A program made the translations under genes and the position numbers. Below the pieces are notes generated by a model. The model saw only the letters and a program-made list of their open reading frames with translations, was not told the DNA's origin and ran no database searches. A stretch of 64,000 nucleotides of DNA from an uncultured Lachnoclostridium sp. (GTDB lineage: Bacteria; Bacillota; Clostridia; Lachnospirales; Lachnospiraceae), in assembly GCA_930986645.1 (NCBI GenBank), contig CAKNJS010000007.1:1-64000 (forward strand). Reading direction: 5' to 3'. This document shows, piece by piece, positions 1 to 64,000 of this stretch (positions are counted from its first letter, which is position 1; every line of letters begins with the position of its first letter).

Positions 1-36
1 TATCCTGCCAATATCCCTCCATCATCCCTTTTGCAT

Positions 37-110
37 CGAAAAAGCCTTGCCAAAGACAAATTCTTGATTTATACTGAGTTTGCAAGAAATTTATTAGTCA
101 GGCTTTTTCG
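37..110. repeat. 11-bp inverted repeat at left edge
   Basis: CGAAAAAGCCT (37-47) is perfectly complementary to AGGCTTTTTCG (100-110), with 52 bases between. It ends in T-runs on either strand, so it could be a terminator for a gene left of the window, or a structural site at the end of an integrated element. No gene is visible in positions 1-190. Confidence 0.4.
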
Positions 111-193
111 AGCCGGTAAAAAATCCCCATTTTTCGGGACTCTAGGTTCCATTTCGTACCAAATCATTCTGGAAAAATCGGTTGGCACAAAAT

Positions 194-249
194 GACTTAA
201 AATCCCGTGGGTAGTAATACCCGTGCCGGTTCGACCCCGGCCTGCGGCA
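194..249 (+). other. 3' fragment of tRNA-Leu(TAA), probable attachment site
   Basis: The segment has an anticodon loop CTTAAAA (196-202, anticodon TAA), a long class II variable arm (GTGGG..CCCGT), a perfect T-arm (GCCGG-TTCGACC-CCGGC, 225-241), acceptor strand CTGCGGC (242-248) and discriminator A249. The 5' half is absent: the bases before the loop pair with the 3' anticodon strand for only two positions, and no D-arm or 5' acceptor strand lies upstream. A tRNA 3' end without its 5' half is what tyrosine-integrase elements leave at one junction. CCA is not encoded. Confidence 0.65.
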
Positions 250-254
250 TTGGA

Positions 255-292
255 AAAAGACTAAAGCAGCCTGCTTTGGTCTTTTCTTTTTG
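255..292 (+). terminator. Rho-independent terminator after tRNA fragment
   Basis: A stem (AAGAC-TAAAGCAG against CTGCTTTG-GTCTT) is followed by TTTTCTTTTT. It directly follows the tRNA fragment and would have ended the original tRNA transcript. Confidence 0.65.
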
Positions 293-357
293 AGAGAAAT
301 CGAGGGTGATGGGAAAATTTTCAATAGATAACTGACATGGAACAGAACAGACGGAAA

Positions 358-386
358 TTGCTTTTTCTGTCCATTTGGTATATGAT
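358..386 (+). promoter_or_regulatory. Predicted sigma-A promoter for the BFD-like gene
   Basis: TTGCTT, 17-bp spacer, TATGAT, about 50 bases upstream of the small ferredoxin-like gene. The match is moderate. Confidence 0.4.
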
Positions 387-438
387 GTAGCTGTGAGTAA
401 TTTAAGATACATATTTGTTTTGAAAGGAGACAGAAAAG

Positions 439-633
439 ATGAGTACAGGAATGATTTGTAATTGCAAGCAGGTATCTTATGCAGATGTGGAGAATGCACT
501 GCATCAGATGGATAAATTCGATGATGTTCTCTCTGCATTTGACGAAGTACAGAAAATCACACATTGTTCTACAGGATGCGGCGGATGTCATGACAAGATC
601 ATGGACGCTATTTCAGAGATCATGATGGGATAA
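439..633 (+). CDS. BFD-like [2Fe-2S]-binding protein
   Basis: A 64-residue protein with cysteines C7, C9, C43, C47 and C50; the CxC...CxxxxCxxC arrangement is that of the bacterioferritin-associated ferredoxin/NirB Fer2_BFD domain, which holds a [2Fe-2S] cluster with four of such cysteines. The whole protein is this one domain. The start has an AAAGGAGA site a few bases upstream. It is followed after 10 bases by a HAD phosphatase gene. In Clostridia stand-alone BFD domains are common small redox proteins of unknown partner. The domain call is firm, the role is not. Confidence 0.8.
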   Translation: MSTGMICNCKQVSYADVENALHQMDKFDDVLSAFDEVQKITHCSTGCGGCHDKIMDAISEIMMG

Positions 634-643
634 TCAGCCGGAT

Positions 644-1357
644 ATGAGTATCAGACATATTTTATTCGATCTCGATGGGACATTGCTCCCCATGGTGCAG
701 GATGAATTTGTAAAATATTATATGCCGCTGCTCGCCAAATCCTATATAAACGAGGGTGTGTCTGTCAATCCGAAGAAATTTATCGGCGCTGTGTGGGCAG
801 GATATGAGGCAATGGTGAAAAATGACGGGAGCCGGACAAACCGGGAAGCTTTTTGGAGCTATATGGAGCCGGAATTGCCATTGCCGGTGGAAGAGTCGGA
901 AAGGATTGCCTTGAAGTTTTATGAAAATGACTTTAATAAGGCAGTATGCACGACGAAGCCTGATCCTGTATCTGATCGGATCGTAAAGAGAGCGAAAGAG
1001 AGAGGATTCGAGACGTATCTTGCCACTAATCCGGTATTTCCGCGTTGTGCTACGCTCAATCGTATCCGGTGGGCTGGATTGGACGCACAGGATTTTAAAG
1101 TGATTACTACATATGAGACATGTACATATTGTAAGCCCAATCCGGAGTATTTCAGAAATATTCTTGAACAATTCCGGCTTGATCCGGCGGAATGCCTGAT
1201 GGTGGGCAATGATGTGGGAGAAGACCTCTCCATCAGAACGCTCGGTGTGAAGACATATCTTGTAACAGATACGATGGAAAATAAAAAGAACCTGCCGATT
1301 GAATCGGAATATACAGGATCTCTGAATGATCTGCTTGGATTTATTGAAACCTTATAA
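644..1357 (+). CDS. HAD-superfamily hydrolase
   Basis: 237 residues with the HAD motifs in order: motif I FDLDGTLLP near residue 8 (catalytic Asp nucleophile and Asp acid/base), motif II ATNP near residue 126, and motif IV GNDVGEDL near residue 188. This predicts a magnesium-dependent phosphatase or phosphoglucomutase-like enzyme; the helical cap between motifs I and II is class I. The substrate cannot be read from sequence. It follows the BFD gene closely and is probably cotranscribed with it, although no functional link is evident. It is convergent with the LysR gene, with only 21 bases between stop codons. Confidence 0.8.
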   Translation: MSIRHILFDLDGTLLPMVQDEFVKYYMPLLAKSYINEGVSVNPKKFIGAVWAGYEAMVKNDGSRTNREAFWSYMEPELPLPVEESERIALKFYENDFNKAVCTTKPDPVSDRIVKRAKERGFETYLATNPVFPRCATLNRIRWAGLDAQDFKVITTYETCTYCKPNPEYFRNILEQFRLDPAECLMVGNDVGEDLSIRTLGVKTYLVTDTMENKKNLPIESEYTGSLNDLLGFIETL

Positions 1358-1378
1358 TAATATAGAGATACGGGAAGT

Positions 1379-2263
1379 CTACTCAACAGACTTCCCGTAT
1401 TTTTTACAGGCTTCCATAAATGATTTCATATTATCCGTCAGAAATTTGCTTTTATGATAAATAATATTCAGGTTTCGCCGAATCGGCCGATTGAGAGGAA
1501 TCTGACGGACTGTTTCCTCCTCGATGTCTTTTTTTACAAGCAGATAAGGAAGCACCGCCACACCCAGCCCTTCGGCAACTGCTTTAACAATTGCCTGCGT
1601 GCTTGTACTCTCCCATCTTGGATGGACAGAAATCTGTTGAAGGGAAAAACTGGCGTCAAGCAATTCCCGTCCGGCGCTGCCTTTTTCTCTCATAAGGAAA
1701 GGAAAACGGGAGAGCTCTGCGAGAGAGATTGATGATGCTGAAACAAGCGGATGATCGGGCGGGACAATGGCGCACATACTGTCCTGCATAAAAGTTTCAG
1801 CGCGCAGATCAGGATGGGAGGGCTGCGTTTCGATAAGCCCCAGATCGATGTCGCTGCGGATAAGTGCGTCTTCAATGGATGCTGATTTGCCGACTTTGGC
1901 CTCAAGTGTCAGAGACGGAAATTGTTCCTGATATCCGCGGATCAGTATCGGGAGAATGTGTGTACCGATAGTAATGCTGGCTCCAATCCTGAGAGTGCCG
2001 AAAGTATCCCAGTTCCGCATCTTTTTTTCCATTTCGTCGAAAAGAGAGACGATGTGGATGGCATATTTATAGAATTCTTTCCCGCATTCCGTGGGAGCAA
2101 TATGTCTGCCGATCCGGTCAAACAGGCGTATGCCATAATATTCTTCCAGTTCCCGTACGGCAAGGCTGACGGAGGGCTGTGCAAGGTGCAGTTCCTCTGC
2201 AGCTTTTGTAATACTATTATTATGGAATACAGCTGCGAATATTTTTATATGCCGGAGTGTCAT
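1379..2263 (-). CDS. LysR-family transcriptional regulator
   Basis: 294 residues. Residues 1-60 form the LysR winged helix-turn-helix (AAEELHLAQPSVSLAVRELE), followed by a periplasmic-binding-like effector domain (start FGTLRIGAS). It is transcribed divergently from the two chromate-transporter genes at 2431, the usual geometry for a LysR regulator controlling its neighbour, and the AT-rich gap contains a dyad. The effector is unknown; an anion such as sulfate or chromate is an inference from the neighbours only. Confidence 0.88.
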   Translation of the reverse strand: MTLRHIKIFAAVFHNNSITKAAEELHLAQPSVSLAVRELEEYYGIRLFDRIGRHIAPTECGKEFYKYAIHIVSLFDEMEKKMRNWDTFGTLRIGASITIGTHILPILIRGYQEQFPSLTLEAKVGKSASIEDALIRSDIDLGLIETQPSHPDLRAETFMQDSMCAIVPPDHPLVSASSISLAELSRFPFLMREKGSAGRELLDASFSLQQISVHPRWESTSTQAIVKAVAEGLGVAVLPYLLVKKDIEEETVRQIPLNRPIRRNLNIIYHKSKFLTDNMKSFMEACKKYGKSVE

Positions 2264-2328
2264 GTCGGATTTCCTTTCCGCACGCCGTCTGACTCAATGA
2301 GCCATGGTGGAGATGCGTGCCTGTGCCA

Positions 2329-2383
2329 ATTCATAATCAAAATGTTATATATTATATAGAATAATACTATTTTACTTATGAAT
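2329..2383. promoter_or_regulatory. Dyad in the LysR/chromate transporter divergent region
   Basis: ATTCATAA (2329-2336) and TTATGAAT (2376-2383) form a perfect 8-bp inverted repeat around a very AT-rich 39-base core. LysR proteins bind dyads in such divergent gaps, so this is a candidate operator; it could also be a chance product of the AT-richness. Confidence 0.35.
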
Positions 2384-2430
2384 CAACCAAGGATATACTT
2401 AGGTGCGGAGAATGGAGATGAGTTTAGTAC

Positions 2431-2997
2431 ATGGAAAATAGGAAACAAGTTTTAGTGAAGCTTTTTGTATCGACAATATATCTGAGTGCATTTACATTCG
2501 GCGGAGGGTATGTGATCGTGACGCTGATGAAGAAGAAATTTGTAGACGAGTGTCATTGGATCGAGGAAGATGAGATGCTGGATCTGGTTGCAATCGCACA
2601 ATCCTCCCCGGGTGCTGTTGCGGTAAATGGCGCGATTGTGGTGGGATACAAATTGGCGGGAGTGATCGGCGCACTTACAGCTATTGCGGGGACGGTTATT
2701 CCGCCCTTCCTTACTATTTCTCTGATCTCGGTGTTCTATAATGCATTCCGGGAGAATTACATTATTGCACAGCTTCTTGAAGGGATGCAGGCAGGAGTGG
2801 GAGCGGTTATCGCGGCAGTTGTGTTTGAGATGGGCGAGGGGATCATAAAGGGGAAAAATGCAGGATCGATCATTATTATGCTGGGAGCATTTGCAGCGTC
2901 ATGTATATTCGGTATCAATGTTATTTATATCGTGACAGTATGCCTGCTGATCGGTGTGGTGAGAACACTGCTGAGAGAGAGGAGGACTGCAAAATGA
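2431..2997 (+). CDS. Chromate transporter, CHR family, subunit 1
   Basis: 188 residues, hydrophobic, with the CHR-family signature near the N terminus (AFTFGGGYVIVTLMKKKFVDE) and the conserved AIAQSSPGAVAVNGA segment. Short CHR proteins of this size carry one half-domain of about six membrane segments and work as a heterodimeric pair encoded by adjacent genes, exporting chromate or related oxyanions across the cytoplasmic membrane. The stop overlaps the start of the second subunit (ATGA). In gut Clostridia the physiological substrate is unproven. Confidence 0.88.
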   Translation: MENRKQVLVKLFVSTIYLSAFTFGGGYVIVTLMKKKFVDECHWIEEDEMLDLVAIAQSSPGAVAVNGAIVVGYKLAGVIGALTAIAGTVIPPFLTISLISVFYNAFRENYIIAQLLEGMQAGVGAVIAAVVFEMGEGIIKGKNAGSIIIMLGAFAASCIFGINVIYIVTVCLLIGVVRTLLRERRTAK

Positions 2998-3557
2998 TTT
3001 ATCTGCAGCTGTTTTACAGTTTCCTGAAGATCGGATTGTTCAGTTTTGGCGGGGGATATGCAGCAATGCCTCTGATCAGGGAGCAGGTCGTCACTTCCCA
3101 TAACTGGCTTGATATGGCAGAGTTTACGGACCTGATTACGATTTCCCAGATGACGCCGGGGCCGATTGCAATCAATTCCGCAACATTTGTAGGAATTAAG
3201 ATTGCAGGAATCCCGGGAGCGCTTGCGGCGACAGCGGGATGTATACTGCCTTCATGCATTATTGTAATGCTCATTGCGAAACTGTACCTTAAGTACCGTA
3301 ATATGAGTATGCTGCAGAGCGTGCTCAATTCTCTACGTCCCGCTGTAGTGGCAATGATCGCTTCGGCCGGAATCTCAGTACTGATCACCGCGTTCTGGGG
3401 GAGCGCGGAGCTGATTTCACTTGCGGGGATAAACTGGACGCTGGTTGTTATTTTTGTAATATGTGTTGTGCTGTTACAGAAGTTCAAGATGAATCCGATT
3501 CTTGTCATGGTGCTTGCCGGCGCGGTGAAAGCCGGAGTATCTGCAGCGGGATTGTGA
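2994..3557 (+). CDS. Chromate transporter, CHR family, subunit 2
   Basis: 187 residues from the ATG at 2994, which overlaps the previous stop as ATGA and has GGAGGA upstream; an earlier in-frame start at 2901 lies inside the first gene and is unlikely. It repeats the CHR signature (FSFGGGYAAMPLIREQVV) and TISQMTPGPIAINSATFVG and is predicted to be an integral membrane protein. It pairs with the preceding subunit by translational coupling. Confidence 0.88.
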   Translation: MIYLQLFYSFLKIGLFSFGGGYAAMPLIREQVVTSHNWLDMAEFTDLITISQMTPGPIAINSATFVGIKIAGIPGALAATAGCILPSCIIVMLIAKLYLKYRNMSMLQSVLNSLRPAVVAMIASAGISVLITAFWGSAELISLAGINWTLVVIFVICVVLLQKFKMNPILVMVLAGAVKAGVSAAGL

Positions 3558-3579
3558 AATAAATATACTGGGTATGTGC

Positions 3580-3626
3580 AAGGTGTTCACGTCTCTTATC
3601 AATAAGAGGCTTGAACACCTTTTTTA
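3580..3626 (+). terminator. Rho-independent terminator after chromate transporter genes
   Basis: AAGGTGTTCA and TTGAACACCTT pair around an inner CTCTTAT/ATAAGAG stem and are followed by TTTTTT. Confidence 0.8.
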
Positions 3627-3673
3627 GAGATAAATTAAGTTAATTATTGTTACATAATTATTACAAAACTATA

Positions 3674-3701
3674 TTGACAAATAGGTTCAGTGTGATATAC
3701 T
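3674..3701 (+). promoter_or_regulatory. Promoter of the fatty-acid synthesis cluster
   Basis: TTGACA (3674-3679), 16-bp spacer, TATACT (3696-3701). This is a near-consensus sigma-A promoter 57 bases upstream of fabH; the start point would fall inside the FabT-like operator. Confidence 0.75.
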
Positions 3702-3740
3702 TTGAGAGTCAAAGTATTTAAAACTCAAAGTAAATTTGAG
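3699..3740 (+). promoter_or_regulatory. Two FabT-like operator palindromes
   Basis: Site 1 is ACTTTGAGAGTCAAAGT (3699-3715), overlapping the -10 box. Site 2 is CTCAAAGTAAATTTGAG (3724-3740), in the leader. Site 1 matches the TTTGA-N3-TCAAA core of the streptococcal/lactococcal FabT operator. A MarR/FabT-like gene closes this cluster at 14576, so autogenous repression of the cluster is the natural inference. Confidence 0.7.
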
Positions 3741-3757
3741 AGATTTGGAGAAAAGAA

Positions 3758-4729
3758 ATGGTTGGAAAAATATGTGGAACCGGCTCTTACGTACCTCCGC
3801 ACGTGATGGACAATGACGATCTGTCTAAAATCGTGGACACGAACGACGAGTGGATACGGGAGAGAACCGGAATCGGAAAGCGTCACATTATCGGTGAAGA
3901 GACAACCTCCTACATGGCGGGACAGGCTGCGCTGCGTGCCGTGGAACAGAGCGGGATCAATCCGGAGGAGATTGATATGATCCTTGTAGCAACTTCATCA
4001 TCGGAGACTGTTTTTCCATGTGCCGCATGTGAGGTTCAGAAGACGATCGGTGCGTCGCATGCAGTGGGATATGACCTGAACGCGGCATGTACGGGATTTG
4101 TACTTGCCTTCAATACTGCACAGGCATACATAAGCGCGGGACTGTGCCGGACAGTTATGGTGATCGGCGCGGACAGTATGAGCAACATGATCGACTGGAC
4201 AGACAGAAGTACATGTATTCTGTTCGGTGACGGCGCAGGAGCAGCTCTTCTGAGAGCAGAAGAGGGAAGTCCGGTACACATGGTAGCCCATTCGGACGGT
4301 GTGAAAGGTCCGGCGCTGACAGGGTTAAGCAGACACAGGAAGAACTGGGAAAAAGAGCTGGAGCCCGGCGCAGTAAAAGAATCTTATATCCATATGGACG
4401 GGCAGGGAGTGTTTAAGTTTGCTGTCCGTAAAGTTCCCGAAATTATAGAAGAAGTTCTGGAAGAGTCGGGAAATTCACTGGATGAGATTGATTATTTTGT
4501 CCTCCATCAGGCAAACCGGAGAATCATAGAAGCAGTAGCTAAGAGACTGAAGACAGATATCTCAAAGTTTCCTATGGATCTTGAGGAGTATGCAAATACT
4601 TCTGCGGCGACAGTGCCGATCCTCATCGATGAGATGAACCGTAAAGGAATGTTAAAAAAAGGACAGAAGATCATGATGGCAGGATTCGGCGCAGGGCTTA
4701 CTTGGGCGGCAAGCCTGTTTGAATGGTAA
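3758..4729 (+). CDS. fabH: Beta-ketoacyl-ACP synthase III
   Basis: 323 residues. FabH condenses acetyl-CoA (or a branched acyl-CoA) with malonyl-ACP to start fatty-acid synthesis in the cytoplasm. The Cys-His-Asn triad is visible: C111 in NAACTGFV, His in HQANRRI near residue 249, Asn in YANTSAAT near 279. Full length for the family. The start has TTTGGAG upstream. First gene of the fab cluster, directly behind the FabT-like operators. Confidence 0.96.
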   Translation: MVGKICGTGSYVPPHVMDNDDLSKIVDTNDEWIRERTGIGKRHIIGEETTSYMAGQAALRAVEQSGINPEEIDMILVATSSSETVFPCAACEVQKTIGASHAVGYDLNAACTGFVLAFNTAQAYISAGLCRTVMVIGADSMSNMIDWTDRSTCILFGDGAGAALLRAEEGSPVHMVAHSDGVKGPALTGLSRHRKNWEKELEPGAVKESYIHMDGQGVFKFAVRKVPEIIEEVLEESGNSLDEIDYFVLHQANRRIIEAVAKRLKTDISKFPMDLEEYANTSAATVPILIDEMNRKGMLKKGQKIMMAGFGAGLTWAASLFEW

Positions 4730-4834
4730 TCACCGGCATCAGCCGGATTACAATACATTCTCTCCGCATGGCGGAGCGATATAATATCCCCCTGAAGGGA
4801 AAATATTTTCAAGAAAGAAAGGAAAAGAGAAACC

Positions 4835-5059
4835 ATGTTAGAGAAGATCAAAGAAATCGTAGCAGACTCATTAAATGCAGACGTTGACACACTTACAGAG
4901 GAGACATCTTTCAAAGATGACCTTGGAGCTGATTCCTTAGACCTGTTTGAAATGGTAATGGCATTTGAGGAAGAGTTCGATGTAGAGATCCCGTCTGAGG
5001 ATCTGGAGCAGATCAATACGATCGGCGATGTAGTAAAATATCTTGAGGCACACAAATAA
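4835..5059 (+). CDS. acpP: Acyl carrier protein
   Basis: 74 residues, strongly acidic, with the phosphopantetheine attachment motif GADSLD (Ser34). It carries growing acyl chains as thioesters for all enzymes of the cluster. It has a strong AAAGGAAAAGAG site. The 105-base gap after fabH contains two small GC-rich hairpins (TAATCaCCGGC..GCCGGATTA and CTCCGC-AT-GGCGGAG), which could tune its expected high expression by mRNA processing. Confidence 0.96.
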   Translation: MLEKIKEIVADSLNADVDTLTEETSFKDDLGADSLDLFEMVMAFEEEFDVEIPSEDLEQINTIGDVVKYLEAHK

Positions 5060-5096
5060 GACTGATTCATTTTAAGAGAAAGAAAGGTTGTAGAGT

Positions 5097-6035
5097 ATGA
5101 AAACAAAAGTAACCGAATTATTAGGAATTGAATATCCGATCATTCAGGGAGGAATGGCCTGGGTTGCTGAGTATCATCTCGCAGCCGCCGTATCCGAAGC
5201 CGGCGGCTTGGGACTGATCGGTGCTGCGAGTGCGCCGGCTGACTGGGTGCGTGAACAGGTCAGAGAAGCAAAGAAGCTCACTGACAAGCCATTTGGAGTG
5301 AATATTATGCTGATGAGTCCGTATGCGGACGATGTGGCAAAGGTTATCGTGGAGGAAGGCGTAAAAGTTGTTACAACAGGCGCGGGTTCTCCGGAGAAAT
5401 ATATGAAGATGTGGAAAGAAGCCGGAGTCAAGGTAATCCCGGTTATCGCATCCGTAGCGCTTGCAAAGCGTATGGAGAGATGCGGAGCTGACGCTCTTGT
5501 TGCAGAGGGAACCGAGGCCGGCGGACATATTGGTGAGAATACGACAATGGTACTTGTACCGCAGGTCGTAGATGCAGTGAATATCCCGGTCATCGCCGCG
5601 GGCGGTATTGCTGACGGAAGAGGAATCGCGGCAGCGTTTATGCTTGGCGCCCAGGGCGTGCAGATGGGAACTCACTTTGTGGTTACGAATGAATCTCAGG
5701 TTCATGAAAATTATAAAGACATGATCATCAAGGCAAGAGATATCGACTCAAGAGTAACAGGACGTTCGACAGGACATCCGGTACGTGCCCTGAGAAACCA
5801 GATGACAAAAGAATACTTGAAGAAAGAACAGGAAGGCGCTCCGTTTGAGGAGCTGGAGCTTTTGACACTGGGCGGATTAAGACGTGCAGTCGTAGACGGC
5901 GATGTGAAGACAGGAAGTGTGATGGCAGGACAGATTGCCGGCATGGTCAAAGAAAAGATGTCATGCCATGACCTGATCCAGAAACTTGTAAAAGAGACAG
6001 ATGATCTGATCGGAGGCAAAGGTTTCTATGAGTAA
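5097..6035 (+). CDS. fabK: Enoyl-ACP reductase II (FabK, FMN-dependent)
   Basis: 312 residues of the nitronate monooxygenase/FabK TIM-barrel family. Visible motifs are IIQGGMAWV at the N terminus and AEGTEAGGHIG near residue 140, with AAGGIADGRG lining the flavin phosphate site. FabK performs the last reduction of each elongation cycle; no FabI gene is in the cluster, so this is its enoyl reductase. Its end overlaps fabD by 8 bases, indicating translational coupling. FabK organisms are naturally insensitive to triclosan-type FabI inhibitors (family knowledge). Confidence 0.92.
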   Translation: MKTKVTELLGIEYPIIQGGMAWVAEYHLAAAVSEAGGLGLIGAASAPADWVREQVREAKKLTDKPFGVNIMLMSPYADDVAKVIVEEGVKVVTTGAGSPEKYMKMWKEAGVKVIPVIASVALAKRMERCGADALVAEGTEAGGHIGENTTMVLVPQVVDAVNIPVIAAGGIADGRGIAAAFMLGAQGVQMGTHFVVTNESQVHENYKDMIIKARDIDSRVTGRSTGHPVRALRNQMTKEYLKKEQEGAPFEELELLTLGGLRRAVVDGDVKTGSVMAGQIAGMVKEKMSCHDLIQKLVKETDDLIGGKGFYE

Positions 6036-6948
6036 GATCGCATTTATGTTCCCGGGACAGGGAGCACAGAAAGCCGGAATGGGCAAAGATTTTTATGAAC
6101 AGAGTGAAACAGCAAGAAAAGTCATCGACAAGGCGACGGAACTGCTGGATATAGATATGAAAGCGTTATGCTTTGAAGAAAATGATAAGCTGGACCAGAC
6201 AGAGTATACGCAGGCAGCGCTTGTGACTGTCTGTCTGGCAATGGAACATGTGTTGAGAGAGCGGGGCTTGAAGGCTGACGTGACAGCAGGATTAAGTCTC
6301 GGTGAGTACTGCGCGATCGTATCGGCAGGCGGGATGAGCACAGAGGATGCGATCACGACAGTGAGAAAGCGCGGTATCCTTATGCAGAACGCGGTGCCGG
6401 GCGGAAAAGGAACGATGGCGGCAGTGCTGGGCATGAAAGGTGAGGATATCGAGAAGGTCGTTGATCCGATCGAAGGTGTGACCATCGCCAACTATAACTG
6501 TCCGGGACAGATCGTTATCACAGGATGGAAAGAGAGCGTGGAGAAAGCTTCCGAGGAGCTGAAAGCTGCCGGAGCAAAGAGGGTGCTGCCGTTGAATGTA
6601 AGCGGGCCGTTCCACTCTCCGATGCTGGAAGAGGCCGGAAGAGAGCTGGGACAGGTGCTCGCAGGCATACAGCTTTCCCCGCTTGAGATCCCTTACGTGA
6701 CAAATGTAACAGCAGAATACGTGACGGATATTTCCGAGACAAAAGCGCTTCTGGCAAAACAGGTGGCTTCATCTGTGCGCTGGCAGCAGAGTGTGGAGAA
6801 TATGATCGCTGATGGAGTGGATACATTTGTAGAGATCGGGCCGGGAAGAACACTGGCAGGATTCATGCGCAAGATCAACCGTGACGTGAAAGTATACAAT
6901 GTCGGCACATGGGAAGATGTAGACAAGGTGGTAAGTGAATTATGTTAA
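6028..6948 (+). CDS. fabD: Malonyl-CoA:ACP transacylase
   Basis: 306 residues. FabD moves malonyl from CoA to ACP. The nucleophile elbow GLSLGEY (Ser90), the FPGQGAQ motif at the N terminus and the catalytic His in GPFHSPM near residue 199 are all present. It overlaps fabK upstream and fabG downstream. Confidence 0.95.
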
Positions 6949-7682
6949 ATGGAAAAGTTGCTGTAGTAACAGGCGCTTCCAGAGGAATCGGAAGAGCAAT
7001 CGCCATAAAGCTTGCATCCGAGGGCGCTGTGGTAGTGATCAACTACAACGGCTCTAAAGAGCGCGCAGAAGAAGTAAAAAAAGAGATTGAGGACAACGGC
7101 GGAACTGCCGAGATCAGACAGTGCAACGTATCTGATTTCCACGCCTGCGAAGAGATGTTTAAAGAGATTATCGCGACATTCGGAAGAGTGGATATTCTTG
7201 TAAATAATGCAGGTATCACAAGAGACGGTCTCCTTATGAAGATGACAGAGGAAGACTATGACGCGGTTCTCGACACAAACCTGAAAGGAACATTTAACTG
7301 CATCCGCTTCACAGCGCGTCAGATGATCAAACAGCGCGGCGGACGCATCATCAATATGGCGTCTGTATCCGGAGTGCTTGGAAATGCAGGACAGGCAAAC
7401 TATTCTGCGTCAAAGGCGGGCGTGATCGGACTTACAAAGTCTGCGGCAAGAGAACTTGCAAGCCGCGGAATTACAGTAAACGCGATCGCACCGGGATTCA
7501 TCAATACAGAGATGACAGAAGTGCTTTCAGATAAAGTAAAAGAGGGCGCTGTGGCACAGATCCCGCTTGGTAAATTCGGTGAGACAGAAGATATTGCAAA
7601 TGCAGCGGCATTTCTGGCAGGCGACGGAGCACGGTATATAACAGGACAGGTGCTCAACGTAGACGGCGGAATGGCCATGTAA
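6942..7682 (+). CDS. fabG: 3-oxoacyl-ACP reductase
   Basis: 246 residues, a short-chain dehydrogenase. The NADPH-binding TGASRGIG lies at residues 10-17, NNAG near 88, and the catalytic Ser-Tyr-Lys is represented by S143, Y154 and K158 (YSASK). It reduces beta-ketoacyl-ACP in each cycle. The start overlaps the fabD stop by 7 bases. Confidence 0.95.
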
Positions 7683-7770
7683 AACCAGATGGCTGACAAA
7701 TAACATCTGACATAGTTTGGTTTAGAGGAGACGGGCGTTTGGCCTGTCCCGGAAAGGGATAGATTTAGAT

Positions 7771-9012
7771 ATGGAAAAGAGAAGAGTTGTAGTGACCGGG
7801 CTTGGGGCTGTGACGCCGATCGGAAATACGGTGGATGAGTTCTGGGCTGGTATTAAGGAAGGCAAGGTCGGAATCGGACCGATCACAAAGTTTGATGCTT
7901 CTGATTTCAAAGTTAAAATTGCGGCAGAGGTAAAGGGGTTTGTCGCAAAAGAGCGGATGGACTTTAAGGCTGCAAAGAGAATGGAGCCTTTTTCGCAGTA
8001 TGCGGTTGCTGCTGCAAAAGAGGCGTTCGCAGATTCCGGCATTGATATGGAGAAAGAAGATCCGTACAGAGTGGGAGTTATCGTCGGCTCCGGTATCGGA
8101 AGTCTGCAGTGTGTGGAGACCAATTATGAGAAAATCATCACAAAAGGGCCGAACAAGGTGAATCCGCTTATGGTTCCGCTTATGATCTCCAACATGGCAG
8201 CAGGCAATATTTCCATCCAGCTCGGACTGAAAGGCAAATGTACAAACGTTGTTACAGCATGTGCATCCGGAACGCACTGCATCGGAGACGCGCTCCGCGC
8301 GATCCAGTATGGAGATGCGGACGTGATGGTCGCAGGAGGCACAGAAGCTTCTGTATGCCCGACAGGAATTGCAGGATTTACAGCACTGACTGCTCTGTCT
8401 ACTACAAATGATCCGGAGCATGCTTCCCGTCCGTTTGACAAGGACAGAGACGGATTTGTTCTCGGAGAGGGGTCTGGTATTGTAGTGCTCGAGGAACTGG
8501 AGCATGCAAAGGCAAGAGGCGCCAAAATCTATGCGGAGCTTGTCGGATACGGAGCTACCGGCGATGCATATCATATCACATCCCCGGCCGAGGATGGAGA
8601 AGGCGCCGGAATGGCTATGAAACTTGCCATGAAAGAGGCAGGCGTGGCTCCGGAGCAGATTGATTACATTAATGCTCATGGAACAAGTACGCACCACAAT
8701 GATCTGTTTGAGACAAGGGCGATCAAATATGCCCTTGGCGATGCGGCAAAGAATGTTTCCATTAACTCTACAAAATCCATGATCGGACATCTGCTCGGCG
8801 CAGCAGGCGGTGTTGAATTCGTAGTCTGCGTAAAGAGCATCCAGAACGGATTTATCCATCAGACTGTAGGTACCGAGAATGTAGATCCGGAGTGCGATCT
8901 GGACTATACAGTAGGCGCACCGGTAGAGAAAGATGTAAATTATGTTCTGACGAATTCTCTTGGATTTGGCGGACACAATGCGACACTGTTGTTGAAAAAA
9001 TATGAAGGGTAA
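7771..9012 (+). CDS. fabF: Beta-ketoacyl-ACP synthase II
   Basis: 413 residues. It is the elongating condensing enzyme with the Cys-His-His triad: C164 in TACASGTHC, His in NAHGTSTHHND near 303, His in GHLLGAAGG near 340. The 88-base gap from fabG holds no separate promoter that I can recognise. The presence of fabF with fabZ but no fabA/fabM/fabB in this window leaves the route to unsaturated fatty acids open. Confidence 0.95.
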   Translation: MEKRRVVVTGLGAVTPIGNTVDEFWAGIKEGKVGIGPITKFDASDFKVKIAAEVKGFVAKERMDFKAAKRMEPFSQYAVAAAKEAFADSGIDMEKEDPYRVGVIVGSGIGSLQCVETNYEKIITKGPNKVNPLMVPLMISNMAAGNISIQLGLKGKCTNVVTACASGTHCIGDALRAIQYGDADVMVAGGTEASVCPTGIAGFTALTALSTTNDPEHASRPFDKDRDGFVLGEGSGIVVLEELEHAKARGAKIYAELVGYGATGDAYHITSPAEDGEGAGMAMKLAMKEAGVAPEQIDYINAHGTSTHHNDLFETRAIKYALGDAAKNVSINSTKSMIGHLLGAAGGVEFVVCVKSIQNGFIHQTVGTENVDPECDLDYTVGAPVEKDVNYVLTNSLGFGGHNATLLLKKYEG

Positions 9013-9024
9013 GAGGTGCGTGTA

Positions 9025-9531
9025 ATGAAAGTTGAACAGGTATTGGAATTAGTAAAAGCTGTTTCAGATTCTGAACTTACAGAATTTAAATATGAGGAAG
9101 ACGGGGTAAAACTTTCTCTTAAGAAAACAAGTGACAAGATTGTTCAGGTACCGGCACCTGCAGCTCCGGTGGCAGCTCCTGTGATTGCACCGGCAGTAAT
9201 GCCAGCAGCACCGGTTCAGGCAGCACCGCCGGCTGCTCCGGCAAATGCGCCGGCAGAGGCTCCAGCAGCTCCGGAGACAGGAGATGACATGCCGCCAGGC
9301 AATGTAGTGAAATCTCCGCTTGTCGGCACATTTTATGCAGCGCCTGCAGAGGACGCAGAGCCTTTCGTAAAAGTAGGAGACAGCGTAAAAGAAGGCCAGG
9401 TGCTGGCAATCGTAGAAGCAATGAAGCTTATGAATGAGATCGAAAGCGACTTTACAGGAACTGTAAAAGAGATACTCGTAGAAAACGGCCAAGGCGTAGA
9501 ATTCGGCCAGCCGCTCTTTGTAATAGGCTAG
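9025..9531 (+). CDS. accB: Acetyl-CoA carboxylase biotin carboxyl carrier protein
   Basis: 168 residues from ATG 9025, which has AAGAGGTG at correct spacing; a GTG nine bases earlier lies inside that site. After a short N-terminal domain (1-35) comes a Pro/Ala-rich hinge (about residues 45-90), then the biotinyl domain with [11 protein letters not shown] (biotin on Lys134). It carries the carboxyl group between AccC and the AccDA carboxyltransferase. Confidence 0.94.
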
Positions 9532-9534
9532 TCC

Positions 9535-9720
9535 GCATGCGCTGCGGAGCAGAACGCTGCGGCAGGCTTGTCTGCCGACAGCGTTTTGACCTGCAGCATA
9601 TGGCGACAGCCCTGCAGCGAGATGGAGCCGTGAACGGCGGAAACGAGCTGGAGGAATGCGGACGGAAAAAAGAAGCATGCGCCGGGCCCGCAGGGAGCAG
9701 CATATGGCGACAGAAAGGAA
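9535..9720 (+). repeat. Structured intercistronic element, copy 1 (accB-fabZ)
   Basis: The gap is GC-rich and folds into successive hairpins: CCGCATGCGCTGCGG; then AACGCTG-C-GGCAGG-CTTG-TCTGCC-GA-CAGCGTT; then sequence containing GCATATGGCGACAG twice. The same layout with different but compensating stem bases occurs at 22820-22935 in the BMC operon, which suggests an RNA-level element rather than a random gap. Confidence 0.55.
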
Positions 9721-9728
9721 GCAGAATC

Positions 9729-10160
9729 ATGAACAGTTTAAATGTAGAACAGATCCAGGAGATCATCCCCCACAGACACCCGTTTCTCCTTCTTGACAAG
9801 ATCGAGGACTACGAGCCGGGACAGTATGCAGTGGGATATAAAGCAGTGACATACAGAGAAGACTTCTTCCGCGGACATTTCCCGCAGAAAGCGGTAATGC
9901 CGGGCGTACTCATTCTCGAGGCGCTGGCCCAGACGGGCGCGGTCGCAATCTTAAGCATGCCGGAGAACAAGGGTAAGATCGCATTCTTCGGCGGTGTGCA
10001 GAAATGCCGTTTCAAGGGAATGGTATTTCCGGGAGATACACTGAAGCTTGAGACAAAGATCATTAAGAGCAAAGGACCTGTCGGAGTAGGACAGGCAACG
10101 GCATATGTAGACGGAAAGGTAGTTGTCAGTGCAGAGCTGACATTTATGGTAGGAGAGTAA
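9729..10160 (+). CDS. fabZ: 3-hydroxyacyl-ACP dehydratase
   Basis: 143 residues from ATG 9729 (GAAAGGAAG upstream); the reading frame is open further upstream only through the structured gap, so the longer form is rejected. Hot-dog fold with the catalytic His50 in GHFPQKAVMPGV and Glu64 in EALAQ. It dehydrates 3-hydroxyacyl-ACP in each elongation round. Confidence 0.95.
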   Translation: MNSLNVEQIQEIIPHRHPFLLLDKIEDYEPGQYAVGYKAVTYREDFFRGHFPQKAVMPGVLILEALAQTGAVAILSMPENKGKIAFFGGVQKCRFKGMVFPGDTLKLETKIIKSKGPVGVGQATAYVDGKVVVSAELTFMVGE

Positions 10161-10167
10161 ATAAGAG

Positions 10168-11505
10168 ATGATTGGAAAAGTATTGATCGCAAATCGCGGA
10201 GAAATTGCTGTACGTATTATCCGTGCCTGCAGAGAGATGGGAATTGAGACTGTTGCAGTTTATTCGGAAGCGGACCGCGACGCTCTCCATACACAGCTTG
10301 CTGACGAGGCTGTGTGTATCGGGCCGGCTCCGTCTTCTGAGAGCTATCTGAACATGCAGAATATTATCAGTGCGACACTGATTTCCGGAGCAGACGCTAT
10401 CCATCCGGGATTCGGTTTCCTTTCTGAGAACAGCAGGTTTGCAGAGCTGTGTGAACAGTGCAGCATTACATTTATCGGACCGAAATCTCAGGTCATCCAG
10501 AGTCTCGGAAATAAATCCGAGGCAAGAAATACAATGATCAACGCAGGCGTTCCGGTTATTCCGGGAAGCAAAGACCCGATCTATGATGCGGAAGAAGGCG
10601 CAAAGATCGCGGCAGAGATCGGCTACCCGGTTATTGTAAAGGCTGCGCTTGGCGGCGGCGGAAAGGGCATGCGTGTTGCCCAGACGCCGGAGGAGTTTGA
10701 GAACAGCTTTAATACGGCTCAGAAAGAGGCGCAGATGGCATTTGGAGATAACACGATGTATATTGAACATTTTGTTCAGCATCCCCGTCATATCGAATTC
10801 CAGATCCTCGCAGATGAGCACGGCAATGTGATCCACCTTGGAGAGCGTGACTGCTCGATTCAGAGAAATCACCAGAAAATGATCGAGGAGTCACCGTCTA
10901 TCGCCCTTACTCCGGAACTCCGTGAGAAGATGGGAGAGGCAGCAGTAAAAGCGGCGAAAGCGGCTCATTACACAAATGCGGGAACGATCGAGTTTCTTCT
11001 GGAGAAGAACAATAACTTCTACTTCATGGAAATGAATACAAGAATTCAGGTAGAGCATCCGGTTACGGAGTGGGTGACCGGCATCGATCTGGTCAAAGAG
11101 CAGATCCGTATTGCAGACGGAAAGCCTCTGAGTTATAAACAGGAAGATGTCCATATCACAGGACATGCCATTGAGTGCCGTATTAACGCGGAGAATCCGG
11201 CGAAGAATTTCCGCCCGTCTCCGGGAACGATCACGGATATGTATCTGCCGGGCGGCAAAGGAGTCCGTATTGATTCCGCAATCTACAGCGGGTATACAGT
11301 CCCGCCGTATTACGACTCTATGCTGGCTAAACTGATCGTACATGCGAAGAACAGGAACGAGGCCATCCGTAAGATGCGAAGCGCTCTCGGTGAAGTGATC
11401 ATAGAGGGGATTGATACCAACGTAGATTATCAGTATGAGATATTAAATCATCCGGATTTTATATCAGGTAATATTGATATTGAGTTTATTGAGAATTTGG
11501 GATAA
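10168..11505 (+). CDS. accC: Acetyl-CoA carboxylase biotin carboxylase subunit
   Basis: 445 residues, full length. ATP-grasp enzyme: N-terminal [12 protein letters not shown], glycine-rich loop [10 protein letters not shown] near residue 165, and [14 protein letters not shown] near 290, which holds metal/ATP ligands and the catalytic Arg. It carboxylates biotin on AccB with bicarbonate and ATP. Eight bases downstream of fabZ. Confidence 0.96.
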
Positions 11506-11601
11506 CAGTTCAGCCATCTGATGTCAGGGGACGGTTTTATGCTTGCATAAGAATCCTCGGACTGACAATCAGATGAGCCGGGCGCGTGCTGAACTGTTAT
11601 C
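11501..11601 (+). repeat. Long perfect-arm hairpin between accC and accDA
   Basis: GATAACAGTTCAGC (11501-11514, including the accC stop) pairs perfectly with GCTGAACTGTTATC (11588-11601). Inside are CATCTGAT/ATCAGATG, GTCAG/CTGAC and a TTATGC-TT-GCATAA tip. There is no T-run, so it is not a standard terminator. A shorter relative is at 13371-13428. Confidence 0.7.
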
Positions 11602-11642
11602 ATCTGTCAGAGTAACCAGACAATATCAGGAGGTATGCTCAG

Positions 11643-13367
11643 ATGAATCTGAAAGATATGTTTAAGAAGACAAGCGGCAGATCTCATTATATTTCTCTGC
11701 GGAATTCCCGTCCGGAAGTTCCGACAGGGCTTCTGCGCAAATGTAATAAGTGCGGGGCGGCCATCATTGCTGAAGATGTAAAGAACGGTTATTATATCTG
11801 CCCGAAATGCCACGGCTATTTCCGTGTGCATGCTTACAGACGAATTGAGATGATCGCGGACGAGGGATCATTTGAAGAGTGGGACAAGGAGATGGATTTT
11901 GTCAATCCTTTGGATTTTAAAGGATATGAAGACAAGATCAATCATCTGAAAGAGCGCACAAAGCTGAATGAAGCGGTTGTGACGGGAAAGGTTATGATCA
12001 ATGGAAATCCTGCGGTAGTCGGTGTCTGTGACGGCAGATTTATGATGGCAAGTATGGGATGGATCGTGGGAGAGAAGATCACACGGGCTGTGGAGAGAGC
12101 CACAGAGGAGAAACTTCCCGTGATCATCTTTACCTGTTCCGGCGGTGCGCGCATGCAGGAGGGAATTGTGTCACTGATGCAGATGGCCAAGACTTCGGCG
12201 GCGCTTAAGAAACACAGCGATGCAGGCCAGCTCTATGTTTCCGTGCTGACGGATCCTACGACAGGCGGAGTGACGGCAAGTTTTGCTATGCTGGGAGATA
12301 TTATTCTTGCAGAGCCGAAAGCACTGATCGGCTTCGCAGGTCCCCGTGTCATTGAGCAGACTATCGGCCAGAAACTGCCGAAAGGATTCCAGCGTTCCGA
12401 GTTCCTTCTGGATCACGGTTTTGTGGACCGCATTGTAGAAAGAGAAGAGCTGAAAGATGTGCTCGCTCAGATCCTTGAGATGCATCACTCGGCGGATGCA
12501 GCAAAAGTGAAGGAAGTTCTCAAGGATGCTGCCAAGCAGAATGCAGATGAAGAAAAGGAAACTGTGAAAGAACAGATTAAAAGCTCGCTGGATGCATGGG
12601 AGCGTGTACAGATCTCAAGAAAGAAGGACCGTCCTGTAGGAACAGATTATATTGATGCGCTGTTTACGGATTTTATGGAGTTCCATGGAGACCGTTATTT
12701 TAAAGATGACCATGCAATTGTCGGAGGAATTGCATATTTCCACGGGATTCCCGTGACTGTGATTGCTCAGGCAAAAGGAAAGACGACAAAAGAGAATCTG
12801 GACCGGAACTTCTCTATGCCGTCTCCGGACGGATACCGCAAGGCACTCCGGCTCATGAAGCAGGCTGAAAAATTCGGACGTCCGGTCATCTGCTTTGTAG
12901 ACACGCCGGGAGCGTTCTGCGGGCTGGAGGCAGAAGAACGGGGCCAGGGCGAGGCAATCGCCAGAAATCTGTTTGAACTTTCCGGACTGAAAGTTCCGGT
13001 GCTCTCTGTCGTGATCGGAGAAGGCGGAAGCGGCGGCGCCCTTGCGATGGCTGTTGCGGATGAGGTATGGATGCTTGAAAATGCAGTTTACTCTGTACTT
13101 TCACCGGAGGGATTTGCAAGTATTCTGTGGAAAGACAGCAAGAGAGCAAGCGAAGCGGCGGAAGTTATGAAACTTACGGCAGGAGATCTGAAACGTCTCG
13201 GTATTATAGAACAGGTAATTCCGGAGCCGGAAGAGTTCACAGATGAAAATATGGAAGGCGTGTGTGGGGATCTGGACGGACGGATTGCTGCATTTCTGGA
13301 GAATTATACAGAGTACAGCGCAGATGAGCTGACCGCAAGGCGTTATGACAGATTCCGCAAGATGTGA
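11643..13367 (+). CDS. accDA: Acetyl-CoA carboxylase carboxyltransferase, fused beta-alpha (AccD-AccA)
   Basis: 574 residues. Residues 1-290 are AccD-like with the zinc ribbon C34-x2-C37-x15-C53-x2-C56 and crotonase-fold motifs ([25 protein letters not shown]). Residues 300-574 are AccA-like ([38 protein letters not shown]). In E. coli these are two proteins forming an alpha2beta2 carboxyltransferase; here one chain does both. The C-terminal half lacks part of the N-terminal helix of stand-alone AccA. It transfers carboxyl from biotin to acetyl-CoA, making malonyl-CoA. Confidence 0.93.
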
Positions 13368-13370
13368 GTA

Positions 13371-13428
13371 ACAGTTCAGCCGCAGTGAGCACGCTGGTGC
13401 GGCTATGCAAATGGCGCGGACTGAACTG
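13371..13428 (+). repeat. Hairpin between accDA and the second FabK-like gene
   Basis: CAGTTCAG (13372-13379) pairs with CTGAACTG (13421-13428) and encloses CCGCA/TGCGG. Arm sequence is the same as the innermost part of the 11501-11601 hairpin, so the two gaps flanking accDA carry related elements. Confidence 0.6.
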
Positions 13429-13448
13429 CTGCAGAAGAGAGGTTTAAT

Positions 13449-14501
13449 ATGAAGAATCTGAAGATTGGTGAAAAACTGACCCGTATCCCGCTGATTCAGG
13501 GCGGTATGGGCGTGGGCATAAGCCTCGGCAGGCTGGCAGGAACGGTTGCAAAGGAAGGCGGTATCGGAATTATTTCCACGGCCCAGATCGGATACCGGGA
13601 AGCGGATTTTGATGCGGATCCCGCCGGTGCTAATTTAAGGGCAATCGAGAGTGAGATGAAGAAAGCGCGTGCAATTTCTCCAGACGGAATCATAGGATAT
13701 AATGTAATGACCGCATTGAAAGAGCATGCTGCTCACATAAAGGCGGCTGTCAAAGCAGGCGCGGATATTATCATATCGGGAGCCGGCCTGCCCACAGATC
13801 TTCCGGCACTTACTGAGGGAAGCAATACGAAGATTGCTCCGATCGTATCTACTGATAAGTCGGCCAATGTGATCCTGAAATACTGGGACAGAAAATATAA
13901 AAGAACGGCAGATCTCGTAGTGATCGAAGGCCCTCAGGCAGGAGGACATCTGGGATTCAAAAAAGAGGAACTCTCTGAATATACACCGGAAACTTATGGC
14001 GGAGAAATACAGCGCATTATCCGGACTGTGAAAAAATACGGAGAGAAGTACGGTGTAGAGATTCCGGTTGTTGTTGCAGGCGGTATTTATGACAGCACCG
14101 ACGTAAAACATGTTATGGATCTGGGAGCCGACGGCGTGCAGGTGGCAACCCGTTTTGTCACGACAGAAGAGTGCGATGCGGATATCCGTTATAAAGAAGC
14201 ATATATCCATGCATCTGCGAAGGATATCGCTATTGTAAAAAGTCCGGTGGGAATGCCCGGGCGTGCCATTATTAATCCTTTGATGAAACGTGTGGCAGAA
14301 GGAGAAAAGATCCCCCATAGTCCGTGCCACAGATGCCTCGCAAAATGCAGTCCCGCCGATATTCCGTATTGTATTACGGACGGTCTGATCAACGCAGTGA
14401 AGGGTAACATTGAAGAAGGCCTGATCTTTTGCGGCGCTAAAGCGTGGAAAGCGCAGAAGATAGATACTGTAAGAGAAGCGGTTCAGGAATTATTTGCCTG
14501 A
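13449..14501 (+). CDS. FMN-dependent nitronate monooxygenase / FabK-like oxidoreductase
   Basis: 350 residues, same TIM-barrel family as FabK at 5097 but only distantly similar. The flavin-site motifs IQGGMGVGIS, EGPQAGGHLG and VAGGIYD are present. A cysteine cluster CHRCLAKCSPADIPYC near residues 297-312 sets it apart from FabK and recurs in clostridial members of the family as I remember them. Family members oxidise nitronates; its position in the fab cluster suggests a lipid-related role, but that is inference. Confidence 0.8.
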   Translation: MKNLKIGEKLTRIPLIQGGMGVGISLGRLAGTVAKEGGIGIISTAQIGYREADFDADPAGANLRAIESEMKKARAISPDGIIGYNVMTALKEHAAHIKAAVKAGADIIISGAGLPTDLPALTEGSNTKIAPIVSTDKSANVILKYWDRKYKRTADLVVIEGPQAGGHLGFKKEELSEYTPETYGGEIQRIIRTVKKYGEKYGVEIPVVVAGGIYDSTDVKHVMDLGADGVQVATRFVTTEECDADIRYKEAYIHASAKDIAIVKSPVGMPGRAIINPLMKRVAEGEKIPHSPCHRCLAKCSPADIPYCITDGLINAVKGNIEEGLIFCGAKAWKAQKIDTVREAVQELFA

Positions 14502-14575
14502 CGGATAAAATACTGCAGGTGTATACCATATGCCGTGAGAAATAATACGGCAGATTCGATGAAAGGAGAAACCGG

Positions 14576-15028
14576 ATGGATCTATGCGAAACCATCAATG
14601 ATATTCTGGTAAGTCTGTTTAATGACATATTAAAACTGGAAGAAGAGGCGATCATTACAGATGGATTTAAGGACATCACGAATAATGATATGCACATCAT
14701 AGAGGCGGTCGGATTATCCGGTAAAAATACCATGTCTGTGGTGGCAAAAAAACTGGGTATAACAGCGGGCTCTCTTACGACATCTGTGAACAGTCTTGTT
14801 AATAAAAAGTATGTGACAAGGCAGAGAAGTGAAGAAGACAGACGCGTCGTATTCCTAAAGCTGACGGAAAAAGGAAAACGTGCGTATGAACATCACCGTG
14901 AATATCACCGGCAGATGACGGAAGCGGTGATCAACAGGCTGGACGAAAGTGAAGTGCCTGTCTTGATCAAGACGCTTACCGGATTGTCAGACTTTTTCAA
15001 GGGATATAATGATCAGATAAATAATTGA
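14576..15028 (+). CDS. fabT: MarR-family regulator, FabT-like
   Basis: 150 residues with a MarR winged helix: helix-turn-helix KNTMSVVAKKLGITAGSLTTSVNSLVNKKYV (two segments around residue 50-80) and wing RQRSEEDRRVVFLKLTEKG. AAAGGAGA lies just upstream of the ATG. In streptococci FabT represses fab genes by binding TTTGA-N3-TCAAA palindromes, with acyl-ACP as corepressor. Two such palindromes lie at the fabH promoter, so the assignment rests on family, location and operator. The gene is last in the cluster rather than near fabH as in streptococci. Confidence 0.8.
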   Translation: MDLCETINDILVSLFNDILKLEEEAIITDGFKDITNNDMHIIEAVGLSGKNTMSVVAKKLGITAGSLTTSVNSLVNKKYVTRQRSEEDRRVVFLKLTEKGKRAYEHHREYHRQMTEAVINRLDESEVPVLIKTLTGLSDFFKGYNDQINN

Positions 15029-15048
15029 TGTAAAAGAAACAAAAAAAT

Positions 15049-15077
15049 TTGACCTTTTTAAAAAAATGAGGTACAAT
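15049..15077 (+). promoter_or_regulatory. Promoter of the lysine-rich protein gene
   Basis: TTGACC, 17-bp spacer, TACAAT, about 100 bases upstream of the ATG at 15179. Confidence 0.6.
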
Positions 15078-15178
15078 CCCTATGGAACATGAGGATTGAG
15101 TTGAATGTTTATGGACACGACCGGGACGAGGCCGTAGTCGGAAATACTTGGTAAGTTATTTTAGGAGGGACAAGTATT

Positions 15179-15757
15179 ATGGCAGTAAAGAAAACAACTG
15201 GGACAGCAAAGACAACAGCTAAAACAGTAAAGGCTGAACCTGTAAAAAACGAGACGAAGACAGTGAAAGCAGAACCGGCGAAAGAAGCAGCCAAGACAGT
15301 GAAAGAAGAACCGGCAAAAGCATCGGCCAAGACTGTAAAAACAGAGAGTGCAAAAGCGATCGAGACAAAGAAAGATACAACGAAAAAGCTTGAGACAAAA
15401 GCAGGAGTTTTAGTAGATACACCGGCAGCAGAGGAAAAGAAAACAGCTGCGAAGGCAACGGCAAAGAAGATCGCTGCAAAGAAGACAACAACGGCAAAGA
15501 AAACAACAGCGAAGAAGACAACAACGGCGAAGAAGGCAGCAGCTAAGAAAGCCGAGATCAAGACAGAGATGTATCTGCAGTTCTCCGGCAAAGAATACTC
15601 TCAGGAGGAAATTCTTCAGAAGGTAAAAGATATTTGGACATATGACCTGCATCAGAATGTAGATGATATCAAAGATGTTCAGCTTTATCTGAAACCGGAA
15701 GAGTCCGCCGCATATTATGTCGTAAACGGCGTAGAGAGCGGAAAGGTAGTTCTGTAA
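15179..15757 (+). CDS. Lys/Ala/Thr-rich protein with C-terminal DUF6465-like domain
   Basis: 192 residues. Residues 1-125 are low-complexity repeats of the AKTVKAEPAKE and AKKTTTAKKTTA kind, resembling histone H1 tails and bacterial histone-like tails. Residues 128-192 are a compact domain (MYLQFSGKEYSQEEILQKV...VNGVESGKVVL) that I associate with DUF6465 of Lachnospiraceae. It has its own promoter, a strong RBS (TAGGAGG) and a terminator. The basic tail suggests binding to nucleic acid or another polyanion, which is inference. Repeats are in frame and the gene is intact. Confidence 0.75.
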   Translation: MAVKKTTGTAKTTAKTVKAEPVKNETKTVKAEPAKEAAKTVKEEPAKASAKTVKTESAKAIETKKDTTKKLETKAGVLVDTPAAEEKKTAAKATAKKIAAKKTTTAKKTTAKKTTTAKKAAAKKAEIKTEMYLQFSGKEYSQEEILQKVKDIWTYDLHQNVDDIKDVQLYLKPEESAAYYVVNGVESGKVVL

Positions 15758-15787
15758 ACGGAAAAATAGAAAAGAAAAATGGAACAG

Positions 15788-15838
15788 GCTGTTACAATGT
15801 TGCTATCCAAAAGATATAAACATTGTAACAGCTTTTTT
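15788..15838 (+). terminator. Terminator after the lysine-rich protein gene
   Basis: GCTGTTACAATGTT pairs perfectly with AACATTGTAACAGC and is followed by TTTTTT. Confidence 0.85.
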
Positions 15839-15892
15839 CTTCCGGACATGATAAAATATGATATAGAGTGAGAAGAAACGGAGATGACAGAG

Positions 15893-16513
15893 ATGGAAGA
15901 AAAAAAACAGAATCATATTCAGGAAAGAGAAAGACTTGAGCAGCAGATCAGATTTATCATCGAAGTGGATAAGGTGAAAAATATTTTCCGCCAGACTTAT
16001 CTGGCAGACGGGCAGCGCAAAGAAAATGATGCTGAACATTCATGGCATCTTGCGCTGTCCGCCGTGCTTTTAAAGGAGCACATGAAAGAAGATGTGGATC
16101 TGACGAAAGTGATGGTCATGGTATTGATCCATGATCTGGTCGAGATTGACGCCGGCGATACTTATGCATATGATGCGGCAGGCGCTGCCACAAAGAGAGA
16201 GCGGGAAATGAAAGCTGCCGACCGTATTTTCGGACTTCTCCCCGAAGATCAGGGCGCATATTTCCGCGGGCTTTGGGATGAATTCGAAGAGTATGCAAGT
16301 GCGGACGCAAAATTCGCCCACCTTCTGGATAATTTCCAACCGCTGCTGTTAAACGACGCATCGGACGGCAGAAGCTGGGCAGAGCACGGAGTCCACAAAT
16401 CTCAAGTGTGCAGGAGAAACGAAAGAATTCCTGAGACTTCGGAGATTGTGTGGGAGAAGATGCTGGAAATCATGGATAAACATATTGAGAAAGGACATCT
16501 GAAAGCAGACTGA
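15893..16513 (+). CDS. HD-domain hydrolase, YfbR-like
   Basis: 206 residues from ATG 15893, nine bases after GGAG; an in-frame ATG at 15884 abuts that site. HD-domain metal ligands are visible: His in AEHSWHLAL near residue 47, HD in LIHDLVEID near residue 80, and a later Asp in HLLDNF. Related proteins are 5'-deoxynucleotidases such as YfbR or broad phosphohydrolases. The substrate is not determinable. The sirtuin gene follows 40 bases later. Confidence 0.8.
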   Translation: MEEKKQNHIQERERLEQQIRFIIEVDKVKNIFRQTYLADGQRKENDAEHSWHLALSAVLLKEHMKEDVDLTKVMVMVLIHDLVEIDAGDTYAYDAAGAATKREREMKAADRIFGLLPEDQGAYFRGLWDEFEEYASADAKFAHLLDNFQPLLLNDASDGRSWAEHGVHKSQVCRRNERIPETSEIVWEKMLEIMDKHIEKGHLKAD

Positions 16514-16553
16514 AAATATAGCGGTTTATCAATTGGGAAAGGGGCAGATCATC

Positions 16554-17282
16554 ATGTATGAGAAGGAAATCGAACAGCTTCAGAAAATTATAGATGACAG
16601 TGAGAAAATCGTGTTTTTCGGCGGGGCCGGAGTATCCACGGAGAGCGGGATACCGGATTTCCGCAGTGCAGACGGAATTTACCACCAGAAATATAAGTAC
16701 TCCCCGGAGCAGGTGGTGAGCCACAGTTTCTTTCTGAAATACCCGGAAGTATTTTATGATTTCTATAAGGATAAAATGATGGCTCTGGATGCAAAGCCGA
16801 ATCCTGCACATTTGAAATTGGCAGAACTTGAAAAAGCGGGAAAGCTTATCGCAGTAGTTACTCAGAATATTGACGGACTTCATCAGGCGGCTGGGAGCAG
16901 GAAAGTTTACGAGCTGCACGGAAGTATTCACAGAAATTATTGTATGAAGTGCGGAAAATTCTATGACGCGCGTTACGTGAAAGAATCAGAAGGTGTGCCG
17001 CGCTGCGAGTGCGGAGGTATTATAAAGCCGGATGTAGTTCTCTATGAAGAGGGACTTGACCAGAATGTAATACGGGGAGCTGTCGAGGCGATCATGTCTG
17101 CCGATACGCTTATTATTGGAGGTACATCTCTGGTGGTATACCCGGCAGCAGGATTTATTGACTATTTCCGCGGAAAACATCTTGTCGTGATCAACAAGTC
17201 GTCTACGGGAAGGACAGTCCGAGCGGAGCTTTCTATCTCCGCGCCGATCGGAGAGATCATGGAACATATTGAGGTGCGGTAA
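16554..17282 (+). CDS. cobB: NAD-dependent protein deacylase, sirtuin (CobB-like)
   Basis: 242 residues from ATG 16554 (AAAGGGG upstream). Sirtuin motifs: GAGVSTESGIPDFRS (NAD binding), TQNIDGLH, catalytic His in ELHGS, a zinc ribbon with CMKC and CEC, and GTSLVVYP. It removes acyl groups from lysines using NAD. The zinc ribbon has a CxxC...CxC spacing, the usual variation in Firmicutes. Confidence 0.92.
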   Translation: MYEKEIEQLQKIIDDSEKIVFFGGAGVSTESGIPDFRSADGIYHQKYKYSPEQVVSHSFFLKYPEVFYDFYKDKMMALDAKPNPAHLKLAELEKAGKLIAVVTQNIDGLHQAAGSRKVYELHGSIHRNYCMKCGKFYDARYVKESEGVPRCECGGIIKPDVVLYEEGLDQNVIRGAVEAIMSADTLIIGGTSLVVYPAAGFIDYFRGKHLVVINKSSTGRTVRAELSISAPIGEIMEHIEVR

Positions 17283-17310
17283 CCAGCGGAAGACGGCGGA
17301 AAATACATCA

Positions 17311-17352
17311 AAAAAAGCTCGGAAAGTCACAGGACTTTACCGGGCTCTTTTT
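17311..17352. terminator. Bidirectional terminator between convergent genes
   Basis: AGCTCGG-AAAGTC paired with GACTTT-CCGGGCT, with A-run on one side and TTTTT on the other, between a plus-strand and a minus-strand stop codon. Confidence 0.8.
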
Positions 17353-17353
17353 G

Positions 17354-17899
17354 TTAAAAACAGTATGTATAAATAATGTCTGCAATAAATACGATCAATA
17401 GAATCAGGCTGACAGTATATAATGTGCGGTCGGACATTTTTCCGGTCAGCTTTTTGAACAGCGGCTGAAGCAGATACAGGAATATCATTCCTCCGATGCC
17501 GAAGCGGATGCTCGGATTCAGTGCGATCCTTCCTTCAAAATTAAAAGAAAAACGGGTGTAATCCCACAGCCATCCGCCCTGAGTGAACTCCATGATGTAG
17601 CTGGCGATCAGTTCCAGAATGGTTGTGATGACTACGATGCCGATAAAAACGAGAGCCGGTGTGATCAGTACCTTCCCCGCATACAGACGTTTCTTCTGGA
17701 GCCTGCCGAGAGAAAAGATCAGAATAAGAGCGCCCGCTCCGTAGATGATGCAGTACGGGCCGAACAGGACGCCGCGGTTTGAGAATCCCCAGCGGTATAC
17801 GATGACTTCCAGAAATACTTCATAAATCCATCCAAGGATGGAGTACATCATAAAATAAAGATAGTATTCAGCAAAATTCTTTTGTATATTCCGTTTCAT
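17354..17899 (-). CDS. Putative ABC-transporter type IV family membrane protein
   Basis: 181 residues with about five predicted membrane segments (YYLYFMMYSILGWIYE, GPYCIIYGAGALILIF, VLITPALVFIGIVVITTILELIASY and a C-terminal one). The opening YxxYSxLGWxYE and the central WDYTRFSFNFEGRI match the family named 'putative ABC-transporter type IV' (PF06541). Despite that name no transport function is shown. It stands alone on the minus strand next to a methyltransferase gene. Confidence 0.75.
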   Translation of the reverse strand: MKRNIQKNFAEYYLYFMMYSILGWIYEVFLEVIVYRWGFSNRGVLFGPYCIIYGAGALILIFSLGRLQKKRLYAGKVLITPALVFIGIVVITTILELIASYIMEFTQGGWLWDYTRFSFNFEGRIALNPSIRFGIGGMIFLYLLQPLFKKLTGKMSDRTLYTVSLILLIVFIADIIYTYCF

Positions 17900-17960
17900 T
17901 TTTCCCCCTTCAGTAAAATAGTATTTTTTAACAAAGTTGTGCGGGAAGAGCGGAAATAGG

Positions 17961-18818
17961 TCAGCGTTCCCAGCGTCCGGATGCGCCGCATGGAAGTACC
18001 AGCCCTGATTCGGTTACCGGCAGGCCGATTTCCTGTGATTCCACATGCCCGTTCCATGGTTTTAATTCAGTGGCTATCATATAAGTTAACACTGCCGGAG
18101 CAAGCCCGGTTGTATATGAATTGACGAGAAAGAACAGTGCGTCCTTTGAAAGGATTTTTGTACATAATTTAATGAGCGGGTGAATCATATCTTCGATTTT
18201 CCAGATTTCACCTTTCGGACCCCTCCCGTATGACGGAGGATCCATGATGATGGCGTCGTAAGTGTTTCCGCGCCGTATTTCGCGTTCTACGAATTTCACA
18301 CAGTCATCCACAAGCCAGCGGACAGGGGCGTCTTTCAGCCCGGAAGACACAGCGTTTTCCTTTGCCCATGTCACCATCCCCTTTGATGCATCTACGTGTG
18401 TGACCTGAGCGCCTGCAGCAGCTGCGGCAAGAGTAGCGCCGCCTGTGTAGGCAAACAGGTTCAGCACTTTGACTGGACGGCCTGCACGGCGGATTTTCTC
18501 AGAAAACCAGTCCCAGTTTGTTGCCTGTTCGGGAAAGAGGCCGGTATGCTTAAAACTGAACGGCTTCAGATTAAAAGTAAGAGAGCCGTAATGGATCTGC
18601 CACTGTTTGGGCAGGCTGAAGAATTCCCATTCACCGCCGCCTTTTTTGCTGCGGTGGTAATGTCCGTTCATGTGTTTCCATCCTCTGGCATTTCTCGGGG
18701 TATCCCAGATAACCTGGGGATCCGGCCGTACAAGGATATAATCTCCCCAGCGTTCCAGTTTCTCTCCTTTTGAACAGTCAATGACTTCATAATCTTTCCA
18801 GTTGTCAGCTATCCACAT
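17961..18818 (-). CDS. Class I SAM-dependent methyltransferase, RlmI/RlmK-like
   Basis: 285 residues. The SAM-binding motif VLNLFAYTGGATLAAAAAGA lies near residues 118-137, and the catalytic MDPPSYGRG near residue 213 is typical of the PF10672 group of rRNA/oxygenase-like methyltransferases. The PUA domain of RlmI is absent, so the target, probably RNA, is uncertain. Start chosen at the ATG with AGAAAGGAATC upstream. Confidence 0.82.
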   Translation of the reverse strand: MWIADNWKDYEVIDCSKGEKLERWGDYILVRPDPQVIWDTPRNARGWKHMNGHYHRSKKGGGEWEFFSLPKQWQIHYGSLTFNLKPFSFKHTGLFPEQATNWDWFSEKIRRAGRPVKVLNLFAYTGGATLAAAAAGAQVTHVDASKGMVTWAKENAVSSGLKDAPVRWLVDDCVKFVEREIRRGNTYDAIIMDPPSYGRGPKGEIWKIEDMIHPLIKLCTKILSKDALFFLVNSYTTGLAPAVLTYMIATELKPWNGHVESQEIGLPVTESGLVLPCGASGRWER

Positions 18819-19157
18819 AAAATGATTCCTTTCTGAAGCGGCTTCCGCATAAACGGACAGCCAGAGCCATAATATCTGTACCGGCGTAATGCTGCCGGCG
18901 CAGACTGTAATCCTCAGTGATTATAGCATGACAGTTTACAAAGAGCAATGTGAAAACAGAAAAGAGCCAATAGAAATGCAGATGAAGAGGAATACGTACG
19001 AAAGCAAATAAAAGCCACAGAATGTATGTTGGATTGTGTGGAAAAAACAGTGATCTGAAGTGAAAATGCCGTTGATTCGCGTTGACTTAATATATGCTAT
19101 GAAGTATAATTAATTTAATTGCAGGATTAGATAAATCCAGATTGGAGTGAGGTTGAA
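18819..19157. other. Divergent intergenic region before the BMC locus
   Basis: About 340 bases between the minus-strand methyltransferase and the first BMC gene. It contains the near-consensus promoter at 19082-19110 and, at 19031-19041, an 11-base word GGATTGTGTGG that recurs in the second BMC promoter at 20021-20031. I see no gene in it. Confidence 0.5.
19082..19110 (+). promoter_or_regulatory. Promoter 1 of the BMC locus
   Basis: TTGACT (19082-19087), 17-bp spacer, TATAAT (19105-19110), 47 bases before the EutS/PduU-like gene. Confidence 0.75.
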
Positions 19158-19520
19158 ATGGTTCAGGAACATAAGCCGGAACGTATCGTACAGGAACTTG
19201 TTCCCGGCAAAGAAATTACCATCGCCCACCTGATCGCAAGTCCCGATATTACGCTTTATGAGAAGCTCGGTCTTGATCCGAGGGTAGAATACAGCAAGTC
19301 CGCGATCGGCGTGTTGACAATCAGCCCGGCGGAGACGGCTATCATTGCCGGAGATATTGCTATTAAAGCAGCAGGTATTGAGCTTGGATTTGTGGACAGG
19401 TTCAGCGGCACACTGATCGTGACCGGTACGATCTCGGAGACAGAGGCGGCAATCCGGGCAGTCCTCGAATATGTGAAGGATAAGATGGGCTTTTCCGTAT
19501 GCGAGATAACGAGGACGTAA
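19158..19520 (+). CDS. BMC shell protein, EutS/PduU-type
   Basis: 120 residues, a circularly permuted BMC domain: the order begins with the segment (RIVQELVPGKEITIAHLI) that forms the small beta-barrel cap in PduU/EutS, followed by LGVLTISPAETAIIAGDIA and ending in FSVCEITRT. Hexamers of this type sit in the shell facets. It heads the BMC locus with its own promoter and is followed after four bases by the EutP-like gene. Confidence 0.88.
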   Translation: MVQEHKPERIVQELVPGKEITIAHLIASPDITLYEKLGLDPRVEYSKSAIGVLTISPAETAIIAGDIAIKAAGIELGFVDRFSGTLIVTGTISETEAAIRAVLEYVKDKMGFSVCEITRT

Positions 19521-19524
19521 TATA

Positions 19525-19989
19525 ATGAAGAAAATAGTACTGGTAGGCAGGAGCGAATGCGGAAAGACTACACTGACGCAGGCTCTGAAGGGTGAAACAA
19601 TACACTATCACAAGACCCAGTACGTGAACAATTTCGATGTGATCATCGATACTCCCGGTGAATATGCGCAGACCAAGCATCTGGGATACGCACTGGCGCT
19701 GTATACATATGAGGCAGATGTAGTGGGAATGCTTTTGTCGGCAACAGAACCCTATTCCCTATATCCGCCATGCAGTACCTCAATGTGCAATCGGGAAGTG
19801 ATCGGTATCGTCACCAAGATCCACGATGAACGCGCGGATGTTGCGAGGGCGGAAAGGTGGCTTCGTCTTGCAGGATGCAGGAAAATTTTCTATGTGGATT
19901 CCAAGAGTTATGAAGGAATTCCCGAGATACTGGAGTACCTGAAAGAAGACGGAGACGTGCTTCCGTGGGAAAAAGATGAAAACCAATAA
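19525..19989 (+). CDS. EutP/PduV-type small GTPase-like protein
   Basis: 154 residues. P-loop GRSECGKTTL near residue 8, switch/G3 DTPGEY near residue 43 and a degenerate G4 (VTKIHD). Family members associate with microcompartments; PduV has been linked to BMC localisation and EutP to a kinase-like activity. ACGAGGACG precedes the start. Paired with the EutS-like gene as in pdu and eut operons. Confidence 0.86.
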   Translation: MKKIVLVGRSECGKTTLTQALKGETIHYHKTQYVNNFDVIIDTPGEYAQTKHLGYALALYTYEADVVGMLLSATEPYSLYPPCSTSMCNREVIGIVTKIHDERADVARAERWLRLAGCRKIFYVDSKSYEGIPEILEYLKEDGDVLPWEKDENQ

Positions 19990-20008
19990 AAACCAACATT
20001 GAAATGTG

Positions 20009-20037
20009 TTGACGACTGTGGGATTGTGTGGTAATAT
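20009..20037 (+). promoter_or_regulatory. Promoter 2 of the BMC locus
   Basis: TTGACG (20009-20014), 17-bp spacer, TAATAT (20032-20037), upstream of the aldolase gene. The spacer contains GGATTGTGTGG, also found upstream of promoter 1. Confidence 0.75.
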
Positions 20038-20053
20038 TCAAAAAAAAACAACG

Positions 20054-20070
20054 CAAAACAAAATGTTTTG
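20054..20070 (+). promoter_or_regulatory. Candidate operator palindrome upstream of the aldolase gene
   Basis: CAAAACA-AAA-TGTTTTG is a perfect 7-bp inverted repeat just downstream of the predicted start point and upstream of the AAGGAGG site. Its position suits a repressor; the DeoR-family protein at 28586 is the obvious candidate. Confidence 0.5.
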
Positions 20071-20092
20071 TAGGATCCAAGGAGGAGAAGAG

Positions 20093-20908
20093 ATGCAAAA
20101 CGAATACGAAATCAAAAAAGAAATGTGTGAAATCGGTAAACGAGTTTACAATCGTGGAATGGTTGCTGCAAACGATGGTAACTTTTCTGTAAAACTCAAT
20201 GACCATGAGTTTTTATGTACACCGACAGGTGTCAGCAAAGGGTTCATGACACCGGAGTACATCTGCAAAGTTGACGAGAATGGTAATGTCCTTCAGGCAA
20301 ACAAAGGATTCAGACCTTCATCAGAGATCAAGATGCATATGCGTGTATATCAGAAAAGACCGGATGTAAAATCAGTTGTACATGCTCACCCGCTGTACGC
20401 TACAACATTCGCGATCGCAGGCATTCCGCTGACACAGCCGATCATGCCTGAGGCAGTTATCGCACTTGGATGCGTACCGATCGCTCCGTACGGAACACCG
20501 TCTACAATGGAGATTCCGGATGCAGTTGAGCCTTATCTTCAGCACTTTGATGCAGTTCTCCTTGAGAACCACGGCGCGCTGACATATTCTGACAGCCTTC
20601 TTGCTGCATACATGAAGATGGAATCTGTAGAGTTCTATGCACAGCTGTTATGGCAGACAATGCAGATCGGCGGACCGCAGGAGTTCAGCAAAGAGCAGGT
20701 TGAGAGACTGTACGAGATCAGAAGACAGATGGGACTTCCGGGCAAACATCCGGCTAACCTCTGCCCGAACGCACAGGCAGGCAAACCGAGCTGCCATTCA
20801 TGCAGCGGTTCATGCGGAAGTGCAGCAGCTTCTTCTACAGCTGGAAACACAGACGCTGATCTGGTTGCTTCTATTACAAAGAAAGTTATGGAACAGCTTG
20901 GCATGTAG
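20093..20908 (+). CDS. Class II aldolase (fuculose/rhamnulose-1-phosphate type) with encapsulation peptide
   Basis: 271 residues from ATG 20093 (AAGGAGG upstream); the longer open frame starts inside the promoter and is rejected. Aldolase class II/adducin domain over residues 1-205: metal-binding His in VHAHPLYAT and in ENHGALTYS, N-terminal NDGNFSVK. FucA/RhaD-type enzymes cleave the sugar-1-phosphate to DHAP and L-lactaldehyde. A Cys-rich linker (SCHSCSGSCGSAAAS) leads to a C-terminal amphipathic helix ADLVASITKKVMEQLGM, a typical BMC encapsulation peptide. It is therefore probably the entry enzyme of the compartment. The exact sugar is not determinable. Confidence 0.88.
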   Translation: MQNEYEIKKEMCEIGKRVYNRGMVAANDGNFSVKLNDHEFLCTPTGVSKGFMTPEYICKVDENGNVLQANKGFRPSSEIKMHMRVYQKRPDVKSVVHAHPLYATTFAIAGIPLTQPIMPEAVIALGCVPIAPYGTPSTMEIPDAVEPYLQHFDAVLLENHGALTYSDSLLAAYMKMESVEFYAQLLWQTMQIGGPQEFSKEQVERLYEIRRQMGLPGKHPANLCPNAQAGKPSCHSCSGSCGSAAASSTAGNTDADLVASITKKVMEQLGM

Positions 20909-20919
20909 GAGTTCAGCTT

Positions 20920-21441
20920 ATGAATGAACAGGATATTACCAATGCGGTAAAATCCGTGTTGGATCAGATGAAAGGGACAGTACCCGCCGCAGAGAAGCCG
21001 CATGTCTGCAAATGCAAGAAACATCAGATGACACTGGCTCTTGCAAATGCCCTGATTGAAAAGGTAAAGGCAAAAGCTTCAGAGATGGGGGTGGACGTTG
21101 TCATTGCTGTCTCGGACAAGGCCGGAAGGCCGGTAGCCATCCAGTGTATGGACGGCGCATACATAGCTAGTTTCGACATTGCATTAAATAAGACTTATAC
21201 ATCCGCAAGCCTGAAAATGTCTACTGCACAGCTGGCAGAGTTGAGCCAGCCCGGGCAGGATCTTTACGGAATCCAGTTTACGAATAACGGAAAGATCGTG
21301 ATCTTCGGAGGAGGCGAGGTTCTCGAATATGACGGACGTATCGTCGGAGCTCTTGGAGTGAGCGGAGGCTCGGCGGCGGAAGATACAGCTATAGCGGCTT
21401 ACGGGAAAGAAGTTTTTAAGGAGGTATTAGAGTGTCTGTAA
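20920..21441 (+). CDS. GlcG/HbpS-family protein (PduO C-terminal-like) with encapsulation peptide
   Basis: 173 residues. Residues 2-19 (NEQDITNAVKSVLDQMKG) form an amphipathic encapsulation-type helix, then a linker with CKCKK, then a GlcG/HbpS domain (LALANALIEKVKAKASEMGVDVVIAVSDKAG...GALGVSGGSAAEDTAIA). In Salmonella PduO this domain follows a B12 adenosyltransferase; here that enzyme is absent and the domain stands alone. Some members bind heme. Function in the compartment is unknown. Its end overlaps the next gene by 10 bases. Confidence 0.82.
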   Translation: MNEQDITNAVKSVLDQMKGTVPAAEKPHVCKCKKHQMTLALANALIEKVKAKASEMGVDVVIAVSDKAGRPVAIQCMDGAYIASFDIALNKTYTSASLKMSTAQLAELSQPGQDLYGIQFTNNGKIVIFGGGEVLEYDGRIVGALGVSGGSAAEDTAIAAYGKEVFKEVLECL

Positions 21442-22820
21442 ATGAACAGATGGTTCAGGACATCGTACAGGAAGTTATGGCGAAGATGCAGATTGCATCA
21501 GATGTCTCAGGAGACAGAGGTGTCTTTAAAGATATGAACGAGGCAATCGAGGCTGCTAAGAAGTCTCAGAAGATTGTAGCCAGAATGTCACTGGACCACA
21601 GAGAAAAAGTTATCTCCAACATCCGCAAAAAGATTAAGGAGAATGCAGAAATTCTTGCACGCATGGGCGTACAGGAAACCGGCATGGGAAATGTCGGACA
21701 TAAGATCCTGAAACATCAGCTCGTTGCTGAGAAAACTCCGGGAACTGAGGATATCACAACGACAGCATGGTCAGGGGACAGAGGACTTACTCTCATTGAG
21801 ATGGGGCCTTTCGGAGTTATCGGCGCGATCACACCGTGTACGAACCCCAGTGAGACAGTTCTCTGCAATACGATCGGAATGTTTGCAGCAGGAAATACAG
21901 TTGTATTTAACCCGCATCCGGCGGCAATAAAGACATCAATCTACGCGATAAATCTTGTGAACGAGGCATCCGTAGAGGCCGGCGGTCCGGACAACATTGC
22001 ATGCACAGTAGAGCATCCGACGCTTGAGACAAGCAATATCATGATGAAACATCCGGCAATCCAGCTTATCGCTGCAACTGGCGGTCCGGGCGTTGTTACT
22101 GCAGTTCTTTCTTCCGGAAGAAGAGGAATCGGAGCAGGAGCAGGAAACCCGCCGGCTGTTGTCGATGAAACAGCAGATCTGAGAAAGGCAGCTGAAGATA
22201 TCGTAAACGGATGTACATTTGACAACAACCTTCCGTGTATTGCTGAAAAAGAGATCGTTGCAGTTGATTCAGTGGTAGATGAACTGATGAACTATATGAT
22301 CACAGAGCAGGGCTGCTATCTGGCTTCCAAAGAGGAGCAGGACGCACTTACCGCAGTTGTTCTTAAAGATGGAAAACTGAACAGAAAATGTGTGGGACGT
22401 GATGCGAAGACTCTGCTCAGCATGATCGGTGTTACAGTTCCGGACAATATCAGATGTATTACGTTTGAAGGTCCGAAGGAGCATCCGCTGATCACAACGG
22501 AGCTTATGATGCCGATCCTCGGTGTGGTAAGGGCAAAAGACTTTGACGATGCTGTTGAGCAGGCTGTATGGCTTGAACATGGAAACCGCCATTCTGCACA
22601 TATCCACTCAAAGAACATCGACAATATCACAAAATATGCGAAAGCAATTGATACAGCAATCCTCGTAAAGAATGGACCGTCTTATGCGGCACTTGGATTC
22701 GGCGGCGAAGGATTCTGTACATTTACAATTGCCAGCAGAACAGGCGAGGGCCTGACAAGCGCAAGCACATTCACAAAGAAAAGACGCTGCGTAATGACCG
22801 ACAGTCTGTGCATACGTTAA
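21432..22820 (+). CDS. CoA-acylating aldehyde dehydrogenase, PduP/EutE-type
   Basis: 462 residues with a GTG start, chosen because AAGGAGG lies seven bases upstream. N-terminal encapsulation helix NEQMVQDIVQEVMAKM, then the ALDH domain; the catalytic cysteine is in TFDNNLPCIAEKEIV. It converts an aldehyde, CoA and NAD to acyl-CoA and NADH inside the shell. In this locus the aldehyde expected from the aldolase is lactaldehyde, giving lactoyl-CoA; propionaldehyde would need a dehydratase that is not here. Confidence 0.9.
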   Translation: MSVNEQMVQDIVQEVMAKMQIASDVSGDRGVFKDMNEAIEAAKKSQKIVARMSLDHREKVISNIRKKIKENAEILARMGVQETGMGNVGHKILKHQLVAEKTPGTEDITTTAWSGDRGLTLIEMGPFGVIGAITPCTNPSETVLCNTIGMFAAGNTVVFNPHPAAIKTSIYAINLVNEASVEAGGPDNIACTVEHPTLETSNIMMKHPAIQLIAATGGPGVVTAVLSSGRRGIGAGAGNPPAVVDETADLRKAAEDIVNGCTFDNNLPCIAEKEIVAVDSVVDELMNYMITEQGCYLASKEEQDALTAVVLKDGKLNRKCVGRDAKTLLSMIGVTVPDNIRCITFEGPKEHPLITTELMMPILGVVRAKDFDDAVEQAVWLEHGNRHSAHIHSKNIDNITKYAKAIDTAILVKNGPSYAALGFGGEGFCTFTIASRTGEGLTSASTFTKKRRCVMTDSLCIR

Positions 22821-22935
22821 GCCGTGCGCTTACGGCGTGAAATATGTACGCAGGCTTGCCTGCAGATACATATTTTACGGCGGAAGCATATGGCGTATGC
22901 CGACAGCGAGAACAGAAAAAATAGTAGCAGGAGGT
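22820..22935 (+). repeat. Structured intercistronic element, copy 2 (BMC operon)
   Basis: Hairpins in order: GCCGT..ACGGC; AAATATGTA-C-GCAGG-CTTG-CCTGC-AGA-TACATATTT; and GCATATGGCGTATGC. The order, the GCAGGCTTGYCTGC tip and the GCATATGGCG tail match 9535-9720, while the lower stem bases differ in a compensating way. Confidence 0.55.
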
Positions 22936-22942
22936 AAATAAC

Positions 22943-24151
22943 ATGGAAATGAATTCCGCTAATGTGGAAGCCGTCGTAAAACAGGTACTCGAGAGTATGC
23001 TCGACAAGAAGATCCCTTCACAGTCAGCACCGGCAGCAAGCCAGGCTATCCCGAAGACAGCTCATGTAGCTATGCTGACATCACTTGGGCATTATGATAT
23101 TAAAGAATTTCCGATTCCGGAAGTGGGAGACGGAGATATTCTTGTAAAAGTAGAAGGATGCGGTATCTGCGGTACAGACGCACACGAATTCAAAAAAGAC
23201 CCGTTCGGCCTGATCCCGGTGGCACTCGGACATGAGGGAACCGGTGAGATCGTCAAGATGGGTAAAAATGTAAAAGTTGACAGTGCCGGCAAACCGTTGA
23301 AGGTCGGCGACAAAGTTGTTACATGTATGATCTTCAAAGATGACCCGGAGATCGAGATGTTCGACCTGAACAAGAAGAATGTAGGAGGCGCAGATGTTTA
23401 CGGACTTCTTCCGGATGATGACATTCATCTGAACGGATGGTTTTCGGACTACATCTTTATCCGTGAAGGATCTTCCGTATTCAATGTAAGCGATCTCGAC
23501 CTCGACTCAAGAATCCTCATCGAGCCATGTGCAGTTCTCGTACATGCAGTAGAGAGAGCTAAGACAACAGGCATCTTAAGATTCAACAGCAGAGTTGTTG
23601 TACAGGGATGCGGACCGATCGGTCTGATCTGTATCGCAGTTCTCCGCACACTTGGTGTTGAAAATATCGTCGCAGTAGACGGTAATCCGCAGAGACTTGA
23701 GTTTGCTAAGAAAATGGGTGCTGACAAGTCTGTAAACTTTATGGAATACAAAGGAATCGAGGCCCTTTCAGGAGCAGTGAAAGACGCATTTGGCGGACAC
23801 CTTGCAGATTTCGCATTCCAGTGTACCGGATCACCGGCAGCACATTCGAACATCTACAAATTTATCCGCAACGGCGGCGGACTTTGCGAGCTTGGATTCT
23901 TTATCAACGGCGGAGATGCTACGATCAATCCGCATTTTGACCTCTGCTCCAAAGAGATCAATCTGGTCGGCTCATGGGTATATACACTGAGAGATTATGC
24001 AACGACCTTTGATTTCCTGAAGAGAGCACAGGCAATCGGGCTTCCGATGAAGGAACTGATCACTCACAGATTCCCGCTGGAGGAGATCAATGAGGCTCAT
24101 GAAACAAATCTTGCACAGAAAGGCCTTAAGATCGCTATCGTTAATAAATAA
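22943..24151 (+). CDS. Zinc-type (MDR) alcohol dehydrogenase with encapsulation peptide
   Basis: 402 residues. N-terminal helix NSANVEAVVKQVLESMLDKK (residues 4-23) plus an Ala/Pro linker resembles an encapsulation peptide. The catalytic zinc site is visible (GCGICGTDAHE, GHEGTGE, IEPCAVLVHA) and a Rossmann motif VVQGCGPIGLI near residue 220. The usual four-cysteine structural zinc lobe is missing: only one Cys is in that region. Relatives occur in aldolase-containing BMC loci. Probably interconverts an aldehyde or ketone and alcohol with NAD(H), perhaps lactaldehyde/propanediol; inference. Confidence 0.85.
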   Translation: MEMNSANVEAVVKQVLESMLDKKIPSQSAPAASQAIPKTAHVAMLTSLGHYDIKEFPIPEVGDGDILVKVEGCGICGTDAHEFKKDPFGLIPVALGHEGTGEIVKMGKNVKVDSAGKPLKVGDKVVTCMIFKDDPEIEMFDLNKKNVGGADVYGLLPDDDIHLNGWFSDYIFIREGSSVFNVSDLDLDSRILIEPCAVLVHAVERAKTTGILRFNSRVVVQGCGPIGLICIAVLRTLGVENIVAVDGNPQRLEFAKKMGADKSVNFMEYKGIEALSGAVKDAFGGHLADFAFQCTGSPAAHSNIYKFIRNGGGLCELGFFINGGDATINPHFDLCSKEINLVGSWVYTLRDYATTFDFLKRAQAIGLPMKELITHRFPLEEINEAHETNLAQKGLKIAIVNK

Positions 24152-24162
24152 GGTGGATCATT

Positions 24163-24516
24163 ATGGGAGAAGCAGTAGGTATGTTGGAGGTCTTCGGGCT
24201 GGCAACGGCATTTGCGGCGGCTGACGCCGGATGCAAGGCCGGCGATGTATGGCTCGAGAAATTCGACAAAAATAAACCGGCGAATGCAGATGAATTACCT
24301 GTACCGCTGATCGTCATGGTCAAATTCCGTGGAAGCGTATCCGATGTCACGGCAGCGCTTGAAGCGGCAAAGGCGAGAGCCGAAGAGCTTGCGGGCGTTG
24401 TAAACGAATATAAGATCGCAAGACCGACAGAGGATACAGAGAAGATGCTGAAGCTTACCGGATTAGATAAAGGTGAACCACATATCATCAATGAAAAAGA
24501 TATTGAAGAGATTTAG
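24163..24516 (+). CDS. BMC-H shell protein with C-terminal extension
   Basis: 117 residues. One BMC domain (AVGMLEVFGLATAFAAADAGCKAGDVWLEKF) with a longer loop (DKNKPANADELPVPL) than PduA-like proteins and a 25-residue acidic tail. Hexamer-forming facet protein by family. First of four adjacent BMC-H genes. Confidence 0.87.
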   Translation: MGEAVGMLEVFGLATAFAAADAGCKAGDVWLEKFDKNKPANADELPVPLIVMVKFRGSVSDVTAALEAAKARAEELAGVVNEYKIARPTEDTEKMLKLTGLDKGEPHIINEKDIEEI

Positions 24517-24529
24517 GAGGAAATGAACA

Positions 24530-24811
24530 ATGGCAATGGCACAGCAGGCATTAGGAATGGTTGAAACAAGAGGACTTACAGCAGCGATCGAGGCTGCAGA
24601 TGCAATGACAAAGGCAGCAGAGGTTACTCTGATCGGAACAGAGAAGATCGGAAGCGGACTCGTAACAGTTATGGTACGCGGAGACGTAGGAGCTGTTAAA
24701 GCTGCAGTAGAGACAGGCGCAGACGCAGCAGGAAGACTTGGAGAGCTGGTCGCTACACACGTAATCCCGAGACCGCACAACGATGTTGAGAAGATCCTTC
24801 CTACTGTATAG
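24530..24811 (+). CDS. BMC-H shell protein, PduA/PduJ-type
   Basis: 93 residues, a canonical [62 protein letters not shown]. The pore loop is EKIGSGLV. Strong TAGGAGG site. Nearly identical in its core to the product at 25158, suggesting duplication. Expected to be a major shell component. Confidence 0.93.
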
Positions 24812-24859
24812 TCATACTGCTTGCGGGAGGTCCTTACATTAAAGCAAAGGAGCAGTCTC

Positions 24860-25144
24860 ATGGGAAACGCGTATGGATTTTTTGAGATCCCGAGTGTTAC
24901 AGCGGCGGTAGTCGCAGTTGATATTATGTGCAAGACGGCAGATGTGCAGTTTGTCACATGGGAGAAAAAATTGGGCGGACGATTGGTTACGATCATCATC
25001 CGCGGCGATGTATCCGCTGTAAAACAGGCTGTCGAAGCTGCTGAAGCAGGAGGAATTAAAAAGCCTGTGTGCGCTGTTGTGATCCCGAACCCCCATGAGG
25101 AGGTACTCAAGATCGTTAACGGCAGTGCTAACAGAGTAAATTAG
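24860..25144 (+). CDS. BMC-H shell protein, divergent
   Basis: 94 residues from ATG 24860, which follows AAAGGAG; an upstream in-frame start lies in the previous gene's trailer. BMC domain [58 protein letters not shown]. The pore-region loop (EKKLGGRLV) and the FFEIPSV start differ from the two PduA-like paralogues, so it may form a distinct pore, as in EutK/PduK-like or CcmK2-like minor shell proteins. Confidence 0.87.
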
Positions 25145-25157
25145 GAGGCAGTTTAAG

Positions 25158-25562
25158 ATGGCAGAAGAAAAGAAAACTACAACAGCCAAAGCGCCGGCAA
25201 AAACTGTACGAAGAGTAAGAAAGACGGCGCAGAAGGCGGAAACGGTTCAGGAACAACCTATAATTCAGAAGGAGGAACGAAAAATGTCACAGGAAGCATT
25301 AGGAATGGTTGAAACAAGAGGTCTGGTAGCATCAATTGAAGCAGCAGATACAATGTTAAAAGCTGCAAACGTAGTTCTGGTCGGAACAGAGAAGATCGGA
25401 AGCGGACTTGTAACAGTTATGGTACGCGGTGATGTAGGAGCTGTTAAATCAGCAGTTGAGTCCGGAGCAGAGGCTGCAGGAAGACTTGGCGAATTAGTAG
25501 CTACACACGTAATCCCGAGACCGCACAGCGATGTGGAGAAGATTCTTCCGGTTCTTAAATAA
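25158..25562 (+). CDS. BMC-H shell protein with basic N-terminal extension and internal start
   Basis: 134 residues from ATG 25158 (TTAGGAGG upstream). Residues 1-42 are Lys/Arg/Ala-rich ([19 protein letters not shown]...), followed by a PduA/PduJ-type BMC domain (residues 43-134) almost identical in its core to 24530. An in-frame ATG at 25284 has its own strong site, AGAAGGAGG with 8 bases spacing, so a 92-residue canonical BMC-H can be made from the same gene. Two products from one gene is the likely reading. The basic tail resembles that of the protein at 15179. Confidence 0.88.
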
Positions 25563-25613
25563 TCTGGGATTATTGAAAAGTCAGTAATCACGCATTATCG
25601 ACGAATCAACGAT

Positions 25614-25644
25614 GGGAACTGATCAGGAAACTGTATCAGTTCCC
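25614..25644 (+). repeat. Hairpin before pduL
   Basis: GGGAACTGAT and ATCAGTTCCC form a perfect 10-bp stem in the 106-base gap before pduL, without a proper T-run. It could protect or process the upstream shell-gene mRNA. Confidence 0.5.
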
Positions 25645-25668
25645 TGAAAATACAAGGAGAATTGAGAT

Positions 25669-26319
25669 ATGGATAACAGTAATGTGGCATTAATTACAAA
25701 GCTGGTTCTGGAAGCAGTTGAAAAACAGAAATCATCCGATGATGCAGGATATCTTGTACCCATCGGAGTGTCCGCAAGACATATCCATCTTACACAGGAA
25801 CACGTTGAAGTGCTGTTCGGAAAAGGCTATCAGCTCACGAAGAAAAAAGAGCTGATGGGCGGACAGTTCGCATCAAATGAGACCGTGACGATCGTGGGAA
25901 TCAAACTCAGAGCAATCGAGAATGTCAGAGTTTTAGGACCTGTCAGAAAACAGACACAGGTTGAGATTTCTGCGACAGACGCGATTAAACTCGGCGTCAA
26001 AGCTCCGATCAGAGAGTCGGGAAATGTTGCAGGAAGCGCACCGATCGCTGTAGTCGGACCGAAAGGTGCTCTTTACCTTAAAGAAGGATGCATCATTGCA
26101 ATGAGACATATACATATGTCACCGAGGGATGCCATGGCAGCCGGTGTGCATGACGGAGATATCGTATCGGTAAAAGCGGACAATGAAAGAGGAACAATAT
26201 TCAACCACGTAAAGATTCGTGTAGACGACAGCTTCACACTTGAGATGCACATCGATACGGATGAAGCAAATGCTGCCAAGATCGCAACCGGTGATACGGT
26301 GAGGATTATATCATGCTGA
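25669..26319 (+). CDS. pduL: Phosphate acyltransferase PduL with encapsulation peptide
   Basis: 216 residues. N-terminal encapsulation helix NVALITKLVLEAVEKQK (residues 4-20), then two PduL beta-barrel domains with zinc-binding histidines in GVSARHIHLT and MRHIHMSP and in LEMHIDTDEAN. PduL exchanges CoA for phosphate, giving acyl-phosphate and regenerating CoA inside the shell. An acyl-phosphate kinase gene is not in this locus, so ATP is made by a kinase encoded elsewhere. Its stop overlaps the BMC-P gene by 7 bases. Confidence 0.92.
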   Translation: MDNSNVALITKLVLEAVEKQKSSDDAGYLVPIGVSARHIHLTQEHVEVLFGKGYQLTKKKELMGGQFASNETVTIVGIKLRAIENVRVLGPVRKQTQVEISATDAIKLGVKAPIRESGNVAGSAPIAVVGPKGALYLKEGCIIAMRHIHMSPRDAMAAGVHDGDIVSVKADNERGTIFNHVKIRVDDSFTLEMHIDTDEANAAKIATGDTVRIISC

Positions 26320-26579
26320 TAGGGAAAGTTGTCGGAAGTGTTGTTTCAACACGCAAATGTGAAAATTTGGTCGGAAATAAATTTATGATCGTGGATATAC
26401 TGGAGCATATGCATTCCGGCGCAGACCAGCTTATCGCGATCGATAAGATCGGAGCGGGAATCGGCGAATATGTGCTTGTGGCACAGGGCAGCGCGGCAAG
26501 AATCGGAAGCGGTATGCCGGATGCGCCGATCGACGCGGCGATTGTGGGAATTATTGACGACGGATCAGGACTGGAGTAG
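26313..26579 (+). CDS. eutN: BMC-P pentameric vertex protein, EutN/CcmL-type
   Basis: 88 residues: MLIGKVVGSVVSTRKCENLVGNKF, VAQGSAARIGSGM and PIDAAIVGIIDD are the conserved EutN/CcmL segments. Pentamers cap the vertices of the shell. One copy in the locus. Overlaps pduL by 7 bases. Confidence 0.92.
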   Translation: MLIGKVVGSVVSTRKCENLVGNKFMIVDILEHMHSGADQLIAIDKIGAGIGEYVLVAQGSAARIGSGMPDAPIDAAIVGIIDDGSGLE

Positions 26580-26586
26580 TGGAATT

Positions 26587-27909
26587 ATGGATATGAAAGA
26601 ATTAAGCAGCATATTGCAGCAGAACGGTATCGTTGGTGCAGGTGGTGCAGGATTTCCGACATATGCAAAGCTGGATGAGCGTGCAGATACGATCATCCTG
26701 AACTGTGCGGAATGTGAACCGCTCCTGAGGCTGCACAGACAGCTTCTTGAAAAGCATGCTGCCGAAATCGCAGATATGTTCCATACGATTGCTGAGACCG
26801 TTGGAGCAAAAGAAGCAATTATCGGTATTAAGAAAGCATACAAGAAAACGATCGAAGCAGTAAATGCTGTTATTGACAAATATCCGGAAATGAGACTTGG
26901 ATTGCTGGATGAAGTCTATCCTGCCGGCGATGAAGTAGTTCTTATCTACGAAGTAACAGGAAAAGTTGTACGCCCCGGCGGACTTCCGATCGAGAGCGGC
27001 GTTGCAGTATTCAATGTAGAGACTGTATATAATGCATACAGAGCTCTGCATGAAAATACACCTGTAGAAGATAAGCTGGTGTCTGTTGTTGCAGAGGTAG
27101 AGAAGCCGATTACAGTTCGTGTTCCTATCGGTACGCCTCTTGACGAGGTTGTAGCGCTTGCAGGACACGTCACAACACCGAATCCGGTGTATTTTGTGGG
27201 CGGTCCTATGATGGGCAACATCGGAACAGGCGCCCAGCCGGTGACAAAGACGACGAATGCAATTCTCGTACTGCCGGAAGATCATTATATTGTTCAGAAG
27301 AAATTAAAGAAAAATTCAATCGATATGAAACGTGCAGCAGCATGCTGCTGTCAGTGTACGATGTGTACGGATCTGTGCCCGAGACATCTGCTCGGACATC
27401 CGATCGAGCCACACGCATTTATGCTTGCGGCGACTTGTAAGAATGTACAGGAGCCGAACATCTTCCTCAACACGATGTTCTGTTCTTCCTGTGGTGTCTG
27501 TGAGCTGTACTCCTGTTTTCAGGGACTTTCTCCGAGAAGCCTTATGGCTGAATACAAAGCCGGCCTGAGGGCAAATGGAATCCGGGCTCCCAAGGTTGAA
27601 GCAAAGCCGGTAGGACCGGAGAGAGAATACAGAAAAGTTCCGATGGAAAGACTGATGGCAAGAATTGATCTGACGAAATATAATAGAGAGGCGCCCCTCG
27701 ATGAATCTGAGGTAGCCGTAAAGAAGGTTAAGATCATGATGAGCCAGCATATCGGTGCACCTGCATCACCGGTCGTTAAGAAAGGCGACAAGGTGACAAA
27801 AGGACAGATGATTGCTGAACCCGGTAAAGGATTAAGCGTAGGCATCCATGCATCAGTTACAGGTACAGTAACCGAAGTAAATGACAAATATGTTATCATA
27901 GAAACTTAG
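26587..27909 (+). CDS. pduS: PduS/RnfC-like flavo-iron-sulfur protein
   Basis: 440 residues from ATG 26587; the longer open frame runs through eutN and is rejected. N-terminal RnfC-like NADH/FMN domain (GIVGAGGAGFPTYAKL, NCAECEPLL), SLBB region, then two [4Fe-4S] motifs (CCCQCTMCTDLCP and CSSCGVCELYSC) near residues 255-320, and a C-terminal barrel-sandwich domain. In Salmonella PduS is a cobalamin reductase; here there is no B12 enzyme, so it more likely passes electrons between NADH and the Fe-S cluster of the adjacent PduT-like shell protein. That role is inference. Confidence 0.88.
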   Translation: MDMKELSSILQQNGIVGAGGAGFPTYAKLDERADTIILNCAECEPLLRLHRQLLEKHAAEIADMFHTIAETVGAKEAIIGIKKAYKKTIEAVNAVIDKYPEMRLGLLDEVYPAGDEVVLIYEVTGKVVRPGGLPIESGVAVFNVETVYNAYRALHENTPVEDKLVSVVAEVEKPITVRVPIGTPLDEVVALAGHVTTPNPVYFVGGPMMGNIGTGAQPVTKTTNAILVLPEDHYIVQKKLKKNSIDMKRAAACCCQCTMCTDLCPRHLLGHPIEPHAFMLAATCKNVQEPNIFLNTMFCSSCGVCELYSCFQGLSPRSLMAEYKAGLRANGIRAPKVEAKPVGPEREYRKVPMERLMARIDLTKYNREAPLDESEVAVKKVKIMMSQHIGAPASPVVKKGDKVTKGQMIAEPGKGLSVGIHASVTGTVTEVNDKYVIIET

Positions 27910-27925
27910 GAAGGACGTGCAGGCA

Positions 27926-28474
27926 ATGAGTAAGGCAATTGGAATGGTAGAATATAAGACTGTTTCAGCAGGCATTACCGCAACAGATGCAATGGTAAAG
28001 ACCTCTGAAGTCAGTATAATCGAAGCTCAGACAGTATGTCCGGGTAAGTATATTGCGATCATTACAGGTGACTTAAGTGCCGTAAAAGCAGCGGTAGACA
28101 ATGCTAAAGAGCTGCACGGCTTCCACCTGATCGACAGTTTTGTACTCGGAAACCCGCATGAGTCTATTTTCCCGGCGATCTATGGAGCATCTAAGATTGA
28201 AGATGTATCAGCGCTCGGTATTTTTGAGACATATGATGCTGCATCAATTATTGTAGCGGCCGATGAGGCGGCTAAGACAGCAATTGTTGATCTGATCGAG
28301 CTGCGTATCGCAAGAGGTATGTGCGGAAAATCATATATGCTGCTGACAGGCGAAGTTGCTGCCGTAGAGGCGGCGATCGAACGGGCGAAAGAAGCAGTGA
28401 AAGACAGAGGAATGTTCCTCGATGCGTCTGTTATTGCTCATCCCGATGCCCAGATTCGCGACGCAATTTTATAA
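27926..28474 (+). CDS. pduT: BMC-T tandem-domain shell protein, PduT-type
   Basis: 182 residues from ATG 27926 (TAGGAAGG upstream); a GTG nine bases earlier abuts that site. Two BMC domains in tandem (residues 4-88 and 92-180), forming pseudohexameric trimers. Cys38 lies in the pore loop (QTVCPGKY), the position that in Salmonella PduT ligates a [4Fe-4S] cluster at the trimer axis. Directly after pduS, supporting an electron path across the shell. Confidence 0.9.
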   Translation: MSKAIGMVEYKTVSAGITATDAMVKTSEVSIIEAQTVCPGKYIAIITGDLSAVKAAVDNAKELHGFHLIDSFVLGNPHESIFPAIYGASKIEDVSALGIFETYDAASIIVAADEAAKTAIVDLIELRIARGMCGKSYMLLTGEVAAVEAAIERAKEAVKDRGMFLDASVIAHPDAQIRDAIL

Positions 28475-28585
28475 CAGCTAAGAACAGACAGGCTCTCCCC
28501 TGCTATAACTGCAGTTTTACGGTATACGCCGGACAAGTGCAGAGCGGTCGGAGGGTCTGTTTTGGCATAAGCAGGAGGCAGTGAG

Positions 28586-29356
28586 ATGCTTGCAATAGAA
28601 AGACGTAATGAGATCCTGGAAAAACTGCAGACAGACAGAAGAGTTGTTGTGAGCGAGTTAAGCCAGCTGTATGATGTCTCTGAAGAGACGATCCGAAGAG
28701 ACCTTGAGAAGCTGGTAAATGACGGTTATGCCATTAAAAGTTACGGCGGTGCCGTTATTAATGAGAACGTTAATATTGAACTGCCATTTAATATTAGAAA
28801 AAATCGGAATATTCTAGGTAAACAGCACATAGCGGAATTGGTTGCCGGGCTGGTAAATGACGGCGACAGCATTATGCTGGACGCCAGTACCACTGCAGTG
28901 TATATTGCAAAAGCCCTGCAGGAGAAGGAACTTAAAAATCTGACCATCATTACCAATTCCATCGAGATTATTATCGAGCTGTTTGATGTGCAGGACTGGA
29001 CAATTCTGTCAACCGGCGGTGCATCGCGGGAGGGATCATTTGCACTCGTGGGACCGCAGACAGACAGAATGCTCAGCAACTACCATGTTGATAAAGCGAT
29101 TATCTCTTGTAAAGGCCTTGATGTATCGGCAGGATTTACGGATTCAGATGATCTGCATGCCAATAATAAAAGAACAATGCTCAAGTCGGCAAAAGACAGG
29201 ATCCTTGCGATTGACAGCAGTAAATTTGACCGGATAGCATTTACAGAGATAGGAACTCTGGATGATCTCACAGTGGTGATAACTGATGAAAAACCAGAGG
29301 AAAAATGGCTCAAGGTATTTAAAGATTCGGGAGTTCAGTGTATCTATCCCCGATAA
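28586..29356 (+). CDS. DeoR-family transcriptional repressor of the BMC locus
   Basis: 256 residues. DeoR helix-turn-helix at the N terminus (RRNEILEKLQTDRRVVVSELSQLYDVSEETIRRDLEKL) and a sugar-phosphate-isomerase-like effector domain with DASTTAVYIAKAL and SKFDRIAFTEIGTLDDL. DeoR members usually respond to phosphorylated sugars, which fits fuculose- or rhamnulose-1-phosphate as inducer. It lies inside the BMC locus between pduT and pduQ. The palindrome at 20054 is a candidate site. Confidence 0.9.
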   Translation: MLAIERRNEILEKLQTDRRVVVSELSQLYDVSEETIRRDLEKLVNDGYAIKSYGGAVINENVNIELPFNIRKNRNILGKQHIAELVAGLVNDGDSIMLDASTTAVYIAKALQEKELKNLTIITNSIEIIIELFDVQDWTILSTGGASREGSFALVGPQTDRMLSNYHVDKAIISCKGLDVSAGFTDSDDLHANNKRTMLKSAKDRILAIDSSKFDRIAFTEIGTLDDLTVVITDEKPEEKWLKVFKDSGVQCIYPR

Positions 29357-29400
29357 GGGATAGGAACGATGTATGAATACCGGATAAAGAGAGGACAGCT

Positions 29401-30546
29401 ATGAAAAGCTTTGATATTAAAACAAAAATTTATTTTGGAGATCAGGCACTTGACCGTCTTGCAGAGATCCCCTATCAGAAAGTTCTGGTTGTGACTGATC
29501 CGTTTATTGCTCAGGGCGAGCTGATCAAACTGGTCACAGAGCCGCTTAAAAAGGGCAATAAACAGTTCGAGATTTTTAAAGATGTTGTGCCTGATCCGCC
29601 GATCGAGAAGATCAGCGAAGGCGTAAAGAAGATGCTTGAATACAGACCGGATGCTATTGTTGCAGTAGGAGGAGGCTCTGCTATCGACTCATCCAAATCA
29701 ATCAGAGAATTTGCCCTGCGCGTAGACCATTACGCAGAAGTGGGGCTGATTGCGATACCGACAACAAGCGGGACAGGGTCCGAAGTAACCTCTTTTGCGG
29801 TGGTTACGGATCCGGCAGCAAAGGTAAAGTATCCGCTGGTATCTTATTCCATGATGCCTGATGAAGCAATTCTGGACGCCGAACTGGTGAAGAGCGTGCC
29901 TCCGTCAGTGACGGCTGATACAGGAATGGATGTGTTTACACATGCTCTGGAGGCGTGTGTCAGCATAAACCGCAGTGATTTCTCTAATGCACTGGCAGAA
30001 AAAGCAATTGAAATCTGCGGGGTATTCCTGCTCAGGGCATTTCTGGACGGAAATGATATGCATGCAAGACAGAAAATGCATTCGGCATCATGCCTTGCCG
30101 GACTTGCATTTAATACAGCATCACTCGGACTGAACCACGGGATGGCTCATCAGCTTGGGGCAACGTTCCATATTCCGCATGGACGTGCCAATGCTATGCT
30201 TCTTCCGCATATTATAGAGTTCAACAGTGATATTAACAAGCACAGTAAGAGCCGCAAAGAGTATCTTCCGGCAGTGAAGAGATACTCCACAGTAGCTCAG
30301 ATACTGGGGTTAAGCAGTTATAATAAGATCATGACAGTGAGATCCCTTGTGAACTGGGTGCAGTTTATGTTAAAGGAAATGGATATTCCGTTGTCCATCT
30401 CCCAGATGGGTACGATATCGGAAGAAGAGTATTTCGGGGCGGTTGACCGTATGGCGGACGCAGCCCTTGAAGACGCATGTACAGCCACAAACCCGAGAGT
30501 GCCGACAAAGAATGATGTAATAAGGATATATAAAAATCTCTGGTAG
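29401..30546 (+). CDS. pduQ: Iron-containing alcohol dehydrogenase, PduQ-type
   Basis: 381 residues, group III metal-dependent ADH. NAD-binding GGGSAIDSSKSI near residue 94, TTSGTGSEVT near 120, and metal ligands in HALEACVS, LNHGMAHQLGATFHIPHG. In BMCs it reduces the aldehyde to the alcohol and regenerates NAD for the aldehyde dehydrogenase. With lactaldehyde the product would be 1,2-propanediol. No clear encapsulation peptide is visible. Last gene before a strong terminator. Confidence 0.9.
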   Translation: MKSFDIKTKIYFGDQALDRLAEIPYQKVLVVTDPFIAQGELIKLVTEPLKKGNKQFEIFKDVVPDPPIEKISEGVKKMLEYRPDAIVAVGGGSAIDSSKSIREFALRVDHYAEVGLIAIPTTSGTGSEVTSFAVVTDPAAKVKYPLVSYSMMPDEAILDAELVKSVPPSVTADTGMDVFTHALEACVSINRSDFSNALAEKAIEICGVFLLRAFLDGNDMHARQKMHSASCLAGLAFNTASLGLNHGMAHQLGATFHIPHGRANAMLLPHIIEFNSDINKHSKSRKEYLPAVKRYSTVAQILGLSSYNKIMTVRSLVNWVQFMLKEMDIPLSISQMGTISEEEYFGAVDRMADAALEDACTATNPRVPTKNDVIRIYKNLW

Positions 30547-30575
30547 AGATAAGGATTTTCAAATAAGTAAAAAAT

Positions 30576-30638
30576 TTCCGCCGGGAGATATGTATTGTCA
30601 GCGTACACAATACATATCTTCTGGCGGACGTTTTTTTC
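30576..30638 (+). terminator. Terminator of the BMC locus
   Basis: TCCGCCGGGAGATATGTATTGT pairs with its near-perfect complement around a CAGCGTAC loop and is followed by seven Ts. Confidence 0.88.
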
Positions 30639-30735
30639 TGCCAAATACGATCTGCAAAACCTTTCATGAGCTGTAACTGTTTTCTCACCTTACTGTATGC
30701 TATCATGAAACCATACTGCAAGGGAGGTGCTGAAA

Positions 30736-31509
30736 ATGAATACAATTCTTGAAATTGACAGCTTAAAAAAATATTACGGGAAGCCGGGTAATCAGACGAA
30801 AGCTCTGAACGGAATCACATTTCAGGTGATGGAAGGAGAATTCCTCGGGATTATGGGAAGCAGCGGTTCAGGGAAATCGACGCTGCTAAACTGCATTGCC
30901 ACGGTGATACAGCCGAGCAGCGGCAGGATCGTGATGAGGGGAACGCAGATCCAGTCACTGAAAGGAAAAAAGCTTGCACAGTACAGAGGAAGGGAGATCG
31001 GTTATCTGTTTCAGAATTTTGAGCTGATCGATAATCTGACCGGAAGGGAAAACATTATGCTTCCAATGTCTCTTCACAATGTGCCGGACAAAGAGAGCAG
31101 AGACAGACTGACACGTCTGGCATCTTATCTGGAGATTACAGACGTGCTTGATAAGTTTCCGTCACAGATGTCTGGAGGACAGAAACAGCGCGTTGCAGCG
31201 GCAAGGGCATTGATCATGGATCCGGGCATTATACTTGCGGACGAACCGACGGGAGCGCTTGATTCGAAAAACGCAAAAACACTTATGAAGAAGCTTTCAG
31301 GATTAAATGAGGAGGAAAATGCGACGATCCTTATGGTAACGCATGACTCTAATGCGGCAAGTTACTGCAAAAGGATCCTGTTCATTCAGGACGGACAGAT
31401 CTTTCATGAACTGAGGAGGGATACTCCGGAAGAAACACGACTGGAATTTTATGAGAGGATATTGAAAGTGATGTCACAGATGGGAGGAGGAAGCGCCAAT
31501 GTTCTTTGA
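30736..31509 (+). CDS. ABC transporter ATP-binding protein, BceA-like
   Basis: 257 residues from ATG 30736, eight bases after AGGGAGG. Walker A GSSGSGKST, Q-loop LFQNFELID, signature MSGGQKQRV, Walker B IILADEPTGALD. Belongs to the MacB/BceA group that partners large FtsX-type permeases. First gene of a four-gene module with permease, response regulator and sensor kinase, an arrangement typical of Bce detoxification modules for cell-wall-active peptide antibiotics such as bacitracin. Confidence 0.9.
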   Translation: MNTILEIDSLKKYYGKPGNQTKALNGITFQVMEGEFLGIMGSSGSGKSTLLNCIATVIQPSSGRIVMRGTQIQSLKGKKLAQYRGREIGYLFQNFELIDNLTGRENIMLPMSLHNVPDKESRDRLTRLASYLEITDVLDKFPSQMSGGQKQRVAAARALIMDPGIILADEPTGALDSKNAKTLMKKLSGLNEEENATILMVTHDSNAASYCKRILFIQDGQIFHELRRDTPEETRLEFYERILKVMSQMGGGSANVL

Positions 31510-33592
31510 GCTGATTGCACGCAACAGTAAAAGAAGCAGAAAAGAGAACGGGCTGTTTTTTACGACGCTTCTGGTCTCTGTCATAGCATTTTATATTATA
31601 CTTTCCCTTTCGCGTCAGGATGTTATGCTGTTCCTTCAGAAAATGGAAAGTGATGCGGTATCCCGTCTCCTCGCGATGATTCCCGTATTTTACGCGCTGA
31701 CGCTGGTCATTTTGTTTTTCCTGATCTATTTTGCCAGCAAGTTCCAGCTTGAACGGCGCAGACATGAGTTCGGGATGTATCTAATGATGGGAATGACGCG
31801 GAACAGGCTGTTTGTGCTTCTTCTGGCGGAAGACGTGCGGAGCAGTGTTATTGCCCTGCTGATCGGACTTCCTGCAGGAATCCTGCTGTCGGAGCTGATC
31901 AGTCTGGTGACTGCCCGGCTGGTGGGACTGGGAATTATCGGACACCGGTTCACACTGTCGCTTCATGCCATTCTGCTGACAGCAGCAGGGTTCTTTATTA
32001 TTAAACTGGCGGCGTTCCTGATCTTGAGCGCGAAGATCAGCCGTCAGGAGATCGGATCACTTCTGGCGGAAAAACCGGAGGAAACAAAGAGGCAGTATCC
32101 GGCATTTGTTTATGGTCTGGCGCTTCTGGCAGGAATCCTCTGCCTTGGAACTGCATATTATCTGGCAATCCGGGGGATGTCGTGGAGCCAGATCCGGATG
32201 ATGGGGGTTACGCTGCTGCTGGGATTTGCGGGAACATTGCTGTTTTTCTACGGGCTCAGATATATATTTAACCTGATTATAAAAGGCGGGAAGAGAGACC
32301 GGAAACTGCATATATTCAATGTGCGCCAGTTACAGGAAAATGTAGTCCGAAAGTCGGGCACCATGGCGGTCAGTTCTCTTCTGATACTCGGAGCACTCTG
32401 CTGCTTTGGCGCGGGAGCGGCCATCGCGGTCAACTATGGACAGTCAGATCCCCATGTGCTGGACTATACATTTATACCGGAATATACGGATGAACCAAAT
32501 CAGGAGAAGGCTGCGGCGGATATATTTGATACGCTGCGTAAGGAAGGTCTGGACACAGAGTTTTCCAAATTGTTTGAAATGAAGATCGGCCGTATCCGCA
32601 CAACAGATATCAGCACAGCAGATGATTTTGAAAATGCATATTCAATGGATAGTGTGATGGATCAGATAGCCGGATTTCCTGCTTCGGATGACAGAGACAT
32701 ACTTTTAAATAACCTGAGTTTTGCCGACTATCCTTATCTGATTTCCCTTTCCGGATATAATGAACTGCTCCGTACCGCGGGACTTCCTGAGATAGAGCTG
32801 GGCAAAGATGAAGGGGCTGTATATATGGACAGCAGTTTTGTCAATGCGAGCCGCCTTGAGATTATGGATGCTGTCCTTGCAAAACATCCGGAAGTGGAGC
32901 TTGACGGGAATCCACTGCAGCTGACCGGTAAGGTACAGACGACAGCAGTTGTGACGGATTATTCGATCACTATGTCTTTTGCGCTGATCCTGCCTGATGA
33001 TGCATTTCAATATTACACACAGAATCAGTACGACGTCTATGTTAACGGAGTGCTGGACAGCGGTACCACAGAAAAGACCGGACTTATGCAGGCAATCTCC
33101 GGGATGAACGACAGATTAAATGAGACCGGACTAAATTATGAGAGCTATCTGCAGAATAGGGGACGGCAGCTTTTCTATATCGTGGCGGCAAGTTATATTA
33201 CGATCTATCTGGCAATCATCTTTCTGATCGTTGCGAACACTGTAATCGGCGTCCAGTTCCTGATGAATCAGCAGCAGACAAACCGGAGATATAAGACGCT
33301 CATCAAGCTGGGAGCTGCGTATGAAATACTGTGCGGATCCGCAAAGAAACAGATCAACTGGTATTTCGGAATCCCGGTGCTTGCGGCAGCTGTAAGCAGC
33401 CTGTTCGCGGTGCGGGCGCTGTTTACGGGCATACTTTCTCCCAGAACTCAGGGAACGGCCGGAGAGCTGCTGGGCATTTCCGCGGCTATGATTCTTGTGC
33501 TTTGTGTGATAGAATGCATTTATATGACGGCGGTAAAACGTTCCAGCAGCAGGTATCTGCTGACGCTTATGGCGCCGGAGCGGGAAGAATAA
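31499..33592 (+). CDS. ABC transporter permease, BceB-like (FtsX family)
   Basis: 697 residues, about ten predicted membrane segments: one N-terminal, a group between residues 55 and 300, and three at the C terminus (from about 555). The large extracellular domain around residues 315-550 is the hallmark of BceB-type permeases, which sense or free lipid II-cycle intermediates bound by peptide antibiotics. FtsX-like regions flank the loop. It overlaps the ATPase gene by 11 bases. Confidence 0.88.
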   Translation: MFFELIARNSKRSRKENGLFFTTLLVSVIAFYIILSLSRQDVMLFLQKMESDAVSRLLAMIPVFYALTLVILFFLIYFASKFQLERRRHEFGMYLMMGMTRNRLFVLLLAEDVRSSVIALLIGLPAGILLSELISLVTARLVGLGIIGHRFTLSLHAILLTAAGFFIIKLAAFLILSAKISRQEIGSLLAEKPEETKRQYPAFVYGLALLAGILCLGTAYYLAIRGMSWSQIRMMGVTLLLGFAGTLLFFYGLRYIFNLIIKGGKRDRKLHIFNVRQLQENVVRKSGTMAVSSLLILGALCCFGAGAAIAVNYGQSDPHVLDYTFIPEYTDEPNQEKAAADIFDTLRKEGLDTEFSKLFEMKIGRIRTTDISTADDFENAYSMDSVMDQIAGFPASDDRDILLNNLSFADYPYLISLSGYNELLRTAGLPEIELGKDEGAVYMDSSFVNASRLEIMDAVLAKHPEVELDGNPLQLTGKVQTTAVVTDYSITMSFALILPDDAFQYYTQNQYDVYVNGVLDSGTTEKTGLMQAISGMNDRLNETGLNYESYLQNRGRQLFYIVAASYITIYLAIIFLIVANTVIGVQFLMNQQQTNRRYKTLIKLGAAYEILCGSAKKQINWYFGIPVLAAAVSSLFAVRALFTGILSPRTQGTAGELLGISAAMILVLCVIECIYMTAVKRSSSRYLLTLMAPEREE

Positions 33593-33636
33593 CAGATTGA
33601 ACATAAAGCGGAGAATCGCAGGAGGTGCAGGAAAGG

Positions 33637-34353
33637 ATGAAACGGATCGCAGTAGTTGAGGATGAACCTCTTATGCGTGAAGAACTGTCGCTGATGCTCA
33701 GTAAAGCGGGATACGAGACGATAGAGATCAGTGAATTTAATCATGTGACAAAGCAGCTGGAAGAAATTTCGCCTGATCTTGTAGTGCTGGATCTCAACCT
33801 GCCGGGTGTAAGCGGATTTCAGATCTGCCGGGAGATCAAAGGAAGAAGCCCGTTTCCGGTACTCGTGCTGACATCCCGGGACCAGATGAAAGATGAACTT
33901 CACGCCCTTGAACTCGGGGCGGACGAGTATCTGACCAAACCGTGCCGCAGGGAGAGACTTCTTGCCCGGGTCTCCAATGTCCTGAAACGCTATGAAGGAC
34001 GGGCGAATCTGCTGGAGGGACCGGGATTTCTGCTGGACCGTCAGACCTATACACTGTATATCAACAACAGTTCAACTGTACTTCCGAAAAATCAGGGAAA
34101 ACTGCTTGAGACATTTTTAGCCCGCGGCGACAGGACAGCTGCAAAAGATGAGCTGTGTACAGCACTGTGGGGCACGACAGAGTTTATTGATGAGAATGCG
34201 CTGCAGGTCAATCTGACAAGACTGAAAAAGACGATGGCAGGGCTTGGAATGAAGCAGAAGATCATACCGGTCCGCGGTGTGGGATATCGTCTGGAAAATG
34301 AAGGAGAACCGGATTGGGGAAAAGACATGTTTCGAAACAAGGAGGACCCGTGA
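33637..34353 (+). CDS. OmpR/PhoB-type response regulator, BceR-like
   Basis: 238 residues from ATG 33637 (AGGAGG 11 bases upstream). Receiver domain with phospho-acceptor Asp in LVVLDLNLPG near residue 52 and Lys in YLTKPCRRERL near residue 102, then a winged-helix trans_reg_C domain ending in RGVGYRLE. Overlaps the kinase start by one base. Confidence 0.9.
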   Translation: MKRIAVVEDEPLMREELSLMLSKAGYETIEISEFNHVTKQLEEISPDLVVLDLNLPGVSGFQICREIKGRSPFPVLVLTSRDQMKDELHALELGADEYLTKPCRRERLLARVSNVLKRYEGRANLLEGPGFLLDRQTYTLYINNSSTVLPKNQGKLLETFLARGDRTAAKDELCTALWGTTEFIDENALQVNLTRLKKTMAGLGMKQKIIPVRGVGYRLENEGEPDWGKDMFRNKEDP

Positions 34354-35423
34354 TGAGAAACAGACTGCTTTATTTATCGAGGTATTTGCCGTGGCTTCTT
34401 CTCCTGCTTGGACTTGATGCAGTCTCGGCGCTCCTGCTGTGGCTCTCCGAAGCGGAGGACTTTGGCGTACTGGTCCCTCTGATCCTGCTGGGAACTGTCC
34501 TTTTGTTCTTTGTGACAGCGTTTGTACTGATTCGTGTGGAGCAGAAGCGGGAAAATGCGTTTCGTGCATTTCTGAATAATCCCGACCTTATCAATGAAGA
34601 AAATCTGATCCGGACGGTCAGCGCGGCTAAACGGGAATCCATACGGCTGCTGGGAACTGTCCTGCGGGAAAAAGACCTCGCCTGCAGCAGAGCGAAAGCT
34701 GCGGCTGAGGATTATGAGGAATATGTTGAGGCGTGGGCGCATGAGACGAAAACCCCGCTGTCACTTCTGACAATGGTACTGGACAATCAGGGAGAGGAAA
34801 TCCCCGCACCGGCTGCATTTAAGCTGGAATATGTCCGAAGCCGGCTTCAGGAGTATATCAGCCAGATTCTTTACTATGCACGTCTAAAGAGCGGAAGAAA
34901 AGATTATCTGTTCGAGTATGTAGATCTGAATGACTGCATCGGTGAGGTGCTGGATGATTACAGTCTGCTCCTGAAAGAGAAAAATTTCAGAATTACTGTA
35001 CAGGTGCCTGAACTTTCAGTCTTTACTGACCGGAGAGGAATTGAATTCCTGCTTGGACAGATCGTGAGCAACACAGTGAAATACTGTACCGTAATGTCCG
35101 GGAACACTGCTGATGCGGCTGATACGGAGAAATATGATAGTGCTGACAGAGAAAAACGGCCGGAACTTAAAATTACTTTGGAGCAGTCGGAGACAGAAGA
35201 TGTGCTGCGTATACAAGATAATGGGATCGGTGTGAAAGAATGTGACCTGCCCTATATCTTTGAAAAAGGTTTTACAGGAGATTCGGAGGATTCAGGAAAG
35301 AAAGCGACGGGAATGGGGCTCTATCTGTCAAAGAAGATGGCAGATGACCTGAAACTCGGACTGGAAGCCGCGTCCGAGCGGGGCGCGGGATTCGAGATGG
35401 CGATCCGGTTCCCGCGGGTCTGA
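34353..35423 (+). CDS. Sensor histidine kinase, BceS-like
   Basis: 356 residues from ATG 34353, with AAGGAGG seven bases before. Two N-terminal transmembrane helices with almost no extracellular loop (intramembrane-sensing type), HisKA with phosphorylated His in WAHETKTPLSLL near residue 128, and HATPase_c with DNGIGVKE and MGLYLSKK. Such kinases do not sense the antibiotic themselves but signal through the BceAB transporter. Confidence 0.9.
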   Translation: MRNRLLYLSRYLPWLLLLLGLDAVSALLLWLSEAEDFGVLVPLILLGTVLLFFVTAFVLIRVEQKRENAFRAFLNNPDLINEENLIRTVSAAKRESIRLLGTVLREKDLACSRAKAAAEDYEEYVEAWAHETKTPLSLLTMVLDNQGEEIPAPAAFKLEYVRSRLQEYISQILYYARLKSGRKDYLFEYVDLNDCIGEVLDDYSLLLKEKNFRITVQVPELSVFTDRRGIEFLLGQIVSNTVKYCTVMSGNTADAADTEKYDSADREKRPELKITLEQSETEDVLRIQDNGIGVKECDLPYIFEKGFTGDSEDSGKKATGMGLYLSKKMADDLKLGLEAASERGAGFEMAIRFPRV

Positions 35424-35566
35424 GAAAGAAATTTCGATTTTTCATACCGGCTCAGGAAAGGGAAATTGTTTGAAAAGGGAGCAGATACGGAATGACCGAC
35501 TCACGTATCCGCAGGCAGAGGAAAGGTTGATCCCGGCTCCGGTTACAGAGAATAACGCAAACTAAT

Positions 35567-35660
35567 AAATCAGGAAATCAGCTAAAAGCAAAATGGGCAC
35601 GCGAAGAACTCCTTACGTCATACAACTTCGCGTGCCCATTTAACGTTGCTCTCCTGATTT
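35567..35660. repeat. Nested inverted repeat
   Basis: Outer arms AAATCAGGA (35567-35575) and TCCTGATTT (35652-35660) enclose inner perfect 16-bp arms AAATGGGCACGCGAAG (35591-35606) and CTTCGCGTGCCCATTT (35626-35641). No T-run follows the stem. It may be a protein-binding cruciform, a processed RNA or a small mobile repeat. Confidence 0.7.
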
Positions 35661-35907
35661 TAAGATTGCCTAATTCTCTTCCACAGTCGCCGTTATCAAT
35701 CTTCCTCTGCCCGCGGATTATGCATCAGGTCAGACGTATTTGTTCGCTTTTCTTGGTTTTCCTATACTGAGCCGGAGCGATAAATACTCATACAAACTGG
35801 CAGAAGCCGGTACATAATTCCGAATAGCTGCGCTTTCTTCCAGCTTGTATGAGATTTTCCGTATCGGTCTGTTAATAGGTAAAACGTCTAAAATAGACAG
35901 TTACAGC

Positions 35908-36150
35908 CCCTTTGATGCACCTTCCGCAGATGGATTTCAAAATTGAGGGCAGTGACTGTGGAAGGAAATTACGAAAAGTTAAAAACAGGGAAATGGTGTC
36001 AGGCGAAAAAAGGCGGTTGTCCGAGCTTGCGAGTTCCGCATTTTTTCACCTGTATTCAGCCATTTTCCTGCTTTGTTACTTGAAGTTATTTCCTGTAACC
36101 GGAGCTGGTATCAATTTTGAAATCCATCTGCGGATACGTGAATCAAACAG
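35908..36150. mobile_element. MITE-like fold-back element
   Basis: A 23-bp perfect inverted repeat (35924-35946 and 36111-36133; arm begins CCGCAGATGGATTTC) is extended outward imperfectly (TTTGATGCACCT against its near complement) and inward by a partly complementary stem of more than 60 bases on each side, with a GC-richer centre GGCGGTTGTCCGAGCTTGCG. No coding capacity. The architecture is that of a miniature inverted-repeat element; target-site duplications were not convincingly found. Confidence 0.55.
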
Positions 36151-36210
36151 TTGCAGATGAATGTATTTCAGACTTTGTACATAATATCAGACAGTACGAA
36201 AAATCGAAAT

Positions 36211-36807
36211 TTATCCATTGTTCTCACTGTACACTTCAAATGATTTTTCCATTTTCTCCAGTATTTCCGAGTATTGGAGAAATGCGTTTTTCATCTCGAT
36301 TTCATTAAACGGCTGGTTCTTATAGCAGATCCGGTGTTCCATTGCAGCCCAGAAGTCCATAGATATGGTGCGAAACTGGATTTCGACCGGATAATATTCC
36401 ATACCATCCATATAATAGATCGGAACTCCGATGATCATATGATAGCTCCGATAGCCGTTTGGTTTTGGCGCAGATATGTAATCCTTCTCTTTGATCACAA
36501 TAAGATCCGACTGTTTTCTTAAACATTCCACAAGATGTTTGATGTCTTTTTCAAAAAAGCAGATCACGCGCACTCCGGCAATGTCCTGCAGAAGCGCCTT
36601 GGCGTCCTGAACACTTGTGGAAGCGTTCTTTTTCCGTAATTTATTTTCAATACTCCCTTTTTCTTTGATGCGGTTCGTGATACTGTGGATCGGCTGGAAA
36701 TCTTCGCTCTCATAGGTCGTATGGTTCAGTATTTTCAATCTGGTCAGGATCAGGTTCATTGCATCCTGATATGGATGGATCAGCGTGTAATATTGTTCAT
36801 TAGTCAT
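36211..36807 (-). CDS. relQ: Small alarmone synthetase (RelA/SpoT domain, RelQ/YjbM-like)
   Basis: 198 residues, a lone RelA/SpoT synthetase domain: R(I)KEKGSIENKL, DIAGVRVICFFEKDI, PKPNGYRSYHMI and VEIQFRTISMDFWAAMEH. It transfers pyrophosphate from ATP to GDP/GTP, making (p)ppGpp. No hydrolase or regulatory domains. The start has GAAGGGAG upstream. It is a single-gene unit on the minus strand beside the fold-back element. Confidence 0.9.
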   Translation of the reverse strand: MTNEQYYTLIHPYQDAMNLILTRLKILNHTTYESEDFQPIHSITNRIKEKGSIENKLRKKNASTSVQDAKALLQDIAGVRVICFFEKDIKHLVECLRKQSDLIVIKEKDYISAPKPNGYRSYHMIIGVPIYYMDGMEYYPVEIQFRTISMDFWAAMEHRICYKNQPFNEIEMKNAFLQYSEILEKMEKSFEVYSENNG

Positions 36808-37198
36808 TCTGTTATACTCCCTTCAACAACGAATAGCTTATTGCGAAAATGTGACAAAAGTGTGACGATAAAATTATGATTTGATAATAAAATATTAAAA
36901 AATAAAGGCTGTAGATTTTTATCATCAATCGGAGAATAACTTTTTATAACGGATGTAAGTTTGTTGATAACCCCATTTTCCGTGTCATTTCTATTGAAAG
37001 ATAAAAAATATCATGTTATGGTTTAATGCATCTGAAATGTGTTCCGTGACAGATGCATTTCAACTGTCCGTACGGTCTGAAATAATCATAATAAATTTGC
37101 AGATGTGCAATTCACCGGCGATATCGCCTAAAATTCCTGATACCCGAAAGTGGCTTTTTTCTTTTTAGAAAACGTGATAAGATGGATGAGAAATAAAT
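36808..37198. other. AT-rich intergenic region
   Basis: About 390 bases, very AT-rich, between the divergent alarmone synthetase and the decayed nuclease-like gene. No gene, no clear terminator and no convincing promoter was seen. Confidence 0.5.
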
Positions 37199-37862
37199 AT
37201 GGGTATAAACAACGACAATTTTATAATGCTTCCCACCGTGGATTTCTGTTTTAAAGAACTGATGAAGAATCCAAAAGTACGGAAGGGATTTGTAGGGGCA
37301 ATCTTGGGAAAAGATCCGAAAATGCATTCATGTGAGTATACTGGATTTTGTTCATTTCCCGCAGGATCAGAGGTGTTACAGGAAGATAGTATTCTGTGAT
37401 GCGGAGACAGGAGAACAGTATACGGATCTGCTGGAACTTCACATTCTGGAACTACGGAAACTGCCTGCGCAGGACCAAAATGAGGACGGCATCATCCGCT
37501 GGATGAGATTCCTCGGCGGCAAGAAGCGGGAGGAGTTTGAAGATATGGCAAAGAAAGACGAATATATTGAAGCAGCATACGATGAGCTGAAGAAACTTAG
37601 TCTGGACGAACAGAAGCGGCTGGAGTATGAACTGAGGGAGAAGGCAATCCGTGATCATAATTCTCTGATGAAGAGTGCCCAAAGGTTAGGCCAAAAGCGG
37701 GGAGAAGAAATCGGAGAAAAGCGAGGGGAACGTCTTGCGCTAAAGCGGCTTGTGGGAAAAAAGATGGAGAAGGGGATGCCTCAGGATGAGATCCCAGAAC
37801 TTCTTGAACTGGAGCCGGATGTGGTAAAAGAGCTGGCTGATGAATGGGTGCGTGAACAATGA
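37199..37862 (+). pseudogene. Decayed PD-(D/E)XK nuclease family transposase-like gene (Rpn/PDDEXK_2)
   Basis: Two fragments in different frames. 37199-37330 encodes the family's N terminus (FIMLPTVDFCFKELMKNPKVRKG). 37332-37862 encodes the C-terminal half: FCDAETGEQYTDLLELHILELRKLP, a charged coiled region (GEEIGEKRGERLALKRL) and the tail. The central roughly 100 residues, including the PD-(D/E)XK core, are missing, so an internal deletion with frame change is the simplest reading. Intact relatives are recombination-promoting nuclease-like proteins with many copies in Lachnospiraceae. The tail's stop overlaps the next ATG. Confidence 0.7.
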
Positions 37863-38518
37863 ATAATGATTTATTTAAAAATGCTTTCCCCTTTTGGGAG
37901 AGCCTGACAGAAACTCAAAGAACGGAGATCGTAAATAATACGACAAGAAATCTATGTGAGAAAAAGACGCGGCTTCATTTCGGGGGAGGCGAATGTGCAG
38001 GTGTACAGATTATCGGCTCCGGCAGGGCGCGTGTATTTATCACATCACCGGGCGGCGGTGATATTACTCTGTTCCGGCTGCTGGACGGGGATGTGAGTAT
38101 ATTAAGCGCAGCGTGTATGCTCAACGGCATGGATATCGAGCTCGACATGGAGATGGAGACGGATTGCGAGATCTATACGATCCCAAAGAAAGTATACCGG
38201 AAGCTGTATGATGAGAGCGGAGCAGTGAAAGACTATACGATGGAGATGATCTCGGAGAAGTTTTCGGATATCATGTGGCTGTTCAACCAGTTCGTGTTCT
38301 CCAATGTGGCATCAAGGATTGCGGGAGCGCTGTTGGAGCACAGAGCTATAGAAGGAGGAGATGAGCTGAAGCTCACCCACGAGGATATTGCGAAAGACGC
38401 CGGGACTGCACGGGAAGTCGTCACAAGGATCCTGAAGCAGTTTCAGTCGGACGGACTCGTAAAGCTGACAAGAGGAAAGATTACCATTATTGACGCCAAA
38501 AAACTGGGCAAGATATAA
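37859..38518 (+). CDS. Crp/Fnr-family transcriptional regulator
   Basis: 219 residues. N-terminal cyclic-nucleotide-binding-like beta barrel (residues 10-130; GGDITLFRLLDGDVSILSA) and a C-terminal winged helix with LTHEDIAKDAGTAREVVTRILKQF. No Fnr-type cysteine cluster at the N terminus; scattered cysteines only. The ligand is unknown. Its start overlaps the decayed nuclease gene by ATGA, so it probably survives on read-through from that fragment's promoter or one of its own. trxA follows about 100 bases later. Confidence 0.88.
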   Translation: MNNDLFKNAFPFWESLTETQRTEIVNNTTRNLCEKKTRLHFGGGECAGVQIIGSGRARVFITSPGGGDITLFRLLDGDVSILSAACMLNGMDIELDMEMETDCEIYTIPKKVYRKLYDESGAVKDYTMEMISEKFSDIMWLFNQFVFSNVASRIAGALLEHRAIEGGDELKLTHEDIAKDAGTAREVVTRILKQFQSDGLVKLTRGKITIIDAKKLGKI

Positions 38519-38523
38519 TAAAT

Positions 38524-38547
38524 GTGATTTTGTCACTGAAAAATCAC
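38524..38547 (+). promoter_or_regulatory. Dyad upstream of trxA
   Basis: GTGATTTT (38524-38531) and AAAATCAC (38540-38547) form a perfect 8-bp dyad with 8-base spacer, centred near -35 of the predicted trxA start. It resembles GTGA..TCAC Crp/Fnr sites in its ends; the adjacent regulator is a candidate ligand. Confidence 0.4.
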
Positions 38548-38554
38548 CGGATTG

Positions 38555-38563
38555 TGGTATACT
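38555..38563 (+). promoter_or_regulatory. Extended -10 promoter of trxA
   Basis: TGG-TATACT gives an extended -10 box about 58 bases before trxA. No consensus -35 lies at proper spacing, which fits an activated promoter. Confidence 0.45.
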
Positions 38564-38620
38564 AAGACCATGAAATGACAATAGATATAGATTTAGAGGA
38601 TTTATAAGGAGGATATAAAC

Positions 38621-38929
38621 ATGGCAGTTGTAAAGTTGACAACAGAGAATTTTGATCAGGAAGTGCTTCAGGCAGGGCAGACAGTGCTCGTTGATTTCTA
38701 TGCAGACTGGTGCGGACCGTGTAAGATGATGGGACCGGTTGTAGAGGAGATCGCAAATGAAGAGACAGGCGTAAAGGTGTGCAAGATCAATATTGATGAA
38801 GAGATGGCAGTCGCACAGAAATACGGCGTTATGAGTATCCCTACATTTATCGCGTTTAAGAATGGAGAGATTGCAGGAAAGCAGATCGGTGCAGTGCCGA
38901 AGAGTAAACTGCAGGATATGATCCGATAA
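38621..38929 (+). CDS. trxA: Thioredoxin
   Basis: 102 residues with the redox motif WCGPC (C31, C34) and the cis-proline segment SIPT. General protein disulfide reductant. Strong AAGGAGG site. Single-gene unit ended by a strong terminator. Confidence 0.95.
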   Translation: MAVVKLTTENFDQEVLQAGQTVLVDFYADWCGPCKMMGPVVEEIANEETGVKVCKINIDEEMAVAQKYGVMSIPTFIAFKNGEIAGKQIGAVPKSKLQDMIR

Positions 38930-38966
38930 AAATACAGGGATCAGATAAAGAAAATAATTATTACAA

Positions 38967-39012
38967 AAAACTCTGTACAGATGGAAGAGACCGCCTGATA
39001 CAGAGTTTTTAT
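38967..39012. terminator. Bidirectional terminator after trxA
   Basis: AAAACTCTGTA pairs with TACAGAGTTTT, with A- and T-rich flanks; it can serve trxA and the convergent ABC-F gene. Confidence 0.8.
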
Positions 39013-39108
39013 TTGTTTAATAGGAAACTTCGTCCTCTATTAAATAAAACGCCCCGCGGGATGCAAAGCAAGACGAAGTCCGGCTCTGACAGGAATCTTG
39101 GCGGCTGC

Positions 39109-40581
39109 TTACAGCTCGATGATTTCCGTCGCAATCTTTTTGCGGAATGTCCGGTCGTGCTCCACGAAGAGCATGGACGGCTGACAGGCAAGAAGCAGGT
39201 CTTCCAGCTGAATACGGGAAAATATATCAATATAATTCAGCGGTTCATCCCACACAAAGAGATGGGCCGGTTCACAGAGTGATTTTGCAAGCAGTACTTT
39301 TTTCTTCTGTCCTTCGCTGTAAGTTTCAATTCTCTTTTCAAACTGCGGGCGCTCCAGTCCCAGTTTGTTAAGTACGGTGAGAAGAAGAGAAGCGTCCACG
39401 CCGCAGTGCAGTGCGAATTCGGACAATGTGCCATGAAGCTGCGAGGTATCCTGAGAGACATAGGAGATACGCAGCCCTGACGCGGCGGATATTTCTCCGG
39501 TATGGGGAATGTTTTCTCCGAGGATCAGACGGATCAGGCTGGACTTGCCGCACCCGTTTTTCCCGGACAGGGCGATACGGCTGCCTGACCGGATCTCCAT
39601 TGACAGACCGGAGAAAAGCGGTGTGTCAGAATCCGGATAGCGGACAGAGAGATCCTTAATTGTGACAAGGCTGCTGCTGTGATAATGAAGCATATTGATC
39701 TTCAGAGGCTCGGGGGATTCTATATCCTTTAAGAGTTTCTCTTTTTCCTGCACGGCATTTTCACGCCTGCGTTCCAGCATTTTAGAGCGCTTCATCATTT
39801 TGGCAGCCTGATGACCGACGAATCCGCGGTCTCCTATGTGGTTCCCGATCTTTGAAGCCTCCGTTTTATCCGACCAGCGTGCTGCCTGACGCGCGGCGTC
39901 TTTGAGTTTGCGGATGTCCTTTTTCAGCCGGGCATTCAGCCGGATCTCGGATTCATCCCGTGAAAGTTTGTTCTCATACCATGATGAAAAGCTCCCTCTT
40001 TGCACCTCGATGGATCTTCGGTTGAGAACAAGGACATGATCTGTGCAGCAGTCAAGAAAATCCCGGTCATGGGAGACAAGAATAAATCCTTTTTTGTGTG
40101 CAAGGTAGTCTGCAATTTTATCCCGTGCAGCTGCGTCCAGATGGTTCGTCGGCTCATCGATCAGGAGAAAGGCGTGCTCTTTAAGAAAAAGAGACGCCAG
40201 CAGTACTTTTGACTGTTCCCCGAAGCTGAGTGTGCAAAACGGACGGTACAGGATCTCTGCATCCGCGTCGAGGAGATTCAGTTCGCGCAGAAGCTCCCAC
40301 TGTTCCATGGCGGGGTTGACGGATTCGGCAATCTCATAAGTGAGCTGCGCTTTATTTTCTACCTGATATGGAAAATATTCAAAATCAACAGAAGAGAGGA
40401 TGGTGCCGGAGTATTCATATTCTCCGGTCAGCAGCTTCAGGAAAGTAGTCTTTCCCTTGCCGTTTCTGCCAATCAATCCCAGCTTCCAGTCCGTGTCGAT
40501 CTGGAAAGAGACATTTTCAAAGACAGGGTCGAAACTGTCCTCATATGTGAAACTCAGATTATGAACCTGTATCAGTGACAT
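39109..40581 (-). CDS. ABC-F ATPase, Lsa-like ribosomal protection type
   Basis: 490 residues with two ABC domains and no membrane segments. First domain: Walker A GRNGKGKTT, signature LSFGEQSKV, Walker B FLLIDEPTNHLD. Second: GKNGCGKSS, YSEGQKKKV, FVWDEPLNYID. The inter-domain linker (residues about 190-290) is highly charged. The N-terminal FENVSFQIDTDWKLGLIGRNG pattern is that of the Lsa/Vga-type group that dislodges lincosamides, streptogramin A and pleuromutilins from the ribosome; resistance is inferred, not shown. A leader with a hairpin and a small open frame precedes it. Confidence 0.85.
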   Translation of the reverse strand: MSLIQVHNLSFTYEDSFDPVFENVSFQIDTDWKLGLIGRNGKGKTTFLKLLTGEYEYSGTILSSVDFEYFPYQVENKAQLTYEIAESVNPAMEQWELLRELNLLDADAEILYRPFCTLSFGEQSKVLLASLFLKEHAFLLIDEPTNHLDAAARDKIADYLAHKKGFILVSHDRDFLDCCTDHVLVLNRRSIEVQRGSFSSWYENKLSRDESEIRLNARLKKDIRKLKDAARQAARWSDKTEASKIGNHIGDRGFVGHQAAKMMKRSKMLERRRENAVQEKEKLLKDIESPEPLKINMLHYHSSSLVTIKDLSVRYPDSDTPLFSGLSMEIRSGSRIALSGKNGCGKSSLIRLILGENIPHTGEISAASGLRISYVSQDTSQLHGTLSEFALHCGVDASLLLTVLNKLGLERPQFEKRIETYSEGQKKKVLLAKSLCEPAHLFVWDEPLNYIDIFSRIQLEDLLLACQPSMLFVEHDRTFRKKIATEIIEL

Positions 40582-40597
40582 TGTTGATCAGCCTCCT

Positions 40598-40660
40598 TTA
40601 TAAAATGATACATTGCAGAAAAGGACCGCGGGAAAGTAAATTCCGCGGTCCTTCTGACAT
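40598..40660 (-). CDS. Leader peptide of the ABC-F gene (20 codons)
   Basis: On the minus strand ATG at 40660 opens a 20-codon frame (MSEGPRNLLSRGPFLQCIIL) with AGGAT upstream, ending in TAA directly before the AAAGGAGG site of the ABC-F gene. The frame spans the whole terminator-like hairpin, so translating ribosomes would melt it. Short upstream frames are usual in attenuated ABC-F and erm genes. It is too short to prove coding. Confidence 0.4.
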   Translation of the reverse strand: MSEGPRNLLSRGPFLQCIIL

Positions 40661-40712
40661 ACTGATCCTGTTTCTGTATGAGTCGGGATGATGAGATTAC
40701 TTTCCTGCGGTC
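40619..40712 (-). promoter_or_regulatory. Attenuator-like leader of the ABC-F gene
   Basis: On the minus strand AAGGACCGCGG and CCGCGGTCCTT (40621-40631 with 40643-40653) form an 11-bp stem followed by TTTT. An upstream segment (40697-40712, GACCGCAGGAAAGTAA on the minus strand) is complementary, save one G-U-compatible position, to the 3' half of that hairpin including its loop (40624-40639). The two pairings exclude each other, as in terminator/antiterminator switches. Confidence 0.55.
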
Positions 40713-41128
40713 ACATGACAAAACAGATAGAATAAATATAACGGTTCAGCCCGCATCACGAAAAAACATACTGACGTGCTGAATGCGGCAATACAATCGC
40801 TTCTATGTTTATGTGTTCTGTCATGCAGTATAAAAATCAGCAGGAAGTAATAATCATCTTTTCAACTCCAATCTTACGAAAACAAAACGTGTTTTCTTTA
40901 TTCTGCACAGAGGATAACAGAAACGAAAGGAAATGTCAATCACCGGCTTTTTATCCGGGGAAAATGACAGGAAACAGGCGGTGTGATATAATGATTGCGC
41001 AAAGCGCAATCCGAAGCGGAAGAATCGCTTCGCCCTGCTGCCTTCTCTGCGCACGCAGTATATTCACAGGTAAATGAATCCGGACGAATCCGTGACATCA
41101 GGGAGCAGATTTAATAAGGAGGAAATGT
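40661..41128. other. Intergenic region between ABC-F leader and addB
   Basis: Divergent gap. It holds the distal part of the ABC-F leader, a CAGTTCAGC-family inverted repeat remnant (TTCAGC at 40745 and GCTGAA at about 40778), and the addB promoter at 40964. No further gene is seen. Confidence 0.45.
40964..40992 (+). promoter_or_regulatory. Promoter of addBA
   Basis: ATGACA, 17-bp spacer, TATAAT. The transcript would have a leader of about 130 bases with small hairpins (GCGCAAAGCGC; GAAGCG..CGCTTC) before addB. Confidence 0.6.
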
Positions 41129-44100
41129 ATGTCATTACAGTTTATATTCGGCAACTCGGGAAGCGGAAAATCCCACTGTCTGTATCAGAGTGTGATCGAG
41201 CAGTCCATCCGGCACCCGGAGAAGAATTATCTTGTCCTTGTGCCGGAGCAGTTTACGATGCAGACGCAGAAAGATCTGTGTCTGATGCATCCCAGAGGCG
41301 GGATCATGAATATCGATGTCCTGAGTTTCGGACGCCTTGCCCACCGGGTGTTTGAGGAGGTAGGGCAGGACGACCGGACGGTGCTTGATGATGAAGGCAA
41401 GAATCTGATCCTGAGAAAAATTGCTGGCAATTATGAAGATGAACTCACAGTGCTGAAAGGAAATCTGAAGAAACAGGGATACATCAGTGAGGTGAAGTCG
41501 GTCATATCAGAGTTTACCCAGTACGGGGTGGATTTTGAACGGCTGGATGAGTTTATGGAAAGCATCAATCCGGACAGCTGTCTCTATTATAAATTGAAAG
41601 ATATCCGGAAGGTGTATGAAGGATTTGAAGATTATCTGAGTGAAAAATATATTACAAAAGAAGAAATGCTGGATGTGCTGAGTGACGCTGTGCCGCGGTC
41701 GAACATCTTAAAAGGCAGCGTTGTGGCATTGGACGGATTTACCGGTTTCACGCCGGTTCAGGACCGGCTGCTGGGAGAACTTCTGAAGGTGTGCGGCAAG
41801 GTCATGATCACTGTGGAGATGGATGAGAGGGAAGATCCTTTTGTATACCGTCATCCGTATCAGCTTTTTGCATTGAGCAAGAAGATGACGGCTTCTCTTG
41901 TGGAGATCGCACGAGATACGAAGACAGAGGTGGAAGATCCGGTGTATCTGTATCAGAAACCGCTGAAACGCTTTGAACACAATCCAGAGCTGGCGTTTCT
42001 TGAGTCGGAATTGTTCCGGTATTCCGGAAAGCAGTACCGCCAGAAAGATGAGCCGGGAAAAGATGGACCGGGAAAAGATGGACCGGAAGGAAAACAAAAC
42101 GGCTGTGCAGGGGCGGTCTCTCTTCACGAGGCGCGCAATCCCCGGGCAGAAGCGCAGTATGCAGCGGAGGGCATCCGGTATCTGGTGAGAGAGAAGGGAT
42201 ACCGTTACCGCGATATTGCGGTTATCACGGCGGACATGAATGTGTATGCGGATGCGTTGGAAAAGGCGTGCAGCCTGTTTGATATTCCTGTATTTATGGA
42301 TCACAAGAAGAGCATTCTGCTCAACGCGTTTGTGGAGTATTTAAGAAGTCTCCTTGCCATGGCGGAAGAAAATTTTACCTATGACAGTGTGTTCCGCTTC
42401 TTGCGGACCGGACTGTGCGGGTTCACGGATGAAGAGGTGGACCGGATGGAAAATTACTGTCTGGCGCTGGGCATTAAAGGATATAAAAAATGGCAGCAGG
42501 CGTGGGTTAGACAGACTTCGGAAGCCGGTGAAGCAGAACTTCAGGAGCTGAACCATCTGAGAGTCCGCTTCGTAGAGAAAATCCAGAGCCTTATGTTTGT
42601 GATGAAGCAGAGAAAGAAGACTGTGCGTGATGTAACGCTGGCAGTCTATGAGTTTATCTCTAAGGAGAAAATGCAGGAACAGCTTGGAGAAATGGAGCGG
42701 GAATTTCAGGAAAAGGGAGAACTTGCACTGGCTAAAGAGTATGCCCAGATCTACCGGATCGTGCTGGAATTGTTCGATAAGTTTGTTGAACTTCTTGGAG
42801 ATGAACAGATTTCGCTGAAAGAGTACTGTGATCTGCTGGATGCCGGTCTGGAAGAGGCTAAAGTAGGCGTGATCCCGCCCAGTCTGGATCAGGTTGTCAT
42901 CGGTGATGTAGAGAGAACGAGGATCAAAAATATAAAAGCTCTGTTCTTTGTAGGCGCGAATGATACTCTGCTTCCCGGAAATGCAGGAGCGGGAGGCCTT
43001 CTTTCCGAGCGGGACAGAGAGCAGTTTTTAAGCGGGGATATTGCGCTGTCGCCCGGGCCGAAAGAGGAGGCATATATACAGAAATTTTATCTCTATATGA
43101 ATCTGACGAAGCCATCGGAGTATCTGTACCTTTCATGGTCCAAGGTATCCGGGGACGGAAAAAGCCTGCGGCCGGCTTACCTTATATCTGATGTCAGAAG
43201 GCTGTTTCCCGGACTCAGGACTGTTGATGAAGAAAAACGGACAATGGAAGAGACCGAGCTCACCAGAAAGACCGGGATCCTGAAAGTGGCAGAGGGAGTC
43301 AGGGACCGCAGATCCGGCGTGGACAGCAGCTGGAAAGAGCTTTATACATGGTTTCAGCGGGATGAGAAGAGCAGAGATGCGCTGAAAGAAATTCTGGAAG
43401 CAGGATTCCTGCGGCGGGAGTATCCGGAGCTGGGACCGGAACGTGCCAGACAGCTGTATCCGGAGCCGGACCGCGTCAGTGTGACACGGATGGAGCAGTT
43501 CACCTCCTGTGCATACGCACATTTCCTGAGCTATGGACTGCGCCTTTCCGATCGGCAGGAATACAGTTTTGAGGCTGTGGATCTGGGAAATATCGCTCAC
43601 CAGTCGTTGGAGCGTTTTTCACGGAAAGCGGACCGGGAAAAGATGCGCTGGGAAGAAATGCCGGAGGAACTGAGGGATGAGCTGATCGATGAGAGCGTGG
43701 AGGAGAGCGTGATCGATTACGGAAATACAGTGCTCTTCAGTTCCGCAAGAAATGAATACATGATCGCAAGGATCAAGCGCCTGATCCGCAGATCGGTGTG
43801 GGCACTTACAAAGCAGCTGGAAAAAGGAGACTTCGTGCCCGGGGGATATGAGCTGAAATTCGGAAGCGGAAAGATCGACCGGATCGATATATGCGAAGAC
43901 GACGAGAGTGTATACGTAAAGGTGACAGATTATAAGACAGGGATGAAGAGTTTTGACATTACTGCTCTTTATCACGGACTGCAGATGCAGCTCCCTGTCT
44001 ATCTGAATGCGGCGCTCGATGTGGAGAAGAGAAAGTACCCGGACAAAGAGATCATTCCGGCGGGCATCTTCTATTACCGGATTCAGGATCCGGTGGTGGA

Positions 44101-44551
44101 CAGGAAAGACAATGATGAAGATGTGGAGAAGAGTATTCTCAAAGAACTCCGGCTGGATGGTCTTGTAAACGGGGATGAGAAAGTAATCTCCCATCTTGAG
44201 AGAGACCTGACGGGCAGTTCTCTGCTGATCCCCGTTGGGCGGAACAAGGACGGATCACTGAGCAAAAATTCCCGGGCGCTTCCGGGAGATACATTCCGTG
44301 CGGTCCTGAAATATGCACAGGAGAAAGAAATGAAGATCCGGGATGAGATCAGTTCGGGGGAAGTGTCTGCCGCGCCGTATGAAATGGGGGGAGATACCGG
44401 GTGCGATTACTGTCCGTACCGGGATATCTGCGGCTTTGATATCCGGATTGATGGATGCGTATACCGGAGACTTGAAAAATATTCTATGGAAGAAGCTGTG
44501 GCAAAAATGATGCTGGAGACAGAACGGAATGACGGAGGTGCGGAAAGTTGA
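41129..44551 (+). CDS. addB: ATP-dependent helicase/nuclease subunit B
   Basis: 1140 residues. AddB of the AddAB (RecBCD-equivalent) double-strand-break repair enzyme: N-terminal P-loop FGNSGSGKS, degenerate helicase domains, and a C-terminal RecB-family nuclease (VTDYKTGMKSFD). The iron-sulfur cluster cysteines are visible: one in TSCAYAHF near residue 792 and three in TGCDYCPYRDIC near residue 1090. Length matches the family. A short repeat (PGKDGPGKDG) near residue 310 looks like a benign local duplication. Overlaps addA by 4 bases. Confidence 0.95.
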   Translation: MSLQFIFGNSGSGKSHCLYQSVIEQSIRHPEKNYLVLVPEQFTMQTQKDLCLMHPRGGIMNIDVLSFGRLAHRVFEEVGQDDRTVLDDEGKNLILRKIAGNYEDELTVLKGNLKKQGYISEVKSVISEFTQYGVDFERLDEFMESINPDSCLYYKLKDIRKVYEGFEDYLSEKYITKEEMLDVLSDAVPRSNILKGSVVALDGFTGFTPVQDRLLGELLKVCGKVMITVEMDEREDPFVYRHPYQLFALSKKMTASLVEIARDTKTEVEDPVYLYQKPLKRFEHNPELAFLESELFRYSGKQYRQKDEPGKDGPGKDGPEGKQNGCAGAVSLHEARNPRAEAQYAAEGIRYLVREKGYRYRDIAVITADMNVYADALEKACSLFDIPVFMDHKKSILLNAFVEYLRSLLAMAEENFTYDSVFRFLRTGLCGFTDEEVDRMENYCLALGIKGYKKWQQAWVRQTSEAGEAELQELNHLRVRFVEKIQSLMFVMKQRKKTVRDVTLAVYEFISKEKMQEQLGEMEREFQEKGELALAKEYAQIYRIVLELFDKFVELLGDEQISLKEYCDLLDAGLEEAKVGVIPPSLDQVVIGDVERTRIKNIKALFFVGANDTLLPGNAGAGGLLSERDREQFLSGDIALSPGPKEEAYIQKFYLYMNLTKPSEYLYLSWSKVSGDGKSLRPAYLISDVRRLFPGLRTVDEEKRTMEETELTRKTGILKVAEGVRDRRSGVDSSWKELYTWFQRDEKSRDALKEILEAGFLRREYPELGPERARQLYPEPDRVSVTRMEQFTSCAYAHFLSYGLRLSDRQEYSFEAVDLGNIAHQSLERFSRKADREKMRWEEMPEELRDELIDESVEESVIDYGNTVLFSSARNEYMIARIKRLIRRSVWALTKQLEKGDFVPGGYELKFGSGKIDRIDICEDDESVYVKVTDYKTGMKSFDITALYHGLQMQLPVYLNAALDVEKRKYPDKEIIPAGIFYYRIQDPVVDRKDNDEDVEKSILKELRLDGLVNGDEKVISHLERDLTGSSLLIPVGRNKDGSLSKNSRALPGDTFRAVLKYAQEKEMKIRDEISSGEVSAAPYEMGGDTGCDYCPYRDICGFDIRIDGCVYRRLEKYSMEEAVAKMMLETERNDGGAES

Positions 44552-47500
44552 GCGTGAAATGGACAAGTGAACAGCAGAAAGTCATTGATCTGAGGAATCG
44601 GAATATCCTTGTCTCCGCAGCGGCGGGATCCGGGAAGACTGCGGTGCTTGTGGAGCGTATTATCAGACGGCTGACCGAGGATGACACGCCGACAGATGTG
44701 GACCGTCTGCTGATTGTGACATTCACAGAGGCGGCAGCTGCTGAGATGAAAGAGAGGATCAGTGCTGCCATAGAGAAGAAGCTGGAAGAACGGCCGGGAG
44801 ATATAAGGCTGGAGCGGCAGGCAACTCTGATCCACAGCGCCCAGATCACCACGATCCACAGCTTTTGTCTTGTGGTCATCCGGGATCATTTCCATGTGAT
44901 CGGGATCGATCCGGGATTCCGCATCGCGGAAGAAGGAGAGCTGAAGCTTTTAAAGCAGGATGTGCTGGAGGAACTTCTGGAAGAGTGCTATGCAGAAGCC
45001 AAAGAAGAGTTCCTTGATTTTACAGAGCGGTTCGGGAGCGGAAAGAGTGATAAGAAGATCGAGGAGATTATTCTGAAGATGTATGAGTATTCCCGCAGCT
45101 ATCCCCGGCCTGACCGGTGGCTGGATCAATGTGTGAAGGCTTATGCGTCAGAGGATCTGGAAGTGCGTGCGGAAGAAAGAGTCCGTATGAGGGCGGCGGA
45201 TATCGAGAGAGTGCTGAAGCGCGGGCTTAAGATCTGTGAGGAGCCGGACGGCCCATACATGTACGGCGATATGCTGGACTCCGATCTGCAAGAACTGGAG
45301 GGGCTGCAGCAGGCGGAAAACTTTGATGCAATGTACAGTGCGGCTGCCGGCTTTAAATGGAAGCGTCTCTCTTCCAAGAAAGATGATACGGTATCTCCGG
45401 ACAAGAAAGAGAAGGTCAAAAAACTCCGGGAACAGGCAAAGAGCCTTTTAAAAGGGATGCAGGAAGATTATTTCTATGCTCCCCGCGAGGTATGGCAGCA
45501 GGATATGCAGGATGCCCTGCCGTCCGTCGTCACACTGACAGAGCTTGTGAAACGGTTTGCGCATATGCTGGATGAGAAGAAACGTCTCAGAAATATGATC
45601 GATTTCAATGATATGGAGCAGTTCGCCCTTGCGATCCTGACTGAAGAAAAGGACGGGGAGCTTGTGCCGTCTGCCGTTTCCGGAGAATATCAGGACCGGT
45701 TCGATGAGGTGATGATTGACGAGTATCAGGACAGCAATCTTGTTCAGGAGACGATCCTTACCAGCGTGTCGAGAGTATCCAGAGGAGAATATAACATTTT
45801 CATGGTGGGCGATGTAAAGCAGAGTATCTACAGCTTCCGCTTGTCCAGACCGGAACTCTTTATGGAGAAATATAATACTTACAGTCTGAAAGACAGCGTA
45901 ACGCAGAGAATCGATCTGCATAAAAACTTCCGCAGCCGAGAGGAAGTCCTTGACAGTGTAAATGATATCTTCCGCCAGATCATGAAGAAAGAGCTGGGCG
46001 GGATTGAATATGATGACAGTGCCGCACTCTATCCGGGAGCAGAATTCCCGCCTCTCCCATCCGGAAAGGAAGATTTCTGCAAGAGTGAACTTCTCCTTCT
46101 CGATAAGGAGGATACAGGAGACGGGGATGAGCGTCAGGAGGAGGCGAGGATGATCGCGCGCCGTATCCGGGAGCTGATCCGGGACGGTGTGGTGCTGGAC
46201 AAGGAGACCCGGGAATACCGCAGAGTACAGTACAGGGATATTGTGATCCTGACCCGGAGCATCAGAGGCTGGGCCGAAGTCTTTTCTTCGGTGCTGGGAG
46301 AAGAAGGAATACCGGCTTATTCCGTGAGCCGGGAGGGATATTTTGAGACTTACGAAGTGAGTGTGCTGCTGGATTATCTGAAGATACTGGACAATGCCAG
46401 ACAGGATCTGCCCCTTGCGGCTGTGCTGACATCGGTCTTTGGAGGACTTAATACAAGAGAATTGGCGGAAATCAGGATTGCATATCCCAATGTGCCTTTT
46501 TACGAGGCGGCAGCAATGTGCGCTGAGAGTGACGAGGCGGGAGATGCATATATGGAAGAGCTGAGAGGGAAACTCCGGAGATTTTACGATCAAGTCCGTT
46601 ATTTCAGAGAAAAGGTGCCTTATACGCCGATCCATGAGCTCTTAGAGGAAATCATCGACAAGACCGGATACGGACTGTACATTGCCGCCATGCCGGGCGG
46701 TGCCCAGCGTATGGCTAATGTGGAGATGCTGACAGAGAGGGCGACGGCATTTGAGGGGACGAGCTATAAAGGACTGTTTAACTTTGTCCGCTATATTGCC
46801 CAACTGAAAAAGTATGATGTGGATTACGGAGAGGCCGGAATCATGGATGAGCAGGCGGATACGGTGCGCATCATGAGTATCCATAAGAGCAAAGGTCTGG
46901 AGTTCCCTATCGTATTTGCTGCGGGAATGGGAAAGAAATTCAATACTCAGGACACGAAAGGAAGCGTGCTCCTTCATCCTGACTGGGGCGCCGGAGTGGA
47001 TCTGATCGACCTGAAAAGGAGAACAAAGACGCCTACATTTCTAAAGAAGATGATCCGTGAGGAAACTGCTCTGGAAAATCTTGCAGAGGAAATGCGTATC
47101 CTTTATGTAGCGCTGACCCGTGCAAAAGAAAAACTGATCATGACAGGAGCGGCAAAGATCACAGAAGACGGCGCTGTCTCAGATATTCCCAGTGTATTTA
47201 GGGCAGAAGGGGCTAAATGTTATCTGGACTGGGTGCTGCCGTGTATTTTATCCGATGAGACGGGAAAGGTAAAACAGGAGTCGCCTGTGGAAGTCTCGGT
47301 GTTCAGAGCAGAAGATCTTACCCCTCAGCAGGAAGAAGCTCAGGCAGAAGTCATGGCAGAGGATGTTCTGAGAAATTGGGATGCTTCACAGGTTTACGAG
47401 CCTGAATTGAGAGAACGTCTGGATGCGCAGATCGATTATGTGTATCCGTTTGAAGATGAAGGGAAGATGAAACTGAAATTCACAGTATCTGAGCTGAAGA

Positions 47501-48111
47501 AATGGGCGTCTCTTGCAGAAGAAGCCGGGGAAGAAATGTACGAGGAACCTGTTGTGGTGCCGCTTATCCCGGAGTTCCTGAAAGAAGAGGAGATCCTGAC
47601 CGGAGCACCGAGGGGAAGCGCATATCATAAACTGCTGGAGCTTTTGGATTTTACGGTTGATTATGACGTGGAAAATCTGACTGCGGCAGTGCAGCAGCTG
47701 CGTCAGGAAGGCAGACTGACAGATGAGATGGCGGAGTGCATCCGTTCGAAGGACATCCTGCGTTTTCTCGGATGCAGAAGCGGCAGGCGTATGACTGATG
47801 CTGCCCGCAATGGAAAGCTGTATAAGGAGCAGCCTTTTGTCCTCAGTGTAGATGCGTCGGAAATCTATCCGGAGGACCGTTCCGGTGAAAAGATTCTTGT
47901 ACAGGGGATCATAGATGTGTATTTCGAAGAACCGAACGGCCTTGTGGTCCTCGATTATAAGACAGACAAAGTGAGGAATGGAAACGAACTGAAAGAAAAA
48001 TATCATGCACAGCTCGATTATTACGCACAGGCGCTTGAACAGCTTACGGAAAAACCGGTGAAAGAGAAGATCATTTATTCATTTACACTGGGAGAGGAGA
48101 TCGAAGTATGA
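44548..48111 (+). CDS. addA: ATP-dependent helicase/nuclease subunit A
   Basis: 1187 residues, UvrD-like helicase with a C-terminal RecB nuclease domain. Walker A SAAAGSGKTAVL, Walker B VMIDEYQDSN, motif III VGDVKQSIY, motif V IMSIHKSKGLEFP, motif VI YVALTRAKEKL, nuclease VVLDYKTDKV. The TTG start is supported by GGAGG nine bases upstream and by the TTGA overlap with addB. AddAB processes DNA ends to the chi-regulated 3' overhang for RecA. Confidence 0.95.
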   Translation: MSVKWTSEQQKVIDLRNRNILVSAAAGSGKTAVLVERIIRRLTEDDTPTDVDRLLIVTFTEAAAAEMKERISAAIEKKLEERPGDIRLERQATLIHSAQITTIHSFCLVVIRDHFHVIGIDPGFRIAEEGELKLLKQDVLEELLEECYAEAKEEFLDFTERFGSGKSDKKIEEIILKMYEYSRSYPRPDRWLDQCVKAYASEDLEVRAEERVRMRAADIERVLKRGLKICEEPDGPYMYGDMLDSDLQELEGLQQAENFDAMYSAAAGFKWKRLSSKKDDTVSPDKKEKVKKLREQAKSLLKGMQEDYFYAPREVWQQDMQDALPSVVTLTELVKRFAHMLDEKKRLRNMIDFNDMEQFALAILTEEKDGELVPSAVSGEYQDRFDEVMIDEYQDSNLVQETILTSVSRVSRGEYNIFMVGDVKQSIYSFRLSRPELFMEKYNTYSLKDSVTQRIDLHKNFRSREEVLDSVNDIFRQIMKKELGGIEYDDSAALYPGAEFPPLPSGKEDFCKSELLLLDKEDTGDGDERQEEARMIARRIRELIRDGVVLDKETREYRRVQYRDIVILTRSIRGWAEVFSSVLGEEGIPAYSVSREGYFETYEVSVLLDYLKILDNARQDLPLAAVLTSVFGGLNTRELAEIRIAYPNVPFYEAAAMCAESDEAGDAYMEELRGKLRRFYDQVRYFREKVPYTPIHELLEEIIDKTGYGLYIAAMPGGAQRMANVEMLTERATAFEGTSYKGLFNFVRYIAQLKKYDVDYGEAGIMDEQADTVRIMSIHKSKGLEFPIVFAAGMGKKFNTQDTKGSVLLHPDWGAGVDLIDLKRRTKTPTFLKKMIREETALENLAEEMRILYVALTRAKEKLIMTGAAKITEDGAVSDIPSVFRAEGAKCYLDWVLPCILSDETGKVKQESPVEVSVFRAEDLTPQQEEAQAEVMAEDVLRNWDASQVYEPELRERLDAQIDYVYPFEDEGKMKLKFTVSELKKWASLAEEAGEEMYEEPVVVPLIPEFLKEEEILTGAPRGSAYHKLLELLDFTVDYDVENLTAAVQQLRQEGRLTDEMAECIRSKDILRFLGCRSGRRMTDAARNGKLYKEQPFVLSVDASEIYPEDRSGEKILVQGIIDVYFEEPNGLVVLDYKTDKVRNGNELKEKYHAQLDYYAQALEQLTEKPVKEKIIYSFTLGEEIEV

Positions 48112-48377
48112 GTATTCTTGTATGGTATCTGGCAGTGATCAATTTTACAACATGGGCTGCGTACGGGCTGGATAAAGGCAGGGCAAAGTCCGGGAAATGG
48201 CGCATTCCGGAGCGGACCCTTCTGCTGCTGGCTCTGGCCGGCGGCTCCTTGGGCGCGCTGGCAGGCATGATCATGTTCCGTCATAAAACGAGAAAGCCGA
48301 AGTTTTATATCAGCGTACCGGTTATGTTCGTCGCGCACTGCGTCATTGTAACGGTGCTGGCGTTGAGGCTGAGATAA
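48108..48377 (+). CDS. DUF1294 small membrane protein
   Basis: 89 residues with two to three membrane segments. FTTWAAYGLDKGRAKSGKWRIPERTLLLLALAGGSLGALAGM is the DUF1294 signature. It overlaps the addA stop as ATGA, so is translated from the same message. Function unknown; the linkage to addA may be merely positional. Confidence 0.85.
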   Translation: MSILVWYLAVINFTTWAAYGLDKGRAKSGKWRIPERTLLLLALAGGSLGALAGMIMFRHKTRKPKFYISVPVMFVAHCVIVTVLALRLR

Positions 48378-48677
48378 ATTTCGATTTCCCCACATTTTTG
48401 CTTTGACCACTTTTAAAATCCGCTCTTTTCTGCTAATATAGTGATGCAGATCATAAGAGCGGGTCTCTGAGTCCTGTCCTGCCGCAATGGGGCGGCATGC
48501 CGGAACCATCCCGCTTTTTTGTGGTGGCGGCGAGCCAGAGTCAAGGCTTGCCCGAGACCTTGGCGGCCGCTTGCAATCCCGGAATGTGCCTTTTGGCCCT
48601 TCTGGTGATTCTGATGTAAAGATCGGCGCAGAAATGGGATTAAGGAAGCGCCAGATTATATGGAAAGGAAGAGAACA
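48378..48677. other. Structured intergenic region before dapL
   Basis: Contains a GCGGG...CCCGC-TTTTTT terminator-like stem at about 48457-48525 with inner TGCCGC/GCGGCA, preceded by a TAATAT -10-like box, so a short independent transcript is possible. A second stem follows (CAAGG-CTTGCCCGAGA-CCTTG, about 48542). I do not recognise a known RNA family. Confidence 0.45.
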
Positions 48678-49880
48678 ATGCCAAAATTAAATGAAAATTA
48701 TCTGAATGTACAGGACAGCTATCTTTTTGCAGAGATTGCACGCAGAGTAAAGGTATATGAAGAAAATCATCCTGATAAAGCGGGAAATATCATCCGCCTC
48801 GGAATCGGAGACGTGACACGTCCGCTCACAAAGAGCGCGATCGAGGCACTCCACAAAGCAGTGGATGAGCAGGCTGTGTCCGAGACTTTTAAAGGATACG
48901 GACCGGAGCAGGGATATGAATTCGTGCGTAAGGCTGTTGCAGATTATTATGCGAGAAACGGTGTGGAGGTTGACGCGGACGATGTGTTCATCTCTGACGG
49001 AGCAAAGAGCGACACCGGTAATATTACAGAGCTTTTCGCAAAGGACAATGTGATCCTTGTGCCGGATCCGGTATATCCGGTTTATGTGGATACAAACACA
49101 ATGGATGGAAAACAGATCATCTATATGAACGGTACAGAGGAGAATGATTTCCTGCCGATGCCGGATGATAATGTAAAGGCAGATATTATCTATCTGTGCT
49201 CCCCGAACAATCCGACCGGAGCATGTTATAACAAAGAGCAGTTAAAAGCGTGGGTAGATTATGCTCTTGCAAATGAAGCGGTGATCCTTTTTGACTCTGC
49301 TTATGAGGCGTTTGTATCCGAGCCGGAACTGCCGCGCAGCATATATGCGGTAGAGGGGGCGGAGAAGTGCGCGATCGAGTTCTGCTCACTGTCCAAGACA
49401 GCCGGATTTACGGGAACACGTTTCTCCTATACAGTTGTGCCGAAAGAGCTTGTATTTGGAACTTCGGACGGCAGAGAGCTCAGCCTGCATGATATGTGGA
49501 ACAGAAGACAGTCTACAAAGTTCAACGGCACACCGTATATTATCCAGTATGCGGCTGCGCAGGTGTTTACAGAGCAGGGCATGGACGAGTGCATGGAAAA
49601 TATTTCCTATTATATGGAAAATGCCCGTGTGATCGCAGAGACTCTGAGGAAGAAAAATATTCCGTTCACAGGCGGAGTAAACTCCCCTTATATCTGGTTC
49701 AAGTGTCCGAACGGCATGGAGTCATGGGAACTCTTTGATTACCTCCTTGAAAATATTCAGGTAGTGGGAACACCGGGAGCAGGGTTCGGTGTGAATGGAA
49801 AGAATCATTTCCGTCTGACGTCATTCGGAACCCATGAGAAGACGAAAGAAGCAATGGAGAGATTTGACAAACTGTTCTAG
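48678..49880 (+). CDS. dapL: LL-diaminopimelate aminotransferase
   Basis: 400 residues from ATG 48678 (AAAGGAAG upstream). Fold-type I PLP enzyme; the PLP lysine is in SLSKTAGFTGTR near residue 245, with SPNNPTGA near 181 and DVFISDGAKSDTGN typical of DapL. It converts tetrahydrodipicolinate directly to LL-diaminopimelate, bypassing the succinylase or acetylase steps, for lysine and peptidoglycan synthesis. Confidence 0.92.
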   Translation: MPKLNENYLNVQDSYLFAEIARRVKVYEENHPDKAGNIIRLGIGDVTRPLTKSAIEALHKAVDEQAVSETFKGYGPEQGYEFVRKAVADYYARNGVEVDADDVFISDGAKSDTGNITELFAKDNVILVPDPVYPVYVDTNTMDGKQIIYMNGTEENDFLPMPDDNVKADIIYLCSPNNPTGACYNKEQLKAWVDYALANEAVILFDSAYEAFVSEPELPRSIYAVEGAEKCAIEFCSLSKTAGFTGTRFSYTVVPKELVFGTSDGRELSLHDMWNRRQSTKFNGTPYIIQYAAAQVFTEQGMDECMENISYYMENARVIAETLRKKNIPFTGGVNSPYIWFKCPNGMESWELFDYLLENIQVVGTPGAGFGVNGKNHFRLTSFGTHEKTKEAMERFDKLF

Positions 49881-49972
49881 TCATAAGTCAAAATCTGATA
49901 TTTCAAAGCAGAACAATCTGTGTTTACAAAAAGAGGCACAGCGGATTTTGGAAAACTGTTTTGTATAAGAAT

Positions 49973-50035
49973 ATGGCGGATAGCCGAGAGCATATGGATT
50001 AAGCGTATGCAGAGCGGTTATCCGCCATTTTTCTT
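49973..50035 (+). terminator. Terminator after dapL
   Basis: ATGGCGGATA-GCCG pairs with CGGT-TATCCGCCAT, with an inner GCATA..TATGC, followed by TTTTTC. Confidence 0.85.
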
Positions 50036-50071
50036 GAGAAAATCTTTAGAATTTATTCCATATAATTTAAG

Positions 50072-50110
50072 TAATATTATATTGACACATAATATTATAT
50101 AAAATATAAT
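50072..50110 (+). promoter_or_regulatory. Promoter and candidate operator of the PadR module
   Basis: TTGACA (50082-50087), 17-bp spacer, TATAAT (50105-50110): full consensus. A perfect dyad TAATATTAT-N8-ATAATATTA (50072-50097) covers the -35 box and is a likely site for autorepression by the PadR protein. The rest of the 49881-50195 gap holds only the dapL terminator. Confidence 0.7.
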
Positions 50111-50195
50111 ATAGAAAACGACACAGTATTATGGGATAAAGAAAAGAGCAGAGGCGTGATAGTGAGATCAGCCCTGTTACAGAAAGGGTGATTGC

Positions 50196-50519
50196 ATGGT
50201 ATTTAATACAGGTGCAGCACTTCTGGACGCAATCGTGCTGGCCGTTGTCTCCCGGGAGGATGAAGGAACATACGGTTACAAGATCACTCAGGATGTACGC
50301 AGAGTCATAGACGTGTCAGAATCGACATTGTATCCGGTTCTGCGGCGCCTGCAGAAAGATGAGTGTCTGGAAGTGTATGACAGACAGTTTGACGGCAGAA
50401 ACAGAAGATATTACAAGGTGACATCCAGAGGGATGGCACAGCTTGGTCTGTACAAGTCAGAGTGGAAGATTTATATCCAGAAGATCAACGAGATATTTGA
50501 GGGAGGTGTGACTGCATGA
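50196..50519 (+). CDS. PadR-family transcriptional regulator
   Basis: 107 residues, winged helix of the PadR-s1 type: LDAIVLAVVSREDEGTYGYKITQDV, SESTLYPVLRRLQKDECLEVY, GRNRRYYKVTSRG. AGAAAGGG precedes the ATG. It heads a module with HAAS-domain, DUF4097 and PspC genes and overlaps the next start (ATGA); PadR plus a HAAS-domain membrane protein is a recurrent pair in Firmicutes. Confidence 0.9.
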   Translation: MVFNTGAALLDAIVLAVVSREDEGTYGYKITQDVRRVIDVSESTLYPVLRRLQKDECLEVYDRQFDGRNRRYYKVTSRGMAQLGLYKSEWKIYIQKINEIFEGGVTA

Positions 50520-51244
50520 ACCGTATTGAATTTATGGCTGAGCTGGAGCGGCTGCTGGCCGATATGCCGGAAGAGGAACGGCAGGCGGCGGTTCAGTATT
50601 ATGCAGATTATTTTGCGGATGCCGGAGAGGCAAATGAGGCAGAGGTAATCCGGGAATTGGGAAGTCCGGAGAAGGCGGCCCAGTCGATCAAGGCGGATTA
50701 TTACGGAACAGAATTCAATGAGTCCGAGTATGAACATAAGGATTATATGGAAAAATACGGACAGCGCTCTTCTAATGAAAGGGCCGGCGGCAGGACGGAT
50801 TCCGGGACGGGATCCGGACAGGGCGGAACAGAAAATGGTGCCGGGAGTGCGGCGGGCGGAAAAGAAAATGACAGGCCGTGGACCAGCAATACCCTTAAGC
50901 TTATTCTGATCATTGCTATTGCTGTTGTTCTGTGGCCGGTGACTCTGGGAATTGCCATTACGGTCTTTGGGATTGCCGCAGCTGTGGTATGCTTCTTTGC
51001 AGTTCTTGTGATCGCGGCGGTATCGATTATGATCGCCGGAGGCGTTACGGTTATCGTCGGGCTTGCCTTTGCGATCGCGGTTCCTCCGGCGGCGCTTGTG
51101 ACAGCCGGGATCGGAATCCTTCTGTTCGTGCTGGGGCTCATTGCAACGGTCGGAACAGTGAAGCTCTGTATCATAGTGTATCCGGCGATGCTCAGGGGAT
51201 TTGTGAATCTGTGCAGAAGACCGTTTTACGGAAAGGCGGTGTAA
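50516..51244 (+). CDS. HAAS-domain (DUF1700) membrane protein
   Basis: 242 residues. Residues 1-60 are a HAAS-type signalling domain (MNRIEFMAELERLLADMPEEERQAAVQYY, cut here by an ADYFADAGEA continuation). A Gly/Ser/Asn-rich linker (75-120) is followed by three or four transmembrane segments (LILIIAIAVVLWPVTLGI to the C terminus). The HAAS domain is thought to contact PadR regulators at the membrane. Function is otherwise unknown. Confidence 0.82.
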   Translation: MNRIEFMAELERLLADMPEEERQAAVQYYADYFADAGEANEAEVIRELGSPEKAAQSIKADYYGTEFNESEYEHKDYMEKYGQRSSNERAGGRTDSGTGSGQGGTENGAGSAAGGKENDRPWTSNTLKLILIIAIAVVLWPVTLGIAITVFGIAAAVVCFFAVLVIAAVSIMIAGGVTVIVGLAFAIAVPPAALVTAGIGILLFVLGLIATVGTVKLCIIVYPAMLRGFVNLCRRPFYGKAV

Positions 51245-51247
51245 AGG

Positions 51248-52156
51248 ATGAAAAAAGGATGGAAAGTGTTCTGGATTGTATGTGCGGTCATGGCAGCAGC
51301 CGGTATTGTGATGACAGCGGGCGGTATCGCGCTGGGCGGACTTACAATGTTAAGCAGCGCGGATGAATCGGGACCAGTGCATGATTGGCTGCAGCGGACC
51401 GGCAGGATTGTGAGAGAAAATACAGCTTCGGATGAACTGGATGATCTGTCCGATATTACAATGGACAGTGGAGATTATGACGGCGGATATGTACCGGGGG
51501 AACCGGACGGAAATATGATCACGGCTTATGACGGGATTACTGAAATATCACTGGATCTATCCTATTTGAGCGTGATCGTATCACCTTCCGATAGTGACGC
51601 GGTCATTGTGGATACATCACAGCTTAGTTCTGAGATCCGGGGAGATATCGTGATTTCTCAGGATGGAGGAGAGCTGGAGCTGGAGACAGAAGGCCATCGG
51701 GGCTTGAAGTGGAATACAGCTGGTACAGAAATGTTATATATCAGTATTCCTCAGGGAACACATTACAATTCCTTTTCCGCTGACGTGGGAGCAGGACTTC
51801 TAGAGCTGGAAGGTATTTCAGCAGGAGAGATTTCTCTTGAAGCAGGAGCCGGGCAGATCATTGCGGAAGGTTTCTATACAGATGTGCTTGAGGCGGACTG
51901 CGGAGCCGGACAGGTCACGCTGCAGGGGGAGGTAGTGCAGAACGCAGATCTTAACTGCGATATCGGGGAAGTTCTCTTTACTCTGCCGGGAGAGAGGGAA
52001 GCTTATAATTATGAACTGTCCTGTTCAGCAGGAGAACTTATTGTAGGCGATGAAGCTTACAGCGGTATCCGTAATCAGATGAAGATAGATAACGGCAGCA
52101 GCTGTCTGATAGAGGCAGAATGCAGGATAGGCAGGATGGAGCTTATGTTTGAATAA
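51248..52156 (+). CDS. DUF4097-type beta-helical surface/envelope protein
   Basis: 302 residues. One N-terminal membrane anchor (WIVCAVMAAAGIVMTAGGIAL), an acidic stretch, then a repetitive beta-strand region from residue 95 (ITEISLDLSYLSVIVSP, LEGISAGEISLEAGAGQIIAEG, ADCGAGQVTLQGEV) characteristic of DUF4097 'adhesin' proteins. Probably extracytoplasmic. Four bases after the HAAS gene. Confidence 0.8.
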   Translation: MKKGWKVFWIVCAVMAAAGIVMTAGGIALGGLTMLSSADESGPVHDWLQRTGRIVRENTASDELDDLSDITMDSGDYDGGYVPGEPDGNMITAYDGITEISLDLSYLSVIVSPSDSDAVIVDTSQLSSEIRGDIVISQDGGELELETEGHRGLKWNTAGTEMLYISIPQGTHYNSFSADVGAGLLELEGISAGEISLEAGAGQIIAEGFYTDVLEADCGAGQVTLQGEVVQNADLNCDIGEVLFTLPGEREAYNYELSCSAGELIVGDEAYSGIRNQMKIDNGSSCLIEAECRIGRMELMFE

Positions 52157-52210
52157 TGACGAGCATGAAAAAAAGAAGTAATTAAATCAGAGAAAGTGAG
52201 GAATCAGATC

Positions 52211-52402
52211 ATGACGGGAAAAAGATTATATCGTTCGAGAAAAAACAGGATGTTATGCGGAGTGTGCGGAGGAGTCGCAGAGTATTTTAATATCGATCCT
52301 ACGCTGATCCGGCTGTTGTTTGTACTGTTTGGGTTGTCGGGCAGCGGAATACTGGCGTATATTATAGCGGCAATCATCATACCGGATAGTCCGATGATGT
52401 AG
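52211..52402 (+). CDS. PspC-domain protein
   Basis: 63 residues from ATG 52211 (GTGAGGAA upstream). KRLYRSRKNRMLCGVCGGVAEYFNIDPTLIRLLFVLF followed by a membrane segment (GSGILAYIIAAIIIP) is the PspC domain of phage-shock/envelope-stress systems. Last gene of the PadR module, suggesting an envelope-stress role for the whole set. Confidence 0.9.
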   Translation: MTGKRLYRSRKNRMLCGVCGGVAEYFNIDPTLIRLLFVLFGLSGSGILAYIIAAIIIPDSPMM

Positions 52403-52426
52403 TTCGAACAGAAAATATAAGTATTA

Positions 52427-52462
52427 GGTACCGGGCATGTTTTAAAAGTGCCCGGTATTTTA
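52427..52462 (+). terminator. Terminator after the PspC gene
   Basis: ACCGGGCA and TGCCCGGT pair around TGTTTTAAAAG and are followed by ATTTTA. Confidence 0.7.
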
Positions 52463-52521
52463 CTGTGAATATTCCGGTACATTTTCGTCAATACTCTGGG
52501 AAAACGGAAAGAAGGGGTATT

Positions 52522-52710
52522 GTGTCTAAGAAAAAAGAGAAAAAAATCGATCTTAACAATTTGGAGCCGGAAGAAAAAATGAAATATGAAGTGGCGGAAG
52601 AACTGGGGCTCCTTGACAGAGTTCTGGCGGACGGCTGGAAATCTCTTACATCAAAAGAAACAGGCAGAATCGGAGGAATGGTGACGAAAAAGAAAAGAGA
52701 AAAACGATAA
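52522..52710 (+). CDS. Small acid-soluble spore protein, alpha/beta type
   Basis: 62 residues from GTG 52522 (GAAGGGG upstream); a longer frame starts inside the preceding terminator. The segments MKYEVAEELGLLDRVLADGWKSLTSKETGRIGG and MVTKK follow the SASP pattern, with a Lys-rich N and C terminus. Such proteins coat and protect spore DNA. No sigma-G promoter was identified. Presence indicates a spore former. Confidence 0.8.
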   Translation: MSKKKEKKIDLNNLEPEEKMKYEVAEELGLLDRVLADGWKSLTSKETGRIGGMVTKKKREKR

Positions 52711-52737
52711 AAAAAGAATAAACAAAATTTCTAAAAC

Positions 52738-52766
52738 TTTACAAAAAACTACAGATTTGATAAAAT
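52738..52766 (+). promoter_or_regulatory. Promoter of the WecG/TagA-like gene
   Basis: TTTACA, 17-bp spacer, TAAAAT, 34 bases before the ATG at 52800. Confidence 0.5.
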
Positions 52767-52799
52767 TGTACGACTGGGGAGAATATAGGTGATGTATTT

Positions 52800-53474
52800 A
52801 TGGAAGATAAGATAGAAGTTCTGGGAACAAGCATGGACTGCCTGACAGCAAAAGAGACGATGCTGAGAACTATGCAGTTTATGGAAAATGACTCAGTTGA
52901 TACAATTGAAATAATGACAATGGATTCGCTGATGAATAATCGGGACGATGAGATCTGGAGAGAACAGATAAAAGAGTTTAAACTCACGCTCCCCGGAGAG
53001 CCTGAAATACTTAAGGTGGCGGATGTTCACGACAAAATAAAGCTTAAAGAGACAGAAAACAGAGTGTTTCTGAAAATGTTTATGAAATACCTTCAGAAAA
53101 ATCAAAAAAGAATTTACCTTCTGGCTGATACGGAAGAGGAAATAATCCGGGCAGAAAATGCAATACGCCGTTACAACAGAGGTATTCGTCTTAGCGGACA
53201 CGCCTGTCTGCATCCGGATGATAATCGGGAGGAAGAAGTGGTAAATGACATTAACGGAACTGAGACAGATTGTGTGCTTTCGGTTCTTTCTTCTCCTTAT
53301 CAGGAAAGCTTTATAAGCAGATACAGAACTCTGCTTAATACAAAGCTTTGGTTTGGATGCGGACCGATGCTTTCAAGAAGTTATGATGATCGTATGCTTT
53401 TGCATCAGATAAAACATTTTTTTAGAAAAACAATGTTCCGCAGGCAGGTGGAGAAGCAGCAAAAAGAAAAATAA
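52800..53474 (+). CDS. Divergent WecG/TagA/CpsF-family protein
   Basis: 224 residues. IEVLGTSMDCLTAKETMLRTMQFM, RIYLLADTEEEIIRAENAIRRYNRGIRLSGHACL and LNTKLWFGCGPMLS follow the layout of WecG/TagA glycosyltransferases, which add N-acetylmannosamine(-uronate) to lipid-linked sugars. The conserved catalytic-region motifs (N-x-D near residue 40 and NP-x-Q-E) are altered (MTMDSLMNNRDD; SSPYQESFI), so catalytic activity is doubtful. Basic C-terminal tail. Own promoter and terminator. Confidence 0.65.
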   Translation: MEDKIEVLGTSMDCLTAKETMLRTMQFMENDSVDTIEIMTMDSLMNNRDDEIWREQIKEFKLTLPGEPEILKVADVHDKIKLKETENRVFLKMFMKYLQKNQKRIYLLADTEEEIIRAENAIRRYNRGIRLSGHACLHPDDNREEEVVNDINGTETDCVLSVLSSPYQESFISRYRTLLNTKLWFGCGPMLSRSYDDRMLLHQIKHFFRKTMFRRQVEKQQKEK

Positions 53475-53497
53475 TATGAACTTTTTGTAAAACATTT

Positions 53498-53540
53498 GAG
53501 GAAATGCATAAAAATAGTGGATTTCCTCTTTATTTTTTTG
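53498..53540 (+). terminator. Terminator after the WecG/TagA-like gene
   Basis: GAGGAAAT and ATTTCCTC pair, followed by TTTATTTTTTT. Confidence 0.8.
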
Positions 53541-53645
53541 GTGTTTTGCATTAATATAATACGTGAATATGTGAATTTGAATATTTTTTTTGCTGTAAAT
53601 TTGTGAAAAGTGTACATGGTTTTCTGGAGGAGTGGAGGAAGAGGA

Positions 53646-54737
53646 ATGATTTCAAATCAGATACTACAAAATACGATTGATGGCCTGAAAGGAATTGCGA
53701 GAGTAGATTTCTGTGTTTTGGATACAGAAGGAAAAGAACTTGCAGCTACGTTTGAGAGTGAGCAGGACCGCAGTGAAGCGGTGCTCTCGTTTGTGGAATC
53801 CCCCGCAGACAGCCAGGTGATTCAGGGATGTCAGTTTTTCAAGATATTTGATGAACAGCGCCTTGAATATGTACTTCTGGCCGACGGGGACAGCGAAGAT
53901 GTCTATATGCTCGGCAAGATTGCCGCATTCCAGATACAGAGCCTTCTGGTAGCGTACAAAGAGCGGTTTGACAAGGATAACTTTATTAAAAATCTTCTGC
54001 TCGATAATCTTCTCCTTGTCGATATTTATAACCGTGCGAAAAAATTACATATTGACACAGAAGTAAAACGTGTTATCTTTATTATTGAGACATCGCACGA
54101 GAGGGACAATGCCGCACTTGAGAATGTAAGAAGCCTGCTTGGCGGTAAGTCTAAGGACTTTGTAACTGCGGTTGATGAGAAAAATATTATCGTAGTGAAA
54201 GAACTTACAGACAAGGACGGTAATAAGGAACTTGAGAAGATGGCCCAGGAAATGCTGGATACGCTCCGCAATGAGGGAGGAGAGGAGCAGATCCGCATTG
54301 CATATGGAACCATTGTGGGTGATATTAAGGAAGTGTCCAAGTCCTATAAAGAGGCAAAAATGGCTCTGGACGTTGGCAAAATCTTTTTTGACGAGAAGGA
54401 TATTGTCGCTTTCACGACCCTTGGTATCGGCAGATTGATCTATCAGCTTCCTATTCCGCTCTGCAAGATGTTTATCAAAGAGATTTTCGAGGGGAAATCT
54501 CCGGACGATTTTGATGAGGAGACATTGACGACAATCAATAAATTCTTTGAAAACAGCCTCAATGTGTCAGAAACGTCCAGGCAGCTTTATATTCACAGAA
54601 ATACTCTTGTATACAGGCTGGATAAGCTTCAGAAGAGCACCGGTCTGGATCTTCGCGTTTTCGAGGATGCAATCACATTCAAGATCGCGCTGATGGTCGT
54701 AAAATACATGAATTATATGGAGTCTTTAGAGTATTGA
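53646..54737 (+). CDS. PucR/CdaR-type transcriptional regulator
   Basis: 363 residues from ATG 53646, seven bases after GGAGG; an upstream in-frame start lacks a site. N-terminal sensory region of about 120 residues, a central GGDEF-like/CdaR region, and a C-terminal PucR helix-turn-helix (NKFFENSLNVSETSRQLYIHRNTLVYRLDKLQKSTGLDLR). Such proteins regulate sugar-diacid or purine use. The effector is unknown. Followed by a repeat region and ftsE. Confidence 0.85.
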   Translation: MISNQILQNTIDGLKGIARVDFCVLDTEGKELAATFESEQDRSEAVLSFVESPADSQVIQGCQFFKIFDEQRLEYVLLADGDSEDVYMLGKIAAFQIQSLLVAYKERFDKDNFIKNLLLDNLLLVDIYNRAKKLHIDTEVKRVIFIIETSHERDNAALENVRSLLGGKSKDFVTAVDEKNIIVVKELTDKDGNKELEKMAQEMLDTLRNEGGEEQIRIAYGTIVGDIKEVSKSYKEAKMALDVGKIFFDEKDIVAFTTLGIGRLIYQLPIPLCKMFIKEIFEGKSPDDFDEETLTTINKFFENSLNVSETSRQLYIHRNTLVYRLDKLQKSTGLDLRVFEDAITFKIALMVVKYMNYMESLEY

Positions 54738-54754
54738 TACCTGTCTAGCCATGC

Positions 54755-54979
54755 GCAGAACACAGAGAAGAGACATGCGGACGAAGTCCGGCATGGAGCT
54801 GAGATGTGTGATGCATAGGGCGTTCAGCCCAAGTGAGATGAAGGGCAAAGCCCGGAATCGAACTTGCATGGCGGAAAGAAGGAGAAGCAGAACACAGAGA
54901 AGAGACATGCGGACGAAGTCCGGCATGGAGCTGGGATGTGTGATGCATAGGGCGTTCAGCCCAAGTGAGATGAAGGGCA
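54755..54979 (+). repeat. Two direct 93-bp repeats upstream of ftsE
   Basis: 54755-54847 and 54887-54979 are identical except one base, spaced 132 bases start to start. Each unit holds a CATGC-GGAC-GAA-GTCC-GGCATG hairpin and a GGGC-GTTCA-GCCC hairpin. Open frames within are artefacts of the repeat. The 13-mer GACGAAGTCCGGC also occurs near 39071. Confidence 0.85.
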
Positions 54980-55034
54980 GGAAGCAAAATCCATATAAGA
55001 TACAAGCAGGGGTATGAATAATTAGGAGGAACAT

Positions 55035-55721
55035 ATGATTGAATTAAGAAAGGTGACAAAGGAGTATTCCAAAGGGAACGCAGCTCTGAACGGAATATCC
55101 GTCAAGATCGAACGCGGTGAATTTGTATTTATCGTGGGCGATAGTGGATCCGGAAAGTCTACTCTGATCAAACTGATCATGAAGGAGCTGAACCCGACCG
55201 AAGGAACAATCATCGTGAACGGGCAGAACCTGAACAGGATGAAACACCGTAACATTGCAAAATACAGAAGAGGTCTCGGCGTTGTTTTTCAGGATTTCCG
55301 TCTTCTGAAAGACAGAAATATTTATGAAAATATTGCATTTGCGCTGCGCGTGACGGAGACACCGACAAGAATTATCAAGAAGAAAGTGCCTGCTGCGCTT
55401 TCTCTGGTCGGCCTTGCACAGAAGTATAAGTCTTTCCCGAGAGAACTTTCGGGAGGAGAGCAGCAGCGTGTCGCTATTGCGAGAGCTCTCGTAAATGAAC
55501 CTGCCATATTGCTGGCTGACGAGCCTACAGGAAATCTGGATCCGACGAACTCATGGGAAATTATGAGTATTCTGAAGGAGGCGAATGAGCGTGGTACGAC
55601 AGTGCTTGTCGTTACGCACAATCAGGAAATCGTAAACGAGATGAATGAGCGGGTGATCACGATGAAACAGGGCGTGATCGTCAGTGATGAACAAAAAGGT
55701 GGGTATATAAATGAGGATTAG
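55035..55721 (+). CDS. ftsE: Cell division ATP-binding protein
   Basis: 228 residues. Walker A GDSGSGKST, Q-loop FQDFRLLKDR, signature LSGGEQQRV, Walker B ILLADEPTGNLDP. FtsE pairs with FtsX to control peptidoglycan hydrolases at the membrane. AGGAGG precedes the ATG. Overlaps ftsX by 11 bases. Confidence 0.95.
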   Translation: MIELRKVTKEYSKGNAALNGISVKIERGEFVFIVGDSGSGKSTLIKLIMKELNPTEGTIIVNGQNLNRMKHRNIAKYRRGLGVVFQDFRLLKDRNIYENIAFALRVTETPTRIIKKKVPAALSLVGLAQKYKSFPRELSGGEQQRVAIARALVNEPAILLADEPTGNLDPTNSWEIMSILKEANERGTTVLVVTHNQEIVNEMNERVITMKQGVIVSDEQKGGYINED

Positions 55722-56664
55722 TACAATTGGATACGTTGGAAAACAGGGTATCAAGAATATCTGGAGGAACAAGATGTTTTCACTCGCATCCATTGCGACG
55801 ATGTCAGCTTGTATCTTCCTGTTTGGATTATTTTTCTCGATTCTCGTAAACTTTCAGTACATCATAAGAACTGCCGAGGAAGGGGTTGCCATCACGGTAT
55901 TCTTTGATGAGGATGCAACAGATGAGCAGAAAGAAGAAATCGGCGAACAGCTGCAGAATCACGAAGGCGTAGCGAAAGTAAAGTATGTCTCTGCTGATGA
56001 GGCGTGGGAAGAGTTCCAGAAAGAATATTTTGGAGATAATCCGGAGCTTGCAGAGGGATTCAAGGATGACAATCCGCTGGCAAGTTCAGACAACTATGAA
56101 GTGTATATGGAGACAATGGACAATGACGATCAGAGTCTTATTGCGAGAAGCAGATCACTTTCAGAGACGCAGAACAATCTGGTGAAGTTTGCTCAGGGGC
56201 TGGACGGAGTCAGGGAAGTCAATAAATCAGACGTTGTTGCCAATACACTTTCCAGTGTAAATACACTGGTAGCGATTGTGTCAATCGCGATTATTGTTAT
56301 ACTGCTTGGTGTGTCGATCTTCCTGATCAGTAATACAGTTACAATGGGTATTACAGTCCGCAAGGAAGAAATTGCGATTATGAAGTATATCGGTGCAAAG
56401 GATTTTGTGGTACGGTCGCCGTTCGTGATCGAGGGTCTGATCATCGGTGTATTCGGCGCAGCAATCCCGTTGACGCTGCTGTACTTCCTGTATGACAAGG
56501 CGGTTGAATTTATTATGACGAGATTCAGCATTCTGCAGAATATTATTGATTTCCTGCCGGTGGGTACGGTATATCAGATTCTGCTGCCGATCGGTCTTGT
56601 CATGGGTATCGGAATCGGTTTCTTAGGAAGTTTCTTTACCGTGCGCAAGCACTTGAAGGTATAA
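55711..56664 (+). CDS. ftsX: Cell division protein FtsX
   Basis: 317 residues with four membrane segments: one near residues 25-48, an extracellular domain (residues 50-185), and three in the C-terminal FtsX region (about 190-310). It relays FtsE ATPase activity to extracellular hydrolases. In Firmicutes ftsEX is commonly followed by a ctpA-type protease, as here. Confidence 0.94.
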   Translation: MRISTIGYVGKQGIKNIWRNKMFSLASIATMSACIFLFGLFFSILVNFQYIIRTAEEGVAITVFFDEDATDEQKEEIGEQLQNHEGVAKVKYVSADEAWEEFQKEYFGDNPELAEGFKDDNPLASSDNYEVYMETMDNDDQSLIARSRSLSETQNNLVKFAQGLDGVREVNKSDVVANTLSSVNTLVAIVSIAIIVILLGVSIFLISNTVTMGITVRKEEIAIMKYIGAKDFVVRSPFVIEGLIIGVFGAAIPLTLLYFLYDKAVEFIMTRFSILQNIIDFLPVGTVYQILLPIGLVMGIGIGFLGSFFTVRKHLKV

Positions 56665-56728
56665 TGCCGGCAGTGTTGTATGACTGCATGGATTGAAGTA
56701 TGCAGATTGTGATATAAAAACAAGGGAG

Positions 56729-56766
56729 GACAAAGTGGAGAAAAGTTCCGCTTTGTCTTCTTTTTT
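56729..56766 (+). terminator. Terminator between ftsX and the S41 peptidase
   Basis: GACAAAGTGGA pairs with TTCCGCTTTGTC, followed by TTCTTTTTT. The SD (GGAGG) of the peptidase follows at once, so read-through or a start within the stem must supply that gene's mRNA. Confidence 0.75.
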
Positions 56767-56779
56767 CGGAGGCGAAAAA

Positions 56780-58084
56780 ATGAAGGACTGGAATATGGAA
56801 AATAAGCAGGAAGACCGACACGTTCCTGAAAAGGGGACCGGGATCGAACGAGGAGAAAAAATTCCGGCACCGCAGAACGGCAGGACAAACGGAAGATTCG
56901 GCGCGGGGGTACTGACGGGAGTGTTGATCTCTGTTGTATTTATCTGCGGAATCTGGGGAGTATGGAGAGCGGTTTCCGGGATGGCAGGCGGAGACTATAC
57001 TTCAGCTGACGTATCAGAATCAGATGTGGAAGAAAAGCTCGATCAGATCAGCAGCCTGATTGACAGATACTATCTGTATGACGATGAAGTAGACAAAGAT
57101 GATCTGATCAGCGGGATTTATTCGGGGTATGCATCGGCGCTTGGTGATCCGTATACAGAATATTATGACGAGGAAGAGACGAAAGCTCTCTATGAGTCTA
57201 CGAGCGGAGAATTCTCTGGGATCGGTGCCACAATGTCAAAAAGTGTGGATAGTGATGAGATTACCGTGAGTAATGTATATAAGGATTCCCCGGCAGAGAG
57301 AGCAGGAATAAAAGAAGGGGATATTCTGGTACGCGTGGATGACCGCACGGTCTCCGGACAGGATCTTGAGACGGTAGTGTCGTGGATTAAAGGTGCACAG
57401 GGAACAGATGTGTCTGTCAGCGTACTAAGGGATGGAGAAGAGCTGACGCTTACTGCCACCAGAGATGTCATTGAGGTCCAGACTGTTAATTATGAAATGA
57501 AAGACAGCCAGATCGGTTATGTTGCGGTAAGTGAGTTTGACAGTGTGACATATGACCAGTTTAAAGAAGCACTCGATGATCTGGAAACACAGGGGATGCA
57601 GGGGCTGGTTATTGATCTGAGAGGAAATCCGGGCGGCAGCCTGACAACGGTGACGGATATGTTGAAGCTGCTTCTGCCGGAGGGAACAATCGTATCTACA
57701 AAAGATAAGAACGGCAATACCGAAGAAATCACCTGTGACGGGAAACATGAATTTACAAAACCTCTGGCTGTTCTTGTGAACCAGTACAGTGCAAGTGCTT
57801 CGGAAATCTTCAGCGGAGCGATACAGGATTACGGCACGGGAACGATTGTCGGCATGACAACATATGGGAAAGGTGTTGTACAGCAGCTCATGGATCTGGG
57901 GGACGGAACATGTCTGAAAGTCACCATTGCAGAGTATTATACGCCCAGCGGCAGAAGCATCAACGGAACAGGCGTGGAGCCGGATGTGGAAGTGGAGTAC
58001 GAATATGACGAAAATAATCCTAAAGCCGATAACCAGCTTGACAAGGCGCTGGATGTCGTGCGGGGAGAACTGAAACAGGAGTAA
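56780..58084 (+). CDS. S41-family C-terminal processing peptidase
   Basis: 434 residues from ATG 56780 (CGGAGG upstream); the longer frame would begin before the terminator. Cytoplasmic N terminus, one membrane segment (GVLTGVLISVVFICGIWGVWRAV), a PDZ domain about residues 155-245 (GIGATMSKSVDSDEITVSNVYKDSPAERAGIKEGD), and the S41 protease domain with catalytic Ser in YSASASEIF near residue 337 and Lys in TYGKGVVQ. Acts outside the membrane, often on cell-wall hydrolases or sporulation proteins. Confidence 0.92.
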   Translation: MKDWNMENKQEDRHVPEKGTGIERGEKIPAPQNGRTNGRFGAGVLTGVLISVVFICGIWGVWRAVSGMAGGDYTSADVSESDVEEKLDQISSLIDRYYLYDDEVDKDDLISGIYSGYASALGDPYTEYYDEEETKALYESTSGEFSGIGATMSKSVDSDEITVSNVYKDSPAERAGIKEGDILVRVDDRTVSGQDLETVVSWIKGAQGTDVSVSVLRDGEELTLTATRDVIEVQTVNYEMKDSQIGYVAVSEFDSVTYDQFKEALDDLETQGMQGLVIDLRGNPGGSLTTVTDMLKLLLPEGTIVSTKDKNGNTEEITCDGKHEFTKPLAVLVNQYSASASEIFSGAIQDYGTGTIVGMTTYGKGVVQQLMDLGDGTCLKVTIAEYYTPSGRSINGTGVEPDVEVEYEYDENNPKADNQLDKALDVVRGELKQE

Positions 58085-58201
58085 TGTCTCTGATTGAATT
58101 TGATGAAAGAATCATCTCTTTGTCAATGCGAAATCAGAAGGAAATAGTGGATTGTACTCTGATAAATGCAAGATTGGAATATTAAACCTGCAAAAAAGGG
58201 C

Positions 58202-58230
58202 TTGCAATTTAAAATATGATGTGATATTAT
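58202..58230 (+). promoter_or_regulatory. Promoter of the aspS-gatCAB operon
   Basis: TTGCAA, 17-bp spacer, TATTAT, just upstream of the T-box leader. Confidence 0.6.
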
Positions 58231-58244
58231 TGAAAACATATTTT

Positions 58245-58548
58245 AACAGACTAAAGTGTTAAAATTGAGAAAGGCAATGAACAAGACTCTGGTTTTCAGA
58301 AACTGACAGGAAGCAGGCGTCACCGACTGAGAGCGCCGGACAGCGGAGAAAATCAAGGGAACACTTGGGAGCTGACCGTCTGAACAGATGCAGCAGCACA
58401 GAGTAGGGCGGTACGTGGAGCATACGTTACATGCAAAGAGTGGAACCCTGATCACATGGTGAGGGTTCAATGCGGGTGGTACCGCGGATTTTATCTTGAT
58501 AATTTCCGTCCCGGGATACTTAAGTATCCCGGGGCTTTTTTATTTTTC
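58245..58548 (+). promoter_or_regulatory. T-box riboswitch of the transamidation operon
   Basis: The leader has stem I sequences (GACTGAGAGCGCCGG, AAGGGAACACTTGGGAG), the T-box itself (GGGTGGTACCGCGG, 58474-58487) and a terminator (CCCGGGATAC-TTAA-GTATCCCGGG-GCTTTTTT, 58510-58546). Uncharged tRNA binding prevents termination. The likely specifier region reads GAAC (58359-58362), so AAC (Asn), overlapping GAA (Glu), is the best candidate rather than GAC (Asp). Confidence 0.88.
58508..58548 (+). terminator. T-box-controlled terminator
   Basis: CCCGGGATAC-TTAA-GTATCCCGGGG followed by CTTTTTTATTTTT. It competes with the T-box antiterminator. Confidence 0.88.
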
Positions 58549-58579
58549 CGGGATACAGCATCTGAAAGGAGAAATAAAA

Positions 58580-59911
58580 ATGGAACTGGTAAAAGGAGTA
58601 AAGAAAACAGAAACTTTGGAACTTGCAGATCTGCTTAAGGAAGACGTGAAAGGACAGACAGTTAAGGTAAACGGAGCTGTCCACACAATCCGCGACATGG
58701 GTACGGTGGCTTTTGTGATCCTCAGAAAACGCGGCGGCCTTGTACAGTGTGTGTATGAGAAAGGTGTGTCAGGTTTTGATATCAAGGATGTAAAAGAAGC
58801 TGCCACAGTAGAAGTTACAGGTGTTGTGGCGGAATCAGAGAAAGCTCCTCACGGTATTGAAATACGTCTCAGAGGAATCCGCATCTTAAGCGAACCTGCG
58901 GCTCCTATGCCTCTGCCGATCGCAAAATGGAAGCTGAATACTTCACTTGAGGCAAAGCTGAACTATCGTCCGATCTCTCTGAGAAACTTAAGAGAGAGGG
59001 CAAGATTCCGGATTCAGGAAGGACTTGTAAGAGGATTCCGCGATTTCCTTTACAGCGAGGGATTTACAGAAATCCATACGCCGAAGATCGGTGCTAAGAG
59101 TGCAGAGGGCGGCGCAAACCTCTTCCGTCTGGAGTATTTCCACCGGCCGGCGATCCTGCAGCAGAGCCCCCAGTTCTACAAACAGATGATGGTCGGGGTA
59201 TTTGACAGAGTATTTGAGACAGCCCCGGTATTCCGTGCGGAGAAACATAATACAAAGCGCCATCTGAACGAATATACGAGCCTTGACTTTGAGATGGGAT
59301 ACATCGACGGGTTTGAAGATGTGATGGCGATGGAGGCCGGATATCTTCAGTATACGATGAAACTTCTTGAAAAAGAGTATGCGGACGAGATCAGGATACT
59401 CGGGATTGAAATCCCAAAGACAGAAGATATCCCTGCAGTGCGTTTCGATGAGATCAAGAAACTGGTGTCAGAGGAGTACGGACGGAAGATCAGAAGTCCG
59501 TATGATCTGGAACCGGAAGAGGAAGTGCTGATCAGCAGATACGCAAAGGAAAAATGGGATGCGGATTTCGTGTTCGTCACACATTATCCGTCAAGAAAGC
59601 GTCCGTTCTATGCGATGGACGATCCGGAAGATCCGACATATACGCTGAGTTTTGACCTTCTGTTCAGAGGGATGGAGATCACGACAGGAGGACAGCGTAT
59701 CCATGATTACGAGAGTCTGCTTGCCAAGATGGAGCAGCGCGGCATGACAGAAGAAGGAATGGAGCAGTATCTGAGCACATTCAAATACGGCATGCCGCCT
59801 CACGGCGGACTGGGAATCGGACTGGAACGTCTGACAATGAAACTGACAGGGGATGACAATGTCCGTGAGACGACATTGTTCCCGAGAGATATGAGCAGAC
59901 TGGAACCATAA
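58580..59911 (+). CDS. aspS: Aspartate-tRNA(Asp/Asn) ligase, archaeal/eukaryotic-type
   Basis: 443 residues from ATG 58580 (GAAAGGAG upstream). OB-fold anticodon-binding domain (residues 15-100) and class II core with motif 2 FRAEKHNTKRHLNEYTSLDFEMG and motif 3 GGLGIGLERLTM. At this length it lacks the GAD insertion of the 590-residue bacterial AspRS, so it is the archaeal-type AspRS2. Cotranscription with gatCAB suggests a non-discriminating enzyme charging tRNA-Asn with Asp for amidation. Confidence 0.9.
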   Translation: MELVKGVKKTETLELADLLKEDVKGQTVKVNGAVHTIRDMGTVAFVILRKRGGLVQCVYEKGVSGFDIKDVKEAATVEVTGVVAESEKAPHGIEIRLRGIRILSEPAAPMPLPIAKWKLNTSLEAKLNYRPISLRNLRERARFRIQEGLVRGFRDFLYSEGFTEIHTPKIGAKSAEGGANLFRLEYFHRPAILQQSPQFYKQMMVGVFDRVFETAPVFRAEKHNTKRHLNEYTSLDFEMGYIDGFEDVMAMEAGYLQYTMKLLEKEYADEIRILGIEIPKTEDIPAVRFDEIKKLVSEEYGRKIRSPYDLEPEEEVLISRYAKEKWDADFVFVTHYPSRKRPFYAMDDPEDPTYTLSFDLLFRGMEITTGGQRIHDYESLLAKMEQRGMTEEGMEQYLSTFKYGMPPHGGLGIGLERLTMKLTGDDNVRETTLFPRDMSRLEP

Positions 59912-59949
59912 GGCAGTAAGTACACAGATCGGAGAAAGGAGAGACGGTC

Positions 59950-60243
59950 ATGGCAAACAAGATATCAGACGAAACCATCGAGTATGTCGGAATTTTGGCG
60001 AAGCTCGAGTTATCAGATACAGAAAAAGAAGCTGCGAAAGCTGACATGGAGAAGATGCTGGACTATATTGATACACTGAATGAACTGGATACATCGGGAA
60101 TCGAGCCGATGTCCCATGTATTTCCGGTAAATAATGTATTTCGTGAGGATGTGGTGACAAACGGTGACGGCAGGGAAGAGACTCTGGCGAACGCACCGCA
60201 GAGAAAAGAGGATACCTTTGAAGTGCCGAGAACAATCGGCTGA
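59950..60243 (+). CDS. gatC: Asp/Glu-tRNA amidotransferase subunit C
   Basis: 97 residues. ISDETIEYVGILAKLELSDTEKEAAKADMEKMLDYIDTLNELDTSGIEPMSHVF is the GatC family pattern. It wraps around GatA-GatB and stabilises the complex. The gap from aspS is 38 bases. Confidence 0.92.
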   Translation: MANKISDETIEYVGILAKLELSDTEKEAAKADMEKMLDYIDTLNELDTSGIEPMSHVFPVNNVFREDVVTNGDGREETLANAPQRKEDTFEVPRTIG

Positions 60244-60279
60244 GATAGAGCGGATCATGACAGAAAGGCGGCATAGATT

Positions 60280-61770
60280 ATGGAAATATTAGAACTTACA
60301 GCCTTAGAGCTGGGGAAAAAGATAAAAGCCGGCGAGATCACGGTGAAAGAAGCCGTTCAGGCAGCGATTGACCGTGCAAAGGAAGCTGAGCCGGTGATCA
60401 ACAGTTACGTGACACTGGACGAGGCAGGAGCATTTGCGCAGGCGGAAGAGATCCAGAAAAAGATCGATGCAGGCGAACTGACCGGACCGCTGGCAGGCGT
60501 ACCTGTTGCAATAAAGGATAATATGTGTATCAAAGGACAGCTTACGACATGCAGTTCTAAGATTCTTTCAAATTTCAAACCTGCGTATACTGCCGAAGCG
60601 GTGGAAAATTTAAAGAAAGCCGGTGTAGTGATTATCGGAAAGACGAACATGGATGAATTTGCCATGGGAAGCACTACCGAGACGTCCTATTACGGACCGA
60701 CCAGAAACCCGCACAATACAGCGCATGTGCCCGGCGGTTCCTCCGGCGGCTCCTGCGCGGCTGTAGCGGCGGGTGAATGTTTCGGCGCACTCGGGTCGGA
60801 TACGGGCGGTTCCATCAGACAGCCCAGTTCCTTCTGCGGTGTGGTCGGTCTGAAGCCGACCTACGGAACAGTTTCCAGATACGGACTGGTCGCTTACGGA
60901 TCGTCGCTGGATCAGATCGGGCCGATTACAAAAGATGTGTCTGACTGCGCGGCATTTCTCGAGGCGATCGCATCCCACGATCCGAAAGACAGTACATCTA
61001 TAGACCGGGATGACTATGATTTTACAAGCGCTCTTGAGAATAATGTAAAAGGCCTGAAGATCGGTATACCGAAAGACTATATGGGAGACGGCCTTGATCC
61101 GGAAGTAAGAAAGGCAGTCCTGCGGGCGGCAAAAGTACTGGAAGAAAATGGAGCAGTTGTTGAGACATTTAATCTGGGACTTGTGAAATATGCGATCCCG
61201 GCATATTATACGATCGCTTCCGCGGAGGCAAGCTCCAATCTGGAACGCTTTGACGGCGTGAAATACGGCTATCGGACAGAGGAATACGAGGGACTTCACA
61301 ATATGTATAAGAAGACCCGTTCCGAGGGATTCGGCCCGGAAGTAAAACGCCGTATCATGCTCGGCTCATTTGTGCTCAGCTCCGGATATTATGATGCATA
61401 TTATCTGAAAGCTCTCCGCACAAAAGCGCTGATCAAAAAAGAATTTGATAAAGCATTTGAGTATTATGATATTATTCTGGGACCGGCAGCGCCGACGACA
61501 GCTCCCGAGCTGGGAAAAAGTCTGAGCGATCCGCTGAAGATGTATCTTGGAGATATTTATACGATTTCGGTGAATCTTGCAGGTCTCCCGGGAATGACAG
61601 TACCGGCAGGAAAGGATGAAAACGGCCTTCCTATCGGAATGCAGCTGATCGGAAATGCATTTGAGGAGAAAACACTGATCCGGGCGGCATACACTTATGA
61701 ATGCGCGACAGGGAAACAGTATGAGACAATGGCGGATATCAGTAAAGCAGCGGAAAAGGAGGTGCGCTAG
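60280..61770 (+). CDS. gatA: Asp/Glu-tRNA amidotransferase subunit A
   Basis: 496 residues, amidase-signature enzyme. Catalytic Lys in PVAIKDNMC near residue 79, cis-Ser and nucleophile Ser in GSDTGGSIRQPSS near residue 175. It releases ammonia from glutamine for GatB. Confidence 0.95.
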   Translation: MEILELTALELGKKIKAGEITVKEAVQAAIDRAKEAEPVINSYVTLDEAGAFAQAEEIQKKIDAGELTGPLAGVPVAIKDNMCIKGQLTTCSSKILSNFKPAYTAEAVENLKKAGVVIIGKTNMDEFAMGSTTETSYYGPTRNPHNTAHVPGGSSGGSCAAVAAGECFGALGSDTGGSIRQPSSFCGVVGLKPTYGTVSRYGLVAYGSSLDQIGPITKDVSDCAAFLEAIASHDPKDSTSIDRDDYDFTSALENNVKGLKIGIPKDYMGDGLDPEVRKAVLRAAKVLEENGAVVETFNLGLVKYAIPAYYTIASAEASSNLERFDGVKYGYRTEEYEGLHNMYKKTRSEGFGPEVKRRIMLGSFVLSSGYYDAYYLKALRTKALIKKEFDKAFEYYDIILGPAAPTTAPELGKSLSDPLKMYLGDIYTISVNLAGLPGMTVPAGKDENGLPIGMQLIGNAFEEKTLIRAAYTYECATGKQYETMADISKAAEKEVR

Positions 61771-61772
61771 TC

Positions 61773-63209
61773 ATGTCAAAACAGTATGAGACAGTCATCG
61801 GACTTGAGGTCCATATCGAGCTGGCAACGAAGACAAAGATCTTCTGCGGATGCAGCACGGAGTTCGGAAGCGCGCCCAATACCCATACCTGTCCGGTGTG
61901 CACGGGTATGCCCGGATCACTTCCGGTGCTTAATAAACAGGTGGTAGAATATGCCATGGCGCTCGGACTTGCGGCAAATTGTAAGATCACACAGGTGTGT
62001 AAGTTCGACCGGAAGAATTACTTTTATCCGGATAACCCGCAGAACTACCAGATCTCCCAGCTCTATCTTCCGATCGCGAGAGACGGATATGTGGAGATTG
62101 ATACACAGACGGGAAAGAAAAAAGTCCGCATTCATGAGATGCATATGGAAGAGGATGCGGGAAAACTGGTCCACGATGAGTGGGATGATACTTCCCTTGT
62201 AGATTACAACCGCAGCGGTGTGCCTCTTGTGGAAATCGTCTCTGAACCGGATATGCGCTCTGCTGACGAGGTGATCGCGTATCTGGAGAAGCTGCGTATG
62301 ATCGCGCAGTATCTGGGTGTGTCAGACTGTAAGCTTCAGGAAGGTTCTATGAGGGCGGATGTGAACCTGTCTGTCCGTGAAGCCGGATCGGAAACCTTTG
62401 GTACGAGAACCGAGATGAAAAACCTGAACTCATTCAAGGCTATCGCACATGCCATTGAGGGTGAACGGCAGAGACAGATCGAACTTCTTGAAGAAGGAAA
62501 AGAAGTTATTCAGGAGACAAGAAGATGGGATGACAATAAGGAACATTCCTATGCAATGCGTTCCAAGGAGGACGCGCAGGATTATCGTTATTTCCCGGAA
62601 CCGGATCTTGTGCCGATCGTGATAAGCGACGAGTGGATCGCAAAGATCAAAGCGCGCCAGCCGGAACTTCGTCCCGAGAAGCTGGAGCGGTACAAGAAGG
62701 AATTCGATATTCCGGAATACGATGCTGAGCTTATCACAGAGTCAAAGAAAGTGGCGGATCTATTCGAGGCGACGGTTGAACTGTGCGGGAAGCCGAAGAA
62801 AGCGGCAAACTGGATCATGGGAGATACGTTCCGTCTGATGAAAGAAAAGGGCATGGAACCGGAAGATCTGAAATTTTCTCCGGAACATCTGGCGAAGCTC
62901 ATTGATATGACTGATGCGGGAACCATCAGTGCCGCTGTTGCGAGAAAAGTTTTCGAACAGATTTTTACGGATGATGTGGATCCGGAGAAATATGTGGAAG
63001 AAAACGGGCTTAAGACAGTGAACGACGAGGGCGCTATCAAAGAAGCAGTCGAGAAAGTCCTTGCAGATAATCCGCAGGCAGTTGCAGATTATAAGGGCGG
63101 CAAGCAGAAAGCTTTCGGAGCGCTTATGGGACAGAGCATGCGGGCGCTGAAAGGAAAAGCCGATCCGGCGGCTGTGACAAAGATGATAAAAGAGATGCTG
63201 GAACAGTAA
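61773..63209 (+). CDS. gatB: Asp/Glu-tRNA amidotransferase subunit B
   Basis: 478 residues. GLEVHIEL at the N terminus, a zinc site CGCSTEFGSAPNTHTCPVC, and a C-terminal YqeY-like helical domain (from about residue 325). It phosphorylates and amidates Asp- or Glu-tRNA. AAAGGAGG lies upstream. Last gene of the operon. Confidence 0.95.
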   Translation: MSKQYETVIGLEVHIELATKTKIFCGCSTEFGSAPNTHTCPVCTGMPGSLPVLNKQVVEYAMALGLAANCKITQVCKFDRKNYFYPDNPQNYQISQLYLPIARDGYVEIDTQTGKKKVRIHEMHMEEDAGKLVHDEWDDTSLVDYNRSGVPLVEIVSEPDMRSADEVIAYLEKLRMIAQYLGVSDCKLQEGSMRADVNLSVREAGSETFGTRTEMKNLNSFKAIAHAIEGERQRQIELLEEGKEVIQETRRWDDNKEHSYAMRSKEDAQDYRYFPEPDLVPIVISDEWIAKIKARQPELRPEKLERYKKEFDIPEYDAELITESKKVADLFEATVELCGKPKKAANWIMGDTFRLMKEKGMEPEDLKFSPEHLAKLIDMTDAGTISAAVARKVFEQIFTDDVDPEKYVEENGLKTVNDEGAIKEAVEKVLADNPQAVADYKGGKQKAFGALMGQSMRALKGKADPAAVTKMIKEMLEQ

Positions 63210-63228
63210 AAGTTCCAGCGGCACAAAT

Positions 63229-63277
63229 AAAGGTCTGCCATACCATTTAACGGTGTGGCAGACCTTAACTTTTTTAT
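63229..63277. terminator. Bidirectional terminator after gatB
   Basis: AAGGTCTGCCATACC pairs with GGTGTGGCAGACCTT, followed by AACTTTTTT; it also serves the convergent aminotransferase. Confidence 0.85.
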
Positions 63278-63290
63278 TCAAGAATTTCAT

Positions 63291-64000
63291 TTACAACTGC
63301 TGTTTATAGTAACTGAAGAAATCAGCAATCTTCCCTGCTGCCTCTTTCAGCACCTCGATCCGGGGCAGATAAACCACGCGGAAATGATCCGGCTGTTCCC
63401 AGTTGAAACCGCCGCCGTGGATCAGGAGAATCTTTTTATCGCGGAGAAGATCAAGGGCAAACTGCTCGTCGTTCGTAATATTGAATCTTTTCACATCGAT
63501 CTTCGGGAAGATGTAGAAGGCGGCTTTTGGTTTCACAGCGCTGATGCCGGGAATATCGGTCAGTGCCTTATAAATGTAATCTCTCTGCTCGCGGATACGT
63601 CCGCCCGGTTCGATATAGCCGCGCACGCTCTGGTGGCCGCCCAGTGCTGTCTGGACGATGGACTGCGCCGGGACGTTGGAGCAGAGCCGCATATTTGAGA
63701 GCATTTTAAGGCCTTCGATGTAATCTTTTGCGGCTTTCTTGTTCCCGCTTAAGATCATCCAGCCGATGCGGAATCCCGCGATCATATGTGACTTGGACAG
63801 ACCGCTGAAGGTGATGCAGAAGAGATCCGGAGCAAGGGAAGCAATGGAAATGTGTTCTTCATCATCCATTACCAGCCTGTCATAAATCTCATCAGAAAAG
63901 ATGATAAGCTGATGTTCTCTTGCCACATCGACGATTTTCTGAAGCACTTCTTTCGGATACAGCGCTCCGGTCGGATTGTTCGGGTTGATGATAACAATGG
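63291..64000 (-). CDS. Aminotransferase class I/II, AlaA-like (5' end beyond window)
   Basis: C-terminal 236 residues of a fold-type I PLP aminotransferase; the frame is open to the window edge, so the gene continues past 64000. At the edge it reads AIVIINPNNPTGALYP. PLP lysine in FSGLSKSHMIAGFRIGWM, Arg ligand in HFRVVYLPR. Similar to alanine/aspartate aminotransferases such as AlaA; substrate not certain. Confidence 0.88.
   Translation of the reverse strand, partial: IVIINPNNPTGALYPKEVLQKIVDVAREHQLIIFSDEIYDRLVMDDEEHISIASLAPDLFCITFSGLSKSHMIAGFRIGWMILSGNKKAAKDYIEGLKMLSNMRLCSNVPAQSIVQTALGGHQSVRGYIEPGGRIREQRDYIYKALTDIPGISAVKPKAAFYIFPKIDVKRFNITNDEQFALDLLRDKKILLIHGGGFNWEQPDHFRVVYLPRIEVLKEAAGKIADFFSYYKQQL

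Follow-up and report, generated by a model that had tools for sequence, protein, structure and literature searches.

How does a bacterial microcompartment (BMC) that is built around an aldolase dispose of its aldehyde when its own locus encodes no dehydratase? This question is raised by an operon in the window (the whole stretch of 64,000 nucleotides that was analysed), which comes from a metagenome-assembled genome (MAG) that is 89% complete and lies near Mediterraneibacter. At positions 19158-30546, Pfam and NCBIfam describe a complete aldolase-type BMC of 16 genes, all on the + strand and with every frame open (Table 1). An earlier note on this DNA had counted 14 intact genes; its number has to be corrected, but the full shell and the aldolase cargo that it described are confirmed. 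The BMC, PTAC and EutN families are matched with E values between 3e-12 and 3e-77, which rules out chance matches. In line with the note, none of the operon genes matches the Pfam or NCBIfam families of glycyl-radical enzymes (GREs), activases or PduCDE, and both flanks are non-BMC: SIR2, CmpB-type ABC and methyltransferase genes lie on the left, and on the right follow genes for an ABC/FtsX transporter and for a two-component system.

Table 1. Features of the aldolase-type BMC operon, in window coordinates.
Feature	Coordinates	Strand	Basis
Promoter region, TTGACT ... TATAAT (read by eye), upstream of pduU	19001..19157	+	
PduU/EutS-type BMC-H shell protein	19158..19520	+	PF00936; best NCBIfam NF012012 EutS, 104 bits (cut-off 123, not reached)
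EutP/PduV GTPase-like protein	19525..19989	+	PF10662; TIGR02528 above cut-off
Class II aldolase (fuculose/rhamnulose-phosphate type), C-terminal targeting helix DLVASITKKVMEQLG	20093..20908	+	PF00596; start chosen by comparison with relatives (ORF itself opens at 20006)
DUF336/HbpS-like (PduO C-domain-like) protein, N-terminal targeting helix	20920..21441	+	PF03928
PduP, CoA-acylating aldehyde dehydrogenase, N-terminal targeting helix	21432..22820	+	PF00171; NF011927 660.9 bits, above cut-off
Zn alcohol dehydrogenase, N-terminal targeting helix	22943..24151	+	PF00107+PF08240
BMC-H shell protein 1	24163..24516	+	PF00936
BMC-H shell protein 2, EutM/PduA-like	24530..24811	+	PF00936
BMC-H shell protein 3 (ATG 24860; ORF opens 24821)	24860..25144	+	PF00936, translation
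BMC-H shell protein 4, Lys/Ala-rich N-terminal extension	25158..25562	+	PF00936 over residues 47-122, translation
PduL phosphotransacylase, N-terminal targeting helix	25669..26319	+	PF06130; NF011652 above cut-off
BMC-P vertex protein	26313..26579	+	PF03319
PduS, RnfC-like flavo/FeS oxidoreductase	26587..27909	+	PF01512, PF13375, PF10531, PF13534
PduT-like BMC-T shell protein	27917..28474	+	two PF00936 domains; TIGR02526 125 bits (cut-off 250, not reached)
DeoR-family regulator	28586..29356	+	PF08220, PF00455
Fe alcohol dehydrogenase, no targeting helix visible at N-terminus	29401..30546	+	PF00465, PF25137

In relatives, a GRE and an activase lie directly upstream, in cis. If the next gene is taken as the next among the seven query genes searched, a PHP gene is followed by the GRE in 32 loci, and in 24 its successor is pduU, eutP or the aldolase; in some loci (e.g., L202, L223, L254 and L256), the PHP gene lies kilobases ahead of the GRE. 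When the region 18819-19157 was compared by blastn, the best match spanned window positions 19007-19110, and matches to the promoter region were observed 54-277 bp ahead of the GRE start in five of 13 relatives (E from 6e-7 to 0.03), with further loci besides. Judged from its sequence, the promoter that stands before the GRE in relatives now stands before pduU. As the site is empty and the promoter is retained, the dehydratase gene was probably lost, and the operon would be a GRM5 (fucose/rhamnose) core from which the GRE and its activase have been deleted, in agreement with the GRM5-type core without dehydratase that the note had proposed.

The genome does encode a dehydratase, although outside the shell operon. 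Contig C8 carries pduCDE and pduGH together with an adenosyltransferase gene (ATR), pduC being found at 27525-29174 (E=0). PduC, PduD, PduG and ATR score above the NCBIfam cut-offs, while PduE and PduH are adjoining open frames that were named from position and conservation, without a family search. The BMC-domain genes of the genome are confined to contigs C7, C58 and C9, and none was found on C8. By contrast, no GRM5-type GRE was found in the search of the MAG. The only two GREs were considered as propanediol dehydratases and rejected, as the one on C8 is HypD (4-hydroxyproline dehydratase; 1471 bits, cut-off 1100) and the one on C3 is pyruvate formate-lyase (1172 bits, cut-off 994). The neighbour of HypD reads, by eye, like proC. 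It could be argued that the true dehydratase is a GRE within the unassembled part (about 11%) of the MAG, given its completeness and the presence of the GRE on a separate contig in several relatives. However, HypD and pyruvate formate-lyase are the sole GREs found, and the sister clade, which likewise has no cis GRE, has PduC; we therefore consider this explanation very improbable.

The N-terminus of PduD resembles the targeting helices of the operon. With a profile built on five helices picked by eye, it ranks first of 173 ORFs outside the profile set, its lead being small (10.4 vs 9.6 for the next ORF), and it obtains 10.1 where the profile helices, each left out in turn, obtain 2.8-12.4. 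Visual inspection showed a like N-terminus in each of the 22 PduD sequences of aldolase genomes that could be read. Compared singly with shuffled sequences, most helices have no significant hydrophobic moment (six helices, p 0.02-0.28; PduD, p 0.08). The earlier note had held that a co-regulated diol dehydratase encoded elsewhere, with a matching helix, would refute its reading; PduD has such a helix, but for co-regulation a search for a shared operator upstream of the genes on C7, C8, C25, C9 and C58 yielded nothing convincing. Additionally, Rfam, including its cobalamin riboswitches, gave no match at gathering score in the window or in L014, L015, L023 and L024.

A survey of 397 genomes of the family shows how regularly such microcompartments are accompanied by a dehydratase. 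The aldolase was matched at E<=1e-30 in 139 of them, and 78 were kept by eye (best match at least 64% identical and reaching about query residue 240 or further); G264 (68%, to residue 241) fits this rule and was omitted by hand, its aldolase having no BMC gene in its surroundings and no dehydratase being found. Removing six genomes without verified BMC context leaves a strict count of 72; in four of the six (G174, G365, G158 and G023) a GRE is present, while G221 and G323 have an aldolase without surrounding BMC genes and neither dehydratase. A GRE was counted as present at 63% identity or more to the L057 GRE, GREs at 31-40% being excluded, and two of the 23 PduC positives (G051 and G204) are contig-end fragments. 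A GRE diol dehydratase or PduC occurs in 71 of the 72 BMC-verified genomes, and neither occurs in the 20 genomes with a short, untagged, shell-free aldolase. PduC was found in 8/9 genomes without a GRE and in 15/63 with one (Fisher p=0.0003); independent pairs on the tree all run in one direction (4-6 vs 0; median p 0.06). At 23 of the 72 loci, including that of the window, no dehydratase lies within the stretch fetched, and 22 of these 23 genomes encode one elsewhere. In the sister clade, pduC lies outside the stretch fetched in 22/22 searched genomes (from a search of 49 genomes, chosen through 50 of 80 loci). The cultured Mediterraneibacter catenae SW178 (locus L227) has a matching arrangement, with pduC in its genome, and pduC is likewise present in Lachnoclostridium sp. 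An76 (L198), another cultured strain of the clade without the GRE.

PduP is identical to 4c3s (Cphy1178) at 344 of 436 aligned residues (79%). Cphy1178 is a propionaldehyde enzyme, as its published kinetics and pocket favour this aldehyde, and the pocket of PduP is similarly hydrophobic (Leu421/Ile433). Because of this identity, the dehydratase on C8 and the co-occurrence in the survey, the end aldehyde is likely propionaldehyde rather than the lactaldehyde that the earlier note had preferred. In the alternative scenario of Erbilgin and Ravcheev, the shell would dismutate lactaldehyde to lactoyl-phosphate/lactate and 1,2-propanediol, and the dehydratase on C8 would be unrelated. This has been published for PVM, and Ravcheev 2019 (PMC6620236) argued likewise for Firmicutes because PduCD was present in only 10/13 genomes and co-localised in 6/13. 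The absence of a dehydratase in cis is in line with this scenario, as are two BMC-H genes on C58 whose neighbours encode a 2-hydroxyacid dehydrogenase and a HAD phosphatase, and four loci outside the clade of the window (L235, L244, L245 and L259) at which neither a cis GRE nor PduC was found. Nevertheless, dismutation is unlikely in view of the near-constant presence of a dehydratase in BMC genomes and its absence where the aldolase is shell-free, the PduC of every sister-clade genome searched, the operon-type helix of PduD and the hydrophobic pocket of PduP.

It is also conceivable that PduCDE enters the shell chiefly for glycerol or 1,2-propanediol from outside, the sugar branch stopping at 1,2-propanediol or lactate. 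Supporting this, the PDB comparison gives PduC 892 bits with glycerol dehydratase and a lower score, 826 bits, with diol dehydratase, and both GRE and PduC are kept in 15/72 genomes, as though their jobs differed. However, the PduC-only state requires seven changes on the tree, and the absence of the GRE coincides with PduC as would be expected if PduC can replace it. Moreover, in the other 319 genomes, which have no long aldolase, PduC exceeds the cut-off in only three (GRE in seven), and two of these three genes sit beside a BMC-T gene. This second feed is thus also improbable as the main role of PduCDE.

The reading that we regard as probable is a GRM5-type fucose metabolosome that has lost its cis GRE and activase by deletion and now relies, for the dehydratase step, on the tagged PduCDE encoded in trans on C8. 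The fucose isomerase and kinase genes that the note had advised looking for are present on C25, in a cluster with mutarotase and transporter genes, and 21 of the 35 PDB matches of the aldolase bear the name fuculose-phosphate aldolase; on C9, a 472-aa isomerase adjoining rhaB is matched neither in NCBIfam (at 1e-20) nor in the PDB (at 0.001). According to this model, the GRE propanediol dehydratase and its activase would have been deleted between the promoter and pduU, and the B12-dependent PduCDE, served by a reactivase and an adenosyltransferase of its own, would have taken over their step, drawn into the shell of the operon by the PduD helix. L-fucose would be imported via the C25 ABC transporter, isomerised and phosphorylated, and the encapsulated aldolase would then produce DHAP and lactaldehyde. 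The tagged Zn alcohol dehydrogenase (Zn-ADH) would reduce lactaldehyde to 1,2-propanediol, paid for by NADH from PduP, PduCDE would convert the diol to propionaldehyde, and PduP and PduL would turn this into propionyl-phosphate. What was observed is the gene content, the empty site with its displaced promoter, the C8 dehydratase with its tag, and the co-occurrence; the loss itself, encapsulation, the substrate, the direction of the ADH and joint expression are what we infer within this scheme.

More tentatively, and with somewhat less than even confidence, we suggest that the aldolase metabolosome could be a chassis that takes either a GRE or a B12 diol dehydratase, in cis or in trans, lineages passing through a stage with both enzymes and then dropping one. 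The puzzling "corrin" proteins in GRM5 loci (PduS, DUF336/PduO-C and PduV) and the PVM-like class might be consequences of this: the B12 apparatus would be retained as the shell works, or until lately worked, with B12, and the gene of the seemingly absent dehydratase would lie elsewhere. Among 71 family loci, PduC correlates with none of DUF336 (p 0.80), PduV/EutP (p 0.31), PduS (p 1.0) or the Fe-ADH (p 0.09), which, together with the lack of support from a shared operator, a riboswitch or helix moments, argues against the simplest form of the idea, in which the corrin apparatus follows B12 use.

The function of a BMC is usually inferred from its locus alone. Here, the locus appears dehydratase-free, yet a tagged dehydratase encoded elsewhere would complete the pathway to propionate, and the product read from the locus is consequently doubtful. 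The published argument that the fucose/rhamnose BMCs of Firmicutes need no dehydratase is weakened, and a possible answer is suggested to why the B12-linked PduS and DUF336 occur in glycyl-radical BMC loci. In addition, the fucose-derived propionate of some gut Lachnospiraceae would be linked to the supply of vitamin B12.

Among known systems, the closest comparison is the GRM5 fucosome of Clostridium phytofermentans and Roseburia inulinivorans, as described in Petit 2013 (PMC3557285) and Ferlez 2019 (PMC6325248), with which the operon shares PduU, aldolase, PduP, Zn-ADH, a BMC-H set, PduL, BMC-P, PduS, PduT and DeoR; PduV and PduO-like genes are common to the R. inulinivorans locus as well. 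According to PMC6325248, PduS and PduT occur in 57/57 GRM5 loci, and the predicted lactaldehyde reductase has the Pfam pair PF00107+PF08240; the operon has PduS and PduT, the same pair in its Zn-ADH, and a class II aldolase (PF00596). The same source defines GRM5 by a GRE and its cognate activating enzyme within the locus. Unlike such loci, the operon has no cis GRE diol dehydratase or activase, none was found in the genome, and the part of 1,2-propanediol dehydratase would fall in trans to the PduCDEGH-ATR genes of C8. As in B12-dependent PDU systems, the genome has PduCDE, a reactivase, an adenosyltransferase and a PduD targeting helix, but PduCDE is not encoded within the shell operon.

The PVM of Planctomycetes and Verrucomicrobia was reportedly described by Erbilgin in 2014. 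Its aldolase likewise yields lactaldehyde from fuculose or rhamnulose phosphate. However, PVM has another gene order, generally more BMC-P than BMC-H, and a lactate/malate dehydrogenase in the AlcDH role (PMC4207490), whereas the operon has one BMC-P, four BMC-H plus PduU, and both Zn- and Fe-ADH. Dehydratase-free aldolase BMC loci of Firmicutes have already been published as PVM-like (Axen 2014 PMC4207490; Sutter 2021 PMC8217296; PMC8156839), and Axen 2014 suspected that they were GRM5 fragments (PMC4207490). In contrast to these, the present analysis places the dehydratase at another site of the same genome and maps the putative deletion. The fucose/rhamnose BMC of Clostridium methylpentosum DSM 5476 (Ravcheev 2019 PMC6620236) shares the association with a B12 dehydratase, but its dehydratase genes are co-localised, while ours lie on a separate contig, and comparison with relatives serves to trace the loss of the GRE. 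Finally, PDU1/GRM4 (Sutter 2021 PMC8217296) is an earlier case in which B12 and GRE dehydratases are exchanged within one shell type; there the swap occurs in place within the locus, whereas here a cis loss would be covered by a satellite locus. Thus, dehydratase-free aldolase BMC loci were known before, and the exchange of a GRE for a B12 enzyme in trans is the new twist.

The operon under study is intact and has the gene content described in the earlier note, except that 16 genes were found instead of 14. Targeting-type helices were recognised by eye on five of its cargo proteins, at the C-terminus of the aldolase and at the N-termini of DUF336, PduP (the acylating aldehyde dehydrogenase), Zn-ADH and PduL (the phosphotransacylase). 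In the source MAG (2.70 Mb in 95 contigs, 89% complete), of which the window is contig C7, a genome search located BMC-domain proteins on contigs C7, C58 and C9 only, and the C7 shell is the sole full-operon shell known in this genome. The window aldolase is identical to one from an uncultured 'Lachnoclostridium' MAG, and the next-closest aldolase loci are mostly named Mediterraneibacter, with species names pointing to poultry and one labelled a chicken MAG.

Coordinates of the operon and of related features
Feature	Sequence	Position	Observation
Operon	Window (C7)	19158-30546 (+)	
Stretch compared with clade locus L180	Window (C7)	19001-30905	99.1% identical; left flanks unrelated (edge at 19001)
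Pre-GRE-like sequence	Window (C7)	18960-19121	Immediately 5′ of pduU
BMC-H 4 N-terminal extension	Window (C7)	25158-25283	Lys/Ala-rich, ~42 residues, ahead of EutM-like body; GGAGG-like site precedes long start (25158)
4-Hydroxyproline dehydratase and activase	C8 (L017/L023)	~17971-22400	Few kb from pdu satellite operon
Rhamnulokinase and 472-aa isomerase-like protein	C9 (L015)	2120-4997	Adjoining, where RhaA sits in some relatives
BMC-T gene	C9 (L015)	8423-9148	Close by, after SDR gene
Two BMC-H genes, then HAD phosphatase and D-2-hydroxyacid dehydrogenase	C58 (L014)	7577-10231	

The dehydratase that the earlier note reported as lacking appears to be present in the same genome, as a tagged, B12-dependent PduCDE on contig C8, where a genome search gave the only full-length match to PduC (PF02286, E=0). 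The genes there run in one direction in the order pduC-pduD-pduE-pduG-pduH-adenosyltransferase; PduC, PduD, PduG and the adenosyltransferase exceed NCBIfam cut-offs, while pduE and pduH owe their names to position and conservation alone. Against a profile derived from the five helices of the operon, the PduD N-terminus took rank 1 among 173 other ORFs of the window and the fetched stretches, with a small lead over the runner-up (10.4 vs 9.6), and its helix score of 10.1 falls among the scores of these five when each is left out in turn (2.8-12.4). By eye, the same type of N-terminus is found in 22/22 readable PduD proteins from aldolase genomes of the family sample. The genome's two glycyl-radical enzymes (GREs) were ruled out as propanediol dehydratase, being a 4-hydroxyproline dehydratase, adjoined by genes reading like proC and an aminotransferase, and a pyruvate formate-lyase.

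In close relatives from the family sample, the GRE and its activase lie directly upstream of pduU, or of the aldolase if pduU is missing. For five of 13 relatives, the sequence preceding pduU in the window is matched, on the same strand, 54-277 bp ahead of the start of the GRE (E 6e-7 to 0.03; the weaker matches, at E 0.62, occur elsewhere). The same promoter element stands directly 5′ of the aldolase in the sisters L186, L187, L189, L191 and L196, where pduU and eutP are also missing. Across 80 named loci, the left edge is marked by a divergent PHP-domain gene, followed, among the genes searched, by the GRE in 32 and by pduU, eutP or the aldolase (an empty site) in 24, with no PHP gene in the other 24. 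The window's clade supplies 19 of the 24 PHP loci without a GRE next, and the window itself has another left flank and no PHP gene. On an unrooted tree built on Ald+PduP+ZnADH+PduL, the window groups with its 22 sister loci in a single starred clade, in which a cis GRE is found in 0/19 rows with sufficient upstream sequence (four rows being too short for scoring); the nearest loci outside it, L200-L202, have one. The empty site, the pre-GRE sequence now before pduU and the GRE-first relatives support, of the two options in the earlier note (a GRM5 core that has lost, or never had, the dehydratase), the one of a loss; on a tree that is unrooted, loss rather than gain is inferred from how widely the GRE-first order is spread.

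Other changes are seen at the same end. In six loci of the sister species (the five sisters and L198), pduU and eutP are absent from the operon front and the promoter directly precedes the aldolase, which suggests that this end was trimmed stepwise. The left flank usual for the clade is retained in L180, and that of the window matches L181 alone among 22 clade loci; the difference reflects either a MAG misjoin or a change, by rearrangement or relocation, in the lineage of the window. The BMC loci L072 (G241) and L094 (G251) each contain an additional aldolase, which lacks the C-terminal extension and sits immediately 5′ of the GRE.

Co-occurrence suggests that the loss of the GRE is covered by PduC. 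All 22 genomes of the window's sister clade have PduC, which is near the aldolase in 0/22 fetched stretches, several of which stop early at contig ends. It accompanies 7/20 loci with a cis GRE vs 20/24 without, window included (Fisher p=0.002; one clade drives it). In the family sample of 397 genomes, the long aldolase, with its C-terminal targeting helix (tag), occurs in 78, 72 of them with verified BMC context; 48 of these have a GRE only, 15 both enzymes, eight PduC only and one (G314, 84% complete, its locus close to a contig end) neither. PduC is thus present in 8/9 genomes without a GRE vs 15/63 with one (Fisher p=0.0003, kinship ignored). The PduC-only state requires seven changes on the tree, and independent pairs give 4-6 in the expected direction and 0 in the opposite (median p 0.06). 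Among the other 319 genomes, PduC exceeds the cut-off in three and a GRE reaches E<=1e-150 in seven. The control was a set of 20 genomes whose aldolase is similar (64-77% identical) but has no tag: BMC genes surround it in 0/20, and PduC or a GRE was found in 0/20; therefore, tag, shell and dehydratase occur as a set. These untagged aldolases (L314-L333), 15/20 of which adjoin a rhamnulokinase-like, RhaA-like or DeoR gene, form with those of the operons a natural tagged/untagged pair of one enzyme.

The dehydratase lies inside the fetched stretch as a GRE in 45/72 loci and as PduC in 4/72; 22 of the 23 genomes with neither there (window included) encode one elsewhere. Neither a cis GRE nor PduC was found for L235, L244, L245 and L259, and the empty site is seen in L235, L245 and L259; for L258, PduC was not found and the upstream sequence is too short to score a GRE. 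Because the GRE search at these five loci covered cis sequence only, truly dehydratase-free loci may exist among them.

Lactaldehyde, which the earlier note took as the likely encapsulated aldehyde, is disfavoured by homology. The window PduP is identical to 4c3s (Cphy1178) at 344/436 aligned residues. The accessible part of the Cphy1178 paper (PMC4762007) reports the highest kcat/Km on propionaldehyde and negligible glyceraldehyde activity, argues from isoleucines 421 and 433 against lactaldehyde as natural substrate, and gives a kinetics table without a lactaldehyde entry. The window enzyme has Leu421 and Ile433, and in all 144 readable of 147 PduP sequences residue 421 is Ile or Leu and residue 433 is Ile, so a preference for propionaldehyde is predicted.

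Upstream sugar genes, which the earlier note had suggested looking for, were found in part. Contig C25 encodes an L-fucose isomerase exceeding the cut-off, an FGGY kinase of the rhamnulokinase group below it, sugar-ABC permease and ATPase genes and an RbsD/FucU-type protein, and C9 a rhamnulokinase exceeding the cut-off, with a BMC-T gene 3.4 kb away; no RhaA was found in a genome search. The 472-aa protein on C9 has a weak Fucose_iso_C match, and NCBIfam (1e-20) and PDB searches gave none. The operon's own aldolase is its only match at E<=1e-30 within this genome. The C9 BMC-T and C58 BMC-H genes probably belong to the operon's shell, because their homologues lie near the aldolase operon or near one another in relatives (G113, L205, L207, L209, L175, L176). 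The C58 pair also precedes the GRE in L205, L207 and L209 and occurs in the BMC-T loci L175 and L176. The D-2-hydroxyacid dehydrogenase on C58 could fit a lactate branch.

Ravcheev 2019 (PMC6620236), in its accessible part, argued for lactate as the end product of the Firmicutes pathway, PduCD being present in only 10/13 genomes; our larger one-family sample points the other way. PMC6325248, as far as accessible, raises the question of the role of corrin reductase in B12-independent BMCs, and a simple link between the corrin apparatus and PduC received no support from a correlation test. Titles and abstract openings in the open-licence literature yielded no report of GRE loss covered by a trans B12 dehydratase in this BMC type. 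The operon is predicted to work like GRM5 but lacks its defining GRE and activase, agrees with PVM-like loci as described, and would borrow the signature enzyme of PDU from outside. The 23 loci without a dehydratase in the fetched stretch resemble published PVM-like loci, and the suspicion in the accessible part of Axen 2014 (PMC4207490) that PVM-like loci are GRM5 fragments fits the present locus, a GRM5-derived, probably B12-served aldolase metabolosome.
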